Shown here piece after piece: positions 1 to 51,909 of a stretch of 51,909 nt of DNA (position 1 is the stretch's first letter; each line of letters begins with the position of its first letter). The position numbers and the translations under genes were made by a program. The notes under the pieces were generated by a model, which had not been told where the DNA came from, did not search any database, and worked only from the letters and a program-made list of their open reading frames with translations. This DNA is from Bacteroidota bacterium (GTDB lineage Bacteria > Bacteroidota > Bacteroidia > Flavobacteriales_F > PHOS-HE28): NCBI GenBank assembly GCA_018267055.1, contig JAFDZF010000033.1, positions 1 through 51,909 on the forward strand, given 5' to 3'.

Positions 1-1236
1 AACAACCGCCCGTCGGGCCGCTTCAGCACGGCCCAGCTGCTGGGCGAGTCCTGCATCCTGGAGTACTACGAGCCCGCCGCGGTGACCGGCACCGGCAGCC
101 TGCGTGTCGTTTCGGTGGGCCACGCCTACCGGGATGTGGATGCGTCGCGGGCCGACGCCTGCGAGGTGGACGTGAACTGTCCGGAGGGCAGCGGCTGGGC
201 GGCACAGCGGGATGCTACGGTGCGGATCTCCTGCTCGGGCGCCAGCGGCCAGGGTTGGTGCTCGGGGGCCCTGGTCAACAACATGACCCTGGACTGCTCC
301 CCTTATTTCCTCACGGCCTACCACTGCTTCGTGGACCTGAACGCGAGCCTCGCCGACCTGCCCGACTGGAAGTTCTACTTCCGCTACCAGCGCCCGAACT
401 GCGCTTCGGGGACGGCCCTGGCGAACAAGGTGCTCACCGGCAGCGAGCTGCGGGGCCGGAGCAACGATGGCGGAGGGGACAGCGGCTCCGATTTCCTCCT
501 GCTGGAAGCGGAGGATGCCACCATCCCGGACAGCTACACGCCTTACTGGGCCGGCTGGGATGCCTCGGGCACGGCATCGACCGGCGGCAAGTGCATCCAC
601 CATCCCGCCGGTGATGAGAAGAAGATCAGCACCTTCACGGGCACCACCGCGAACGACACCTGGGGAGGCGTGCAGGGCACGCACTGGCGGGTGCAGTGGG
701 TGGCCACGCCCAGCGGGCATGGGGTCACGGAGGGCGGATCGTCGGGATCGCCGCTGTTCAACAATGCCCACCGCATCGTCGGCACGCTCACCGGCGGCGC
801 CTCGTACTGCGCTTCGCCTTCTTCGCCGGACTACTTCGGCAAGGTGAGCTACCACTGGCAGAGCGATCCGGGGAGCAGCACCGAGAAGCTGAAGCACTGG
901 CTCGATCCGAACAGCACGGGCGTGCTCACGCTCGACGGCAGCTACGGCCCCTGCGGCACGCTCGGCGTGCACGAGGAGCAGGAGGCGGCGGCCCCCGGGG
1001 TGTTCCCGAACCCCGCCTCGGGGACGGTGTCCATCATCTACCCGGATGGTGTGCTGCAGGCGGACCGCATCGACGTGCTGGACGTGACCGGCCGCACGGT
1101 GACGAGCCTGGTCCCGTTGACGACGGGCCGCGCCGAGCTCGATGTCACCGGATGGAGCAGCGGCACTTACGTGGTGCGCCTGATGGCGAACGGCGTTCGC
1201 CATACGGGTACCCGGCTCAGCGTGGTGCGGCCATAA
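1..1236 (+). CDS. T9SS-exported trypsin-fold serine endopeptidase (3' part)
   Basis: The reading frame is open from the first base, so the N-terminus, signal peptide and any propeptide lie outside the window; the ATG at 82 is internal. A chymotrypsin/lysyl-endopeptidase-like triad is visible: His in LTAYHC (about 310-330), Asp in GGDSGSDFLLLE (about 475-510) and Ser in EGGSSGSPLFN (about 730-765). Many Cys residues suggest disulfides in an extracellular enzyme. The last 80 or so residues start at VFPNPASGTVSI and end GTRLSVVRP, a typical type A T9SS C-terminal sorting domain, so the protein should cross the outer membrane and be released or anchored after tail cleavage. Bacteroidota lysyl-endopeptidase-like proteins have this architecture. 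Cleavage specificity cannot be read from the sequence. A strong terminator follows the stop. Confidence 0.88.
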   Translation, partial: NNRPSGRFSTAQLLGESCILEYYEPAAVTGTGSLRVVSVGHAYRDVDASRADACEVDVNCPEGSGWAAQRDATVRISCSGASGQGWCSGALVNNMTLDCSPYFLTAYHCFVDLNASLADLPDWKFYFRYQRPNCASGTALANKVLTGSELRGRSNDGGGDSGSDFLLLEAEDATIPDSYTPYWAGWDASGTASTGGKCIHHPAGDEKKISTFTGTTANDTWGGVQGTHWRVQWVATPSGHGVTEGGSSGSPLFNNAHRIVGTLTGGASYCASPSSPDYFGKVSYHWQSDPGSSTEKLKHWLDPNSTGVLTLDGSYGPCGTLGVHEEQEAAAPGVFPNPASGTVSIIYPDGVLQADRIDVLDVTGRTVTSLVPLTTGRAELDVTGWSSGTYVVRLMANGVRHTGTRLSVVRP

Positions 1237-1250
1237 GCAACGGTCGGTCG

Positions 1251-1289
1251 CAACGAAGAAGGGCGCTCATCGAGCGCCCTTCTTCGTTG
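1251..1289 (+). terminator. Strong intrinsic hairpin after the protease gene
   Basis: A perfect 18-bp inverted repeat with a 3-nt loop (arms 1251-1268 and 1272-1289) begins 14 nt after the stop codon. A T-rich stretch follows only loosely. Position and stem strength fit a rho-independent terminator for the protease gene. Confidence 0.85.
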
Positions 1290-1633
1290 TGTGGTCGGGT
1301 GTTTCGTTCCGTGCCCTTTTAAGTAGTGATGATCGGCCCTGATCGTTCATGCGCAGGTCGGATCATCGGCGCAAGATCTCGAGCGATCGCGTGGACGGTC
1401 CTACATTCATCCCACTCTCTTTAGGTTGATTAAGTATATGTATGGACTCATGACCGATCGAATTTTGTGAAGAAGGGGTTCTTCACAGGACTCCTCTAAT
1501 AGACACCTACTCGAAAAATGCGATCAAGGGAGACTACTTCAAGGGCATTGGGCTCGCATCCTTTGGCGCGGACGGAAGGGGCATCACCATTTTAAGACCA
1601 CGATTCCCAACACTCCCTCAGCACCCAAGAACG
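1290..1633. other. Lower-GC gap with a possible gene relic
   Basis: No complete gene is visible. Composition is clearly less GC-rich than the flanks. The frame of the downstream lipoprotein is open from about 1454, and its codons from 1502 to 1600 look coding (peptide includes KGDYFKGIGLASFGADGRG). A GTG at 1467 in another frame gives VKKGFFTGLL and then stops at 1497. Together these look like a frameshifted remnant of a longer gene, but I do not recognise the family. Confidence 0.3.
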
Positions 1634-2122
1634 ATGCACCTAAAGGCCCTCCGACAGAGTATCACCATCCGCGGTTCCTATAGTTGGGTACTCATCTTCC
1701 TAGTTGGCAGTGTCTGCCTCTTGGGCTGCGTCTCGCAGAAACACACTCAATGCGACATTGCAGCCATACGAAAGGGCTCTGTCACCAACCGGATGAAGCG
1801 GTTTGCCAAGCAAGCAGTACTTGAATGGTCGTCCAAACAGCAACGAGCTCTTATGGAAAGAGGGGAGCTACAATATGATCCGAATGAAGCCGTATCGGAG
1901 TCTCTGAACGCACTCCAAGGCTTGGAGCCGGATGATCCGGCTTATCGCGCGAACTGGGACTTTATCTGTTCTAACGGCGTCTACTCGCTCCAAGGCAAGT
2001 ACCTCGGGAAGTCTCAGGATACTGTGAACGTGTTCTTCCACTTCGATGGTCAGCTAAAGCTGTTGTATGCCGATCAATATGATAGCCGAATGGAGCCTCT
2101 TGGCATTACGCCCTCTGAATAG
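1634..2122 (+). CDS. Orphan lipoprotein, unknown function
   Basis: The 162-residue product has a basic N-terminus, a hydrophobic stretch (about residues 18-31) and a lipobox (CLLGC, Cys about residue 32), so it should be a lipoprotein. The mature part is soluble-looking, with a charged helical segment around residues 50-80 and a C-terminal half rich in Tyr, Phe and Asp. I do not recognise the family. Codon use is markedly less GC-biased than in neighbouring genes, which together with the relic-like sequence upstream suggests recent acquisition. The frame is open upstream of this ATG, but the signal peptide supports this start. A small periplasmic or outer-membrane partner or immunity-type protein would fit the size, but nothing in the sequence proves it. 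Confidence 0.6.
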   Translation: MHLKALRQSITIRGSYSWVLIFLVGSVCLLGCVSQKHTQCDIAAIRKGSVTNRMKRFAKQAVLEWSSKQQRALMERGELQYDPNEAVSESLNALQGLEPDDPAYRANWDFICSNGVYSLQGKYLGKSQDTVNVFFHFDGQLKLLYADQYDSRMEPLGITPSE

Positions 2123-2299
2123 TCCGGGTCCACGCCCCGATTTTCATCGGATGCAACGCGGGCTGTTCGCTTTGGATAGACGTACGTGGCCACCTATTGA
2201 AGTATGTAAGCCCATGGACCATGAAACTGCCCTCATGCCCATGACAGAGATTGTCAGGAAAGCAGAGCGCCCGACGGCTGTGAACAAGGGGGCACTAGG

Positions 2300-2662
2300 C
2301 TATTTCGTCCCCGTCGGAGGAGCAGGAACATCCGGCGCCTCGAGCAGGTCCACCTGTAGCTGGCGGCGCTCGTACTTCCCCTTCAGGATGAGGCGCGATT
2401 CCTGGCCCTCTTCCACCGTGGCGAAGCGCTGGATGTCGATGTCGGTGATGTCCTGGAAGGCCGGGTACTCCTGCTTCACACGGGCGATCAGCTGTGGCGT
2501 GGTGAACTGCTCGGTGGTCTCGAACAGCGGCGAGATGGTGACCACCGGCCCGTTGCGCCAGTTGCCGATGGCATAGCTCCAGATGGGGTTCGGGGCCTGG
2601 GCGTGCAGGACGGCCGAGGCGAACAGGACGGAGGCGGCGAGCAGGGTCCTCAGGTGCTTCAT
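2300..2662 (-). CDS. Small secreted protein, unknown function
   Basis: The 120-residue product starts at the Met of MKHLRTLLAASVLFASAVLHAQ, which gives a clean signal peptide ending in an Ala-Gln site; the frame extends 9 codons further upstream, but that start would spoil the signal. The mature part of about 95 residues is mixed alpha/beta with a charged, Gln-rich C-terminal half and a Pro-rich end (APDVPAPPTGTK). No known domain is recognised. A GATCTTTG element (Bacteroidota -7-like) lies about 17 nt upstream. It is codirectional with the MBL-fold lipoprotein gene upstream (43-nt gap), so the two may be co-transcribed. Confidence 0.65.
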   Translation of the reverse strand: MKHLRTLLAASVLFASAVLHAQAPNPIWSYAIGNWRNGPVVTISPLFETTEQFTTPQLIARVKQEYPAFQDITDIDIQRFATVEEGQESRLILKGKYERRQLQVDLLEAPDVPAPPTGTK

Positions 2663-2705
2663 GGCGGGATGGGTCCGTGCAAAGATCAAGGATCGTGCCG
2701 GACGG

Positions 2706-3497
2706 CTACCGGTACCAGTCCTCCAGCCGCACCTCGATGGAGGGGTCCCCGGCGTTCACCAGCTGCTTGAAACGGGCCACGTCGCTCAGGCCTTCGGTGC
2801 CGCGGTAGTGGTACGGATAGACGATGCGCGGCTTGAAGGCGAGCACGGCATCGGCGGCCTCGTCCACGGTCATGGTATAGGGCAGGTTCATGCAGATGAA
2901 GGCGATGTCGATGCCGCGGAGGGCGCGCATCTCGGGGATGCCCTGCGTGTCGCCCGAGATGTACACCGTCCCGTTCCCCAGGGTGAGCACATAGCCGTTG
3001 CCGCGGCCCTTGGGGTGATAGGCGTCCGGCCGTTCCGGCAGGTTGTACATCGGCAGGGCCTCCACACGCACGCCCTTCAGCTCGGTGCGCTCTCCGTTCG
3101 CGATCGGGTCGGTGATGGCCTGGAGCCGGGCGGGGAGCAGGTCCATCACGGCCTTCGGGGCGAGGATGCGGGCATGCTCCAGCTTCATCGCCAGCAGCGT
3201 GGTGCTGTCCAGGTGATCGCCGTGGATGTCGGTGATGAGCACCAGGTCGGGCGGGGGATAAGCGGCGAAACGTTCGGCACCCGCGTGCGGGTCCACGGCG
3301 ATGGTGAGCCCGTTCCATTCCAGTACCAGGGCGGAATGATGCACGGGATGGACCTGGATCGGGCGGTCGAGCGTGTCGGACATGGCGGCGTGGGCGGTGT
3401 CGTGGGCAGGCGCATGCGTGTGGCCGGGGCCGCCCGGCGAGCAGGCCGCCAGCATGAACGCGGCGAGGCAGGGAAGGACCTTCCAGGCGGTACCCAT
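2706..3497 (-). CDS. Metallo-beta-lactamase-fold lipoprotein (UlaG-like)
   Basis: The 263-residue product begins MGTAWKVLPCLAAFMLAAC, a lipoprotein signal peptide with lipobox LAAC, followed by a His/Ala/Pro-rich linker. The rest is a metallo-beta-lactamase fold of the UlaG/UPF0173 type: the metal motif reads TDIHGDHLD (the first His of the usual THxHxDH is Asp), then SGDTQG and a late YPYHYRG. Such proteins are Zn/Mn-dependent hydrolases of diverse substrates; the substrate here is unknown. The frame extends 19 codons upstream, but the signal peptide and a TACCTTCG element 6 nt before the ATG fix the start at 3497. It lies downstream of the alpha-2-macroglobulin gene, separated from it by a strong hairpin. 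Confidence 0.82.
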   Translation of the reverse strand: MGTAWKVLPCLAAFMLAACSPGGPGHTHAPAHDTAHAAMSDTLDRPIQVHPVHHSALVLEWNGLTIAVDPHAGAERFAAYPPPDLVLITDIHGDHLDSTTLLAMKLEHARILAPKAVMDLLPARLQAITDPIANGERTELKGVRVEALPMYNLPERPDAYHPKGRGNGYVLTLGNGTVYISGDTQGIPEMRALRGIDIAFICMNLPYTMTVDEAADAVLAFKPRIVYPYHYRGTEGLSDVARFKQLVNAGDPSIEVRLEDWYR

Positions 3498-3503
3498 GAT
3501 GGA

Positions 3504-3511
3504 CGAAGGTA
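3504..3511 (-). promoter_or_regulatory. -7 element TACCTTCG of the MBL lipoprotein gene
   Basis: TACCTTCG (minus strand) ends 6 nt before the ATG at 3497. It matches the Bacteroidota -7 consensus TAnnTTTG and implies an essentially leaderless mRNA. Confidence 0.6.
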
Positions 3512-3531
3512 GGCCCGGGCCGACGGCAGGC

Positions 3532-3587
3532 GTACCTGAACGGACAAGGGGCACCGCACAGCGCGTGCCCCTTGTCCGTTCAGGTAC
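3532..3587 (-). terminator. 23-bp perfect hairpin after the alpha-2-macroglobulin gene
   Basis: Arms 3532-3554 and 3565-3587 are perfect reverse complements with a 10-nt loop. The hairpin begins 6 nt after the stop of the upstream minus-strand gene. No clear U-tract follows, so termination may be Rho-assisted, or the stem may protect the mRNA end. Confidence 0.75.
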
Positions 3588-3593
3588 GATCGG

Positions 3594-6500
3594 CTATTTC
3601 CCCGCGCGCGCCTCGCCCGCCTTCACGACCTGCACCCACTGCCCCGCGTTGCGGGCGTTCACGGTGTTGTCGTACATGGCGGAGCAGGTGGTGCCCGGCA
3701 GGTAGAAGCGTCCGGTGTACGCCGCATTGAGCAGCACGCGGTAGGTCGCTTGCTGGCGCGCGTACAGGTCGAAGTAGGTCATCACGCGGTCGTCCCGGAT
3801 GTCCTGGTGCTCGAAGGGGCTGTTGGCCTGGGCGCTTTCGGTGCCTTCCAAGCGGCTGTTGCGGATCTCCCAGCCGCTGGGGAAGACCTGCGTGAGGGCC
3901 AGCTCCTGGTAGTTGCCGCGGATGCCGGGGTGCTGGATGGTGACCACGGCCTGGAAGTCGGTGCCTTGCTCCAGGCGTGCCGGGTCCAGCGGCTTGCCGT
4001 CCATGGTCCGGTAACGCACGTCGATGGCGAGGCCGTTGCTGGCGGAGCGCTCTTCCCCGGGCATGGGGGTGCCGGTGCGCACCGTGCGCACGTACAGCAG
4101 GTTCTTGCCGGTGTTGGTCACCGCCACCTTCTTCCTGCCGTCCGGGGTGGGCAGGTCCACGCGGGCGATGGCTTTCTGGCTCATGCGTTCCTCGCTCTTG
4201 CCGTCCACGGTGAGGGTGAAGTGCATGGCCTTGTCGAGGGCGTTGTCGGCGGCCAGGCGGCTGACGGCGAGGAGGGCCCAGGCGGTGCTCTGGGTGCTGT
4301 ACCAATCACCGCCGCTCAGGCGCTCCGCGATGCGCTTGATCACGATGGCGGCGTTGGTGCGGTCGTCCACGCGCAGGAGGGCCTCGGCGATGATGGCCTC
4401 GTCGCGCAGGTCGCTGCCGTAGGTCCAGGCCATCTCGTTGTAGGGCGCCACGGTGGTGGCCAGGCCGGTGATGATCTCCTTGGCCACGTCCTTGCGGTTG
4501 TTCAGGGCGAAGGCGGCGGCGAGCATCCACTTCGCTTCGGCGGCGAGCTTGGGCGTGGTGCGGAGGCGGTTCATGGCGCCGGCCTCGGCGGCATTGGCCA
4601 GGGCGAGCACGTAGAGGCGGTAGGCCTGCGCGAGCTGCGAGCCGCGGTAGGTCCAGCCGTCGGCCTCCGCGGGCATCCAGTTGCGGGCGGCGGTGCGCTC
4701 GTAGCTGAGCCAGTTCGCCTTCATGCCGCTGGGCAGCGTGAAGCCTTGGCGCTCGGCCTCCACGATGAAGTGGCCCACGTAGGTGGAGGACCAATCGTCG
4801 GAGCCGCGCTCACCGGGCCAGTAGCTGAAGCCGCCGTTGGCCACCTGGAACTGCTTCAGGCGGCGCAGGCCGGCCTCCACATTGCCGCGCATGGCCTGCG
4901 CGGTGCGGTCGTTCACGTCCACCACGCTCGCGAGGAAGAGCTGCGGGAAGGCCTTGCTCGTGGTCTGCTCCACGCAGCCGTGCGGGTAGTCGATCAGGTA
5001 CTGCAGCCGGCGGCCCAGGTCCACCGGCGGGATGGTACTGATCTCCAGGTAGGCGCTGTTGGTGCCCATCACGCCCACCGGGGCGGGCGTGTCCTCCCAC
5101 GACCGGCCGGCGTCCACCACGCCCTCGGCCACGTCGGTCTGGGGCTGGTTGGCCTGCCGCACGTCCAGCTCGATGGTCTGCGTGGCGCGCTCACCGGCGC
5201 CTTCGGCGATGAGCTTCACCTTGCCCACGCCGATGCGCTCCTTCATCTTCACGCGGAAGGCGGTCACCTGGTCGCCGGTGGTGGCGAAGGTGAGGGCCTG
5301 GCTGGCCGGGCCTTCCACGGTGAAGAGGTCATTGGCCTCCAGGCGCAGCTGCACGTTCTTCACCTTGGGGTCCATGGCGAACACGGTCACGGGCAGGTCC
5401 ACGGATTCGCCCGGGCCCACCACGCGGGGCAGCGTGGCCAGCAGCATCAGCGGCTTGCGCACGGGCACGGCCTTCTCGGCGCTGCCATAGGCGCGGGCGC
5501 CGTCGTTGGCCACCACCATGATGCGCACGCTGCCCACGTAGTTGCTGATGGTGAAGGTGTGCGAGGCCTTCTTGCCGCGGGCCAGCTTGAAGGGCCCCAC
5601 GAAGCGCACCACCGGCTTGAAGCGGTTGGCCTTCGCGGCGTCGGCGGGCGAGGCCTGGTCGCTGCCGCCGATCGCCAGCACGCGCTGCAGCTGGCGGCCG
5701 AACGCCCCGATCACCTGGTCGTACAGGTCCCAGGTACGCACGCCCAGGGCCTCGCGGGCGTAGAAGTAGTTCCACGGATCGGGCGTCCGGAAGCGGGTGA
5801 GGTCCAGCAGCCCTTCGTCCACGATGGCGAGCGTGTAGGTCATCGCCTCGCCGTTCTTCTCGCCCACCTGCACGGTGAACGGCTCATCGGTCTTGAACTC
5901 CTTGGCGGCCGTGATCTCCGGCGCGAGGTGCGAGCCGGGGTCCTCCACCAGGATGGGGATCACGCCGTACATCCGGATGGGCAGGTCGTTCGCCGTGCCG
6001 ATGCCGGTGGCCGCGTCGGTCTCCTTCGGGGCCGTGAGCGCATGCGGCTGCACCAGGGTGACGTGCGCGTAGACGTTCGGTGCCATGTCGGCGGTGATGG
6101 GGAAGTTGAACTTCGTCTCCTTCGCCGTCAGGTCGATCCATTTCGCCTCCAGGATGCGGCTGCCCGTCTCCAGGCTCACCAGGGCGCGTCCGGTGCCGGA
6201 GGAGGGGATGGTGAGCGTGCAGGCATCGCCCACGGCGTACTTCTCCTTGTCGCTGTTGAAGCGGAGCATGGCGGCCTCCTTCTCGCCCTGGCGGCGGCTG
6301 CGGCCTTCGTATCCCGGCCAGTCCACATAGAGCTGCGCGGCGGCCACGTGCCCGCTGCCGGGGTCGCTGAGGCGCACCACGAAGCGGCCCCAGTCCGGGC
6401 GGTCGATGCGGAACTTGAAGCGTCCCCGGCCTTTGGCATCGGTGGTGACGTCCTCGGCGCTGATCAGGCGCGAGCTCGGCGCGCTCATGTAGCTGGCCGG

Positions 6501-9239
6501 TCCGTCCATGTCGCCGTTCCACCACCAGTCGTAGCTCACCTTGTACACCTGGGCCTGCAGCAGGTGGCCGCCCAGGGGCTTGCCGTCGGCGTCCAGCGCC
6601 ACCGCGTCGAGCATATAGGTGGTGTCGGTGACGTAGGACCCCCAGTAGCTCGTGCTCTCCGGCACGCGGATGCCGGCGTAGGCGTTGTAGGGGTAGTAGG
6701 TCACGTCGGTGCGGTCCATGCTGGCATCGCCGCCGGCCTCGAACACGCGGGTGACGATGTTGGCGTTCACGGCGGCGGGCGCATGCCGGTTCAGGTCCAG
6801 CTCGAAGGGGAAGGAGGCATGGCCGTTCGCGTCCAGGCGGCCGTCGAACACGGTGATCTCGTCCGTGTTCAGGTCGGTGTTCAGGTCGTTGAAGAGGTAC
6901 TTGTCGTAGCCCTTGAACACCGCGGTGGAACGGGTGAGCGTGGTGGTCACCTTCGCCTGGAGGTCGCGTGCGGGAGCGCCGTGCAGCCAGTTGCTCTGCA
7001 GCGCCACGCGGCCCTTGTGCTGGGCGGTCAGGCGTTCGGCGCCCAGGTCCAGCTGGATCTTCAGGCGGTTGGGCTTCACCGTCTCGATGCGGATGGGCTT
7101 GTAGAAGGAGGTGCCGCCCACGATGACCTTGGCGCCCCACACGCCGGTGGGGGCATCGGCGTCCGTCGCCAGGCGGAAAGCGTAGGTGTCGTCCACCCCG
7201 CTGGTGCGCACCACGCGCTGGTCGAGGCGGCCCTGCGGGTCGGTCAGCTCCAGCGTCACCGGATGGTCCTTCGGCAGCCGCTTCTCCGCCTGCTGCAGGA
7301 TGAAGGTGAGGAAGAGCGAATCGCCGGGGCGCCATACGCCGCGCTCGCCGTAGAGGAACCCCTTGAGGCCCTTGTCCACGCTCTCGCCCTGGACGTCGTA
7401 TTCGCTGATGCTGAGCGCGCTGCCGTCGTCCAGCTTGAGGTAGCCGCGCTGCGCCCCCTTGCTGGCCACCAGCAGGAAGGGCCTGTGCTTGGTGGCCGGC
7501 AGCGTCACCAGGCCTTCGCCGTCCGTCACGGGCGCGCCGAGGCTGCGGCGCTGGAGGTCCAGCACCTCCACCTTCACGCCGCTCATGGGGCGGGTGCTGC
7601 GCAGGTCGCTCACGGCCACCAGCAGCGAGCCGTCGTTGCCGCGCTTGGCGATGAGCCCCAGGTCCGAGGCCAGGATGTTCCGCTCCACCACCGTGCCCTT
7701 GTCGCGGAAATAGCTCGCCGAGCAGGGCTCTTCCCGTTCCCGGTAGTCGTACTCCTCCTCTTCATCGTACGCGTAGTAGTGATCGTTGTAGTAGTAGTCG
7801 CGGGGCGAATCCCAGCGGTCGTCGCTCTCCTCCTCGGTGCCGGCCTCGGTCGAGGCGAGGGCGGGCGTGTTGTTGGCGGCCTCCCCGCACGGATAGGTGG
7901 AATAGGCCTTGCGGAAGCCCACCGACACGCGGTAGATGGCCCCCGGCTCGGCCTTGATGAGCTTGTCCAGGTCGAGGTAATAGCGGTTCCAGCGCCCGGC
8001 GGCGGCCTTGTCCTTCACGGTGAGCGGCACGGTCTTCTTCAGCAGCAGGCGGCCCACGCGGACCAGTTCACGCTCGCCGTCCAGGTCGTTCACCTGGAGG
8101 AACTGCGCCACGTTGTCCGCATAGATGCGCACGATGCGGACGTCCACCGCGTTCAGGTTCACGGCGTCGAAGGGGAAGAGCAGTCCGTCGGTGGAGGGCA
8201 GGATGGTGCCGTCGCCCACCAGGCGCACGTTGGGCTTCAGCTCCTCGAAGGTGAGGTCCACGGTGATGTCCTTGCCCAGCGCATGGCCGTTCACGTTCTT
8301 CAGGCCGGCGGCCACGAAGGCCTTCTGGTCGCCGCTGAGGCGCTGCTGGGGATGGAGCGTGAGCTTGTTGCCGTTCACGCCCAGGCGCACCTCGTCCGAG
8401 CCGGTGATGCCGGCCAGGCCGGTGAGGTCCTGCGCCGGGTCCAGCGGGTCGCTGAAGAGCAGGGTGGCGTACTGCTCGCCGTCCGAGAAGGTCTCCGAGG
8501 AGATCAGCTTCAGGTCGCCGATGGCGGGGATCTCGAAGGTCTTCTCGCCCTTGCCGGTACCGCCGATCCTGCCCGCGTCCCAGCGGAGGACGACCTCGCC
8601 CGCGCGGTCGCCGCGCCGCACGCTGTCCGCCACGGCCCGGTGGAAGCTGCCGTTCGGTTCGTGCTCCCACACCATCGTCAGCGGCCGCCCGTCCTGCGTG
8701 GCCGTCACGCAGCCCTCCAGGTCCTGGCCGGTGGCGTCGTCGCTGGTGTACACCGCCAGGAGCACGCGCTGCCAGCTAAGGTCGGTGGTCGACAGGGATT
8801 GGAGGTCGGACACGCGCAGGTCGATGTCCTGCGGGTAGGTGTTCACGCTGAAGCGGAAGTCCTTCAGGGCGGCCGGCAGCTCGATCAGGTCGCCGAGGTG
8901 GAAGGTGACCTCGTAGGCCTTGTCCTGCTGCAGGCGCTCGGCCGGCCGGAAGGCGAGGGTGAGGTGGTCGTACCAGCTCACGGTGCCCTTCACGCCGGGG
9001 GCCAGGTCGAAGAGCTTCTGGAGCGCGGCGTCGGAGCTGTCCCGCCAGGTCTGGCCCTCGGCGATGCGCACCAGGATGGGCGACCGCGCGGAGATGTGCC
9101 CGGCGGTGAAGGCCGGTACGTAGGGGGCGAAGGCGGCGTCGGGCTTTACAGGGGCCCGGTCGTTACGGCAGGCGCTGCCCAGCAGCGCGAAGGACAGGGT
9201 GTAGCACGTCACACGCGTCCATCGAGGCGCACGAAGCAT
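3594..9239 (-). CDS. Alpha-2-macroglobulin family lipoprotein with thioester
   Basis: The 1,881-residue product starts MLRAPRWTRVTCYTLSFALL and has a lipobox ending in GSAC, so it should be membrane-anchored by lipid. It follows the YfhM/YfaS-type bacterial alpha-2-macroglobulin layout: N-terminal macroglobulin-like beta domains, a central region, then a thioester domain with the intact motif GCVEQTTSK (Cys at about residue 1422, Glu-Gln at 1424-1425) and an alpha/alpha-toroid followed by a receptor-binding-like C-terminus. Such proteins trap proteases covalently at the cell envelope. An acidic, Tyr-rich insertion (about residues 465-520, including DYYYNDHYYAYDEEEEYDY) is notable. The frame extends 16 codons upstream of the chosen start. 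No pbpC, its common partner in Proteobacteria, is adjacent; the next genes are SPOR-domain envelope proteins. Confidence 0.93.
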   Translation of the reverse strand: MLRAPRWTRVTCYTLSFALLGSACRNDRAPVKPDAAFAPYVPAFTAGHISARSPILVRIAEGQTWRDSSDAALQKLFDLAPGVKGTVSWYDHLTLAFRPAERLQQDKAYEVTFHLGDLIELPAALKDFRFSVNTYPQDIDLRVSDLQSLSTTDLSWQRVLLAVYTSDDATGQDLEGCVTATQDGRPLTMVWEHEPNGSFHRAVADSVRRGDRAGEVVLRWDAGRIGGTGKGEKTFEIPAIGDLKLISSETFSDGEQYATLLFSDPLDPAQDLTGLAGITGSDEVRLGVNGNKLTLHPQQRLSGDQKAFVAAGLKNVNGHALGKDITVDLTFEELKPNVRLVGDGTILPSTDGLLFPFDAVNLNAVDVRIVRIYADNVAQFLQVNDLDGERELVRVGRLLLKKTVPLTVKDKAAAGRWNRYYLDLDKLIKAEPGAIYRVSVGFRKAYSTYPCGEAANNTPALASTEAGTEEESDDRWDSPRDYYYNDHYYAYDEEEEYDYREREEPCSASYFRDKGTVVERNILASDLGLIAKRGNDGSLLVAVSDLRSTRPMSGVKVEVLDLQRRSLGAPVTDGEGLVTLPATKHRPFLLVASKGAQRGYLKLDDGSALSISEYDVQGESVDKGLKGFLYGERGVWRPGDSLFLTFILQQAEKRLPKDHPVTLELTDPQGRLDQRVVRTSGVDDTYAFRLATDADAPTGVWGAKVIVGGTSFYKPIRIETVKPNRLKIQLDLGAERLTAQHKGRVALQSNWLHGAPARDLQAKVTTTLTRSTAVFKGYDKYLFNDLNTDLNTDEITVFDGRLDANGHASFPFELDLNRHAPAAVNANIVTRVFEAGGDASMDRTDVTYYPYNAYAGIRVPESTSYWGSYVTDTTYMLDAVALDADGKPLGGHLLQAQVYKVSYDWWWNGDMDGPASYMSAPSSRLISAEDVTTDAKGRGRFKFRIDRPDWGRFVVRLSDPGSGHVAAAQLYVDWPGYEGRSRRQGEKEAAMLRFNSDKEKYAVGDACTLTIPSSGTGRALVSLETGSRILEAKWIDLTAKETKFNFPITADMAPNVYAHVTLVQPHALTAPKETDAATGIGTANDLPIRMYGVIPILVEDPGSHLAPEITAAKEFKTDEPFTVQVGEKNGEAMTYTLAIVDEGLLDLTRFRTPDPWNYFYAREALGVRTWDLYDQVIGAFGRQLQRVLAIGGSDQASPADAAKANRFKPVVRFVGPFKLARGKKASHTFTISNYVGSVRIMVVANDGARAYGSAEKAVPVRKPLMLLATLPRVVGPGESVDLPVTVFAMDPKVKNVQLRLEANDLFTVEGPASQALTFATTGDQVTAFRVKMKERIGVGKVKLIAEGAGERATQTIELDVRQANQPQTDVAEGVVDAGRSWEDTPAPVGVMGTNSAYLEISTIPPVDLGRRLQYLIDYPHGCVEQTTSKAFPQLFLASVVDVNDRTAQAMRGNVEAGLRRLKQFQVANGGFSYWPGERGSDDWSSTYVGHFIVEAERQGFTLPSGMKANWLSYERTAARNWMPAEADGWTYRGSQLAQAYRLYVLALANAAEAGAMNRLRTTPKLAAEAKWMLAAAFALNNRKDVAKEIITGLATTVAPYNEMAWTYGSDLRDEAIIAEALLRVDDRTNAAIVIKRIAERLSGGDWYSTQSTAWALLAVSRLAADNALDKAMHFTLTVDGKSEERMSQKAIARVDLPTPDGRKKVAVTNTGKNLLYVRTVRTGTPMPGEERSASNGLAIDVRYRTMDGKPLDPARLEQGTDFQAVVTIQHPGIRGNYQELALTQVFPSGWEIRNSRLEGTESAQANSPFEHQDIRDDRVMTYFDLYARQQATYRVLLNAAYTGRFYLPGTTCSAMYDNTVNARNAGQWVQVVKAGEARAGK

Positions 9240-9387
9240 GGTGGGTCCGGGAAGGTTGGTGAGGGGAAGGTAAGAGGCGGTGCACAAGCAACGGGGACGC
9301 CGCCTGGGGAATTGCAGGCAGGCCTGAAAATAGGAACGTCGGGCTTCGGCAGGGACGGCCCCGTCAGAGCGTGGATCACCGGATCCC

Positions 9388-11466
9388 CTACGGCTCGTTC
9401 AGCAGGTACTCGGCATCCTCGGCGAGGATGATGCGGCCGTTCACGTCGCCCACCACGAAGGCGTCGGGGAAGCCCAGGCCCTGCAGCTCCTTGCGGGCCA
9501 CCTCGGCCGCGGCGCGGGTGGGGTAGGTGCCGTAGAAGTAGCGCACGTCGTTGGCGCCCGTCACCGGCGTCACATTGCCCAGCTCCACGTACTTGCCCAT
9601 GGTCTCCATCGGCACGTTGCCGGCGAAGGTGCCCACCTGCACGCGGAACACGATGGCGTCCTTGCGGATGGAGCCCGCGGGCAGCGACTTCAGGTCCTCC
9701 GGCACCGAGAGCTGCGCGCCCGCTTCCTTCAGCGATACGCGCTTGCCGCCCTTGAACGCGGTGAGGAAGGCGCCGTTGAAGCCCTTCAGCAGCATCTCCA
9801 CCTTGTAGCGCGCGGCCTCGTTCACGTCGGTGAAGGCGCCGGCGTAGTAGCGCGTGAGGCCGTCGCTGCCCTTCACCGTCACCACGTCGGGGATGCCGTG
9901 GAAAATGTTCTCGGCCAGCTTGTGGCGGAAAGCCCCCAGCTGCACGCGGATCACCGTGCGGGTGTCGTTCGGGTCGAGCTCGGGGATGCCGCTGTGCGTG
10001 CCTTCGGCGGAGCGCTGCTTCCCGTCCGGCGCTTCCACGATGCGGCCGTCCTGCTCCATCATCACCTTGCCATTGAAGCCCTGGCCCTTCAGGGCGAGCT
10101 CGCGGCGGAGGGCCTCGGGCAGCTCATCGTAGTCGCCCACCACGTAGTAGGTGGTGTCGTTCCGCTCGATGGTGCGCACGTCGGGCAGGCTGAGGATCTT
10201 CTGGATCATCTCGTCGCTGATGCCTTCCATCTGCGAGCCCACTTGCACCATGTAGGTCCGCTTCGAGGCGTCCGACGGGCGGGTGGTCTTCGGCTTGCCC
10301 ACGGGACCGAACGATTCCACGCGGCTGCTGACGAGGGTCACGTTCGCGGAGTCCTTGTAGTTGAGCCAGGCCCTCAGCTGGTCCGCATCGCTGAGCGATA
10401 CGCCGCGCTCATCCACGGGCGTGCCGGGCGGGGTGTTCGCCTCGTCGTCGCGGTAGTTGGGCACGCCGTCGCCGTCGTCGTCCAGCGGGCAGCCGTTCGC
10501 GTCCACGGGCACGCCGGCGGGCGTGTGGGGGCATTTGTCGCTCCAGTCCATCACGCCGTCGCCGTCCTCGTCCTCGTTCATGGCGATGGCGTCCATCTGC
10601 TCGGGCGTGAGCGTAGGCTTGAAGCGTTTCTTCTTCTCCTTGTTGATGTCGAAGGCGTAGCCGATGGAGAAGGAGGAGAAGAGGAAGCGGTCGTTGCTGC
10701 CGTCGCCCTTGCGGGCGCCCACGCTCGCATCGGTCACGCCGTCCAGCAGGTCGGTGCGCGTGAAGTGCATGGTGGTGGCGAAGCGCGCGTCGAAGCCGTT
10801 GCCCAGGCACATCTTCACGCCCACGCCCACGGGGATGGCCCAGGTGCGCTCGGTGTACTTGCCGAAGCCGTCCAGATTCGATTCCCGGATGTCGCTCTCG
10901 TAGGTGTAGTCGCGCTGGATCTCCACGGCGTCGGCGGCGTTGGGCGCGTTCTCGGGCAGGTCGCGGATGGTGCCGTCGCTCCAGTAGTTGTAGCGGCGGC
11001 CCTGCGCGTCGAAGAGGTCGGTCTTGCTCAGGAATTCCACGCTCTCGAAGCCCACGGTGACGAAGGGCTCCACGAGGTGGCCGGGCTTGAGCAACTGATT
11101 GAAGTTGTAGGTGAACAGCAGCCCGCCGGTGGTGATGCGCGATTCGAAGTTGAGGTTGCGCGTGAGGCTGCGCTCATTGGCGCCCAGGCGGCCGTGCACC
11201 GCGAAGAGGCCCACCTCCAGCCAGTCGGTCACCGGCGTGGTGGCGCGCACCTCGAAGCCCACGCGCGTCACCAGCGGGCTGTAGCCCTTGTGCTTGGAGC
11301 CGATGTCGCCGTAGAAGGCGAACATGCCCGTGCCGAGGGCGAAGGTGGGGCGGAGGAGGATGCGCGCGGTGTCCTGCTGCGCCCGCGCAGGCGATGCCCC
11401 GCACACCAGCAGCGCGGCCGCCAGGGCCAGGGTGCCGAAGGGGCGGGGCGGTGCCGGTACGTGCAT
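9388..11466 (-). CDS. Outer-membrane-type protein with TSP3 repeats and three SPOR domains
   Basis: The 692-residue product has a signal peptide (MHVPAPPRPFGTLALAAALL, cleavage near ARAQ). Residues about 30-290 alternate aromatic and polar residues like an outer-membrane beta-barrel. Calcium-binding thrombospondin type 3 repeats follow (about 299-360: DEDGDGVMDWSDKCPHTP, then DDDGDGVPNYRDDE). The C-terminal half carries three SPOR-like domains (about 400-475, 500-580 and 602-685), each opening with a VQVG or VQLG strand. TSP3 linkers usually join a barrel to an OmpA peptidoglycan-binding domain; here SPOR domains, which bind denuded peptidoglycan, appear to take that role. It lies 148 nt from the alpha-2-macroglobulin gene and 24 nt downstream of another SPOR-like gene, so it is probably in an operon with the latter. 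Confidence 0.8.
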   Translation of the reverse strand: MHVPAPPRPFGTLALAAALLVCGASPARAQQDTARILLRPTFALGTGMFAFYGDIGSKHKGYSPLVTRVGFEVRATTPVTDWLEVGLFAVHGRLGANERSLTRNLNFESRITTGGLLFTYNFNQLLKPGHLVEPFVTVGFESVEFLSKTDLFDAQGRRYNYWSDGTIRDLPENAPNAADAVEIQRDYTYESDIRESNLDGFGKYTERTWAIPVGVGVKMCLGNGFDARFATTMHFTRTDLLDGVTDASVGARKGDGSNDRFLFSSFSIGYAFDINKEKKKRFKPTLTPEQMDAIAMNEDEDGDGVMDWSDKCPHTPAGVPVDANGCPLDDDGDGVPNYRDDEANTPPGTPVDERGVSLSDADQLRAWLNYKDSANVTLVSSRVESFGPVGKPKTTRPSDASKRTYMVQVGSQMEGISDEMIQKILSLPDVRTIERNDTTYYVVGDYDELPEALRRELALKGQGFNGKVMMEQDGRIVEAPDGKQRSAEGTHSGIPELDPNDTRTVIRVQLGAFRHKLAENIFHGIPDVVTVKGSDGLTRYYAGAFTDVNEAARYKVEMLLKGFNGAFLTAFKGGKRVSLKEAGAQLSVPEDLKSLPAGSIRKDAIVFRVQVGTFAGNVPMETMGKYVELGNVTPVTGANDVRYFYGTYPTRAAAEVARKELQGLGFPDAFVVGDVNGRIILAEDAEYLLNEP

Positions 11467-11490
11467 CCGGGGAGAGTTAGCCGCGTGCGA

Positions 11491-12870
11491 TCACTGCGCC
11501 CACTTCTGGTTGCTGATCATCAGCGCCTCCTGGACGGTGATGCGCTCGCCGTTGTTGTAGGCGGTGACGAAGGGGCCCGGGAAGTTGTAGTTGGCGGCGA
11601 TGTACGACTGGCGGGTATCGCGCGCGGCGCGGTACTCGGTGAAGCGGCCGGTGACGTATTTGATCCAGCCCTCGTGGCGCTCGATGCTGAAGTCGCCGCT
11701 GTAGTGGTGGCGCTCCACGAAGTAGGGGCTGCCCACCTCGCGGTGCGCGGCGCTGATCTGCACCTTATAGGTGACGCCGGTCTCGGGCGTGGGGATGCGG
11801 GTGGTGGTCTTCGGCCGCTGTGCCTGGGCGGTTACGGGCTCCGTGGCGGGCTTGGGCTCCGCCTTCGGCTGTTCGGTCTTCGGGGCGGACACCGGGGCGG
11901 GCGTGGGCGTCACCGCGGCCACCTGCGGCTGGAGCGCCTGCAGCGCACGTGCGCCGGTGAAGAAGGTGGTGCTGCCCACCACGGCCTTCTGCGTCTCGTC
12001 GTTCAGGAGGTAGCCGAACTCGCCGTTCACCGTGTACTCGCCTTCGGGCTGGCCATTGGCGCGCAGCTCGTACGATACCTTCAGCTCGTTCTGCGCGGGC
12101 AGGTTCAGCCACACGAACTTGGCGATGCGGTCCTGGGCGGTGAAGATGGCCTCGGAACTGCTCTTCTCCACGGCGGAGAACCCGGCGGGGAGCGTCTCCT
12201 GCAGCTTGCCGAAGCCGCGCAGCGCACCTTTGCTCACCGTCACTTCCACCAGCATCTCGGTGGCGGAGAGCGGCGTGATGGTGCGTTTGGCGGAGACCCC
12301 GCCGGCACCTTGCATGGGCGCGATGGCGGCCGTGCTCAGGGCCACGTCCAGGGCGGCGGCGGGAGCGGCACCGGCGGCGGTGGCCAGGTCGTTCGCGTTG
12401 GCGGGCTCGGTCGGCGTGGGCGTGGAAGCGTCCTGCGCCATGGCCCCGCCGGTGATCGTCACCGTGCTCGGGGCGAGGTCCTTCGTCTTGCGCTCATTGT
12501 CCTCGATGTAGGAGAACTTGCCGGTGATGGGCAGGCTGCCGGTGGCGGCGGCGGAAGCGCTGAGCGTGTAGCTCACCTTGAACTGCGGCTGCGAGGGCAG
12601 GGCCATCCAGATGAACTTGGCCTTGCCCTCGGCGAAGGTGAACGAGGCGCCCTTGGTCTCGATCGCGCTCGCGCTCAGTCCTTCGGGCAGGTCGATCTGC
12701 AGCTTCGCGAAGCCCGAGACCTGGTCCTTGTTGATCGTCACCGTCACCTTCACCTCGCTGTTGGGCGCCATGGTGGCGGGAGCGTCCTGCGTGATGCTGA
12801 TGTCGGAGAGGAAGAACAGGTCGAACAGGAAGAGTCCGGCCAGGTTGAGCAGGGAGAAAAGCTTGATCAT
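11491..12870 (-). CDS. Envelope protein with duplicated beta domain and C-terminal SPOR-like domain
   Basis: The 459-residue product begins MIKLFSLLNLAGLFLFDLFF, a hydrophobic signal or anchor; the frame runs 28 codons further upstream without a signal, so this start is preferred. Two homologous beta-rich units follow. Unit 1 (about 25-135) contains VTVTINKDQVSGFAKLQIDL and FIWMALPSQPQFKVSYTL; unit 2 (about 190-300) contains VEVTVSKGALRGFGKLQETL and FVWLNLPAQNELKVSYEL. They look cohesin- or Ig-like, but I cannot name the family. An Ala/Pro/Thr/Lys-rich linker leads to a C-terminal domain opening TYKVQISAAH, which resembles SPOR. The neighbouring gene also encodes SPOR domains, suggesting a shared role at peptidoglycan. 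A TAGTTTTG element lies 26 nt upstream of the start. Confidence 0.65.
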   Translation of the reverse strand: MIKLFSLLNLAGLFLFDLFFLSDISITQDAPATMAPNSEVKVTVTINKDQVSGFAKLQIDLPEGLSASAIETKGASFTFAEGKAKFIWMALPSQPQFKVSYTLSASAAATGSLPITGKFSYIEDNERKTKDLAPSTVTITGGAMAQDASTPTPTEPANANDLATAAGAAPAAALDVALSTAAIAPMQGAGGVSAKRTITPLSATEMLVEVTVSKGALRGFGKLQETLPAGFSAVEKSSSEAIFTAQDRIAKFVWLNLPAQNELKVSYELRANGQPEGEYTVNGEFGYLLNDETQKAVVGSTTFFTGARALQALQPQVAAVTPTPAPVSAPKTEQPKAEPKPATEPVTAQAQRPKTTTRIPTPETGVTYKVQISAAHREVGSPYFVERHHYSGDFSIERHEGWIKYVTGRFTEYRAARDTRQSYIAANYNFPGPFVTAYNNGERITVQEALMISNQKWAQ

Positions 12871-12896
12871 GGGCAGGGCTTCGCGTGAGGTACGGG

Positions 12897-12904
12897 CAAA
12901 ACTA
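12897..12904 (-). promoter_or_regulatory. -7 element TAGTTTTG before the duplicated-domain gene
   Basis: TAGTTTTG on the minus strand ends 26 nt before the ATG at 12870 and matches TAnnTTTG, so the two SPOR-type genes probably form their own transcription unit. Confidence 0.5.
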
Positions 12905-12980
12905 TCCGCGTGCCTTGCGGCGATCAAGCCGTGCGGCGGGGCATCTTCCAACACACGCGTGTTGAGAGCGGCGTGGGAAA

Positions 12981-13078
12981 GCGATCGGCCGTCAGCGAAC
13001 AGCCGACAGCGGATACCGGCGGTCGGCAGTGGTCCGTGAGCGTCGACCGCTGACCGCGGTCTGCCGGCCGCTGGCGGC
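12981..13078. repeat. Degenerate GC-rich word array (GTCGGCAG / CCGCTGAC)
   Basis: This stretch of about 98 bp is built of related words: variants of CGGCCGTCAGCG and GGTCGGCAG on the left, and of CCGCTGACCGCGG and CTGCCGGCCGCTGG on the right. The two halves are roughly inverted copies. It fills most of the gap between the LOG-family gene and the next minus-strand gene. Confidence 0.5.
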
Positions 13079-13810
13079 TTAGAAGTTCGGCTTCAGCATG
13101 TACTTGCTGTAGAAGCGGTCGATCGCGTCCACCGCCTCCTGGGCCTCGTCCACCACGCTGAAGAGCTCCAGGTCGTGCAGGTGGATGTAGGCGTGCTCCT
13201 CGCCCATGGTGCCCTTCACCCAGTCGAGCAGGCCCTGCCAGTACTTCCTGCCCACGAGGATCACCGGGAAGCGGGCGATCTTCTGCGTCTGGATCAGGGT
13301 GAGGGCCTCGAAGAACTCGTCGAGCGTGCCGAAGCCGCCGGGCAGCACGATGAAGCCCTGCGAATATTTGATGAACATCACCTTGCGGACGAAGAAGTAG
13401 TCGAAGTGCAGGCTCTTCTCCTTGTCGATGTACGGGTTGGGCGCCTGCTCGAACGGCAGCTCGATGTTGAGGCCCACGCTGGTGCCGCCGCCGCGCTGCG
13501 CGCCCTTGTTGGCCGCTTCCATGATGCCGGGCCCGCCGCCGGTGATCACGCCGTAGCCGCGGCCGGTGAGCAGGTAGGCGACCTCCTCGGCGAGCTTGTA
13601 CTCGGGCTTCTCGGGGGCGGTGCGCGCGCTGCCGAAGATGCTCACGCACGGGCGGATCCGCTGCATGGCCTCGAAGCCCTCGACGAACTCGCTCATGATC
13701 TTGAAGATGGCCCAGCTGTCGTTGGCCTTCACCTCGCTCCAGCCCTTGCGCTTGAACGCGTTCTTGATGCGGCGCTCGTGGGCGTCGCCGTCGGTGGTCC
13801 GTTTGGTCAT
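13079..13810 (-). CDS. LOG-family nucleotide N-glycosidase (TIGR00730)
   Basis: The 243-residue product shows the LOG/TIGR00730 signature pair: GGGPGIMEAANKGA (about residues 100-113) and PGGFGTLDEFFEALT (about 180-195, the PGGxGTxxE motif). It has a Rossmann-like fold. Characterised members hydrolyse nucleoside 5'-monophosphates to free base plus ribose 5-phosphate (cytokinin-activating phosphoribohydrolases and PpnN-like nucleosidases). The ATG overlaps the uvrA stop by 4 nt (ATGA), so translation is probably coupled. The basic N-terminal 40 residues are longer than in minimal members. Physiological substrate unknown. Confidence 0.9.
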   Translation of the reverse strand: MTKRTTDGDAHERRIKNAFKRKGWSEVKANDSWAIFKIMSEFVEGFEAMQRIRPCVSIFGSARTAPEKPEYKLAEEVAYLLTGRGYGVITGGGPGIMEAANKGAQRGGGTSVGLNIELPFEQAPNPYIDKEKSLHFDYFFVRKVMFIKYSQGFIVLPGGFGTLDEFFEALTLIQTQKIARFPVILVGRKYWQGLLDWVKGTMGEEHAYIHLHDLELFSVVDEAQEAVDAIDRFYSKYMLKPNF

Positions 13811-16719
13811 GCCTTGGTGGGGTACAATTCCTGCTCAAGGTAGCGTGCCGTGTGGCCGCGCCCCATCAGCACCACTTCCTCGGGCGTGCCCTTCGCGGTG
13901 ACGCGCCCGCCGCCTTCGCCGCCCTCGGGACCCATGTCGATCACGTGGTCGGCCACCTTCACGATGTCCATGTTGTGCTCGATCACGAGCACGGTGTTGC
14001 CCTGTTCCACCAGCCGGTCCAGCACGCGGATCAGCTGGCGCGTGTCCTCGAAGTGCAGGCCGGTGGTGGGCTCGTCGAGGATGTAGAAGGTGCTGCCGGT
14101 GTCGCGCTTGCTGAGCTCGGTGGCCAGCTTGATGCGCTGGGCCTCGCCGCCGCTGAGCGTGGTGCTGCTCTGGCCCAGGGTGATGTAGCCGAGGCCCACG
14201 TCCATCAGGGTCTTCAGCTTGCCGCTGAGCTGGGGCACGTCGGCGAACACCTCCAGGCCTTCCTCCACGCTCATCGCGAGCACGTCGGCGATGCTGCGCC
14301 CCTTGAAGCGCACCTCCAGCGTCTCGCGGTCGTAGCGCTTGCCGCGGCAGGTCTCGCAGGGCACGTCCACGTCGGGGAGGAAGTTCATCTCGATGGTGCG
14401 CACGCCGGCGCCCTTGCAGGTCTCGCAGCGGCCGCCGGCGGTGTTGAAGCTGAAGCGCCCGGCCTTGTACCCGCGGATCTTGGCGCTGGGCAGCTGGGCG
14501 AAGAGCTCGCGGATGTGGTCGAAGAGCCCGGTGTACGTGGCGGGGTTGCTCCGAGGGGTACGGCCGATGGGGCTCTGGTCCACCTCGATCACCTTGTCGA
14601 TGTGCTTGAGGCCGTCGATGCTCTTGTAGGGCAGCGGGTAGGCCTCGGCGCGGTGGAAGGTCTTGCTGAGGATGGGGTAGAGCGTGTCGCCGATCAGGGT
14701 GCTCTTGCCGCTGCCGCTCACGCCGGTGACGCAGATGAAGGTGCCGAGCGGGAACTCCACGTCGACGTTCTTCAGGTTGTTGCCGGTGGCGCCCTTCAGC
14801 ACGATGCGGTGGCCGTTGCCCTTCCGGCGCTCGGCCGGCACGGCGATGCGCTCCTCGCCGGTGAGGTACTTCGCCGTGAGCGAGCCGCTGCGCATGAGCT
14901 GCTGCGCGTCGCCCTGCGCCACCACGTGGCCGCCGTGCACGCCCGCGCCGGGGCCGATGTCGATGATGTGGTCGGCGTTCAGCATCATCTCCTTGTCGTG
15001 CTCCACCACCAGCACGCTGTTGCCGCCGTCGCGCAGCTGGCGCAGGCTGCCGATCAGGCGCTGGTCGTCGCGCATGTGCAGGCCGATGCTGGGCTCGTCC
15101 AGGATGTACAGCACGCCGGTGAGCTGGCTGCCGATCTGGGTGGCCAGGCGGATGCGCTGCGCCTCGCCGCCGCTGAGGGTGCGCGCGCTGCGGTCCAGGG
15201 TGAGGTATTCCAGGCCCACGTCGAGCAGGAACTTGCTGCGCGAGGCGATCTCCTTCACCACGTCGCGGGCGATGATGGCCTGCTTCTCGTCGAGGTGCTC
15301 CGGCAACGCGGTCATGTGCGCGTGCAGGTCGCTGATGGGCATGTCGGCCAGCTGGGTGATGTCCTTGCCGGCGATGCGGAACCAGCGCGCGATCTTCTTC
15401 AGGCGGGTGCCCTCGCATTCGGGGCAGGTCACCATGTGGGTGAACTGGCCGGCCCATTTCTGCGCGGTCTTCGGGCCCTCGTCGGCCTGCTCCAGGATAA
15501 AGGGGATGATGCCCTCGAACTGCACCGAGCGGTCGTTGAGGCCGGCCTGGCTGGCGATGCGCAGGGGCTCGTCCATGCCGTTGAGGATGGTGGCCAGCAC
15601 GTTGTCCTCCATCTCGTCGAAGGGCGTGCTGGCATCGTGGCCGAAGTGCTGCAGCACCGCCTCGATCTGGCGGAAGACCCACGAGGACTTGTAGGCGCCG
15701 AGCGGGGTGATGGCCCCGCGCTTGAGGCTCTTGCTGCGGTCGGGCACGATCTTGTCCAGGGCCACCTCGGTCACCTGCCCCAGGCCGCTGCAGCGCGGGC
15801 AGGCGCCGTACGGGCTGTTGAAGCTGAACAGGTTCGGCTCCGGCTCCTCGTAGGCGATGCCGCTGGTGGGGCACATCAGGTGGCGGCTCAGGTAGCGCGG
15901 CGCCTCGGTGCGCAGGTCGAAGGCGATGAGGTTCCCCTTGCCGTACTTCAGCGCGGTGGCGCAGCTCTCGGCCAGGCGCTTGCGGTCGGCTTCCTTCACC
16001 TTGATGCGGTCCACCACCAGCTCGATGTCGTGCACCTTATAGCGGTCCAGGCGCGGTCGGGCGGTGATGTCGATCACCTTGCCGTCCACGCGGGCGCGCA
16101 GGAAGCCCTGGCGCAGCAGCTGCTCGAAGAGCTCGCGGTAGTGGCCCTTGCGGCCGCGCACCAGCGGGGCCAGCAGCAGCACCTCATGGCCGTCGTGCTC
16201 CTTCAGCAGCAGGTCCACGATCTGCTTGTCGGTGTAGCGCACCATGCGCTCGCCGGTCACGTAGCTGTAGGCGTCGGCGGCGCGGGCGTAGAGCAGGCGG
16301 AGCAGGTCGTACACCTCGGTGATGGTGCCCACCGTGCTGCGCGGGTTGCGGCTGATGGTCTTCTGCTCGATGGCGATCACGGGGCTCAGGCCGGTGATCA
16401 GGTCCACGTCGGGCCGCTCGATACCGCCGAGGAACTGGCGGGCGTAGGCGTTGAAGGTCTCGATGTAGCGGCGCTGTCCCTCGGCGTGGATGGTGTCGAA
16501 GGCCAGGGAGCTCTTGCCGCTGCCGCTGAGGCCGGTGATCACGACCAGCTGCTCGCGCGGGATGCGCACGTCGATGTTCTTCAGGTTGTGCACGCGTGCG
16601 CCGAGCACCTCGATGGCCTCGGCCTCGAGCACGGCGCCCGGTGCGGGCTTCTTCTTCGTGCCGGCCCCGGCAGCGGGGCGGGGGGCAGGCTTGGCCTTCC
16701 CGTTCTTCCGTTCGCTCAT
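13807..16719 (-). CDS. uvrA: Excinuclease ABC subunit UvrA
   Basis: The 970-residue product is a full-length UvrA, the ATP-dependent DNA damage sensor of nucleotide excision repair. Visible features are the first Walker A ([14 protein letters not shown]), YARQFLGG, a Cys-rich zinc module around [17 protein letters not shown], the first ABC signature ([16 protein letters not shown]), the second Walker A ([15 protein letters not shown]), the second zinc module (CETCKGAG ... [16 protein letters not shown]) and the second signature ([15 protein letters not shown]). An extra 30-residue basic, Ala/Pro-rich N-terminal extension precedes the conserved core; an internal start cannot be excluded. It overlaps its neighbours by 4 nt on both sides (lytic transglycosylase upstream, LOG nucleosidase downstream), so it is part of one transcript. 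Confidence 0.97.
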
Positions 16720-17675
16720 TCGTCCCCCGTGGCCTTGTCGAAGCCGTCGGCCGGCAGCAGCAGTTGGTAGGTGTTCCCTTTCGGGTTGGTCAGCTTGATG
16801 TCGCGGAGCCAGGGGTTCAGCAGCTTCAAGGTCTTGTAGTCCGTGCCCTGGCGCACGGCCAGGTCGTTCAGGTCATCGATGGGGCCGGTGACCTCCATGG
16901 TGCGCGTGCGGTAGGTCGGGTAGAGGTCCTTCTTCCGCAGATGGAAGCCGTACCGCTCCGGGTCGGTGATGATCTCCTTCATGGCCAGCACGCGGAAGAC
17001 GTAGCGCGAGGTCTCCTCGGGGAGGAGCAGCGCGAAGTAGTCGTTGTTCTTCTGCCGGCCCAGCTGCTTGTCCAGCCCGCCGGGGCCCAGGTTGTAGCTG
17101 GCGGCGGCGAGCGACCAGGAGCCGTAGCGGCCGTAGGCCTCCTTCAGGTAGTCGCAGGCGGCCTTGGTGCTGCGCGTCACGTTGTAGCGCTCGTCCACCT
17201 CGGCGTTCACCTCCATGCCGTGCTTGATGCCCGTGTCCTTCATGAACTGCCAGAAGCCGGTTGCGCCCATGGGGCTCACCACGTTGGTCAGGCCGCTCTC
17301 GATCAGGGCGATGTACTTCATGTCGTCCGGCACGCCCTCGGCCTTGAGGATGGGCTCGATCACGGGGAACCAGCGGTTGGCGCGCTTGTGGGCGAGCAGG
17401 GAGTTGCTTTGCCAGTAGGTGTTCACCAGCAGCTCGCGGTCCAGCCGCTCGCGCACGTCCAGCTTGTCCATGGGCACCTTCTCGCCGCAGAAGGTGAGGT
17501 CGTTGGGCAGGTTGAGGCTGAAGATCTTGTAGCTCTCGTTGAAATGGCGCTGGTAGTCCAGGTCGGTGTCGACGCCGGTGGTGCTGAAGGTGAGCAGGTG
17601 CACGCCCAGGGCACCGCCGGCCAGCAGGGCGAGCATCAGCAGGCTCTTGCCGATGAGGGGATAAGGGGGGCGCAT
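16716..17675 (-). CDS. Lytic transglycosylase, SLT/MltD type
   Basis: The 319-residue product has an N-terminal membrane anchor or signal ([17 protein letters not shown]). The catalytic SLT domain shows the classic motifs ALIESGLTN (catalytic Glu, about residue 126), [12 protein letters not shown] and [12 protein letters not shown]. The C-terminal 80 residues contain a LysM-like element ([23 protein letters not shown]) that may bind peptidoglycan. It cleaves glycan strands non-hydrolytically, forming 1,6-anhydro-MurNAc ends. It sits between polysaccharide genes and uvrA, overlapping uvrA by 4 nt and lying 4 nt after the polyprenyl-phosphate sugar transferase gene, so it is co-transcribed with both. 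Confidence 0.92.
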
Positions 17676-17679
17676 CGGG

Positions 17680-18762
17680 TCACAAAGTTCGGTCGATCCG
17701 CGGCTTTCGCGTCAACCCGAACAGGAACACGAACACCAGGAGGGCGTAGCCCAGGTAGATGGCCGTGTGGACCGGCCGCCAGGCGGGGATGAACCGGAGG
17801 GCGGCGAAGCTGAGGAAGCAGGACACGGCCCCGAACCCGCCGAAGGCCATGGCCACCTGGGCGTCGGTGAGGCCGGCGTAGCTCAGGTGGTGGGTGGTGT
17901 GGTCCTTGCCGCCCACGAAGGGGGAGCGGCCGCGGGCGATGCGGTTGATGGTGACCGTGGTGGTGTCCACGATGGGGAGCAGGAACACCACCAGGGTGCC
18001 GCACACCTGCCGCCAGGGCTCCGGCGTCCCGTCCGCCGCCGTGGCGTTCCAGAAGCAGTGGATGCCCACGTAGGCCAGGAAGACGCCGAGGAACTGGCTG
18101 CCGGTGTCGCCCATGTACATGCGCGAGGGGTGCCAGTTGAAGAAGAGGAAGCCGCAGAGCGCGCCGATGATGCCGATGACGAGCACCACGTTGATGGTGA
18201 CCACCGGGCCCGTCAGCAGCAGGGCCGTCAGGCCGGCGAGGAGGATGAAGATGGAGACCAGCGTGGTGATGGCGTCCATGTTGTCCAGCATGTTGATCGA
18301 GTTCATCATGCCCACCACCCAGAGGAGGGTGAGGGTGTCGTCGAGCAGCTCGTTGCCGAAGAGCCGGATGGAGGTGCCGGTGGCGATGAGGGTGGCGCCG
18401 CAGAGCACCTGGGTGATGAACTTCAGCAGGGGGCGGGTGTTGTAGGCGTCATCGGCCAGGCCCATGAGGAAGCCGAGGCCGGTGGCCACCAGCAGGCCGA
18501 GCAGCCCGGGCTGCAGCGGGTCCGAGTACTTGGGGAAGAGCACGCCATGCACCGCGAAGGCGCCGAGGAAGACGATGAAGAAGCCGATGCCGCCGAAGGC
18601 GGGCTTGGCCGAGGCGCTCCACCGCACGATGCCCGGCGCGTTCTCGCGGATGCCGAACGTGCGGAAGAACCGCATGAACACCGAGTTCACCAGCAGCGAG
18701 AACACCAGCGCGGCGAAGAAGAGGCCGGAGAGGATGAAGAACAGCTGGGTGTTCGAGTACAT
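17680..18762 (-). CDS. Polyprenyl-phosphate GlcNAc-1-phosphate transferase family (WecA/MraY-like)
   Basis: The 360-residue integral membrane protein has about ten hydrophobic segments. Conserved cytoplasmic motifs of the glycosyltransferase 4 (WecA/TagO/MraY) superfamily are present: FGGIGFF, GLADDAYNTRPLLKF (Asp pair), NMLDNMDAITT and HPSRMYMGDTGSQFLG. These enzymes transfer a sugar-1-phosphate from UDP-sugar to undecaprenyl phosphate, starting a surface polysaccharide on its lipid carrier. It follows rfbC by 3 nt within the Wza/Wzc-type export cluster, which fits an initiating transferase for the exported glycan. The exact donor sugar cannot be told. Confidence 0.9.
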   Translation of the reverse strand: MYSNTQLFFILSGLFFAALVFSLLVNSVFMRFFRTFGIRENAPGIVRWSASAKPAFGGIGFFIVFLGAFAVHGVLFPKYSDPLQPGLLGLLVATGLGFLMGLADDAYNTRPLLKFITQVLCGATLIATGTSIRLFGNELLDDTLTLLWVVGMMNSINMLDNMDAITTLVSIFILLAGLTALLLTGPVVTINVVLVIGIIGALCGFLFFNWHPSRMYMGDTGSQFLGVFLAYVGIHCFWNATAADGTPEPWRQVCGTLVVFLLPIVDTTTVTINRIARGRSPFVGGKDHTTHHLSYAGLTDAQVAMAFGGFGAVSCFLSFAALRFIPAWRPVHTAIYLGYALLVFVFLFGLTRKPRIDRTL

Positions 18763-18765
18763 GGG

Positions 18766-19311
18766 TCAGTTCGGCACGTGCGCGTGGAAGGGCAGGCCCG
18801 CGCGGTCCTTCTCGCTCACCACCGGATCGGCGATGCCCCAGTCGATGGCCAGCTGGGGGTCGTCCCAGCGGATGGTGCGCTCCGAGGGCGGGTGGTAGTA
18901 GGCCGAGCACTTGTAGGTGAACACGGTGCCTTCCTCCAGCGCCACGAAGCCGTGGGCGAACCCTTCGGGGATGTAGAGCATCGCCTGCTCCACCGCGTCC
19001 AGCCGCAGGCTGAAGTGCCGGCCGAAGGTGGGGCTGTCCGGGCGCACGTCCACGCACACGTCCAGCACCGCGCCCGCGCTCACGCGCACCAGCTTGGCCT
19101 GGGCATGGGGGGGCAGCTGCAGGTGCAGCCCGCGCAGCACGCCCTTGCCCGAGCGGCTCTCGTTGTCCTGCACGAAGGGGGCGGTCACGCCGGTGGCCTG
19201 GGCGAAGGCGGCCGCGTTGAACGACTCGAGGAAGTGGCCGCGCTCATCGCGGAAGATCCGCGGCCGCAGGACCAGCAGTCCCGCCAGGGGGGTGGTGCTC
19301 ACCTGCATCAT
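18766..19311 (-). CDS. rfbC: dTDP-4-dehydrorhamnose 3,5-epimerase
   Basis: The 181-residue product is the right length for RfbC and carries its hallmarks: FLESFN, QDNESRSGKGVLRGLHLQ (catalytic His in RGLH, about residue 63), VDVRPDSPTFG, YIPEGFAHGF and FTYKCSAYY. It epimerises dTDP-4-keto-6-deoxyglucose at C3 and C5 on the way to dTDP-L-rhamnose, suggesting rhamnose or a related deoxysugar in the exported polysaccharide. The other pathway genes (rfbA, rfbB, rfbD) are not in the window. Two adjacent ATGs (19311 and 19308) are possible starts; the first overlaps the upstream tyrosine-kinase gene by 4 nt. Confidence 0.93.
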   Translation of the reverse strand: MMQVSTTPLAGLLVLRPRIFRDERGHFLESFNAAAFAQATGVTAPFVQDNESRSGKGVLRGLHLQLPPHAQAKLVRVSAGAVLDVCVDVRPDSPTFGRHFSLRLDAVEQAMLYIPEGFAHGFVALEEGTVFTYKCSAYYHPPSERTIRWDDPQLAIDWGIADPVVSEKDRAGLPFHAHVPN

Positions 19312-21755
19312 GCGCGTCCGAACAGTCGGCTCGTCCAGCTCTTCTTCCGCCGCTCGGTCCGGCTGCGGTCCTCGTAATACCCGTAGCCATAGCCGTACCC
19401 GTAGCCATAGCCGTAGCCATAGCCGTAGTTGTAGCCATACTTGTTGCGGTCCACGTCCACCCCGTTCAGCACGGCGCTCAGGCGGGTGATCTTGTTCTCG
19501 TTCATCAGGCGGTCCACGTTGTGCACGAAGGCCTTCTTGGAGTAGTCGGAGCGGAAGATGTAGATCGGCACGTCGGCGCTCTGGATGATGGAGATGCCGT
19601 CGGTCACCAGGCCCACGGGCGGGGTGTCGATCACGATCACGTCGTAGGTCCGCTTCAGCTCCTCCAGGATGGTGGCCATGCGCGGGCCGATGATGAGCTC
19701 GCTCGGGTTGGGGGGGATGGGGCCGGCCGTGATGAAGTCGAGGCCCTTCAGGCTGCTGTGCTGCACGCAGTCCTCGGCCCGGTCGCGGTTGATCAGCATG
19801 GTGCTCATGCCGCGGATGTTCTCCACGCCGAAACCCAGGTGGATCTTCGGCTTGCGCATGTCGAGGTCGATCACGATCACGCGCTTCCCGCTGAAGCTGA
19901 TGATGCCGGCCAGGTTGATGGCCACGAAGGTCTTGCCCTCGCCGGAGATGGTGCTCGTCACGGCGATCACCTTGGGGCCCGGGCTGTTGTCCACGAACTG
20001 CAGGTTCGTGCGCACGCTGCGGAAGCTCTCCGCGATGAGCGACTTGGGGTTCTTGTCCACCAGCAGCTGGCTCACCGGGATCTCCTTCTTGTACTTGGGC
20101 ACCATGCCCAGCATGCCGATGGAGGCGTTGCTCAGCTTGGCGATGTCGTTCAGCGAGGTGATGTTGTCGTGCAGGATGTAGCGCACCAGCACGATGAGGA
20201 AGCCGGCGATGACGCCGGTGAGCAGGTAGGAGAACAGCACCAGGCTGCGGTCCGGCGAGATCGGGGTGAAGGCCGCCACCGCGGACTCCAGCACGCGGTT
20301 GTCCGAGACGAAGCCAGCGCGGCTGATGCGGTACTCGATGTCCTTCTCCAGCAGCTGGGTGTAGTACTTCTCGTTCACGTCGAACAGCCGCGCGATGCGG
20401 CCGTAGGCCAGCTCCTTCTCCGGCAGGTCCTTGAAGCGGCTTTCGTACTCGCCGATGCGCGTCTCGTAATCATGGGCGCGGGAGGCCAGGCGCTTGCGCA
20501 TGTTGCCGATGCTCTCCATGATCAGCCGCTGCTGGATGTCGATCTGCCCGTCCAGCGTGCGCACGTTCACGTTGTCCGGCTTCACCTCGTATACCAGCTT
20601 CTCGCGCTCCTGCAGCAGGGTCTGCAGCGTATTGATCAGGCCCTGCAGGGTCTGCTCGTAGGAGGTGCCCACCAGCAAGGGGATCAGGCGGTACACGTCC
20701 ATCTCCGTGGGCGAGCCCTTGACCGTGCGTTCCACCTCGTCCAGCAGGTTGTCCTCGATGCGCAGCTTCAGCAGCTCGTTCTCGTACTCGTTCGTGCGCT
20801 CCAGCAGGAGGGGGGCCAGCTGCTGGAAGTCGGCCACGCGGTTCTCGCGCTTGAAGTCCTGCATGCGCAGCTCGCTCTCGCGCAGCTGCTGGAACACGGT
20901 GTCCTTCTGCGACTCGATGAAGCGCAGGATGCTCTCGGCGCTCTGGCTGCGGCGCTCCACGTCGTAGCGGATGAAGGCGTCGGCCATGGCCTGCGTGATG
21001 TCGCGCGCGAGCAGGGCGTTGTGGTCCTTGCACCCGATGGCGATCGTCTTGGCGTTCGCGTCGGCCACGGCCACCGCGATCTGCGAGGCGTACTGCTGCA
21101 CCAGCGTCCGCGGGTCGTTGATCACGAAGTACGACATGCCGCCGTCCGAGGGGGGGGGATGGGTGCCCGGACCCGTGCGGAACACGCAGCGGAAATGGGG
21201 CGTCGCCGTGGGCCGGCCGATGGGGTGGACGCTGGTGAACGGCTTCCCGCCCACGGTGTAGCTGAGCTTCAGCTGCCCGCTCTCCTGGGGCTCGAAGGTC
21301 ACCGGCACGCCGCGGACGGACTCGTCCAGCACGTCCAGGGCCGACACCTCGAGGTACTCGTCCTTGTAGAGCTGCTTGGTCAGGATCTGGCCCTTGAAGA
21401 AGTAGCTCACCTGGAGGGGCAGGTCGGCCAGGGCCCTGGCCTGGAAGAATTTCGACCGCAGCAGCTCCACGTCGCTCACCAGGCCGTTGTCGTCCATCAC
21501 GTCGCCCACCTTCAGCACCTTCTGGGCGTTGTTGCTCTGGCTCAGCTGGAGCAGGGCGCGGCTCTCATAGGTCGGCGCGGTGTAGCGCAGGTAGATGTAC
21601 GCGGCGGCGAGGGCCAGCAGGATGCAGAGGACGATCCAGATCAGCGACCGCTTGACGATATAGATGAACAGGCCGACATCGAACTCGTTGCTGAAGTTCG
21701 TGAGGCGCTCCCGATAGCCATCGAGGTTCCCACCGACCGCGTTCTCGTTCAGCAT
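19308..21755 (-). CDS. Wzc-like polysaccharide co-polymerase / BY-tyrosine kinase
   Basis: The 815-residue product has an N-terminal Wzz domain between two membrane segments (about 33-54, LIWIVLCILLALAAAYIYL; and about 500-525). The long periplasmic part, rich in coiled coil, separates it from a cytoplasmic BY-kinase domain: Walker A ISGEGKTFVAINLA (about 597-610), Walker A' VIVIDLDMRKP (about 625-635) and Walker B YDVIVIDTPPVG (about 703-714). The C-terminus carries a striking Tyr-Gly alternating run (about 770-790), the expected autophosphorylated Tyr cluster, then a basic tail. It controls chain length and export with the Wza-like protein encoded 12 nt upstream. A run of nine C residues (21150-21158) lies in the periplasmic part, in frame as given. 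Confidence 0.93.
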   Translation of the reverse strand: MLNENAVGGNLDGYRERLTNFSNEFDVGLFIYIVKRSLIWIVLCILLALAAAYIYLRYTAPTYESRALLQLSQSNNAQKVLKVGDVMDDNGLVSDVELLRSKFFQARALADLPLQVSYFFKGQILTKQLYKDEYLEVSALDVLDESVRGVPVTFEPQESGQLKLSYTVGGKPFTSVHPIGRPTATPHFRCVFRTGPGTHPPPSDGGMSYFVINDPRTLVQQYASQIAVAVADANAKTIAIGCKDHNALLARDITQAMADAFIRYDVERRSQSAESILRFIESQKDTVFQQLRESELRMQDFKRENRVADFQQLAPLLLERTNEYENELLKLRIEDNLLDEVERTVKGSPTEMDVYRLIPLLVGTSYEQTLQGLINTLQTLLQEREKLVYEVKPDNVNVRTLDGQIDIQQRLIMESIGNMRKRLASRAHDYETRIGEYESRFKDLPEKELAYGRIARLFDVNEKYYTQLLEKDIEYRISRAGFVSDNRVLESAVAAFTPISPDRSLVLFSYLLTGVIAGFLIVLVRYILHDNITSLNDIAKLSNASIGMLGMVPKYKKEIPVSQLLVDKNPKSLIAESFRSVRTNLQFVDNSPGPKVIAVTSTISGEGKTFVAINLAGIISFSGKRVIVIDLDMRKPKIHLGFGVENIRGMSTMLINRDRAEDCVQHSSLKGLDFITAGPIPPNPSELIIGPRMATILEELKRTYDVIVIDTPPVGLVTDGISIIQSADVPIYIFRSDYSKKAFVHNVDRLMNENKITRLSAVLNGVDVDRNKYGYNYGYGYGYGYGYGYGYGYYEDRSRTERRKKSWTSRLFGRA
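19375..19440 (-). repeat. Codon-level tandem repeat encoding the Tyr-Gly tail
   Basis: Near-perfect tandem repetition of a 6-bp TAC/TAT-GGC/GGT unit (12-bp higher-order unit) encodes the alternating Tyr-Gly run of the tyrosine kinase. Unit copy number could change by slippage without breaking the frame. Confidence 0.75.
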
Positions 21756-21767
21756 CGATGGGCGGCC

Positions 21768-22526
21768 TTATTTCAGCACCTTGGCATACCCGATCACCAG
21801 CAGCGTCGTGGTCAGGAGGGTCACGATGGGGGTGAGGTCCTGCAGCAGCTGCCGCGCGATCTCCGGGTTCGGTTGCACGTACACGATGTCGTCCGCCTGC
21901 ATCACGATGTCGGCGTACTTCAGCCCGTCGATGTCCGACATGTTGAACTGGAACACCTCGCGCGGCCGGCCGGGCTGTTTGCGGAAGAGCTTGATCTTGC
22001 GGGCGTCGCCGCGATCGGAAAGGCCGCCTACGCTGGCGATCACCTCCATCAGCGTGGTGTTGTTGTTCTCCAGGGGCACCACCTTGGCGTTGCCGCCGCC
22101 GCCGGGGAACACCACCACCCGGCGGTTGTTCACCGTGAGCAGCACGAAGGGCCGGTTGTAATAGGCCGTATACTGCTCCTCCAGCATCATCTCCGCCTGC
22201 CGCACGGTCAGGCCCGACAGCTGCACCAGCCCCAGCAGGGGGAGCTTGGCCTTCCCGTCGGAATCGACGGGGTAGTTGAACGTCATGCGGGAGACGTTCC
22301 GCAGCGAGGTGGCATCGTCCACCAGGTCGATCATCTTGAAGCCGTCGTTGGCGAACAGGCGGAAGGTCACCACGTCGTTCGCCTGGATCTTGAACTGCCG
22401 CTCCAAGGTATCCTTCACCTGGTCGAAGGCATAGTCCACCGGGGTCTTGAACATGATGTCCCGGTTCACGGTGCAGGCCGAGAGCAGGAGGATCGACAGG
22501 ACAAGAAAGCTCAGCGCACGCCGCAT
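21768..22526 (-). CDS. Polysaccharide export lipoprotein, Wza-like (Poly_export/SLBB)
   Basis: The 252-residue product starts with a lipoprotein signal (lipobox LLSAC, Cys at residue 18). A polysaccharide-export domain follows (QANDVVTFRLF ... YPVDSDGKAKLPLLGLVQLSGLTVRQAE), then an SLBB-type unit (NNTTLMEVIASVGGLSDRGD ... DIVYVQPNPE). It ends in a hydrophobic segment (IVTLLTTTLLVIGYAKVLK) that could span the outer membrane, as the C-terminal helix of Wza does. It should form the outer-membrane exit channel for the glycan made by this cluster, working with the tyrosine kinase encoded 12 nt downstream. A TACTTTGG element 16 nt upstream of the ATG may give it its own promoter. Confidence 0.9.
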   Translation of the reverse strand: MRRALSFLVLSILLLSACTVNRDIMFKTPVDYAFDQVKDTLERQFKIQANDVVTFRLFANDGFKMIDLVDDATSLRNVSRMTFNYPVDSDGKAKLPLLGLVQLSGLTVRQAEMMLEEQYTAYYNRPFVLLTVNNRRVVVFPGGGGNAKVVPLENNNTTLMEVIASVGGLSDRGDARKIKLFRKQPGRPREVFQFNMSDIDGLKYADIVMQADDIVYVQPNPEIARQLLQDLTPIVTLLTTTLLVIGYAKVLK

Positions 22527-22542
22527 TCCGGGGAATTTCGGG

Positions 22543-22550
22543 CCAAAGTA
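22543..22550 (-). promoter_or_regulatory. -7-like element TACTTTGG of the wza-like gene
   Basis: TACTTTGG on the minus strand ends 16 nt before the ATG at 22526, in the short gap after the glycosyltransferase gene. It fits TAnnTTTG with one change. Confidence 0.4.
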
Positions 22551-22559
22551 AGCAAGGCG

Positions 22560-23792
22560 CTAGCCTCGATCGAGGAGTTGGCGATAGAGGGCCGCCGTGT
22601 CCTGCACCAGCCGGGTGTAATGGTAGCGTTGCCGCACGTGGTCCCACCCGGCGCAGGCCATGCGGGCGCGCAGGGCGTCGTCCTCCACCACCCGCAGCAG
22701 GTTCTCGCCGAAAGCACGGGCGTCGTCGGTGGGGCTCAGCAGGGCGGTGGACCCTTCCACCACCACGTTCTCGATGCCGCCCACGTTGGTGCTCACCACG
22801 GGGCGGTTGGCGGCCTGGGCCTCGATCAGGCTCACGGGCGTGCCCTCGTTGAAGCTGGTGAGCGCCACCGCGTCCAGGCCGGCGTGCACGATGTCGATCT
22901 CCTTGATCCACGAGGTGAAGGTCACGTCGGCCCGCTCCACCAGGGGTTTGCCGTTCACCCCGTGGCCGAAACCGTGGCCGTTGAAGTAGGGCCCCTGCGC
23001 CAGGCTCATGCCCAGCTCGGCGCTGTACTGCTGCAGCCGGTCGCGCTCCTCCCCGTCGCCCACGATGAAGGCCCGCACCTTGCGGCCCGTGCGCTCGTGC
23101 AGGTGCTTGAGGCCGCGCAGGAAGAGGTCGTGGTTCTTCACCGGCACCAGGCGGCCCACGATGCCGATGGCGATCTCGTCCTCGTCCAGGCCGTACACCC
23201 GGCGGAAGAGGGCGCGCTTGGCGGCCTGGTCCTCCTGGAAGCGGGCCAGGTCGAAGCCCAGCGGGATCACCGTCACCTTGTCCTCGGGGCAGATGCGGTG
23301 CTCGGCCACCAGCTCGTCCTTCTGCTTGTCGCTGATGGCCACGATGCGCGACGACCGGCGGGCCAGGAAGCGCTCCACGTTCTTGTAGACGGTGGTGCGG
23401 AGGTGGCCGAAGTAGCTGTGGAACACGTGCCCGTGGAAGGTGTGCACGATGGCCTTCACGCCGAGCTCGCTGGCGGCCAGGCGCCCCACGGCCCCGGCCT
23501 TGGCCGCGTGGGTGTGCACGATGTCCGGCTTGAACTCCTTGATCAGCCGCTTGATGCGCCGGTAGGCCGTGCGGTCGCGCCAGGGGGCCACCTCGCGCTG
23601 CATCTCGGGAAGGATCAAGGGCTTCACGCCCAGGGCGTCCAGGATGTGGCCGCTGCCCTCCTCGGAGGCCTCCTGCTGCCCGCCCACCAGCAGGGTCTCG
23701 AACTCGCCGGGCAGGAACCGGGTGAGGTAGGCCGCGTTGTGCGTGGGCCCGCCCAGGTTGAAGCGGTTGATGATGCGGAGGACGCGGGGCAT
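22560..23792 (-). CDS. Glycosyltransferase family 4 (group 1)
   Basis: The 410-residue GT-B enzyme starts MPRVLRIINRFNLGGPTHNA; the open frame extends far upstream, but this ATG begins the first beta strand of the fold and has a TACCTTCG element 10 nt upstream. The N-terminal half includes HTHAAKAGAVGRLAA and HTFHGHVFHSYFG. The C-terminal half has GIVGRLVPVKNHDLFL, the donor-site region TSFNEGTPVSLIEAQAANRP and VVSTNVGGIENVV, matching the GT4 nucleotide-sugar site. It likely adds a sugar to the lipid-linked glycan of this polysaccharide locus. Donor and acceptor are unknown. Confidence 0.9.
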   Translation of the reverse strand: MPRVLRIINRFNLGGPTHNAAYLTRFLPGEFETLLVGGQQEASEEGSGHILDALGVKPLILPEMQREVAPWRDRTAYRRIKRLIKEFKPDIVHTHAAKAGAVGRLAASELGVKAIVHTFHGHVFHSYFGHLRTTVYKNVERFLARRSSRIVAISDKQKDELVAEHRICPEDKVTVIPLGFDLARFQEDQAAKRALFRRVYGLDEDEIAIGIVGRLVPVKNHDLFLRGLKHLHERTGRKVRAFIVGDGEERDRLQQYSAELGMSLAQGPYFNGHGFGHGVNGKPLVERADVTFTSWIKEIDIVHAGLDAVALTSFNEGTPVSLIEAQAANRPVVSTNVGGIENVVVEGSTALLSPTDDARAFGENLLRVVEDDALRARMACAGWDHVRQRYHYTRLVQDTAALYRQLLDRG

Positions 23793-23802
23793 GGCGCGGA
23801 TG

Positions 23803-23810
23803 CGAAGGTA
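23803..23810 (-). promoter_or_regulatory. -7 element TACCTTCG of the glycosyltransferase gene
   Basis: TACCTTCG on the minus strand, 10 nt before the ATG at 23792; candidate head promoter for the polysaccharide-to-uvrA run. Confidence 0.6.
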
Positions 23811-23890
23811 TCGCGGTACGGCCCGGAGCGCCAGGGGAGGCGGCCGGGTGGCGGGCCGGGGAGAAGACGGAGCGTGCGGGTGGGGTTGCC

Positions 23891-24682
23891 TTACATCCGG
23901 GTCAGGGGTTCGGCCCGGACCATCAGGTCGGAGCTCAGGAAGCGCAGCCAGGCCGGGGGCGGCCCCCCGTCGGCCGGAAGGCGGGCCAGTCGCTCGGCCA
24001 GCGCGATGGAGGGGCCGGGCAGCAAGGCCCCGAAGGGGAAGACGGTGTGGTTGTGCACGTCTTCCCGCACGATGCGCAGGTGCGGCTGCAGGAGCCGGCG
24101 CACCTCGCCCATGCTGTACGTCCGGGTCCGCAGGCCGGAGGAGAGCACCCGGTCGCGGTTGCCGAACAGCCGCGATGGCAGCCGGAAGAGCGCCCTCATC
24201 CCGGTGTCCAGCCCGTGCCGGTTGCTGAAGGTGATCACCGCCACGCCCCCCGGCGCCAGGCTCCCGGCCATGAAGGCCAGGTTCCGCTGCAGTTCCTCCG
24301 GGGAGAGGTAGGTGGTGACGCCTAGCAGGAAGATGGCATCGAAGGCGCGGACCGGGAAGGCATGCGCATAGGCATGCCCCACGAAACGCTGGGCCGGCGG
24401 CACGCGGCTCTGGGCCAGCATGCCCGGGCTCACGTCCGTGGCGAAGAAGCGCAGGTCCGGCGCGCGGGCGATCAGGTGGTCGTAGAGGTTGCCCGTGCCG
24501 CTGCCGATGTCGAGCACGCACTTGCCGCGGAGGTCCATGCCGCGCGTGGCCTTCTCCAGCCGCTCGTTGAAGTAGTAGCGGTGGAAGGCGCTCTGGTGGG
24601 TGTACTTGTCGCGGTAGGTGCCGCTCACCCGATCGAAGAAGCGGGCGGCCTCCTCGTGCTCAGGGGAGCGGACCTCGGCCAT
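23891..24682 (-). CDS. Class I SAM-dependent methyltransferase
   Basis: The 263-residue product has the Rossmann methyltransferase motifs: VLDIGSGTGNLYDHL (motif I, about residues 56-70), FFATDVSPGMLAQSR (motif II, Asp), FDAIFLLGVTTYLSPEE (motif IV) and LAPGGVAVITFSNRHGLD (motif VI). This resembles UbiE/Methyltransf_11-type small-molecule methyltransferases. Its place upstream of a glycosyltransferase suggests a sugar or glycan-end methylase, but a lipid or quinone substrate is equally possible. A gap of about 98 nt, holding a separate promoter, lies between it and the glycosyltransferase gene. Confidence 0.85.
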   Translation of the reverse strand: MAEVRSPEHEEAARFFDRVSGTYRDKYTHQSAFHRYYFNERLEKATRGMDLRGKCVLDIGSGTGNLYDHLIARAPDLRFFATDVSPGMLAQSRVPPAQRFVGHAYAHAFPVRAFDAIFLLGVTTYLSPEELQRNLAFMAGSLAPGGVAVITFSNRHGLDTGMRALFRLPSRLFGNRDRVLSSGLRTRTYSMGEVRRLLQPHLRIVREDVHNHTVFPFGALLPGPSIALAERLARLPADGGPPPAWLRFLSSDLMVRAEPLTRM

Positions 24683-24696
24683 GGGACGTGTGCGGT

Positions 24697-24752
24697 GTGC
24701 AGGAGGACGGGGGAACGGACGAGGTGCCCATGCTCCACGCGTCCTCCTGCAC
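24697..24752 (-). terminator. 13-bp inverted repeat after lpdA
   Basis: Arms 24697-24709 and 24740-24752 are perfect reverse complements with a 30-nt loop, starting 12 nt after the lpdA stop. It is a plausible terminator or mRNA 3'-end stabiliser; the long loop and missing U-tract lower confidence. Confidence 0.5.
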
Positions 24753-24764
24753 GCTTCGGCTTGC

Positions 24765-26153
24765 TTACAGGTGGATCACCTCGCCGTACGCCGCCGCCGC
24801 CGCCTCCATGATGGCCTCGCTCATGGTGGGGTGGGGGTGCACGGTCTTGATGATCTCATGGCCCGTGGTCTCCAGCTTGCGGATGCTCACGCACTCGGCG
24901 ATCAGCTCGGTCACGTTGTAGCCGATCATGTGGGCGCCCAGGAGCTCGCCGTACTTGGCGTCGAAGATCAGCTTCACGAAGCCGTCGGTCTGCCCCGCCG
25001 CCTTGGCCTTGCCGCTGGCGCTGTAGGGGAACTTGCCGATCTTCACCTCGAGGCCCTTCTCCTTCGCGGCCTTTTCGGTGAGGCCCACGCTGGCCACTTC
25101 CGGCGAGCAGTAGGTGCAGCCGGGGATGTTGCCGTAATCGATCGGCTGGGGGTTCTTGCCGGCGATGGCCTCCACGCAGGTGATGCCTTCCGCGCTGGCC
25201 AGGTGCGCCAGGGCCGGCCCCGGCACGATGTCGCCGATGGCGTAGTAGCCGGGGATGTTGGTGGCGTAGAACGGATCCACCTTCACCTTGCCCTTGTCGG
25301 TCACGATGCCCACGTCCTCCAGGCCGATGCCTTCCAGGTTGGTCACGATGCCCACCGCGCTCAGCACGATGTCGCACTCCACCTTCTGCTCGCCCTTCGG
25401 CGTCTTGATGGTCACCACGCAGCCCTTGCCCTTGGTGTCCACGCTGGTCACCTCGCTGCTGGTCAGCACCTCCATGCCCTGCTTCTTGAAGCTCCGCTCC
25501 AGCTGCTTGCTCACTTCCTCGTCCTCCACGGGCACGATGTTCGGCAAGAACTCCACCAGGGTCACCTTGGTGCCCAGGGCGTTGTAGAAGTAGGCGAACT
25601 CGCTGCCGATGGCGCCGCTGCCCACCACCACCAGGCTCTTGGGCTGCTCGGGCAGCACCATGGCCTCGCGGTAGCCGATGATCTTCTTGCCGTCCTGCTT
25701 CAGGGAGGGGAGCTCGCGGCTGCGGGCGCCGGTGGCGATGATGATGTGCTTGGCCTCCAGTACCTGCTTCTTGCCGTCGGCGCCGGTCACCTCCAGCTTC
25801 TTCCCGGGCAGGAGCTTGCCGGTGCCCATCACCACGTCGATCTTGTTCTTCTTCATCAGGAACTGCACGCCCTTGCTGTTGCTGTCGGCCACTTCGCGGC
25901 TGCGCTTCACGATGCCGGGGAAGTCGGCCTTGGGGGCGCCCACGGTGATGCCGTAGTCCTTGGCGTGGTTGATGTACTCGAAGACATTGGCGCTCTTCAG
26001 CAGGGCCTTGGTGGGGATGCAGCCCCAGTTGAGGCAGATGCCACCGAGCGATTCGCGCTCCACGATGGCGGTCTTGAGGCCCAGTTGGCTGGCACGGATG
26101 GCGGCCACGTAGCCGCCGGGGCCACTGCCGAGAACGATGACGTCGTAGCTCAT
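24765..26153 (-). CDS. lpdA: Dihydrolipoyl dehydrogenase (E3)
   Basis: The 462-residue product is a full-length flavoprotein disulfide reductase: FAD-binding GSGPGGYVAAIRASQLG, the redox-active disulfide GGICLNWGCIPTKALL (Cys about 41 and 46), NAD-binding VVVGSGAIGSEFAYFYNALG, FAD motif YYAIGDIVPGPALAHLAS and the C-terminal interface HPHPTMSEAIMEAA with the catalytic His-Glu pair. It reoxidises dihydrolipoamide of the 2-oxoacid dehydrogenase or glycine cleavage complexes, producing NADH. No E1 or E2 genes are adjacent. A TAACTTCG element lies about 88 nt upstream of the ATG (26242-26249), giving this gene a longer leader than most others here. Confidence 0.97.
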   Translation of the reverse strand: MSYDVIVLGSGPGGYVAAIRASQLGLKTAIVERESLGGICLNWGCIPTKALLKSANVFEYINHAKDYGITVGAPKADFPGIVKRSREVADSNSKGVQFLMKKNKIDVVMGTGKLLPGKKLEVTGADGKKQVLEAKHIIIATGARSRELPSLKQDGKKIIGYREAMVLPEQPKSLVVVGSGAIGSEFAYFYNALGTKVTLVEFLPNIVPVEDEEVSKQLERSFKKQGMEVLTSSEVTSVDTKGKGCVVTIKTPKGEQKVECDIVLSAVGIVTNLEGIGLEDVGIVTDKGKVKVDPFYATNIPGYYAIGDIVPGPALAHLASAEGITCVEAIAGKNPQPIDYGNIPGCTYCSPEVASVGLTEKAAKEKGLEVKIGKFPYSASGKAKAAGQTDGFVKLIFDAKYGELLGAHMIGYNVTELIAECVSIRKLETTGHEIIKTVHPHPTMSEAIMEAAAAAYGEVIHL

Positions 26154-26387
26154 TCGATCGCGAGGGTTGCGGGTTGGTGCGTATGGGGCGTCCGCCTACC
26201 AGGGGGCCTGTGCGGGCCGTGGGGGAAGGGCGGAAGCGGGGCGAAGTTAGCCGCGCCGCCGGAAGGGACCGGGATCGGTGCGCAAGGCGCTGTGCTTCCG
26301 TTGGGTCAACGGCCTTATCAACGATCGATGCGGCCGGATCGTGGGAAAACCGGGGCGGCGGCGGCCCAGGCGGGGAAGGAGCGGGCC

Positions 26388-26395
26388 TACCTTGC
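26388..26395 (+). promoter_or_regulatory. -7-like element TACCTTGC before a small membrane protein gene
   Basis: TACCTTGC ends 23 nt before the ATG at 26419; a weak match to the TAnnTTTG consensus in a divergent intergenic region. Confidence 0.4.
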
Positions 26396-26418
26396 CATAC
26401 ACCAAAACCACTCGGACC

Positions 26419-26928
26419 ATGAACGATACGAACTCGGCAGCGACCGGTGCACCCGCGACCCGTCCCACGCTCCTGACGGTGATCTGCATCCTCAGCTTCA
26501 TCGCCGGCGCCTGGGGCGTGATCGGTGGCATCATCAACCTCACCTCCGGCGGCGATCAGCAGGCCCTGGTCGAGGCCCAGCAGCGGATGGAGGAGGCCAA
26601 GGCCCAGATGGGCGACCAAGCGAACGGGATGATGGGCGGCATGATGGACTCGGCCATGGAGATCGCGCAGAAGGCCGCCGAGAACGCCAAGCCCATCGGC
26701 ATCAGCAACATCGTGCTCTCCCTCATCAGCCTGCTCGGGGTGTGGCGCATGTGGAACCTGCGGAAATCCGGCTTCTGGCTCTATGTGCTGGCGGCCATCG
26801 GCGGGCTGCTGGTGCCCCTGGTCTTCCTGGGCGGCAGCATGATGGCCCTCTTCAGCGTCGGCTTCGCCGGGCTGATCTCCATCCTCTTCATCATCCTCTA
26901 CGCGGTGAACCTGAAGTACATGCACTAG
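26419..26928 (+). CDS. Small multi-pass membrane protein, unknown function
   Basis: The 169-residue product has four hydrophobic segments: about 15-37 (VICILSFIAGAWGVIGGII), 96-110, 120-140 (FWLYVLAAIGGLLVPLVFLG) and 145-165. A Met/Gln/Glu-rich amphipathic stretch lies between the first and second. The frame is open 47 codons upstream, but MNDTNSAATG gives a sensible soluble N-terminus before the first helix. The motif G-x-x-RMW-(5-6)-GF-x-x-Y (LGVWRMWNLRKSGFWLY) recurs in the next gene, so the two are distant paralogues. This type of protein is common in Flavobacteriales, but I know of no function. A hairpin terminator follows. Confidence 0.75.
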   Translation: MNDTNSAATGAPATRPTLLTVICILSFIAGAWGVIGGIINLTSGGDQQALVEAQQRMEEAKAQMGDQANGMMGGMMDSAMEIAQKAAENAKPIGISNIVLSLISLLGVWRMWNLRKSGFWLYVLAAIGGLLVPLVFLGGSMMALFSVGFAGLISILFIILYAVNLKYMH

Positions 26929-26945
26929 GACCCGGCGTCCTGTCC

Positions 26946-26990
26946 GGAAGCCCCCGTTCCCGCATCCCGGGTCCGGGGGCTTTCCGTTTC
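26946..26990 (+). terminator. Intrinsic terminator after the first small membrane protein
   Basis: AAGCCCCCG (26948-26956) pairs perfectly with CGGGGGCTT (26974-26982) and is followed by a T-rich run (TCCGTTTCTTTC). It lies immediately upstream of the next gene's ATG at 27000. Confidence 0.65.
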
Positions 26991-26999
26991 TTTCGCGCC

Positions 27000-27497
27000 A
27001 TGGAAGCCCATCAAGGCGGCGCACCGCCCGACGGCACCGGCACCTGGCTGCGGCCCCGGGGCCTGGCGCGCCTGTGCATCACCAGCTTCATCTACCAGGG
27101 CGTCGTGTTCCTGTACTACCTGGGGGAGCTGCTCGTGGCCTTCCACTACGGGTCCATGTCGGCCGAGGCGGTGCGGAACGAGGCTTCCGCCATGGGCCGC
27201 CTACTGATGCCGCAGCAGGACCTGGAGCCCCTGCTCGCCTATGCCGAGATCCTGCGCACCTCCGGCCTGCTGCTCGTGGGCGTGTTCCTGCTGCGCACGG
27301 TGGCCCGCTTCGTGGGCACCCTGCGCATGTGGCAGGGGTGGCGCGACGGCTTCCACATCTACACCATGTCCCAGCTGCTCGGCTGCCTGCTGCCCATCGT
27401 CATCGCGGGGCCGCGGCTGTTCAGCGTGCTCGGCTTCCTGCTGGTGCTGAACTGGTGCTACTTCTACTTCCTGCTGCGCAAGACCCTGCGGCCGTAA
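27000..27497 (+). CDS. Small multi-pass membrane protein, paralogue of the preceding gene
   Basis: The 165-residue product has hydrophobic segments at about 27-48 (ITSFIYQGVVFLYYLGELL), 83-97 (LRTSGLLLVGVFLL), 122-137 and 140-158. The sequence VGTLRMWQGWRDGFHIY matches the RMW...GF..Y motif of the upstream gene, so both belong to one small membrane family. The ATG at 27000 falls in the trailing T-rich end of the upstream terminator, so independent expression or read-through are both possible. It is convergent with ridA; only 16 nt of GC-rich palindromic sequence separates the two stops. Confidence 0.7.
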   Translation: MEAHQGGAPPDGTGTWLRPRGLARLCITSFIYQGVVFLYYLGELLVAFHYGSMSAEAVRNEASAMGRLLMPQQDLEPLLAYAEILRTSGLLLVGVFLLRTVARFVGTLRMWQGWRDGFHIYTMSQLLGCLLPIVIAGPRLFSVLGFLLVLNWCYFYFLLRKTLRP

Positions 27498-27513
27498 GGC
27501 CGCGGCGGCCGGC

Positions 27514-27891
27514 TCAGCGCGCGGCGATGCCGCTGATCTCCACGTTCACCCCGCGCGGCAGGCCTTTCACGGCCACCGCCTCGCGGGCCGGCGGCGCCTC
27601 GGTGAAGTAGCGGCCGTACACCTCGTTCACGGCGGCATAGTGGTCCATGCTGCTGAGGAAGATGGTGCACTTCACCAGGTGGCCGAAGTCGAGCCCGGCG
27701 GCCTTCAGCAGCAGGCCGATGTTCTCCATCACCTGCTCCGTTTCCGCCGCGATGCTGTCCTGGCGCAGCGTGCCCGTGTCGCCCACCAGGGCGATCTGTC
27801 CGCTGAGGAACAGCAGGCCGTTGGCTTCGATGGCGGGCGTGTAGGGGGCGAGCGGCTTGGCCGCGCCGGCGGGATGGATGGCTTTTTTCAT
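27514..27891 (-). CDS. ridA: RidA family 2-iminobutanoate/2-iminopropanoate deaminase
   Basis: The 125-residue product is the standard length for RidA/YjgF/UK114 trimeric enzymes. Conserved segments are visible: AIHPAGAAKPLAPYTPAI, LFLSGQIALVGDTG, VKCTIFLSSMDHYAAVNEVYG and ending PRGVNVEISGIAAR, whose Arg is the substrate carboxylate-binding residue. It hydrolyses reactive enamine/imine intermediates from PLP enzymes. The frame extends 25 codons upstream, but MKKAIHPAGAAKPLAPY is the natural start. The leader contains a perfect 10-bp hairpin. Confidence 0.94.
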   Translation of the reverse strand: MKKAIHPAGAAKPLAPYTPAIEANGLLFLSGQIALVGDTGTLRQDSIAAETEQVMENIGLLLKAAGLDFGHLVKCTIFLSSMDHYAAVNEVYGRYFTEAPPAREAVAVKGLPRGVNVEISGIAAR

Positions 27892-27901
27892 GTGCGCATG
27901 C

Positions 27902-27926
27902 GATCCCGTGCCGGATGCACGGGATC
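27902..27926 (-). promoter_or_regulatory. Hairpin in the ridA leader
   Basis: A perfect 10-bp inverted repeat (arms 27902-27911 and 27917-27926, 5-nt loop) lies between the ridA ATG and a CATCTTCG element at 27933-27940. With a -7 element there, the transcript would begin at or just before this stem. It could be an operator or a 5' stabilising stem. Confidence 0.4.
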
Positions 27927-28005
27927 CGGGGGCGAAGATGGGCACGCGGCGCGTCGGTCGGTGCACGGCCGCATGGCGCGCGGCCTGTGCGCAGGCACGG
28001 CCGGT

Positions 28006-28013
28006 TAGCTTTG
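28006..28013 (+). promoter_or_regulatory. -7 element TAGCTTTG of surE
   Basis: A perfect TAnnTTTG match ends 6 nt before the surE ATG. The spacer CGGCCC is identical to that before the rRNA methyltransferase gene at 36714. Confidence 0.65.
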
Positions 28014-28019
28014 CGGCCC

Positions 28020-28793
28020 ATGGACAAGCGCCCCCTCATCCTGGTCACCAACGACGACGGCATCTTCGCCCCGGGCATCCGCGTGCTGGCGGAGGAGATG
28101 CGGGCCTTCGGCGACGTCCTGGTGGTGGCGCCGGACAAGCCGCAGAGCGCCATGGGCCATGCCATCACCATCCACCACTTCCTGCGCCTGCACCCGGTGG
28201 ACCTGATGGAGGGCGTGCGGGCCTTCGGCTGCAGCGGCACGCCGGTGGACTGCGTGAAGCTGGCGGTGTACCACATCATCCAGGGGCGGCCCGCGCTGCT
28301 GGTCAGCGGCATCAACCACGGCAGCAACATCAGCATCAACGTGCTGTACAGCGGCACCATGAGCGCGGCGGTGGAAGGGGCCATGGAGGGCATCCCCAGC
28401 ATCGGGTTCTCGCTGATGGACCACAGCATCGAGGCCTCGTTCACGCATACGCGGTCCGTCGTGCGGTCGATCACCGGCAACGTGCTGCGGCACGGGCTGA
28501 CGCGGGGCACCTGCCTCAACGTGAACATCCCCGCCGAGATCGCCGCGCCCCTCCAGGGCATCCGTGTGTGCCGCCAGGCCTGGGGCTTCTGGGAGGACGA
28601 TTTCGAGACGCGGAAGGACCCCGCCGGCAAGGAGTACCACTGGCTGAAGGGCCGCTTCAAGGACATGGACCAGGGCGAGGACACCGACGTGTGGGCCACC
28701 AACAACGGCTACGTCAGCGTGGTGCCGGTGCAGTTCGACATGACGGCGCACCACGAGATCGCCGCGCTGAACACCTGGGACCATGCGGGGTGA
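28020..28793 (+). CDS. surE: 5'/3'-nucleotidase SurE
   Basis: The 257-residue product shows SurE hallmarks: ILVTNDDGIFAPGIRVLAE (metal-binding Asp pair), VVAPDKPQSAMGHAIT, CSGTPVDCVKLAVY and VSGINHGSNISINVLYSGT. It dephosphorylates nucleoside monophosphates and is commonly linked to stationary-phase survival. Upstream in-frame ATGs exist, but this start is placed correctly for the family and by the -7 element. Its 3' end overlaps the small membrane protein gene by 11 nt, which in turn overlaps lpxB, forming a tight unit. Confidence 0.96.
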   Translation: MDKRPLILVTNDDGIFAPGIRVLAEEMRAFGDVLVVAPDKPQSAMGHAITIHHFLRLHPVDLMEGVRAFGCSGTPVDCVKLAVYHIIQGRPALLVSGINHGSNISINVLYSGTMSAAVEGAMEGIPSIGFSLMDHSIEASFTHTRSVVRSITGNVLRHGLTRGTCLNVNIPAEIAAPLQGIRVCRQAWGFWEDDFETRKDPAGKEYHWLKGRFKDMDQGEDTDVWATNNGYVSVVPVQFDMTAHHEIAALNTWDHAG

Positions 28794-29103
28794 CACGCAC
28801 GGCACGGGCTTCGTGCTCGGGCTCATCGTGCCGCTGATCGGCTTCTTCGGCTACAGCACCTTCGTGGTCACCGTGCTGCGCCCCGAGATGGAGCTGGGCT
28901 TCTTCCTGCGGGGCATGATCTTCGGCATCAAGGGCAACATCGCGCCGGCGCTCTCGCTCAGCCTGCTGGCCGATGCGGCGCTCTTCTTCTGGTTCGACCA
29001 CCGGCGCATGCTCAAGGCCATGCGCGGCGTCATCAGCGCCATGTTCGTGCACGGCGTGTTCATCCTCGTGTTCCTGGTGCTATGGGGAAGAGGGTTTATG
29101 TGA
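28783..29103 (+). CDS. Small inner-membrane protein between surE and lpxB
   Basis: The 106-residue product has three or four hydrophobic segments (about 9-32 FVLGLIVPLIGFFGYSTFVV, 41-75 in part, and 85-103 FVHGVFILVFLVLW). It overlaps surE by 11 nt and lpxB by 22 nt, so its translation is probably coupled to both. No family function is known to me. Its position suggests a role linked to lipid A or to the inner membrane, but that is inference from context only. Confidence 0.7.
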   Translation: MRGDTHGTGFVLGLIVPLIGFFGYSTFVVTVLRPEMELGFFLRGMIFGIKGNIAPALSLSLLADAALFFWFDHRRMLKAMRGVISAMFVHGVFILVFLVLWGRGFM

Positions 29104-30197
29104 TCGCGGGCGAGGCCAGCGGCGACCTCCACGGCGGCAACCTGGTGCGGGAGCTGCTGCGGAAGGACCCCGCGCTGCAGGTGCGCGCCTGGGGCGGCGA
29201 CCGCATGCGCGCCGCCGGCGCCGAGGTGGTGAAGCATTACCGCGACCTCGCCTTCATGGGCTTCACCCAGGTGGTGATGAACCTGCGCACCATCCTGCGC
29301 AACATGGCCTGGTGCAAGGCCGACATCGCCGCCTTCAAGCCCGACGCGCTCATCCTCATCGACTACCCCGGCTTCAACCTGCGCATCGCGGAGTGGGCGC
29401 ACGGGCAGGGCATCCCCGTGCACTACTACATCAGTCCGCAGGTGTGGGCCTGGAAGGCCGACCGCGTGAAGACGATCAAGCGCGTGGTGGACCGCATGTA
29501 CGTCATCCTCCCGTTCGAGAAGGACTGGTACGCGCAGCGGGGCATGGACGTGGAGTTCGTGGGCCATCCGCTGCTGGACGAGATCGACGCCGCGCACGGC
29601 ATGGGATCCCCCCTGCCTGGTGACGACGGCCGGCCGGTGGTGGCCCTGTTGCCCGGCAGCCGCCGCCAGGAGATCGAGCGCATGCTCTCCACCATGCTCA
29701 CCACCGTGCCGCACTTCCCCGATCACCGCTTCGTGGTGGCCGCGGCGCCGTCCGTTCCCGAGTCCTTCTACCGCGGCCTCATCGGCGATGCCCCCGTGGA
29801 CCTGGTGGCCGGGCGCACCTATGCCGTGCTGCACGCCGCCCGGGCCGCGCTGGTCACCAGCGGCACCGCCACCCTGGAGACGGCCCTCATCGGCACGCCC
29901 GAGGCCGTGTGCTACAGCGGCAGCGCCCTCAACGTCTGGCTGGCCAAGCGGCTGATCCAGGTCCGCTTCATCTCGCTGGTCAACCTCATCATGGACCGCG
30001 AGGTGGTGCGCGAGCTCATCCAGCAGGACATGCGCCCCGCGCCGCTCCGCGCCGAGCTGGACCGGCTGCTCCACGACGGGGCCTACCGGGCCCGCATGGA
30101 GGCAGAGCTGGCCGAGCTGCGCGTCAAGCTGGGCGGCCCCGGCGCCTCGGCGCGAGTGGCCGACCGCGTGTGGAAAAGTCTCCAGGAGCGGCCGTGA
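29082..30197 (+). CDS. lpxB: Lipid-A-disaccharide synthase
   Basis: The 371-residue GT19 enzyme starts VYVIAGEASGDLHGGNLVREL, the classic LpxB N-terminus, and continues with MGFTQVVMNLRTILRN, LILIDYPGFNLRIA, YYISPQVWAWKADRVKTIK, LPFEKDWYAQRGMDVEFVGHP and ALLPGSRRQEIERMLS. It joins UDP-2,3-diacylglucosamine and lipid X to form the lipid A disaccharide, confirming a Gram-negative outer membrane. It begins inside the upstream membrane-protein gene. The stop is followed 33 nt later by the SpoIID-like gene with its own -7 element. Confidence 0.97.
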   Translation: MGKRVYVIAGEASGDLHGGNLVRELLRKDPALQVRAWGGDRMRAAGAEVVKHYRDLAFMGFTQVVMNLRTILRNMAWCKADIAAFKPDALILIDYPGFNLRIAEWAHGQGIPVHYYISPQVWAWKADRVKTIKRVVDRMYVILPFEKDWYAQRGMDVEFVGHPLLDEIDAAHGMGSPLPGDDGRPVVALLPGSRRQEIERMLSTMLTTVPHFPDHRFVVAAAPSVPESFYRGLIGDAPVDLVAGRTYAVLHAARAALVTSGTATLETALIGTPEAVCYSGSALNVWLAKRLIQVRFISLVNLIMDREVVRELIQQDMRPAPLRAELDRLLHDGAYRARMEAELAELRVKLGGPGASARVADRVWKSLQERP

Positions 30198-30215
30198 TAC
30201 CGGTCGCCACCCCGG

Positions 30216-30223
30216 TAGTTTCG
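30216..30223 (+). promoter_or_regulatory. -7 element TAGTTTCG of the SpoIID-like gene
   Basis: TAGTTTCG ends 7 nt before the ATG at 30231. Confidence 0.55.
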
Positions 30224-30230
30224 CGCCGCG

Positions 30231-31400
30231 ATGCTGCGATCCATGGCCCTCTGGGCGGCCCTTTCCCTGGGCCTCTGCGCCGCCGCGCGTGAGCCGGACG
30301 TGCGCGTGGGACTGCTGCGCGACATCACCACCCGCCAGGTGATGGTGATGGGCAGCCACGGGCCGCTCACGATCCTCGCCGACGGCCGGAACGTGGGCGA
30401 GCTGGGCAGCAACGACGGGCTGAAGCTGGAGTGCACGCCGAACGGCATCGTCGGGAAATCCTTGAGCCTGGCGCTCTCCGCCAAGCGCACCCTCACCCTG
30501 CGCTCGCCCAACGGCCGCGGCTTCCGCCTGCGCTCGCTCGGCCCGCAGACGCAGGAGCGCACCTATCCGGGCGCGTCGCTCGAGGTGCAGCGCGTGGGCG
30601 ATGCCTTCCAGCTGGTGGCCGTGGTGCCGCTGGAGGAGTACGTGGGCGGCGTGGTGCAGAGCGAGGCCGGCAAGGACAAGGCCCCCGAGTACTACAAGCT
30701 GCAGGCGGTGAGCTGCCGCACCTACGCCCTGGCCAACCTGCGCCGCCACGCGGGCGAAGGCTTCTCCGTGTGCGACGGCACGCACTGCCAGGTGTTCCTG
30801 GGCCGCTGTACGCTGGACACCATCAAGCAGGCCGTCACCGCCACGCATGACATGGTGGTGGTGGACGCGGGCATCCGCCTCATCCACGCCACCTTCCACA
30901 GCAACTGCGGCGGCGAGACGATGAACGCGGAGGACCTCTGGAGCAAGAGCGAGCCCTACCTGGTGAGCACGTTGGACACCTTCTGCCTCCATGCCCCGCA
31001 CGCCATCTGGCAGCAGCGCATGCCGCGTACGCAATGGCTGGGCTACCTGAAGAAGAACTACGGCGTCGACACCGGCGATCCCCGCGTGGTGGCCTCCGTC
31101 ACCGAGCACGACCCCGCCTGCCGCGAGCTCTACCTGGGCAACATCCCGCCTTACGTTCCGCTGGCGAAAGTGCGCACCGACCTCAAGTTGAACTCCACCT
31201 ACTTCCGCATCCACGGCGAAGGCGACCAGGTGGTGTTCGAGGGCCGCGGCTTCGGCCACGGCATCGGGCTCTGCCAGGAAGGGGCCATGCGCATGGCGCG
31301 CGCCGGCTACCCGTTCACCGACATCCTGCACCACTACTTCGCCGAGGTGCACCTGGTGGACCTGAAGACGATCGATTTCTTCCGCGACGAAGGGCGGTAG
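30231..31400 (+). CDS. SpoIID/LytB domain protein
   Basis: The 389-residue product has a short signal peptide (MLRSMALWAALSLGLCAAA). The SpoIID domain shows VVPLEEYVGGVVQSEAG (catalytic Glu region), KLQAVSCRTYALAN, FHSNCGGETMNAEDLW and the C-terminal GRGFGHGIGLCQEGAMRMA. Characterised SpoIID is a lytic transglycosylase acting on stem-peptide-free peptidoglycan during sporulation; non-spore-formers such as Bacteroidota have homologues of unclear role. Residues 20-110 form an extra N-terminal domain. It is convergent with the GNAT gene; a 7-bp palindrome at 31418-31432 lies in the 51-nt gap. Confidence 0.9.
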   Translation: MLRSMALWAALSLGLCAAAREPDVRVGLLRDITTRQVMVMGSHGPLTILADGRNVGELGSNDGLKLECTPNGIVGKSLSLALSAKRTLTLRSPNGRGFRLRSLGPQTQERTYPGASLEVQRVGDAFQLVAVVPLEEYVGGVVQSEAGKDKAPEYYKLQAVSCRTYALANLRRHAGEGFSVCDGTHCQVFLGRCTLDTIKQAVTATHDMVVVDAGIRLIHATFHSNCGGETMNAEDLWSKSEPYLVSTLDTFCLHAPHAIWQQRMPRTQWLGYLKKNYGVDTGDPRVVASVTEHDPACRELYLGNIPPYVPLAKVRTDLKLNSTYFRIHGEGDQVVFEGRGFGHGIGLCQEGAMRMARAGYPFTDILHHYFAEVHLVDLKTIDFFRDEGR

Positions 31401-31451
31401 GTCCCTGCGTCGGGGATCAGGGAAGTTCCCTGCGCTCGCGTAAAGGCGGGT

Positions 31452-31946
31452 TCAGCGATCGACGCGGTACACGTGGGCTCCTGCGTGGTCGCCTGCCTGC
31501 TCCACCTTCCAGAAGCGGCCGCCGTTCTTCTCGATCACGCGCCGGCTGGCCTGGTTGTCCGGGTGGATCGTGGAGATGACGAACGGAACGTCGTGCTCGC
31601 CGAAGGCCAGTTCCAGCATCAGGCGCACCGCGCGGGTGGCGTAGCCCTTTCCCCAGTGCTCGCGCAGCAGGCGATAGCCCATCGCGGTGCCACCCGCCCC
31701 GTTCCGCAGGCTGCAGCGGCCCACCCAGGTGCCATCCTCCGCTTCGATGGCCCAGCGGCCGATGCCATCGGGCAGGCTCCGGGGGATGTCCATGATCCAT
31801 TGCGTGGCCGCTGCCTGGTCGGCGAACGGAGCGTCGTGCACGAACCGCAGCACCTCCGGATCCTCATTGAGGCGCAGGATCCACGCAGCATCACCGGGAC
31901 CCAACGGCCGAAGCCGCAGGCGAGGGAGGAGGTCCGTCCGATCCAT
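31452..31946 (-). CDS. GNAT N-acetyltransferase, RimJ/RimL-like
   Basis: The 164-residue product starts MDRTDLLPRLRLRPLGPGDA, followed by GNAT elements: WAIEAEDGTWVGRCSLRN, the acetyl-CoA loop LLREHWGKGYATRAVRLML and ISTIHPDNQASRRVIEKNGG. This arrangement fits RimJ/RimL-type transferases, which acetylate protein N-termini, amino acids or small molecules. The open frame runs 40 codons upstream through the rRNA methyltransferase relic, which is not part of this gene; a TACCTTCG element 5 nt before the chosen ATG supports the start. The gene diverges from the truncated methyltransferase copy, and before the rearrangement it probably diverged from the intact gene. Confidence 0.88.
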   Translation of the reverse strand: MDRTDLLPRLRLRPLGPGDAAWILRLNEDPEVLRFVHDAPFADQAAATQWIMDIPRSLPDGIGRWAIEAEDGTWVGRCSLRNGAGGTAMGYRLLREHWGKGYATRAVRLMLELAFGEHDVPFVISTIHPDNQASRRVIEKNGGRFWKVEQAGDHAGAHVYRVDR

Positions 31947-31951
31947 GTGCG

Positions 31952-31959
31952 CGAAGGTA
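31952..31959 (-). promoter_or_regulatory. -7 element TACCTTCG of the GNAT gene
   Basis: TACCTTCG on the minus strand, ending 5 nt before the ATG at 31946. Confidence 0.6.
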
Positions 31960-31986
31960 CCCCGCGGTGGTCCGCCGGCCGTTCGC

Positions 31987-32119
31987 TTTCCGCCGGTCCA
32001 CCTTCGCGGCCCATGCGCGACCGGCTGTACATCGACGACACCCGCCAACGGATTCGGCAGGGCCATCCGTGGGTCTATGACAACCAGGTATTGCGCTTCG
32101 AGGGGCGGCCGCAGCCCGG
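31987..32119 (+). repeat. Left 133-bp direct repeat (5' end of rRNA methyltransferase)
   Basis: This segment is identical to 36688-36820 except at 3 positions, with no gaps. It includes the leader, the -7 region and the first 36 codons of the rRNA methyltransferase gene. Identity ends abruptly inside a codon at 32119/36820. Confidence 0.95.
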
Positions 32120-32132
32120 TGTTCAGTGGTAG
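32013..32132 (+). pseudogene. Truncated 5' copy of the RlmI-family methyltransferase gene
   Basis: The 39-codon fragment begins MRDRLYIDDTRQRIRQGHPW and follows the intact gene at 36714 to RPQPG, then switches to GVQW and a stop. Both coding differences from the intact copy are silent third-position changes (ATT/ATC for Ile, TAT/TAC for Tyr). The catalytic methyltransferase domain is absent, leaving only part of the PUA-like N-terminus, so it cannot be an enzyme. The -7 element reads CACCTTCG here against TACCTTCG in the intact copy. Confidence 0.9.
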
Positions 32133-32268
32133 GCGTGGTGGCCCCTTGTATGGCCTGGAAGTGTATAGGAATACGGAATTCTTGGTAGAAGTCTAACGAT
32201 CGATTGCCATGCTTGATCTATCTTTAGATCGCTCCCACGGTCGTCCGCGTCGTGTCCACACGCTTAAG

Positions 32269-33270
32269 ATGGTACGAACGATCCTCCGAAGCACGGCTTG
32301 CACCGCCCTCGCGGTGATCGCCATCCTGGCCCGGGCCCAGAACTTGGTGCCGAACCCGGGCTTTGAAGAGTACACAGAATGTCCATCGATCTACGGCGAG
32401 TTGTTCAAGACAAATGACTGGTTTGCGGCATTCGTAAGTCCTGAATACTACAACTCGTGCGATACAAGCGATATCGTCGGAGTTCCAAATAACATGTTCG
32501 GGTTCCAGCAACCTGCGACCGGTGCTGCATATACAGGTATCTGGAGCTACTCGAATGGCGATCCTGGGTTCGGCTTGCATGAGGTCATGGGTGTTCATTT
32601 GCCACAGCCTTTGGTCGTCGGTCAGACTTACTGGGCATCGTTCAAGGCGAGTTGGACCTCGGGTTATCCCTTCTTGGACGCGATGGTGAAATATGCTTCG
32701 AACAACTTGGGCATATTGTTGAGCATGGATTCGCTCAGCGGGGAAGGCGATTGGCTGCCATGGCCGAACAGAGCGCATATCCATACGGAACAGATCATCA
32801 CGGATTCAATAGAGTGGACGACGATCGCGGGTCAGTTCGTGGCAGACTCAGCCTATCGCTATCTCTATGTTGGGAATTTCTTTGGCGATGACCAGACAGA
32901 AGCGATTATCATGCAGCCGGATGCGGATGAAGTAGGCTACTATTATATCGATGACGTCTGCTTGTCGGCCACACCTACGTTCTGCCCGGTCGCGACGAGC
33001 GTCGGAGAGAGTGCTCAGGGCAGTTCATTCTGCGCACACTGGGATGTTCCTGCTCATGCATTGCTGGTCAGCGGGTTGCCGGCTGGAAATTACAGATCAA
33101 CATTGTTCGATGCGGCCGGCCGTGTAACCGCAGAGGCCTTATTGAACAGCAATGGGCAGCGGGAAGAGGTGGCGATCGATATCGATCCCAAGGGCATGGG
33201 CATGTTCATCCTGCGTATCCAAGGCGGTGGGCATGCATGGCATTACAAACTAGTGCCACTGGTGCGATGA
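32269..33270 (+). CDS. Secreted 'VPNPSFEEYTxC' family protein, first tandem copy
   Basis: The 333-residue product starts MVRTILRSTACTALAVIAIL with signal cleavage after ARAQ; the frame continues 20 codons upstream without a signal. The mature part opens NLVPNPGFEEYTECPS and runs on as a beta-rich domain (GVPNNMFGFQQPATGAAYTG, YYIDDVCLSATPTFC) of a type often found in Bacteroidota surface proteins, probably a carbohydrate-binding-like jelly roll. The last 80 residues (ALLVSGLPAGNYRSTLFDAA ... WHYKLVPLVR) look like a divergent T9SS tail. Apart from the signal sequence, the gene is much less GC-rich than the genome. It is 1,125 bp from its paralogue and the same length. Confidence 0.82.
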   Translation: MVRTILRSTACTALAVIAILARAQNLVPNPGFEEYTECPSIYGELFKTNDWFAAFVSPEYYNSCDTSDIVGVPNNMFGFQQPATGAAYTGIWSYSNGDPGFGLHEVMGVHLPQPLVVGQTYWASFKASWTSGYPFLDAMVKYASNNLGILLSMDSLSGEGDWLPWPNRAHIHTEQIITDSIEWTTIAGQFVADSAYRYLYVGNFFGDDQTEAIIMQPDADEVGYYYIDDVCLSATPTFCPVATSVGESAQGSSFCAHWDVPAHALLVSGLPAGNYRSTLFDAAGRVTAEALLNSNGQREEVAIDIDPKGMGMFILRIQGGGHAWHYKLVPLVR

Positions 33271-33393
33271 CATGGTGCCCGGGATCGTATAGGAATGCGC
33301 TATCCTTGGTCGGAACGTAATGCCCGCTGCCCAATGTCCGCTCTAGCTTCACGTTGTTCCCTCGGTCGTCCTCCTCGCGCCCGCATCCTGGAA

Positions 33394-34395
33394 ATGGTAC
33401 GAACGATCCTCCGAAGCACGGCTTGCACCGCCCTCGCGGTGGTCGCCATCCTGGCCCGGGCCCAGAATTTGGTGCCGAATCCGAGCTTCGAGGAGTACAC
33501 AGAGTGTCCTTCGTATTATGGAGAGTGGTTCAAGATTGACAACTGGTTCACCGGTTTTGCAACTCCTGATTATTTCCATATGTGCGATGGATCGGATTTC
33601 GTCGGAGTACCCCGGAACGTCTTTGGGTATCAGCAGCCCGCAACAGGGCAGGCATACTGCGGTATATGGGGCTATTCGGCAGCTGGCCCGGGGTTTGGAC
33701 TTCATGAACTGCTGGGTATCCGGCTCAACGAACCGCTGATCGTAGGAGAAACCTACTGGGCGTCCGTCAAGGTGAGTTGGACAACAGGCCATCCGTTCAA
33801 AGAGACAAATGCGGGCTTTGCTTCCAATAAACTTGGCCTGTTCTTAAGTCTGGATTCGCTTGTAGGTGAACAGGGTTGGCTGCCATGGCCTGGAGGAGCG
33901 CAGGTCTATACCGAGCAGATTATTACGGATTCAGTGGGATGGACGACCATCGCGGGCCATTTCACGGCGGACGCTCCTTACGTGTTCCTCTATGTTGGGA
34001 ATGTTTTCGGGGATGACCAGACACAGGTGATCCGAATACAGGATGGCACGGACGATTTCAGTTACTACTATGTGGATGATGTGTGTCTCTCAATGGATTC
34101 GGCTTTTTGTCCGATCGATATGGGCATTCAGGAAGCAGTGCCTATGGATCGTCCGATGGTGGCTTGGAGCGGAGTGTCCATGGCGCTCCGCGTGATGGGT
34201 GCTCAGGCGGGCATTTATGATATGCTTCTATATGACGTTGTTGGTAGACTGCTGGACCAAAGAGCTTTTGCTAGTTCCGGCTTACAAGACGATGTGCTCG
34301 TTCCCATAAGAACCAATGTTCTTGCTCCTGTCATTCTCCGCTTGCAAAGCGGTGAGCGCGAATGGCATTACAAGTTGACACCGCCAGTGCCATAA
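33394..34395 (+). CDS. Secreted 'VPNPSFEEYTxC' family protein, second tandem copy
   Basis: The 333-residue product is the paralogue of the preceding gene, exactly equal in length. Its signal peptide DNA (33394-33466) differs from the first copy at one base, whereas the mature regions have diverged considerably at the protein level. Shared landmarks are NLVPNPSFEEYTECPSYYGE, GVPRNVFGYQQPATGQAYCG, YTEQIITDSVGWTTIAGHF and YYVDDVCLSMDSAFCP. It ends in a T9SS-like tail (REWHYKLTPPVP). The frame extends 33 codons upstream, but the signal peptide fixes the start. The stop is 11 nt before the S74 gene, so the two are probably co-transcribed. Low GC as in copy 1. Confidence 0.82.
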   Translation: MVRTILRSTACTALAVVAILARAQNLVPNPSFEEYTECPSYYGEWFKIDNWFTGFATPDYFHMCDGSDFVGVPRNVFGYQQPATGQAYCGIWGYSAAGPGFGLHELLGIRLNEPLIVGETYWASVKVSWTTGHPFKETNAGFASNKLGLFLSLDSLVGEQGWLPWPGGAQVYTEQIITDSVGWTTIAGHFTADAPYVFLYVGNVFGDDQTQVIRIQDGTDDFSYYYVDDVCLSMDSAFCPIDMGIQEAVPMDRPMVAWSGVSMALRVMGAQAGIYDMLLYDVVGRLLDQRAFASSGLQDDVLVPIRTNVLAPVILRLQSGEREWHYKLTPPVP

Positions 34396-34406
34396 AAACG
34401 AGGACA

Positions 34407-36635
34407 ATGAGCAAAAAGCATGTATTGTCAGTATTGGTAGGTCTGTTCGTGGGGCAAAGTGTTGTATTGGCACAATTCGGTATAACAGGTGGCACTTATG
34501 GCCGCACGAATGCTGGTATCATTGGAGTAACCATTGGAAATATCGCCACGCCTCCGGCCCCGAACATCGGCTTCCAGGTCCGCGGCGATCTGTTGGGCAC
34601 CGGGGAGGTCTTCCGCACGGACGCGCCGTTGAACAACGATACGTACTGGCGGATGTTCTACAATGGCGGTCAGTACTTCAACATCTACAAGCTGTCCGGC
34701 AGCTCGCAGATGAACGTGAACGCCCAGCTGGGCCACCTGCTGTTCCGCACGAACGACCTGCCGCGGCTGCGGCTGAACCCCACGGGGAGCTATGGCATCG
34801 GCGCGTTCGGTGCCGCCCCGCGTGATGGGTTCCTGCTGCTGAGCGGCAAGGCGGATGCCTACACCAACACGGGCAGCCATGCGCCGTTCACCCGGCTGCA
34901 CCTGGTGGACGACACGGGTACCAACTCGCCGATCGCCTATGCGCAGGAGCTGGGGTACCGGCCGTGGATGCGCAACGGCATCACTTTCAGCGGCAACAGC
35001 GACCAGGCCTACGTCGGGCACAAGTATTTCGACCAGCCGAACGGGTCGCCGGTGGACGACAATACCGACTTCGTGATCCAATGGAGCGATAACCCCAATG
35101 GAAGCCCCTGGGGCACGGACCGCATGAAGTTCGTTTTCTCCACCACCTATGTCGCCGGGACCATCAAGGGGGCCGCCTCCTTCAACGGGCTGGAGGCCAT
35201 GCGGCTGTGGCCCAGCAGCGCGACCGCGGTGAACGTGGGCATCGGCGATTTCGCGGCGCCGGGCAGCGGCGATCCCACCGAGCGGCTGGACCTGCTGACG
35301 GGCCGCCTGCGCCTGCGCGATCTTCCCTTGAGCACAGCGGACAATACGCTGACGAGGATCATGGCGGTGGACAACACCGGGGTGGTGAAATGGCGCGACG
35401 TGAGCACCATCGTGACGCCCGGCTGCGAATGGCAGCTGTGGCCGGTGACCAACAACGTGGTGACCGCGTTCGCCGGCAACCTCCTGTGCCCGGACATCAA
35501 TGAGTTCAAGGGGGTGGGCATCGGCAATACGGGCCCGAAGGCCAAGCTGGACGTGCTCTACACCGGTTCCACCGGCGGGGGCAGCACGCTGGACGGCATC
35601 ACGGCGTTCAGCTCGTGGGTGCAGAAAAGCACGGGCAGCGGAAAGGCGGTGGTGGCCACGGCGAAGCCGGCGATGACCAACCAGTTCACCACGGGCACCA
35701 TGTACGGCACGCAGTCGAGCGCGTCCAATGCCAACTTCGCCTATGGGGTGGAGGGGAACGCGGGCAACAACAGTTCGTCCCCGGGCACGTCCACCGACCT
35801 GATGGGCGTGCGGGGCCTGGCCACGGCCAGCAACAATGCGGTGCGGTGCGTGGGCGTGTACGGCACGGCGACGGGCGCGCAAGCGGGCAACAACTGGGCG
35901 GCCTACTTCGATGGCCCTGCGTTCTGCACGGCCGGTGCCTGGACGCCGTCCGATGAGACGCTGAAGCTGGACATCCAGGAGGTGCAGGACGCATCGGCGA
36001 TCCTGGCGCAGCTGACCCCGCGCTCGTACGTGTTCAACACGGGGACCTACGGCTTCATGGGCTTCGATACGGGCCGGCACTTCGGCCTGCTGGCACAGGA
36101 GCTGGCGGAGGCGGTGCCGTCGGCGGTGACGGCGGTGACCCGCCCGGCCGATGTGGATTCCCTGGGTGCCGAGGTGAACCCGGCCGTCTCGTTCAAGGCG
36201 GTGAACTACCAGGAGCTGATCCCGCTGCTGATCGCCAGCAACAAGGAGCAGCAGGTCCGGCTGGCTGCGCAGGAAGCCCGCCTGCAACAGCTGGAGCAGC
36301 AGCTGTCGGCCTGCTGCAAGGCGGGGGGCACGCGCAGCGCGCTCCAAGAGGCCCCCACCGGGACCCCGGCGGCCGGTGATGCCCTCCGTATTGCGCCCAA
36401 TCCCTTCCAGGACCGCACCACGCTCACCTACACCGTGCCCGCCGCCGGTCAGCTGAAGCTGGAGGTCGGCACGGCCGATGGCCGCCCGCTGAAGACCTTG
36501 CGCCAGGAGGAGGCCCAGGCGGGCACCTTCACCTACGAGTGGAACACCCAAGGCCTGGCGCCTGGCACCTACTTGGTGTCGCTGCTGCTGGACGGGCGGG
36601 TGGTGGTGAAGAAGGCGGTGAAGGTGGACCGCTAG
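34407..36635 (+). CDS. T9SS protein with peptidase S74 (intramolecular chaperone) domain
   Basis: The 742-residue product starts MSKKHVLSVLVGLFVGQSVV, a signal peptide ending LAQ, preceded by AGGA 3 nt before the ATG. The body (about 30-500) is beta-rich and repetitive, like a fibre. The S74 domain spans about 512-630; it begins SDETLKLDIQEV with the Ser-Lys pair five residues apart (about 515 and 520) used for autocleavage in endosialidase chaperones, and continues FGLLAQELAEAVPSAV and VNYQELIPLLI. A short coiled coil (about 615-640) precedes a type A T9SS tail (IAPNPFQDRTTLTYTV ... VVVKKAVKVDR). Composition jumps from low to high GC near 34550, within the first 50 codons, suggesting a chimeric gene. 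Confidence 0.88.
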   Translation: MSKKHVLSVLVGLFVGQSVVLAQFGITGGTYGRTNAGIIGVTIGNIATPPAPNIGFQVRGDLLGTGEVFRTDAPLNNDTYWRMFYNGGQYFNIYKLSGSSQMNVNAQLGHLLFRTNDLPRLRLNPTGSYGIGAFGAAPRDGFLLLSGKADAYTNTGSHAPFTRLHLVDDTGTNSPIAYAQELGYRPWMRNGITFSGNSDQAYVGHKYFDQPNGSPVDDNTDFVIQWSDNPNGSPWGTDRMKFVFSTTYVAGTIKGAASFNGLEAMRLWPSSATAVNVGIGDFAAPGSGDPTERLDLLTGRLRLRDLPLSTADNTLTRIMAVDNTGVVKWRDVSTIVTPGCEWQLWPVTNNVVTAFAGNLLCPDINEFKGVGIGNTGPKAKLDVLYTGSTGGGSTLDGITAFSSWVQKSTGSGKAVVATAKPAMTNQFTTGTMYGTQSSASNANFAYGVEGNAGNNSSSPGTSTDLMGVRGLATASNNAVRCVGVYGTATGAQAGNNWAAYFDGPAFCTAGAWTPSDETLKLDIQEVQDASAILAQLTPRSYVFNTGTYGFMGFDTGRHFGLLAQELAEAVPSAVTAVTRPADVDSLGAEVNPAVSFKAVNYQELIPLLIASNKEQQVRLAAQEARLQQLEQQLSACCKAGGTRSALQEAPTGTPAAGDALRIAPNPFQDRTTLTYTVPAAGQLKLEVGTADGRPLKTLRQEEAQAGTFTYEWNTQGLAPGTYLVSLLLDGRVVVKKAVKVDR

Positions 36636-36654
36636 GTCCGTCGCCTTCCCGAGC

Positions 36655-36690
36655 GAGCGGCCGCTGGACCTCCGGCGGCCGCTCTTTTTT
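36655..36690 (+). terminator. Intrinsic terminator after the S74 gene
   Basis: A stem of about 13 bp with one mismatch (GAGCGGCCGC pairing with GCGGCCGCTC) is followed by six T (36685-36690). The T-run touches the first bases of the right 133-bp repeat at 36688. Confidence 0.85.
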
Positions 36691-36820
36691 CCGCCGGTCT
36701 ACCTTCGCGGCCCATGCGCGACCGGCTGTACATCGACGACACCCGCCAACGGATCCGGCAGGGCCATCCGTGGGTCTACGACAACCAGGTATTGCGCTTC
36801 GAGGGGCGGCCGCAGCCCGG
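36688..36820 (+). repeat. Right 133-bp direct repeat (5' end of rRNA methyltransferase)
   Basis: Partner of 31987-32119, 4,701 bp away, with 130 of 133 positions identical. This copy continues into the full gene. Confidence 0.95.
36700..36707 (+). promoter_or_regulatory. -7 element TACCTTCG of the rRNA methyltransferase gene
   Basis: TACCTTCG ends 6 nt before the ATG at 36714. The first T is C in the truncated copy (31999). Confidence 0.6.
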
Positions 36821-37886
36821 CGGCATCGTGCAGGTGTTCGACGTGAAGAAGGGGCCGCTCGGCCAGGCCTACTTCAACCCGAAGAGCAAGATCCGCGCGC
36901 GGATGATCACCAAGGACCTGGACGAGCCCATCGACGCGGCGTTCTTCGAGCGGAAGATCGCGGCGGCCTGGGCCTTCCGGAAACGCATGGGCCACACCTC
37001 CAGCTGCCGCGTGGTGTTCGGCGAGGCCGACGGACTGCCCGCGCTGGTGGTGGACAAGTTCAACGACGTGCTGGTGCTGCAGACCATGGCGCTGGGCATG
37101 GACCGGGCGAAGGACGACATCGTGCAGGCGCTGCACGCCGTGCTGAAGCCGCGCGGCATCTACGAGCGCAACGACGCGGCCGTGCGCGAGAAGGAAGGGC
37201 TGGAGCTGCGGACGGGCTTCATCGGCGAGCCGTTCGGTACGGACCTGGAGATCGAGGAGAACGGCCTGCGCATCCACGTGGACATCGCCGGCGGGCAGAA
37301 GACCGGCCACTTCCTGGACCAGCGGCTGAACCATGCGGCCATGACGCGGATCAGCCACCAGGCGCGCGTGCTGGACTGTTTCACGCATACCGGCGGCTTC
37401 GCGCTGCACGCGGCGAAGTACGGCGCCAGGGAGGTGCTGGGCATCGACATCAGCGAGGACGCGGTGGCGGTGGCGCGCCGCAACGCGGCGCTCAACGGGC
37501 TCGATCCCCGCTGCGGGTTCAAGGCGGCCAACGTGTTCGATTTCCTCACCGACGCGAGCAAGCGCGGCCTGCTGTGGGACGTCATCGTGCTGGACCCGCC
37601 CTCGTTCGCCAAGAACCGCGGGGCCTTGGAAGGCGCCACGCGCGGCTACAAGGAGATCAACCTGCGCGCGATGAAGTGCCTGCCGCCGGGCGGCTTCCTC
37701 GTCACCTGTTCGTGCAGCCAGCACATGACGCCCGACCTGTTCCGGGCCATGGTGGCGGAGGCCGCGCGTGACGCGCACCGCGAGCTGCGCGAGGTGTACT
37801 ACGGCACCCAGCCGCCCGATCACCCCATCCACTGGGCCATCCCGGAGACGCTCTACCTGAAGTGCCTGGTGCTGCAGGTGCTGTAG
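36714..37886 (+). CDS. rlmI: Class I SAM-dependent rRNA cytosine-C5 methyltransferase, RlmI family
   Basis: The 390-residue product has the RlmI/YccW layout: an N-terminal PUA-like domain (residues 1-70), a middle beta domain (GEADGLPALVVDKFNDVLVL) and a Rossmann methyltransferase domain with ENGLRIHVDIAGGQKTGHFL, VLDCFTHTGGFALHAAKYG (motif I), EVLGIDISEDAVAVARRNA (motif II), VIVLDPPSFAKNRGALE (motif IV, PPSFAK) and GGFLVTCSCSQHM (motif VI, catalytic Cys region). E. coli RlmI methylates 23S rRNA C1962; the same target is inferred. Its first 36 codons are duplicated at 32013. Confidence 0.9.
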   Translation: MRDRLYIDDTRQRIRQGHPWVYDNQVLRFEGRPQPGGIVQVFDVKKGPLGQAYFNPKSKIRARMITKDLDEPIDAAFFERKIAAAWAFRKRMGHTSSCRVVFGEADGLPALVVDKFNDVLVLQTMALGMDRAKDDIVQALHAVLKPRGIYERNDAAVREKEGLELRTGFIGEPFGTDLEIEENGLRIHVDIAGGQKTGHFLDQRLNHAAMTRISHQARVLDCFTHTGGFALHAAKYGAREVLGIDISEDAVAVARRNAALNGLDPRCGFKAANVFDFLTDASKRGLLWDVIVLDPPSFAKNRGALEGATRGYKEINLRAMKCLPPGGFLVTCSCSQHMTPDLFRAMVAEAARDAHRELREVYYGTQPPDHPIHWAIPETLYLKCLVLQVL

Positions 37887-37898
37887 GCGGCATCCGCC

Positions 37899-37906
37899 TA
37901 CCTTGG
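37899..37906 (+). promoter_or_regulatory. -7-like element TACCTTGG before comEC
   Basis: TACCTTGG ends 12 nt before a GTG at 37919. The short spacing is like that seen before other genes here and favours the GTG as comEC start. Confidence 0.45.
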
Positions 37907-37918
37907 TAGGGCACCGCG

Positions 37919-40051
37919 GTGTCCGCTCCAACGCCGCCGGTCCGAGATACGGAACGGATGTCCGGGAGCGGGACCTTCAAGAGCGCATGGCTGCGCGCGC
38001 CCATGCTGCGGGCGGCACTGCCGTTCATCGGCGGGCTGCTGGTCGGCCGGTCGGGGACGCTTCCCGTTCCGGTCGCCTGGGGGATGGTGATCGCCGGCGC
38101 GGCAGCATGGGTGTTCCTCGCCTACCGGCGTACGGACTTCGCCCACCGCTGGTGGCGCGGTGCCGCACTGGTACCGATGCTCTTCGCCTTCGGCCTGCTC
38201 TGGCAGCGGCTGCACACGCCCGAGGAGCACGTGGATGATGTGGCCCGGTATCCGGAAGCGGACGGATGGCGGGCCGCGGTGCTGGAGGTCGCCTCATCGA
38301 ACGCCCGCACGGTGCGCCTCTGGACCCGGGCGGATGCCGCCTTCATCGCGGGGAAGGCCCGGCCGGTCAGCGGCCGCCTGCTGCTGACGCTGCTGCTCGA
38401 CAGCGCAGGCCCGGTGCCGGCCATCGGTGACCGGCTGCTGGTGGACGCCGCGGCCTTGCCGCTGCAGCGCGTGCCCGACCCGGGCGGTTTCGACCAGGCC
38501 GCCTGGGCGCGGAGCTATGGCGTCACCCACGGCTGCTTCGCCCCGGCGGGCCGGTGGCGCATCGCGGAGCGGGCGAGCGGATGGGCGGCCTGGTTCGAAG
38601 GCGCGCGCCGGCAGGTGTCGGCCTGGCTGGTGCGCTCCGGACTTCCCGATCGGGAGCGGGCATTGGCGAAGGCGGTCCTGCTCGGCCTCCGGGATGAGCT
38701 GGACGCCGACCAGCGGGCGGCGTTCGCGCGCAGCGGCACCATGCACGTGCTGGCCGTGAGCGGCAGCCACGTGGGCCTCATCTATGCCGCCTTCCTCTGG
38801 GGCCTGGCGTTCCTGGGCCGGAAGCCCGGGGCACGGTGGGGGCGGGGCCTCCTCATCCTGGCGGCGCTGTGGGCCTATGCGGGGCTCACGGGCCTGACGC
38901 CGTCGGTGCTGCGGGCCACGGTCACCTTCTCCGTGTTCACGCTGGCCGAGATGCTCCGCCGCCGCACCGAGCCGCTCAACAGCCTGGCGCTCTCCGCCTT
39001 CGTCCTGCTGCTCTGGGATCCCGGGATGCTCGTGCAGCTGGGCTTCCAGCTGTCGTTCCTCGCCGTGCTCGGCATCGCGCTGTTCTACCGGCCGCTCGTG
39101 CAGGCGTGGACGCCGCCCCATGCCGTCGCGGCCTTCTTCTGGTCGCTGTTCGCGGTGAGCCTGGCGGCGCAGGCCTTCGCCACGCCCTTGTCGCTGCTGG
39201 TGTTCCAGGCGTTCCCCACATGGTTCCTGCCGGCCAACATGGTCATCGTCGGCCTGGTGTCGCTCGGGGTCTACGGCGGCGCGCTGCTGGTGGCGGTGCA
39301 TGCGGTGCCGGTGCTCGGGCCGTTGATGACCTTCGCCCTGGAAGCCCTGCTGCGCCTGCTCGGCGGCGCATCGGCCTTCTTCGCCGACGCGCCCGGCGCC
39401 TACCCGGCCGTGCGCATCGATGCCGCGCAGTGCCTGGGCCTTTATGCCTTGCTGCTTCTCCTGGCGGCGTGGTGGTTCCAGCGGTGGTGGTGGGCGCGCC
39501 AGGGTGGCCTGGTCGTCCTGCTGGCGCTGCTCCTCTCGTGGGGATGGTCGGCGCGGGTGCACCGGGACCAGCGGCAGTTCGTCGTTTACGACGACCGCAA
39601 GGCGTTGGCCTGTGCGTTCGTGGAAGGCCGATCGATGGCGGTGTTCGCCGAGCGGCCCGATGCCTACCTGGTGCGCCGGGTGGAGCAGCACCGGCGGGCG
39701 GTGGGCGTGGAGCACGTGGTGCGCGTGGACAGCATCCCGGGCCGGGTCGATGCTCAGGGGACGTGCCTCCTCTTCTTCTCCGATGGCCTTCCTCCCACGG
39801 TGCCAGCGGACCCTGCGGTCACCACCGTCTGCATCGTGCGCGGCGGCTCGCCCGCGGGTACGTTCGGCGAAGGCCGGCCACCGGGAATGCTCCAAGTGGT
39901 GCTGGCGCCCGGGATCCGCGGCCGGCAGCGCGAGGCGTGGCGGCGGTGGTGCGCGGCGGAAGGCGTGCCGCTCCACGACGTGCGGGCCGATGGTGCCTAT
40001 GTTCGCTGCGATGATCGTGGAGACCGTCCGGTGGCGGCGCGTGGACGATGA
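37919..40051 (+). CDS. comEC: ComEC/Rec2-family DNA uptake channel
   Basis: The 710-residue polytopic membrane protein has an N-terminal DUF4131-type region (first helices LRAALPFIGGLLVGR and WGMVIAGAAAWVFLAY, then an OB-like soluble part), followed by the Competence domain with signature MHVLAVSGSHVGLIYAAFLW and GLTPSVLRATVTFSVFTLAE, and about ten membrane helices in all. The C-terminal soluble segment (about 555-710) has no metallo-beta-lactamase motif, as is usual in Bacteroidota homologues. ComEC transports single-stranded DNA across the inner membrane in natural transformation. The start is GTG at 37919 or ATG at 37958. The 3' end overlaps the Rieske gene by 41 nt. Confidence 0.88.
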   Translation: MSAPTPPVRDTERMSGSGTFKSAWLRAPMLRAALPFIGGLLVGRSGTLPVPVAWGMVIAGAAAWVFLAYRRTDFAHRWWRGAALVPMLFAFGLLWQRLHTPEEHVDDVARYPEADGWRAAVLEVASSNARTVRLWTRADAAFIAGKARPVSGRLLLTLLLDSAGPVPAIGDRLLVDAAALPLQRVPDPGGFDQAAWARSYGVTHGCFAPAGRWRIAERASGWAAWFEGARRQVSAWLVRSGLPDRERALAKAVLLGLRDELDADQRAAFARSGTMHVLAVSGSHVGLIYAAFLWGLAFLGRKPGARWGRGLLILAALWAYAGLTGLTPSVLRATVTFSVFTLAEMLRRRTEPLNSLALSAFVLLLWDPGMLVQLGFQLSFLAVLGIALFYRPLVQAWTPPHAVAAFFWSLFAVSLAAQAFATPLSLLVFQAFPTWFLPANMVIVGLVSLGVYGGALLVAVHAVPVLGPLMTFALEALLRLLGGASAFFADAPGAYPAVRIDAAQCLGLYALLLLLAAWWFQRWWWARQGGLVVLLALLLSWGWSARVHRDQRQFVVYDDRKALACAFVEGRSMAVFAERPDAYLVRRVEQHRRAVGVEHVVRVDSIPGRVDAQGTCLLFFSDGLPPTVPADPAVTTVCIVRGGSPAGTFGEGRPPGMLQVVLAPGIRGRQREAWRRWCAAEGVPLHDVRADGAYVRCDDRGDRPVAARGR

Positions 40052-40373
40052 CCGGCTCGCCGGCCTGGCGGAAGGGGCATTGCTGCGCGTGCTGGTGAAG
40101 GACCAGGCCGTCCGGTTCGTGCGCATGGACGGTGTGCTGCGCGCCATGGCCGATCGATGCCCGCACCAGGGCAAGAGCTTCGAGGGCGGGTGGTGCGAGG
40201 GCGGGCACGTGGTGTGCCCCTGGCACCGCCTGCAGTTCGACCCGGTCACCGGTCGGTGCCGGTTCGGGATGGCCAGCAATGTCGAGGTGTTCCCGGTGGA
40301 GGAGCGTGCCGATGGGGTGCACATCGGCTTCCCGCACACCACGGTCCGGATCTTCGGGATCGATCTCTGGTAG
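40011..40373 (+). CDS. Small Rieske [2Fe-2S] protein
   Basis: The 120-residue product carries a complete Rieske cluster site: CPHQGKSFEGGWCEGGHV with CPWHRLQFDPVTG, giving C-x-H-(about 16)-C-x-x-H. It has no membrane anchor, so it resembles soluble ferredoxin-type Rieske proteins of dioxygenase or nitrite-reductase small-subunit type, passing electrons to an unknown partner. The gene begins inside comEC (41-nt overlap); an alternative ATG at 39999 would add MFAA. No oxygenase is encoded nearby. Confidence 0.88.
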   Translation: MIVETVRWRRVDDDRLAGLAEGALLRVLVKDQAVRFVRMDGVLRAMADRCPHQGKSFEGGWCEGGHVVCPWHRLQFDPVTGRCRFGMASNVEVFPVEERADGVHIGFPHTTVRIFGIDLW

Positions 40374-40469
40374 GTCGTCGTTCGACGGCAGTCATGGGCT
40401 GGTTCGTCGGCTGATAATGGAACTTCGGCGAGCGGGAGGCGTACAAGGGGCGATCCGAACCCTGCTCCG

Positions 40470-42365
40470 ATGAGGTCCTTGCTCCGTTCCCTTCGGCCCT
40501 GGCCGCTGTTCCTCCTGTCCTGTTCGCCGGAAGCCGGCCATGCCTTCACCAATGGGCTGAACGGCTATGCGGAGGTGACGGCCATCAGCGCCAATACGCT
40601 CACGATCGGCACGTCCAACGAGACGTCGGCGCAGTTCGTGGCGAACAAGGAGATCGTCATCATGCAGATGCAGGACAGCGTGCTGGGCCCGAACACGGCG
40701 AACGACGCCACCTTCGGCACGCTGGACAACATCCGGTCGGCGGGCGTGTTCGTGGTGCGGAAGATCGCTTCGGTGACGCGCAACGGCAGCAACACCCTGC
40801 TCACCATCACGCTCACCGCCAATGTGGGCGTCGCCTTCCGGATCGGGGTGAACTGCGCGGTACAGGCCATCACGTACGAGCGACCCGGCGGCACCGGGAA
40901 CTACAACACCGCGGGGGCCATCGATGCGCTGGCCTGGAACGGCCGCATCGGCGGGGTGGTGGCCTTGCAGGTGCAGGGCAACCTGATCCTGCGGCACAAC
41001 ATCTCCGCGGACGGCAAGGGTTTCCGGGGCGGCGCCCGGGACGCCAACACCTATGACGTCTGCTACCCCAACGTCTACCGGGCGTCCAGCACGGATGCGA
41101 ACACCTGGCGCTATGCGACCAAAGGGGAGGGGATCTACAAGCTGGTGGACCTCAACTGGGCCGATGGCCGCGGCCGGATCATCAACGGCGGCGGTGGCGG
41201 CAACGGGATCAATGCCGGTGGCGGCGGCGGCGGGAACTATGCCGCGGGCGGCCTGGCCGGTCCTGGGTACAGCTGCAGCGCATCGCCATCCGGCGGCCTG
41301 GGCGGCGCCGCGCTGAACACCTACCTCTCGGCCAGCCGGGTCTTCCTGGGCGGCGGCGGTGGCGGCGGGGAAGGCAATGACAACGTGTCCACCGATGGCG
41401 GCAACGGCGGTGGCATCATCCTCATCAAGGCATCGGCCATCCACACGGCGGGCGGCTCGCCGGTGACCATCAGTGCGAACGGGGCGGCAGCGGCCAATGC
41501 GCAGAACGACGGTGCCGGGGGCGGCGGGGCCGGCGGCGCGATCGTCCTGCAGGTGGCTTCCTACAACGTGAACAGCAGCGCCGCGCTGACCATCACCGCG
41601 AACGGCGGCAACGGCGGCTCCATCGGGAACAGCGCCGACCATGGGGCCGGTGGCGGCGGTGGACAAGGGGCCGTGATCTTCTCCACCGTGCGGCCCACCA
41701 CGAACATCACCACGCAGACGAACAACGGCGCCGGGGGCTGCAACAACAACTCCGTCCCCTGCAACAGCTATGCGAGCTCCCCAGCGACCCTCGCCGGCAG
41801 CGGCATCCTGCAGAACATGGGCGGCGTGCTGCCCATCGCGCTGCTCCACTTCGATGCGGTCCCGCTGGGCGAGCAGGTGAGGCTGGACTGGGCCACGGCC
41901 TCGGAATCGGACAACGCCCTCTTCGTGGTGGAGCGCTCCGTGGACACACAGCAATGGGATGCCGTAGTGGAGCTGCCCGGCGCGGGCAACAGCGTATCGG
42001 TGCTCGCGTACGAGGCCGTGGATGAGGCGCCCGTGCAAGGCCAGTCGTACTACCGGCTGCGGCAGATCGACACCGACGGCACCACCACGGTCTCGGACAT
42101 CGTGCCGGTGCGCCTGGAAGCGGGCCACGTGCACGTGAGCGTGTTCCCCAACCCGGCCACCGACCGGCTGGAGGTCCGCACCAGCGGCGCACTGACCGGA
42201 CAGGTGTACCTGCTGAACGCGATGGGCCAGCGGCTCCCGGTCCGCGGCATGCTGGCCGGAGGCCGTTGCACGCTCGATGTGTCGGCCCTGCCGACCGGCG
42301 GCTACATCGTACAGCTGATCGCGGGGGGCGATGTGCGCCAGCAGCGCATCATCGTCCGGCGCTGA
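40470..42365 (+). CDS. Gly-rich T9SS-exported surface protein
   Basis: The 631-residue product has an N-terminal signal-like segment (MRSLLRSLRPWPLFLLSC, with a possible lipobox-like LLSC or cleavage after GHA). Residues about 25-230 are beta-rich (NGLNGYAEVTAISANTLTIG). A Gly-rich zone (about 230-410) holds several runs of five to seven Gly with Asn/Ala/Ser. A fibronectin-like module (about 455-550, FDAVPLGEQVRLDWATASE ... YYRLRQIDTDG) precedes the T9SS type A tail (VSVFPNPATDRLEVRTSG ... QQRIIVRR). This is typical of long surface or extracellular-matrix proteins of Bacteroidota; ligand unknown. Its stop is encoded in a palindrome that also encodes the stop of the convergent gene. Confidence 0.87.
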   Translation: MRSLLRSLRPWPLFLLSCSPEAGHAFTNGLNGYAEVTAISANTLTIGTSNETSAQFVANKEIVIMQMQDSVLGPNTANDATFGTLDNIRSAGVFVVRKIASVTRNGSNTLLTITLTANVGVAFRIGVNCAVQAITYERPGGTGNYNTAGAIDALAWNGRIGGVVALQVQGNLILRHNISADGKGFRGGARDANTYDVCYPNVYRASSTDANTWRYATKGEGIYKLVDLNWADGRGRIINGGGGGNGINAGGGGGGNYAAGGLAGPGYSCSASPSGGLGGAALNTYLSASRVFLGGGGGGGEGNDNVSTDGGNGGGIILIKASAIHTAGGSPVTISANGAAAANAQNDGAGGGGAGGAIVLQVASYNVNSSAALTITANGGNGGSIGNSADHGAGGGGGQGAVIFSTVRPTTNITTQTNNGAGGCNNNSVPCNSYASSPATLAGSGILQNMGGVLPIALLHFDAVPLGEQVRLDWATASESDNALFVVERSVDTQQWDAVVELPGAGNSVSVLAYEAVDEAPVQGQSYYRLRQIDTDGTTTVSDIVPVRLEAGHVHVSVFPNPATDRLEVRTSGALTGQVYLLNAMGQRLPVRGMLAGGRCTLDVSALPTGGYIVQLIAGGDVRQQRIIVRR

Positions 42366-42369
42366 TCGA

Positions 42370-43236
42370 TCAGAAGACCGCGGACAGGGGCATCGCCGTC
42401 TTCAGGCGCACGCCTTTCTCCGTCCGTTCCACCGTCGCGCATTCATTGGCGGCATCGTGCTCCAGGAAGAGCACGAACTCCCGGTCCGCCGCGCGCTCCA
42501 GGAAGTCGCCTTTCTCCTGCAGCGTGAGCAGCGGCCGCGTGTCGTAGGCCATCACCCAGGGCAGGGGGATGTGGTGGACGCTGGGCAGCAGGTCCGCCAT
42601 ATACACCAGCGTGCGGCCCTGGTGGTGCAGGTGCGGGATCATCATCGCATCGGTATGGCCGTTCACCAGCAGCACGTCGAAGCCCGGGAAGAGCCCTTGC
42701 ACGAACGTGTTCGCCGTGGCGTCGGGCCGGTCGAACTCCACGAACCGCAGCTGGCCGCTCTCCTGGATGGGGAGGATGTTCTCCCGCAGGAAGCTGGCCT
42801 TTTCGCGGGCGTTGGGCTTCGTGGCCCATTCCCAGTGGTAGCGGTTGCTCCAATAGGTGGCGTTGGGGAAGGCGGGCGCGAAGCCGTCGCCCTTGCGCAC
42901 GATGCTGCCCCCGCAATGGTCGAAGTGCAGGTGGGTGAGGAATACGTCGGTGATGTCCGCGCGCGAGAAGCCGTGCTTCTTCAGGGAGCCGTCGAGCGTG
43001 GCATCGCCGTGCAGGTCGTAGTGGCCGAAGAACTTCGCATCCTGCTTGTCGCCGATGCCGTTGTCGATGAGGACGAGGCGGTCGCCGGTGCGGACCAGCA
43101 GGCAGCGCATGGCCCAGGTGCAGAGGTTCTTCTCATCGGGCGGGTGCTGCTTGCTCCAGAGCATCTTGGGCACCACGCCGAACATGGCGCCGCCGTCGAG
43201 CTTGAAGAAGCCGGTGTCGATCGTGTACAGTTCCAT
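42370..43236 (-). CDS. MBL-fold metallo-hydrolase (lactonase-like)
   Basis: The 288-residue product starts MELYTIDTGFFKLDGGAMFG. It contains the full metal motif THLHFDHCGG (about residues 100-109), VNGHTDAMMIPHL, a YMADLLPSVHHI segment (second-metal Asp) and FLEHDAANECATVE. The layout and length match the AHL-lactonase/AttM-like or cytosolic MBL hydrolases widespread in Bacteroidota. The substrate is unknown. A CATCTTTG element 5 nt before the ATG supports the start. Confidence 0.9.
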   Translation of the reverse strand: MELYTIDTGFFKLDGGAMFGVVPKMLWSKQHPPDEKNLCTWAMRCLLVRTGDRLVLIDNGIGDKQDAKFFGHYDLHGDATLDGSLKKHGFSRADITDVFLTHLHFDHCGGSIVRKGDGFAPAFPNATYWSNRYHWEWATKPNAREKASFLRENILPIQESGQLRFVEFDRPDATANTFVQGLFPGFDVLLVNGHTDAMMIPHLHHQGRTLVYMADLLPSVHHIPLPWVMAYDTRPLLTLQEKGDFLERAADREFVLFLEHDAANECATVERTEKGVRLKTAMPLSAVF

Positions 43237-43241
43237 GGCGT

Positions 43242-43249
43242 CAAAGATG
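43242..43249 (-). promoter_or_regulatory. -7-like element CATCTTTG of the MBL hydrolase gene
   Basis: CATCTTTG on the minus strand ends 5 nt before the ATG at 43236; one mismatch from TAnnTTTG. Confidence 0.45.
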
Positions 43250-43257
43250 GGTGGGCA

Positions 43258-43734
43258 TCAGAATTTCCACCAAGGACGCCTCGGTCCATCCTTGGGAGGA
43301 TGCGCTGCAGAGGACTGCTCGAGGATGTTCGGCTCGCGTCCGATGAGCGCGACGTTCCCTACGGTCTCGATGCCGTTCCCGGATGCGTTCGGCACGTAAC
43401 GCTGCGCGAACACGGCCGCCTTGGTCGGCCCCTTGGCAAAGGCACGGACCACGACCGCATCATACTTCTTTCCCTCCCAGGTGAGGTAGCCATCGAAGGC
43501 GATCAGGGCGAGGTCCGGTGCCGGTGACGATCTCTTGAGATGCTGTTCCGCCATGCGGGGGCCGTCCTCGTATCGGTCCGTCGCGAAATGGGTGAGGTCC
43601 TTCTTGTCCCCCGCCTGGCTCAGTACGAAGGGGATCAACGGACCTCCGTTGCCGCGAATGGAAGCAATGCCATGCTCCAGCCCCTTGAGCATGAACGCCA
43701 TGAACCGTTCATCCAGGTCGCTATGATCGATCAT
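43258..43734 (-). CDS. Hypothetical protein, about 158 aa
   Basis: The product starts MIDHSDLDERFMAFMLKGLE and has no signal peptide or membrane segment. It is predicted alpha/beta (PLIPFVLSQAGDKKDL, LALIAFDGYLTWEGKKYDAV, AVFAQRYVPNASGNG) and ends in a Pro-rich basic tail (KDGPRRPWWKF). I do not recognise the family. It lies 21 nt upstream of the MBL hydrolase on the same strand, so the two may share a transcript. Upstream codons in frame lack coding character, so this Met is preferred over the longer frame to 43947. Confidence 0.6.
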   Translation of the reverse strand: MIDHSDLDERFMAFMLKGLEHGIASIRGNGGPLIPFVLSQAGDKKDLTHFATDRYEDGPRMAEQHLKRSSPAPDLALIAFDGYLTWEGKKYDAVVVRAFAKGPTKAAVFAQRYVPNASGNGIETVGNVALIGREPNILEQSSAAHPPKDGPRRPWWKF

Positions 43735-43926
43735 GATGGGTCTTGGGTTTGGGTCCAGGTTCCGTGTGGTCGCATGTCGAGCCCGCAGAAGCCGATATCG
43801 ATCACCTACGGTTCCATGGGGGACGAAGTTGGCGGATCGGGCGAAGCCTCCGGTACGCAGCGGTGTTGACAGGCTTCCGTGGACACTTCGCCGGGTGGGC
43901 CTGATGCCGGCAGGTCCTACGCGGGC

Positions 43927-43934
43927 CACCTTTG
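43927..43934 (+). promoter_or_regulatory. -7-like element CACCTTTG of mpl
   Basis: CACCTTTG ends 3 nt before the mpl ATG at 43938, the closest spacing in this window. Confidence 0.45.
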
Positions 43935-43937
43935 TGC

Positions 43938-45311
43938 ATGGAGCCATCGAAGAAGCGCGTCCACTTCATCGCCATCGGCGGCAGCGCCATGCACAACCTG
44001 GCCATCGCCCTGCACCAGAAGGGCTATGAGGTCACCGGGAGCGATGACGAGATCTTCGAGCCGAGCCGCAGCCGCCTGGAGCACCTGGGCCTGCTGCCCG
44101 ACCGCCTGGGCTGGTTCCCCGAGAACCTCACGGGCGACATCGAGGCGGTGATCCTCGGCATGCATGCCCGGGCGGACAATCCCGAGCTGAAGCGCGCGCA
44201 GGAGCTGGGCATCCGCGTGTTCAGCTACCCCGCCTACTTCCACGAGCAGACCAAGGACAAGACGCGCGTGGTGGTGGGCGGCAGCCACGGCAAGACCACC
44301 ATCACCTCCATGATCGTGCATGTGCTGCGCCACGTGGGCAGCAGCTTCGACTACCTGGTGGGCGCGCAGCTGGAGGGCTTCGACTGCATGGTGCGGCTGA
44401 GCGCCGCCAGCAGCGTGGCGGTGATCGAGGGCGACGAATACCTGGCCTCCACGCTGGAGCCGGTGCCGAAGTTCCACCTGTACAAGCCGGACATCGCGCT
44501 CCTCAGCGGCATCGCCTGGGACCACATCAACGTGTTCAAGACCTTCGCGAGCTACGTGGACCAGTTCCGCACGTTCATCCGGCTGATCGAGCCGGGGGGC
44601 AAGCTGATCTATTGCGAGGAGGATCCGGAGGTGAAGGCCCTGGCGCTGGAGAGCGGCGTCACCGCGCAGGCGATCCCCTATGGCGTGCCGCCGCACGTGA
44701 TCCGCGACGGCGTCACCTACCTGGTCACGCAGAAGGGCGAGGTGCCGCTGCAGGTCTTCGGCCGCCACAACCTGATGAACCTGGAGGGCGCGCGCCACGT
44801 GTGCCACCAGCTGGGCATCGGCGACGCGGAGTTCTACGCGGCCATCGCCGGCTTCCGCGGGGCCGCGAAGCGCCTGGAGAAGCTGGCGGAGCAGGAGCGC
44901 AAGGTGGTGTTCAAGGACTTCGCGCATTCCCCGAGCAAGCTGAAGGCCACGGTGGAGGCGGTGCGCGAGCAGTTCCCCGACCGGCGCCTGGTGGCCTGCA
45001 TGGAGCTGCACACCTTCAGCAGCCTCAGCGAAGGCTTCCTCGACCAGTACAAGGGCAGCATGGACCAGGCGGACGCGGCCATCGTGTTCTACGCCCCGCA
45101 CGCCGTGCAGCTGAAGCGGCTCCCGGCCATCCCGGCCGAGCGCATCCACCAGGCCTTCGGCCGCAGCGACCTCCAGGTGCTCACCGACCCCATCGCGGTG
45201 ATGGGCGCCGTGCGGCAGGACATCCGTGAGGGCAGCGTGCTGCTGATGATGAGCAGCGGCAACTTCGGCGGGGTGGACCTTCAGGCGCTCGCCGAGGCGT
45301 TCATCGCCTGA
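43938..45311 (+). CDS. mpl: UDP-N-acetylmuramate:tripeptide ligase Mpl (Mur ligase family)
   Basis: The 457-residue Mur ligase starts KKRVHFIAIGGSAMHNLAIA, the UDP-MurNAc-binding Rossmann loop. The ATP site is VVVGGSHGKTTITSMI, and the central domain holds VIEGDEYLAS and LLSGIAWDHINVFKTF. The ligase domain has FGRHNLMNLEGARHVC and VFKDFAHSPSKLKATV. The IGGSAMHNLA and DEY/DH variants fit Mpl, which attaches recycled L-Ala-gamma-D-Glu-meso-DAP to UDP-MurNAc, better than canonical MurC. The TTG at 43932 lies inside the -7 element, so ATG 43938 is the start. The gene overlaps the convergent DUF4199 gene by 11 nt. Confidence 0.9.
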   Translation: MEPSKKRVHFIAIGGSAMHNLAIALHQKGYEVTGSDDEIFEPSRSRLEHLGLLPDRLGWFPENLTGDIEAVILGMHARADNPELKRAQELGIRVFSYPAYFHEQTKDKTRVVVGGSHGKTTITSMIVHVLRHVGSSFDYLVGAQLEGFDCMVRLSAASSVAVIEGDEYLASTLEPVPKFHLYKPDIALLSGIAWDHINVFKTFASYVDQFRTFIRLIEPGGKLIYCEEDPEVKALALESGVTAQAIPYGVPPHVIRDGVTYLVTQKGEVPLQVFGRHNLMNLEGARHVCHQLGIGDAEFYAAIAGFRGAAKRLEKLAEQERKVVFKDFAHSPSKLKATVEAVREQFPDRRLVACMELHTFSSLSEGFLDQYKGSMDQADAAIVFYAPHAVQLKRLPAIPAERIHQAFGRSDLQVLTDPIAVMGAVRQDIREGSVLLMMSSGNFGGVDLQALAEAFIA

Positions 45312-45777
45312 AGCGCCGCAGCACCTTGTGGTGCACCGCGGCGAAGAACAGCGCGTTCACCACGCCCGCGATGAAGAGCCCGAAGAAGGTGAGCGTGGCA
45401 TAGCCGCCCGGCGTGTACATCGCGTTCACCTTGTCGCGGGCTTCCGCCTCGGGGTGCCCCTGCTGGATGAAGCCCTGGATGAGGCGTTCGTTCCGTTCGG
45501 GGAACTCCGTGACGTTGACGGACGTGTAGAACACCCAGGTGAAGAGGGCGATCATCAGGGCATAGAGCGCCGCGTCGCGCATGCCGTTGCGGATCAGGTC
45601 GGCCATCCCGCGCGAAGGGTCGGCCTTCAGCAGGAAGAAGCCCGTGAGGAAGGTGACCAGCACGAGCAGGAAGAGGTGCACCGGCGCGAACTGGAAGGCC
45701 TCCACCCGGACGCCGCCATAGAAGAAGCCCAGGCGAAGGGCGATGCCGAGCAGGGCGAGGAGGAAAGCGGTGCGCAT
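45301..45777 (-). CDS. DUF4199-like membrane protein
   Basis: The 158-residue product has four membrane segments (about 4-20, 29-50, 69-86 and 127-147). A loop with RDKVNAMYTPGGYATLTFFG lies between the third and fourth, matching the layout of DUF4199 proteins of Bacteroidota. No function is known. ATG at 45777 (MRTAFLLALLG) is preferred over a TTG six bases earlier. Its 3' end overlaps the convergent mpl gene, and its upstream region is occupied by one arm of the inverted repeats flanking the four-helix-bundle gene. Confidence 0.75.
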   Translation of the reverse strand: MRTAFLLALLGIALRLGFFYGGVRVEAFQFAPVHLFLLVLVTFLTGFFLLKADPSRGMADLIRNGMRDAALYALMIALFTWVFYTSVNVTEFPERNERLIQGFIQQGHPEAEARDKVNAMYTPGGYATLTFFGLFIAGVVNALFFAAVHHKVLRRFRR

Positions 45778-45780
45778 GGT

Positions 45781-45808
45781 CAAGGGCAGGTGGCAAGAGC
45801 AACAGGCA
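45781..45808 (+). repeat. Left inverted-repeat arm flanking the four-helix-bundle gene
   Basis: This 28-nt arm pairs with 46287-46314 at 25 of 28 positions; the outer 16 nt are perfect. It contains the 11-mer GCAGGTGGCAA (45786-45796), also present in the other three arrays. Confidence 0.85.
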
Positions 45809-45812
45809 TGGC

Positions 45813-46202
45813 CTATCCGTGCTTGGGCTGGCAGTAAGCGTCGGGGTGGTCGATCATGTGGCCGAGCAGTCGACCGACCTCTTCCGATAACGTGAGGATC
45901 GGAGCGACGTCCTTCCGTTCAACATGGCCGCACGCCACGGCATGGTCCAGCCAGACCTGGGTTTCGGCATTCTCCCCATCGGCATCGGTCATCTTCGAAA
46001 TGAAATGCAGGGGATACCTCTTCTTCCGGTAGCCCTCGGCCAGCTGGGCGGTCACCGAGCGCGATGAGCGACGGACCTGGTCGGTCAGTGAAAAGCGCTC
46101 TTCCGAAGGGAGCCTTTTGGACAAGGTGAACACCAATGTGGACATCTCGAAGGCCTTTCTATAGACCGTCATATCCTTGAAACCGGCCATGGCAGGGAAC
46201 AT
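45813..46202 (-). CDS. Four-helix-bundle protein (TIGR02436 / S23 type)
   Basis: The 129-residue product begins [20 protein letters not shown] and shows the family pattern: F-K-x-x-x-V-Y-x-K-A-F at the start, [39 protein letters not shown] and [15 protein letters not shown]. Related proteins are encoded in 23S rRNA intervening sequences, and the fold is shared with the Avd accessory protein of diversity-generating retroelements. Biochemical function is unknown. The family begins at the FKDM segment, so ATG 46190 is a possible alternative start; a TACATTTC element lies just upstream of 46202. Base composition is lower in GC than rho and mpl beside it. Inverted repeats flank the gene. Confidence 0.88.
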
Positions 46203-46286
46203 TTCGTTCCAAGAAATGTAGCAAGGCCTCACGAACGACCGCCGGAGCATCTCCGTGCCGAGCCCATTGCGCTTGCCGGTCGCCCT

Positions 46287-46314
46287 TGCCAGTTGCCTTT
46301 GCCACCTGCCCTTG
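46287..46314 (-). repeat. Right inverted-repeat arm flanking the four-helix-bundle gene
   Basis: Reverse-complement partner of 45781-45808. It sits within a run of TTGCC words (46262-46324) between the four-helix-bundle gene and the end of rho. Confidence 0.85.
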
Positions 46315-46329
46315 CCTGCAGGAATGGCA

Positions 46330-48189
46330 TCAGCCGTTCATGGAAACAAGGAACTCCTCGTTGCTCTTCGTCCCTTCCATGCGCGTCTTCACGAACTCCA
46401 TCGCTTCCACCGGGTTCATGTCGGCCAGGTGCTTGCGGAGGATCCAGGTGCGCTGGAGCACGTCCTTGTGGTGGAGCAGGTCGTCGCGGCGGGTGCCGGA
46501 GGCGAGGATGTCGATGGCGGGGAAGATGCGGCGGTTGCTGATCTTCCGGTCGAGCTGCAGTTCCATGTTGCCCGTGCCCTTGAACTCCTCGAAGATCACC
46601 TCGTCCATCTTGCTGCCGGTCTCCACCAGCGCCGTGGCGAGGATGGTGAGGCTGCCGCCGTTCTCGATCTTCCGCGCGGCGCCGAAGAAGCGCTTCGGCT
46701 TCTGGAGGGCGTTGGCGTCCACGCCGCCGGAGAGGATCTTGCCGCTGGCGGGCTGCACCGTGTTGTAGGCGCGGGCCAGGCGGGTGATGGAGTCGAGCAG
46801 GATCACCACGTCGTGGCCGCATTCGGTGAGGCACTTGGCCTTCTCCAGCACCATGCTGGCCACCTGCACGTGGCGGGCGGCGGGCTCATCGAAGGTGCTG
46901 GCGATCACTTCGGCGTTCACGCTGCGGGCCATGTCGGTCACCTCTTCGGGGCGCTCGTCCACCAGCAGCACGATCAGGTACACCTCGGGGTGGTTGGCCG
47001 CGATGGCGTTGGCCACGTCCTTCAGCAGGATCGTTTTGCCGGTCTTGGGCTGCGCCACGATGAGGCCGCGCTGGCCCTTGCCGATGGGGGCGAAGAGGTC
47101 GAGCACGCGCATGCTCAGGTTGGCCGCCTTGCCGGTGATGTTGAACTTCTCGTCGGGGAAGAGGGGCGTGAGGAACTTGAACGGCACCCGGTCGCGCACC
47201 CACTCGGGGTCGCGGCCGTTGATCTTGTCCACCTTCACCAGCGGGAAGAACTTGTCCCCATCGCGTGGCGGGCGCACATAGCCGTGCACGGTGTCGCCCA
47301 GCTTCAGGCCGAGCTGCTTGATCTGCTGCTGGCCCACGTACACGTCGTCGGGCGAGGGCAGGTAGTTGTAGTCGCTGCTGCGGAGGAAGCCGTAGCCCTC
47401 GGGCATGATCTCCAGCACGCCGTCGGTCTCCACGAACGTGTCGAAGTTGTACTGGGGCTGCTGCTGCCGCTGCTCGCCCTGGCGCGGGCGGTCGTCCCGG
47501 TCGTTCCGGTTGCCGTCGTTCCGGTTCCCCTCCGGCCGCTGGCCCTCGTTCCGGTTCCCTTCGGGGCGGTGCTGCCCCTCGGGCCGCTGGCCTTCGTTGC
47601 GGTCGTTGCGCGGCTGCTGTTGGTCGCGCTGCTGGTCCCGCTGGTCGCGGGTGCGGTCGCGCTGGCCATCCTGATGTCCGCGCTGTTGCTGTTCGGGGCG
47701 TTCGCCCGGCTGGCGCTGTTCACGGGGCGCGTTCTCGCCGGGGCCTGCCGCGGGGCGTTCGCCTTCGACGCGGGGGCGGCGTTCGCGGCGCTCGAAGCGT
47801 TCGCGCCGGTCGCCCCGTTCCTCGCGGGCGGGCGGCTGTGCGGTCACCGGTGCAGGGGCGCGTTCCGGAGCGGGGGGCGCCTCCTCTTCGTCCTCGTCCT
47901 CGTCGTCCTCCCCGTTCTCTTCCTCCTCATCGTCCTCGTCGTCGTCCTCATCGTCCGCGCCGGGGGCGGGCAGGGGCTCGGGATCCGGCTCGGGATCGGG
48001 GGCCTCATCGGCGATGGCCATGGCGGCGATGGCGTCGGTGTCCCGGTTGTCGGTGGCACCCTGCGCGAGCAGGATCTTGTCGATCAGGTCCTGCTTCTTG
48101 AGCGTTTCGGTCTTCTTCAGGTTCAGCTGTTTGGCGATCTCCTTGAGCTCGGCGAGCTTCAGGGACGCCAGCGCGCTCTTGTCGTACAT
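46330..48189 (-). CDS. rho: Transcription termination factor Rho with long disordered insertion
   Basis: The 619-residue product has an N-terminal Rho_N helix bundle (residues 1-45, [19 protein letters not shown]). A non-conserved insertion of about 200 residues follows: first acidic (runs of Asp/Glu, about 60-105), then Arg/Gln/Asn/Gly-rich with near-repeats of GQRPEGNRN (about 120-245). Next come the RNA-binding OB domain ([16 protein letters not shown]) and the ATPase: Walker [35 protein letters not shown]-loop region ([13 protein letters not shown]) and R-loop [14 protein letters not shown], ending [17 protein letters not shown]. Bacteroidota Rho commonly carries such an insertion, which in Bacteroides drives condensate formation. 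A distant AACCTTCG element at 48343 would give a leader of about 145 nt. Confidence 0.97.
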
Positions 48190-48388
48190 GAGGCGGAAGT
48201 GTCGTGTGGGAAGGGGCCTATACGGCCGGGTGTGAAGCCGCTGGGGCTTTCAGGTACGTTCCAGACTATCGTTCGGAGGGAGGGCTGACGCCGGCGCCGG
48301 GGTACCGGTACGGTATCAGCTTGAAGAACGGTGCAATGATAGCGAAGGTTCGGCGAACGGCCATCCGGCACGAATGCCGGGCAGGGGC

Positions 48389-48396
48389 GATCTTCG
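48389..48396 (+). promoter_or_regulatory. -7-like element GATCTTCG of the DUF4293 gene
   Basis: GATCTTCG ends 16 nt before the ATG at 48413; a partial match to TAnnTTTG. Confidence 0.3.
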
Positions 48397-48412
48397 CCCA
48401 TCTTTTCCGCTC

Positions 48413-48886
48413 ATGTTGCAACGCAAACAGACCGTTTTCCTCCTGCTGGCCGTGCTTTGCGGGGTGCTCACCTTCTTCTTCCCCGTGGACACCTTCCTCC
48501 GCGGCGACCAGGCCTACATCTTCCGCACCACGGGCCTCTTCCTGCCCGACGGCACCCCCGTGCCGGACGCCAGCACCAAGGTGCCTTTCGCCGCGGTGAT
48601 CGGCGTGCTGAGCGCAGCCCTGCTGATCGCGGTCTTCCTTTACCGGAACCGTCCGCGGCAGATCCTCTTCGTGCGCTCCAGCTACATCCTGCTGCTGGCC
48701 GTGGTGGCCTTCCTCTTCATCACCGACACGTCCATCACCGCCTACCTGGAGAAGGGCGGGAACGTGACCAACCACTACGGGGCCTCGGCCCTGCTGCCCG
48801 TGCTCATGCTCATGTTCGCCTTCCTGGCCGAGCGCGGCATCCGGAAGGACGAGGCCCTGGTGAAGAGCATGGACCGGCTGCGATAA
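48413..48886 (+). CDS. DUF4293 family membrane protein
   Basis: The 157-residue product starts MLQRKQTVFLLLAVLCGVLT, the characteristic N-terminus of DUF4293 proteins (MIQRxQSxFL), and has four membrane segments (about 6-26, 60-80, 88-105 and 123-140) with an extracytoplasmic loop after the first. The family is restricted to Bacteroidota, and no function is known. It diverges from rho and is followed by the repeat array at 48887, which separates it from the convergent phosphoesterase gene. Confidence 0.85.
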   Translation: MLQRKQTVFLLLAVLCGVLTFFFPVDTFLRGDQAYIFRTTGLFLPDGTPVPDASTKVPFAAVIGVLSAALLIAVFLYRNRPRQILFVRSSYILLLAVVAFLFITDTSITAYLEKGGNVTNHYGASALLPVLMLMFAFLAERGIRKDEALVKSMDRLR

Positions 48887-49004
48887 GGGCCAAGGGGCAA
48901 TAGGCAGGCGCAGGTGGCAAGGCCTTGGCGGCGCTTGCCCCTGCACATTGCCCCTGCCTATTGCCCCTGCCTATTGCCCTTGCTACTTGCCCTTGCCTAT
49001 TGCC
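48887..49004. repeat. Intergenic inverted array with 13-bp tandem repeats
   Basis: The left part (48887-48923) is made of GGCA words and includes GCAGGTGGCAA (48910-48920). The right part is five consecutive 13-bp units close to TTGCCCCTGCCTA (48935-48999) plus a partial sixth. A perfect 14-bp inverted repeat links the halves (48894-48907 with 48954-48967). It begins right after the DUF4293 stop, between convergent genes, so it may act as a bidirectional transcript end. Confidence 0.9.
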
Positions 49005-49030
49005 TTTCACCGTCTGCTCCTGCCACCCGC

Positions 49031-49537
49031 CTACTGGACCGCACTGCGCGTCCCCAGTTCCACCACTTCCAGGTCCTTCAGTTCGGTGCCGTCGATGGTG
49101 AACCGCAGGAGGGTGCGCACCTGGTGCCAGCCGTGCCGCCCGCAGGCGCCGGGGTTCATGTAGAGGGTGCCCACCGCCGGGTCGAACTTCACCAGGCAGA
49201 GGTGCGAATGCCCGCAGATGAAGAGCGTGGGCCGCTCGGTGCGCAGGGCCTTCAGCACGGGCGGGGTGTAGCGCGGCGGCCGCCCGCCGATGTGGGTCAT
49301 CCATACGCGGACCCCTTCCACGGTGAAGTGCAGGTGCTCGGGGAATTCCTGGCGCAGCGGAGGGCCGTCGATGTTGCCGTACACGGCGCGCAGGGGCTTC
49401 CAACGCTTCAGCTCCTCGGTGACCTCCGGCGTGCCGATGTCGCCCGCGTGCCAGATCTCGTCGCAGGCCGCGAAGTGGTCGCGGATCCGCGGGTCGAGCC
49501 ATCCGTGGGTATCGCTGAGCAGGCCGATGCGGCGCAT
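49031..49537 (-). CDS. YfcE-like metallophosphoesterase
   Basis: The 168-residue product has the calcineurin-like metal-site motifs in order: GLLSDTHGWLD (D-x-H), IWHAGDIG (GD), VYGNIDGP (GNxD), WMTHIGG (H) and FICGHSHLCLV (GHxH). Length and layout match the YfcE/MJ0936 phosphodiesterases, which act on diverse phosphodiesters in vitro; the in vivo substrate is unknown. The frame runs through the repeat array upstream, but MRRIGLLSDTHG is the correct start and has a CACCTTCG element 4 nt upstream. Confidence 0.92.
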   Translation of the reverse strand: MRRIGLLSDTHGWLDPRIRDHFAACDEIWHAGDIGTPEVTEELKRWKPLRAVYGNIDGPPLRQEFPEHLHFTVEGVRVWMTHIGGRPPRYTPPVLKALRTERPTLFICGHSHLCLVKFDPAVGTLYMNPGACGRHGWHQVRTLLRFTIDGTELKDLEVVELGTRSAVQ

Positions 49538-49541
49538 GGCG

Positions 49542-49549
49542 CGAAGGTG
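49542..49549 (-). promoter_or_regulatory. -7-like element CACCTTCG of the phosphoesterase gene
   Basis: CACCTTCG on the minus strand ends 4 nt before the ATG at 49537. Confidence 0.45.
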
Positions 49550-49570
49550 GGGGAGAAAGGGGGAGTGAAA

Positions 49571-49734
49571 GGCAACAGGCAACAGGCAAAGGCAATGGGC
49601 AGGGGCAGGTGGCAACTGCCGACCGCTTTTGCCGATCGCCTCTTGATTTTGCCCATTGCCTCTTGATTTTGCCCATTGCCTTTTGCCCATTGCCCCTGCC
49701 CATTGCCTTTGCCCCTGCCAACTGCCCCTGCCGA
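49571..49734. repeat. Intergenic inverted array with 23-bp arms and 20-bp tandem repeat
   Basis: The left part is GGCAA words with GCAGGTGGCAA at 49605-49615; the right part is TTGCC words. Arms 49585-49607 and 49691-49713 form a perfect 23-bp inverted repeat with an 83-nt spacer. Inside, a 20-bp unit starting TCTTGATTTTGCCC is exactly duplicated (49641-49660, 49661-49680). It lies between divergent genes, so a simple terminator role is unlikely. Confidence 0.9.
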
Positions 49735-49754
49735 CCGGCTCGCGGCCCCACCGC

Positions 49755-49762
49755 TACTTTTG
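49755..49762 (+). promoter_or_regulatory. -7 element TACTTTTG of truA
   Basis: TACTTTTG, a full match to TAnnTTTG, lies 26 nt before the first possible truA ATG (49789), directly after the repeat array. Confidence 0.55.
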
Positions 49763-49797
49763 CGCCCCTTCGGTCGTCCCTGGTCCGGATGGAGATC

Positions 49798-50556
49798 ATG
49801 CCCCGCTATTTCCTGGAGCTCGCCTACGACGGCACGCCCTTCCGGGGCTGGCAGCGCCAGCCGGCCGCGCCGAGCGTGCAGGCCGAGCTGGAGCGCGCGC
49901 TCTCCCTGGCCCTGCACCGGCACCAGGTGCACGCCATCGGCTGCGGCCGCACCGATACGGGCGTGCATGCCACGGAATACTTCGCCCACTTCGACGGCCC
50001 CTCGGACCGGGTGCTGGACGACCGCTTCGCCTACAGCCTGAACGGCCTGCTGCCGCCGAGCATCGCCATCAAGCGGCTGATCGCCGTGGCCGATGATGCC
50101 CACGCCCGCTTCAGCGCCACCGAGCGCGGCTACGCCTACCGCATCCACCGCCACAAGGACCCCTTCCTCAACGACCGGTCGTACCTGCTGCGCCCGCCGC
50201 TCGACGTGGCCGCCATGAACGAGGCCTGCGCCGTGCTCATCGGGAAACAGGACTTCAGCTGCTTCCAGCGCACCGGCAGCGACAACCGCACGCCCATCTG
50301 CGACGTGCGTGCCGCCCGGTGGACGGCCACCGAAGACGGCTACCGCTTCACCGTCACCGCGGACCGCTTCCTGCGGAACATGGTGCGGGCCATCGTGGGC
50401 ACCTGCGTCCGCATCGGCAAGGGCCAGCGCCCGCCCGCGGACATGGCAGTGGTGCTCGCCGGCAAGGACCGCAGCGCGGCGGGCAAGAGCGCGCCGGCCT
50501 GCGGGCTGTACCTGGAACGCGTGGTATACCCCTTCATCCCCCGGCCCACGGCATGA
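49798..50556 (+). CDS. truA: tRNA pseudouridine(38-40) synthase TruA
   Basis: The 252-residue product starts MPRYFLELAYDGTPFRGWQR, the normal TruA N-terminus, with GGAG 4 nt upstream; an ATG at 49789 would add three residues. The catalytic Asp lies in CGRTDTGVHATEYFAHF. Other conserved parts are YAYRIHRHKDPFLNDRSYLL, QDFSCFQRTGSDNRTPICDV and FLRNMVRAIVGTCVRIGKG. It isomerises uridines 38-40 in tRNA anticodon stem-loops. Its stop overlaps the ABC exporter start by 4 nt (ATGA), so the two genes are translationally coupled. Confidence 0.96.
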   Translation: MPRYFLELAYDGTPFRGWQRQPAAPSVQAELERALSLALHRHQVHAIGCGRTDTGVHATEYFAHFDGPSDRVLDDRFAYSLNGLLPPSIAIKRLIAVADDAHARFSATERGYAYRIHRHKDPFLNDRSYLLRPPLDVAAMNEACAVLIGKQDFSCFQRTGSDNRTPICDVRAARWTATEDGYRFTVTADRFLRNMVRAIVGTCVRIGKGQRPPADMAVVLAGKDRSAAGKSAPACGLYLERVVYPFIPRPTA

Positions 50557-51909
50557 GCAGCGCGACCAAGGGAAAAGCGTTCGACCTGGTGCTCTTCCGC
50601 CGGGTGATGGCGTTCGTGAAGCCGTACCGGAAGACCTTCTGGATGTGCTTCTGGCTCACCATCCTGCTCTCCTTCCTCGGCGTGGTGCGGCCGGTGCTCA
50701 TGGGCGACATGATCGACAAGCACGCCGCCACGGGCGATGCGCATGGGCTGTACGTGCTGTTCGCCGTGGTGGTGGGCCTGCTGCTGCTGGAGACCTTCGT
50801 GCAGTTCTACCAGGCCTACTGGACCAGCTGGCTGGGGCAGACCGTCACCTTCGACCTGCGGCAGCGGCTCTACGAGCGCATCGTGAACTTCCGGCTGCGC
50901 TACTTCGACCGCACGCCCATCGGCACGCTGGTCACCCGCGTCATCAGCGACATCGAGACCATCGACGACATCTTCGCCCAGGGGCTGCTGATGATCATGG
51001 GCGACCTGCTGAAGCTCGTGGTGGTGGTGGCGGTGATGTTCGTGTACAACTGGAAGCTGGCGCTGTGGAGCATGGTGCCCATCCCGCTGCTGTTCTGGGC
51101 CACCAACATCTTCAAGAACAGCATCCAGAAGAGCTTCCAGGACGTACGCACGCAGGTGGCGCGGCTGAACGCCTTCGTGCAGGAGCACATCCAGGGCATG
51201 GCCATCGTGCAGGTGTTCGGCCGCGAGCAGCAGGAGTACCGGAAGTTCGAGGCCATCAACACCGAGCACCGCGATGCCAACATCCGCGCGGTGTTCGCCT
51301 ACTCGGTGTTCTTCCCGGTGGTGGAAGTGCTCAGCGCCGTGTCGCTGGCCTTCCTCATCTGGTGGGGCGTGGGCGACGTGCTGCAGGGCGTGGCCACCTT
51401 CGGCGAGCTCATCGCCTACATCCAGTTCATCAACATGCTGTTCCGGCCCATCCGGCAGCTGGCCGACCGCTTCAATGTGCTGCAGATGGGCATGGTGGGC
51501 AGCGAGCGTGTGTTCAAGGTGCTCGATACCGAGGCCGTCATCGTGGCGGGCGGGCAGCGCGGCACCGCCGACATGCGGGGCGACATCGATTTCAAGCACC
51601 TCTGGTTCGCCTACGACGATGAGCACTTCGTGCTGAAGGACATCTCCTTCACCGCCCGCAGCGGTGAGATGATCGCCCTGGTCGGAGCCACCGGCAGCGG
51701 CAAGAGCAGCATCGTGAACGTGCTGAGCCGCGCGTACGAGTACCAGAAAGGGGAGGTGCTCATCGATGGGCACGACATCCGGCAGTACCGTCTGGATGAG
51801 CTGCGCAAGAGCGTGTCGGTGGTGCTGCAGGACGTGTTCCTGTTCAGCGACACGGTGCACAACAACATCACGCTGAACGACGACACCATCACCCGCGAGG
51901 AGGTGGTGG
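50553..51909 (+). CDS. ABC exporter, fused permease and ATPase (3' end missing)
   Basis: The frame starts MSSATKGKAFDLVLFRRVMA and is open to the window's end, giving about 452 residues. A type IV exporter transmembrane domain of six helices (about 27-330) includes the coupling elements TFDLRQRLYERIVNFRLRYFD and VTRVISDIETIDDIF. The nucleotide-binding domain begins near DIDFKHLWFAYDDEHFVLKD, with Walker A ALVGATGSGKSSIVNVL (about 370-386) and Q-loop VSVVLQDVFLFSDTVHNNI. The signature motif and Walker B would lie beyond the window. It resembles MsbA/lipid-type or multidrug exporters; the substrate cannot be told. It is coupled to truA by a 4-nt overlap. Confidence 0.93.
   Translation, partial: MSSATKGKAFDLVLFRRVMAFVKPYRKTFWMCFWLTILLSFLGVVRPVLMGDMIDKHAATGDAHGLYVLFAVVVGLLLLETFVQFYQAYWTSWLGQTVTFDLRQRLYERIVNFRLRYFDRTPIGTLVTRVISDIETIDDIFAQGLLMIMGDLLKLVVVVAVMFVYNWKLALWSMVPIPLLFWATNIFKNSIQKSFQDVRTQVARLNAFVQEHIQGMAIVQVFGREQQEYRKFEAINTEHRDANIRAVFAYSVFFPVVEVLSAVSLAFLIWWGVGDVLQGVATFGELIAYIQFINMLFRPIRQLADRFNVLQMGMVGSERVFKVLDTEAVIVAGGQRGTADMRGDIDFKHLWFAYDDEHFVLKDISFTARSGEMIALVGATGSGKSSIVNVLSRAYEYQKGEVLIDGHDIRQYRLDELRKSVSVVLQDVFLFSDTVHNNITLNDDTITREEVV

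Follow-up and report, generated by a model that had tools for sequence, protein, structure and literature searches.

An exported-protein cassette flanked by a dead stub and a full copy of one housekeeping gene, and the recurrence of this scar, suggest integrase-free spread anchored in a neighbouring gene

Many variable regions of bacterial genomes lack an integrase, and the route by which genes enter them is unclear (PMC5635113). The locus described here raises this question for a single case: how did a three-gene exported-protein cassette come to lie between a dead 5′ fragment of a housekeeping gene, rlmI, and the intact copy of that gene? The locus lies in a window (the whole stretch of DNA analysed) of 51,909 nucleotides, from a genus of uncultured Flavobacteriales known through metagenome bins.

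The cassette at rlmI and its empty site

The features of the locus are as follows:

30231–31400, + strand: SpoIID-family gene, the original left neighbour of rlmI (Pfam SpoIID, 8.7e-18)
31452–31949, − strand: GNAT acetyltransferase gene (Pfam Acetyltransf_3, 1.3e-30)
31987–32119, + strand: left repeat copy, with the −7 box region and rlmI codons 1–36; resident, now dead
32013–32132, + strand: rlmI stub of 39 codons, translated as MRDRLYIDDTRQRIRQGHPWVYDNQVLRFEGRPQPGVQW and a stop
32269–33270, + strand: exported protein A (SecA), with a signal peptide, a CBM-like beta-sandwich and a T9SS-type C-terminal domain; the open reading frame opens at 32209
33394–34395, + strand: exported protein B (SecB), tandem paralogue of A; the open reading frame opens at 33295
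34407–36635, + strand: S74 (endosialidase-chaperone) protein with a T9SS sorting domain (Pfam S74, 7.4e-12)
36655–36690, + strand: terminator hairpin and T-run of the S74 gene (fold z −5.4)
36688–36820, + strand: right repeat copy, joined to intact rlmI
36714–37886, + strand: intact gene for an RlmI-type 23S rRNA methyltransferase (390 aa), the insertion target
37919–40051, + strand: comEC (DNA-uptake channel), the conserved right neighbour of rlmI (Pfam Competence, 1.1e-56; synteny)

The two copies form a direct, ungapped repeat of 133 nt with three mismatches (left/right: 31999 C/T, 32054 T/C and 32078 T/C), reproducing exactly the coordinates given in the initial annotation. A gapped alignment extended the repeat weakly to 150 columns at 94.7% identity (E 2e-63). 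The genome search proposed at that stage was run and found the pair to be unique, with no further copy in the rest of the 3.86-Mb genome. Translation and profile matches agreed with the earlier reading of the left copy as a dead fragment and the right copy as the full gene; intact rlmI matched the NCBIfam RlmI models at 4e-96 but below their cut-off, and matched Pfam Methyltrans_SAM and PUA_3. The right copy starts within the T-run of the S74-gene terminator. The left copy retains the upstream context, the GNAT gene and then spoIID, and is therefore taken as the original gene start.

Both coding mismatches are synonymous (Ile14 and Tyr22), in keeping with the silent differences reported previously. 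Codon 14 is ATC in relatives and ATT in the left copy, and the −7 box is TACCTTCG in relatives and CACCTTCG in the left copy; two of the three differences are thus derived in the dead left copy, while the third could not be polarised. It had been suggested that one copy came from a diverged allele. A donor allele is possible, but simple decay of the dead copy would explain the left-derived changes equally well.

Between the copies lie two tandem secreted-protein genes and an S74/T9SS gene, as had been described, and no recombinase was found among them (open reading frames, Pfam). The cassette likewise contained no transposase (Pfam), and the window no tRNA or Rfam family. SecA and SecB are working labels, unrelated to the SecA translocase. 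Their genes, which likely start at 32269 and 33394, encode proteins that are 57% identical. The 300-nt 5′ regions at 32217–32516 and 33342–33641, which include part of the leader, are 77% identical, and the pair therefore probably arose by tandem duplication. The SecA model (pLDDT 86) resembled CBM families 16, 4 and 61 in Foldseek (E about 3e-6, TM on target 0.57–0.65), while the C-terminus of the family matches T9SS sorting domains, with a profile match to the PDB T9SS C-terminal domain 8glj. The S74 protein gave profile matches to TIGR04183 (5.6e-6) and to a PHROG tail fibre (7e-16). The GC content of the two Sec genes is 54%, compared with 67% for the window; the S74 gene has 47% in its first 150 bp and 67% in the remainder, which suggests that it is itself a mosaic. 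Every one of the 45 genus genomes encodes SecA-like proteins many times over, and such proteins were also present in 159 of the 295 class genomes sampled; within the genus a Sec gene is often followed by an S74 gene. A phage carrier was also considered and is unsupported, since viral contigs held no relative of the Sec or S74 genes.

The empty site sought by the initial annotation was found: spoIID directly adjoins rlmI in six relatives (G024, G011, G005, G034, G010 and G014), and surE-lpxB-spoIID-rlmI-comEC is the ancestral order. In 20 relatives, up to 10 kb of sequence to either side of rlmI contained neither a Sec nor an S74 gene, and none of these genomes proved to be a donor with the cassette beside rlmI. 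The other cargo that the initial annotation proposed to look for at the same repeat was not seen near rlmI in these 20, nor did any long repeats of the same kind bracket cargo around rlmI in relatives. The GNAT gene had no match at the spoIID-rlmI junction in the relatives' loci; as it is absent from those with the empty site, further DNA may also have entered at this junction. Empty hisS-hutH sites were found for a second bracketed cassette. Separately, window positions 3616–12953 align at about 73–74% to the right flank of another Sec-S74 cassette (L151, G002), and the window may therefore hold the empty site of that cassette near 3600.

Recurrence of the scar

We collected 77 Sec-S74 cassettes across the genus and compared their flanks. 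Eight of them, in six genomes and including the window, were bracketed at their edges by direct repeats of about 110–200 bp:

Window: 133–150 bp
L125 (G024): 161 bp
L207 (G020): 112 bp
L211 (G019): 132 bp
L133 (G004): 187 bp
L135 (G004): 148 bp
L136 (G004): 200 bp
L159 (G061): at least 125 bp, from an intergenic terminator

The repeat sequence was different at each of the eight loci and in seven was taken from the adjacent gene, with identities between copies of 87.5–99.5%. The hisS copies are 12.5% apart and both have diverged; in rlmI and in part of hisS it is the dead copy that holds the unusual changes. Of the 48 cassettes with complete flanks, 6 were bracketed, whereas among 20,000 random intervals this happened twice; the test was set up after the first sighting, one genome, G004, supplied three of the eight cases, and the other 42 fully flanked cassettes had no repeat. 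A total of 25 repeat pairs of such size and spacing were present in 1.84 Mb, eight of which bracket cassettes, the remainder lying mostly inside cassette arrays or between paralogues. Other pairs, for example at L218, L187 and, for the Sec genes, L149, were rejected as brackets because they look like paralogous tandem genes.

Further brackets came from a scan of 420 kb of G004, in which gene names are from reading the sequences. A copy of the 3′ end of hsdS (225/201 bp) surrounds four small genes, and an OmpA/PD40-like gene has a 266-bp copy (89.5%) of its 3′ end bracketing a block in which HsdM- and HsdS-like genes occur. One of these non-Sec cargoes, going by those names, would be a type I restriction system. 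The two blocks, with brackets of 200–266 bp, are:

G004:C1:278938–283041 (L233–L234)
G004:C1:352905–362823 (L237–L238)

In G062 (L201, contig C1), three copies of an aldehyde-dehydrogenase gene segment are separated by a 339-aa gene and a Sec gene, with repeats of 800 bp and 148 bp; the dehydrogenase gene seems to have been used twice as a target. Across all these cases, repeat lengths range from 112 to 266 bp, with one of 800 bp.

The repeat edges cluster where the target gene ends. Among the eight 3′-end cases, six (L125, L133, L135, L211, hsdS and OmpA-like) have their edge at the stop codon or no more than about 14 nt from it; the L207 and L136 repeats run 38 and 68 nt beyond it. The left end of the cargo lies 7–12 nt before a GCAGGGTC...GACCCTGC hairpin in L125, L135, L136, L207 and the S74 target of L153, and in two pairs (L207/L132 and L136/L133) the first nucleotide is identical at different targets. 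No significant left-end hairpin was found at the window, L159 or L211. A genome-wide search for the motif gave mostly chance matches outside cassettes, and none in the window's genome. The right ends share nothing, and similarity between cassette copies ends at the S74 stop codon. In the leaders of L133, L135 and L136, an 8-bp unit (AGGCCACA or AGGCCAAC) is repeated in long runs that separate the hairpin-promoter region from the Sec gene.

A related arrangement occurs in about 18 of the 77 cassettes, where units of a Sec gene plus an S74 5′ fragment stand upstream of a full S74 gene (L122/L123, L128, L130–L133, L148, L153, L170–L172, L189–L191, L204 and L212). The final 140 bp of the fragment in L153, and the final 161 bp of that in L124, are 97–99% identical to the downstream full gene. 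In L153 the S74 5′ ends differ and the chimeric S74 gene reads through in frame; the succession of S74 fragment, new Sec gene and in-frame chimera indicates that the right join follows homology. These arrays have the same topology as the bracketed cassettes, with S74 in the role of anchor gene. Arrays of CBM-like and S74 genes with displaced S74 5′ ends look like a surface-diversification system.

Models of integration

The data show the repeat, the empty sites, the recurrence of the scar across targets and cargoes, the gene-end edges and the reproducible left ends. The empty sites and the recurrence support the proposal in the initial annotation of an insertion that preserves the target gene on one side of the cassette and leaves a fragment of it on the other. 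The shared scar suggests integrase-free spread through recombination anchored in the neighbouring gene. In the best explanation, to which we give a probability of about one half, trimmed donor DNA carrying the cargo and a gene stub became circular and entered the chromosome through a single homologous crossover in the target gene. The proposed steps run as follows. A donor fragment would have carried the exported-protein operon with the 5′ end of an rlmI allele attached to it. The fragment would have been trimmed at its ends, those bearing a hairpin to about 10 nt from it, and then closed end to end. A single homologous crossover within the shared rlmI stub would insert the closed fragment, so that resident rlmI persists as a stub to the left of the cargo while a full gene is restored to its right. 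The same scar could be produced by another route, in which a linear fragment undergoes a one-sided homologous exchange plus an illegitimate join (HFIR). The circularisation, the trimming at hairpins and the donor are what we infer; that the hairpin-proximal left ends mark stopping points of trimming is a guess.

Integration of this kind requires RecA and DNA uptake or transfer, and the illegitimate join in HFIR has unspecific ends, often with microhomology. In Escherichia coli, one-sided homology gave mostly partial target duplications, of 109–950 bp in 14 sequenced clones, an outcome attributed to degradation of the DNA ends followed by re-circularisation and a single crossover (PMC3240628). 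The scars described here are likewise partial duplications of a neighbouring gene, variable in size, with homology stopping at or close to the gene end in six of the eight 3′-end cases. The single-crossover model fits because the repeats vary in length above 100 bp, the edges lie at gene ends, the cargo is diverse and no recombinase is present. Edges at stop codons are expected if donor and recipient are homologous only as far as the end of the gene; they are not favoured by a random staggered cut, although selection for intact genes would help. Several observations count against the model: no donor turned up within 10 kb of rlmI in 20 relatives, the left end in the window lacks a hairpin, 42 of the 48 fully flanked cassettes have no repeat, the two exact left-end pairs show more precision than random breakage predicts, and the polarity of the differences would fit the decay of a true target duplication equally well.

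The precision of the left ends is the reason why an element with a long target duplication keeps a minority share of the weight. Such a non-autonomous mobile element, which we consider rather unlikely, would have a hairpin at its left end, a loose right end, an enzyme acting in trans and a target-site duplication of about 110–270 bp; the five left junctions close to a hairpin, the nucleotide-identical left ends at different targets, and the unusual changes in the dead copy of rlmI and part of hisS are all in its favour. It does not sit well with repeats that vary from 112 to 266 bp (one of 800), with edges clustered at stop codons, with the same scar around cargoes outside the Sec-S74 family, or with the window, L159 and L211, whose left ends have no significant hairpin. 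Nor was there a transposase or a shared right end; of the hallmarks of a transposon or insertion sequence, neither two defined ends nor a constant duplication length was observed. The further proposal of a new class of non-autonomous mobile cassette in Bacteroidota is doubtful; here a trans-acting enzyme would recognise the hairpin at the left end of an exported-protein operon, and insertion at gene edges would produce target duplications of 110–270 bp, long enough to spare the gene that was hit.

A one-off rearrangement unrelated to the other bracketed cassettes, in which tandem duplication of an rlmI-S74 segment was followed by deletion, could yield a direct repeat with the full gene on one side, and the S74 gene is indeed a GC mosaic. 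This account is improbable given that the cargo is single copy, low in GC in its Sec genes and absent from the relatives' site, and that the same scar surrounds related cassettes. The analogy drawn in the initial annotation was with integrative elements; applied to rlmI, a site-specific element would target the 5′ end of the gene and provide a new one. The topology, intact gene on one side and stub on the other, is the same, but the cassette lacks a recombinase, related cassettes lie in unrelated genes with unrelated repeats, and no relative has cargo at the 133-bp repeat. With no recombinase, a different repeat sequence each time and variable lengths, the insertions have no common attachment site, and this explanation is very unlikely and largely refuted. 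We give slightly less credence still to a misassembly that joined the loci of two strains within a metagenome bin. The window makes up one of the 203 contigs of its assembly; the same structure, however, occurs in assemblies of 4 and 7 contigs (G004 and G024), and the two copies of the repeat can be told apart at three sites and lie in distinct, sensible flanks.

Comparison with known systems

The case in the window is one member of a recurrent pattern, whose mechanism lies between two testable models. The precise, hairpin-proximal left ends raise a testable question, exonuclease trimming versus a new enzyme.

Integrative elements that restore a gene end, such as islands at tRNA or guaA ends, also leave the gene intact on one side and a fragment on the other; the cassettes described here differ in having no integrase, no shared attachment site and many targets. 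In the orphan-module arrays of Rhs and CDI systems, displaced gene fragments with a partner gene stand beside one full gene, as in the S74 arrays, but in Rhs the 3′ tips are displaced, whereas here it is the S74 5′ ends, with an upstream CBM-like partner.

The trimmed, re-circularised DNA and HFIR products of the laboratory study resemble the present scars in placing foreign DNA beside a partially duplicated gene, at sizes of 109–950 bp (PMC3240628). Such products are known as a rare laboratory result, where we infer a recurrent natural route here; classical HFIR more often gives deletions, and reproducible hairpin-proximal left ends are a feature of the present cassettes. Finally, statistical evidence exists for integrase-free hotspots of horizontal transfer that are driven by recombination in the core genes on either side (PMC5635113). 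They share with the present cases variable cargo between core genes, the lack of a recombinase and homology in the flanking genes, but the model for them is a double crossover, which leaves no scar, whereas here a partial copy of the flanking gene stays behind. Such a readable scar, a 110–270-bp stub of a neighbouring gene, would let gene entries be found, polarised and counted.
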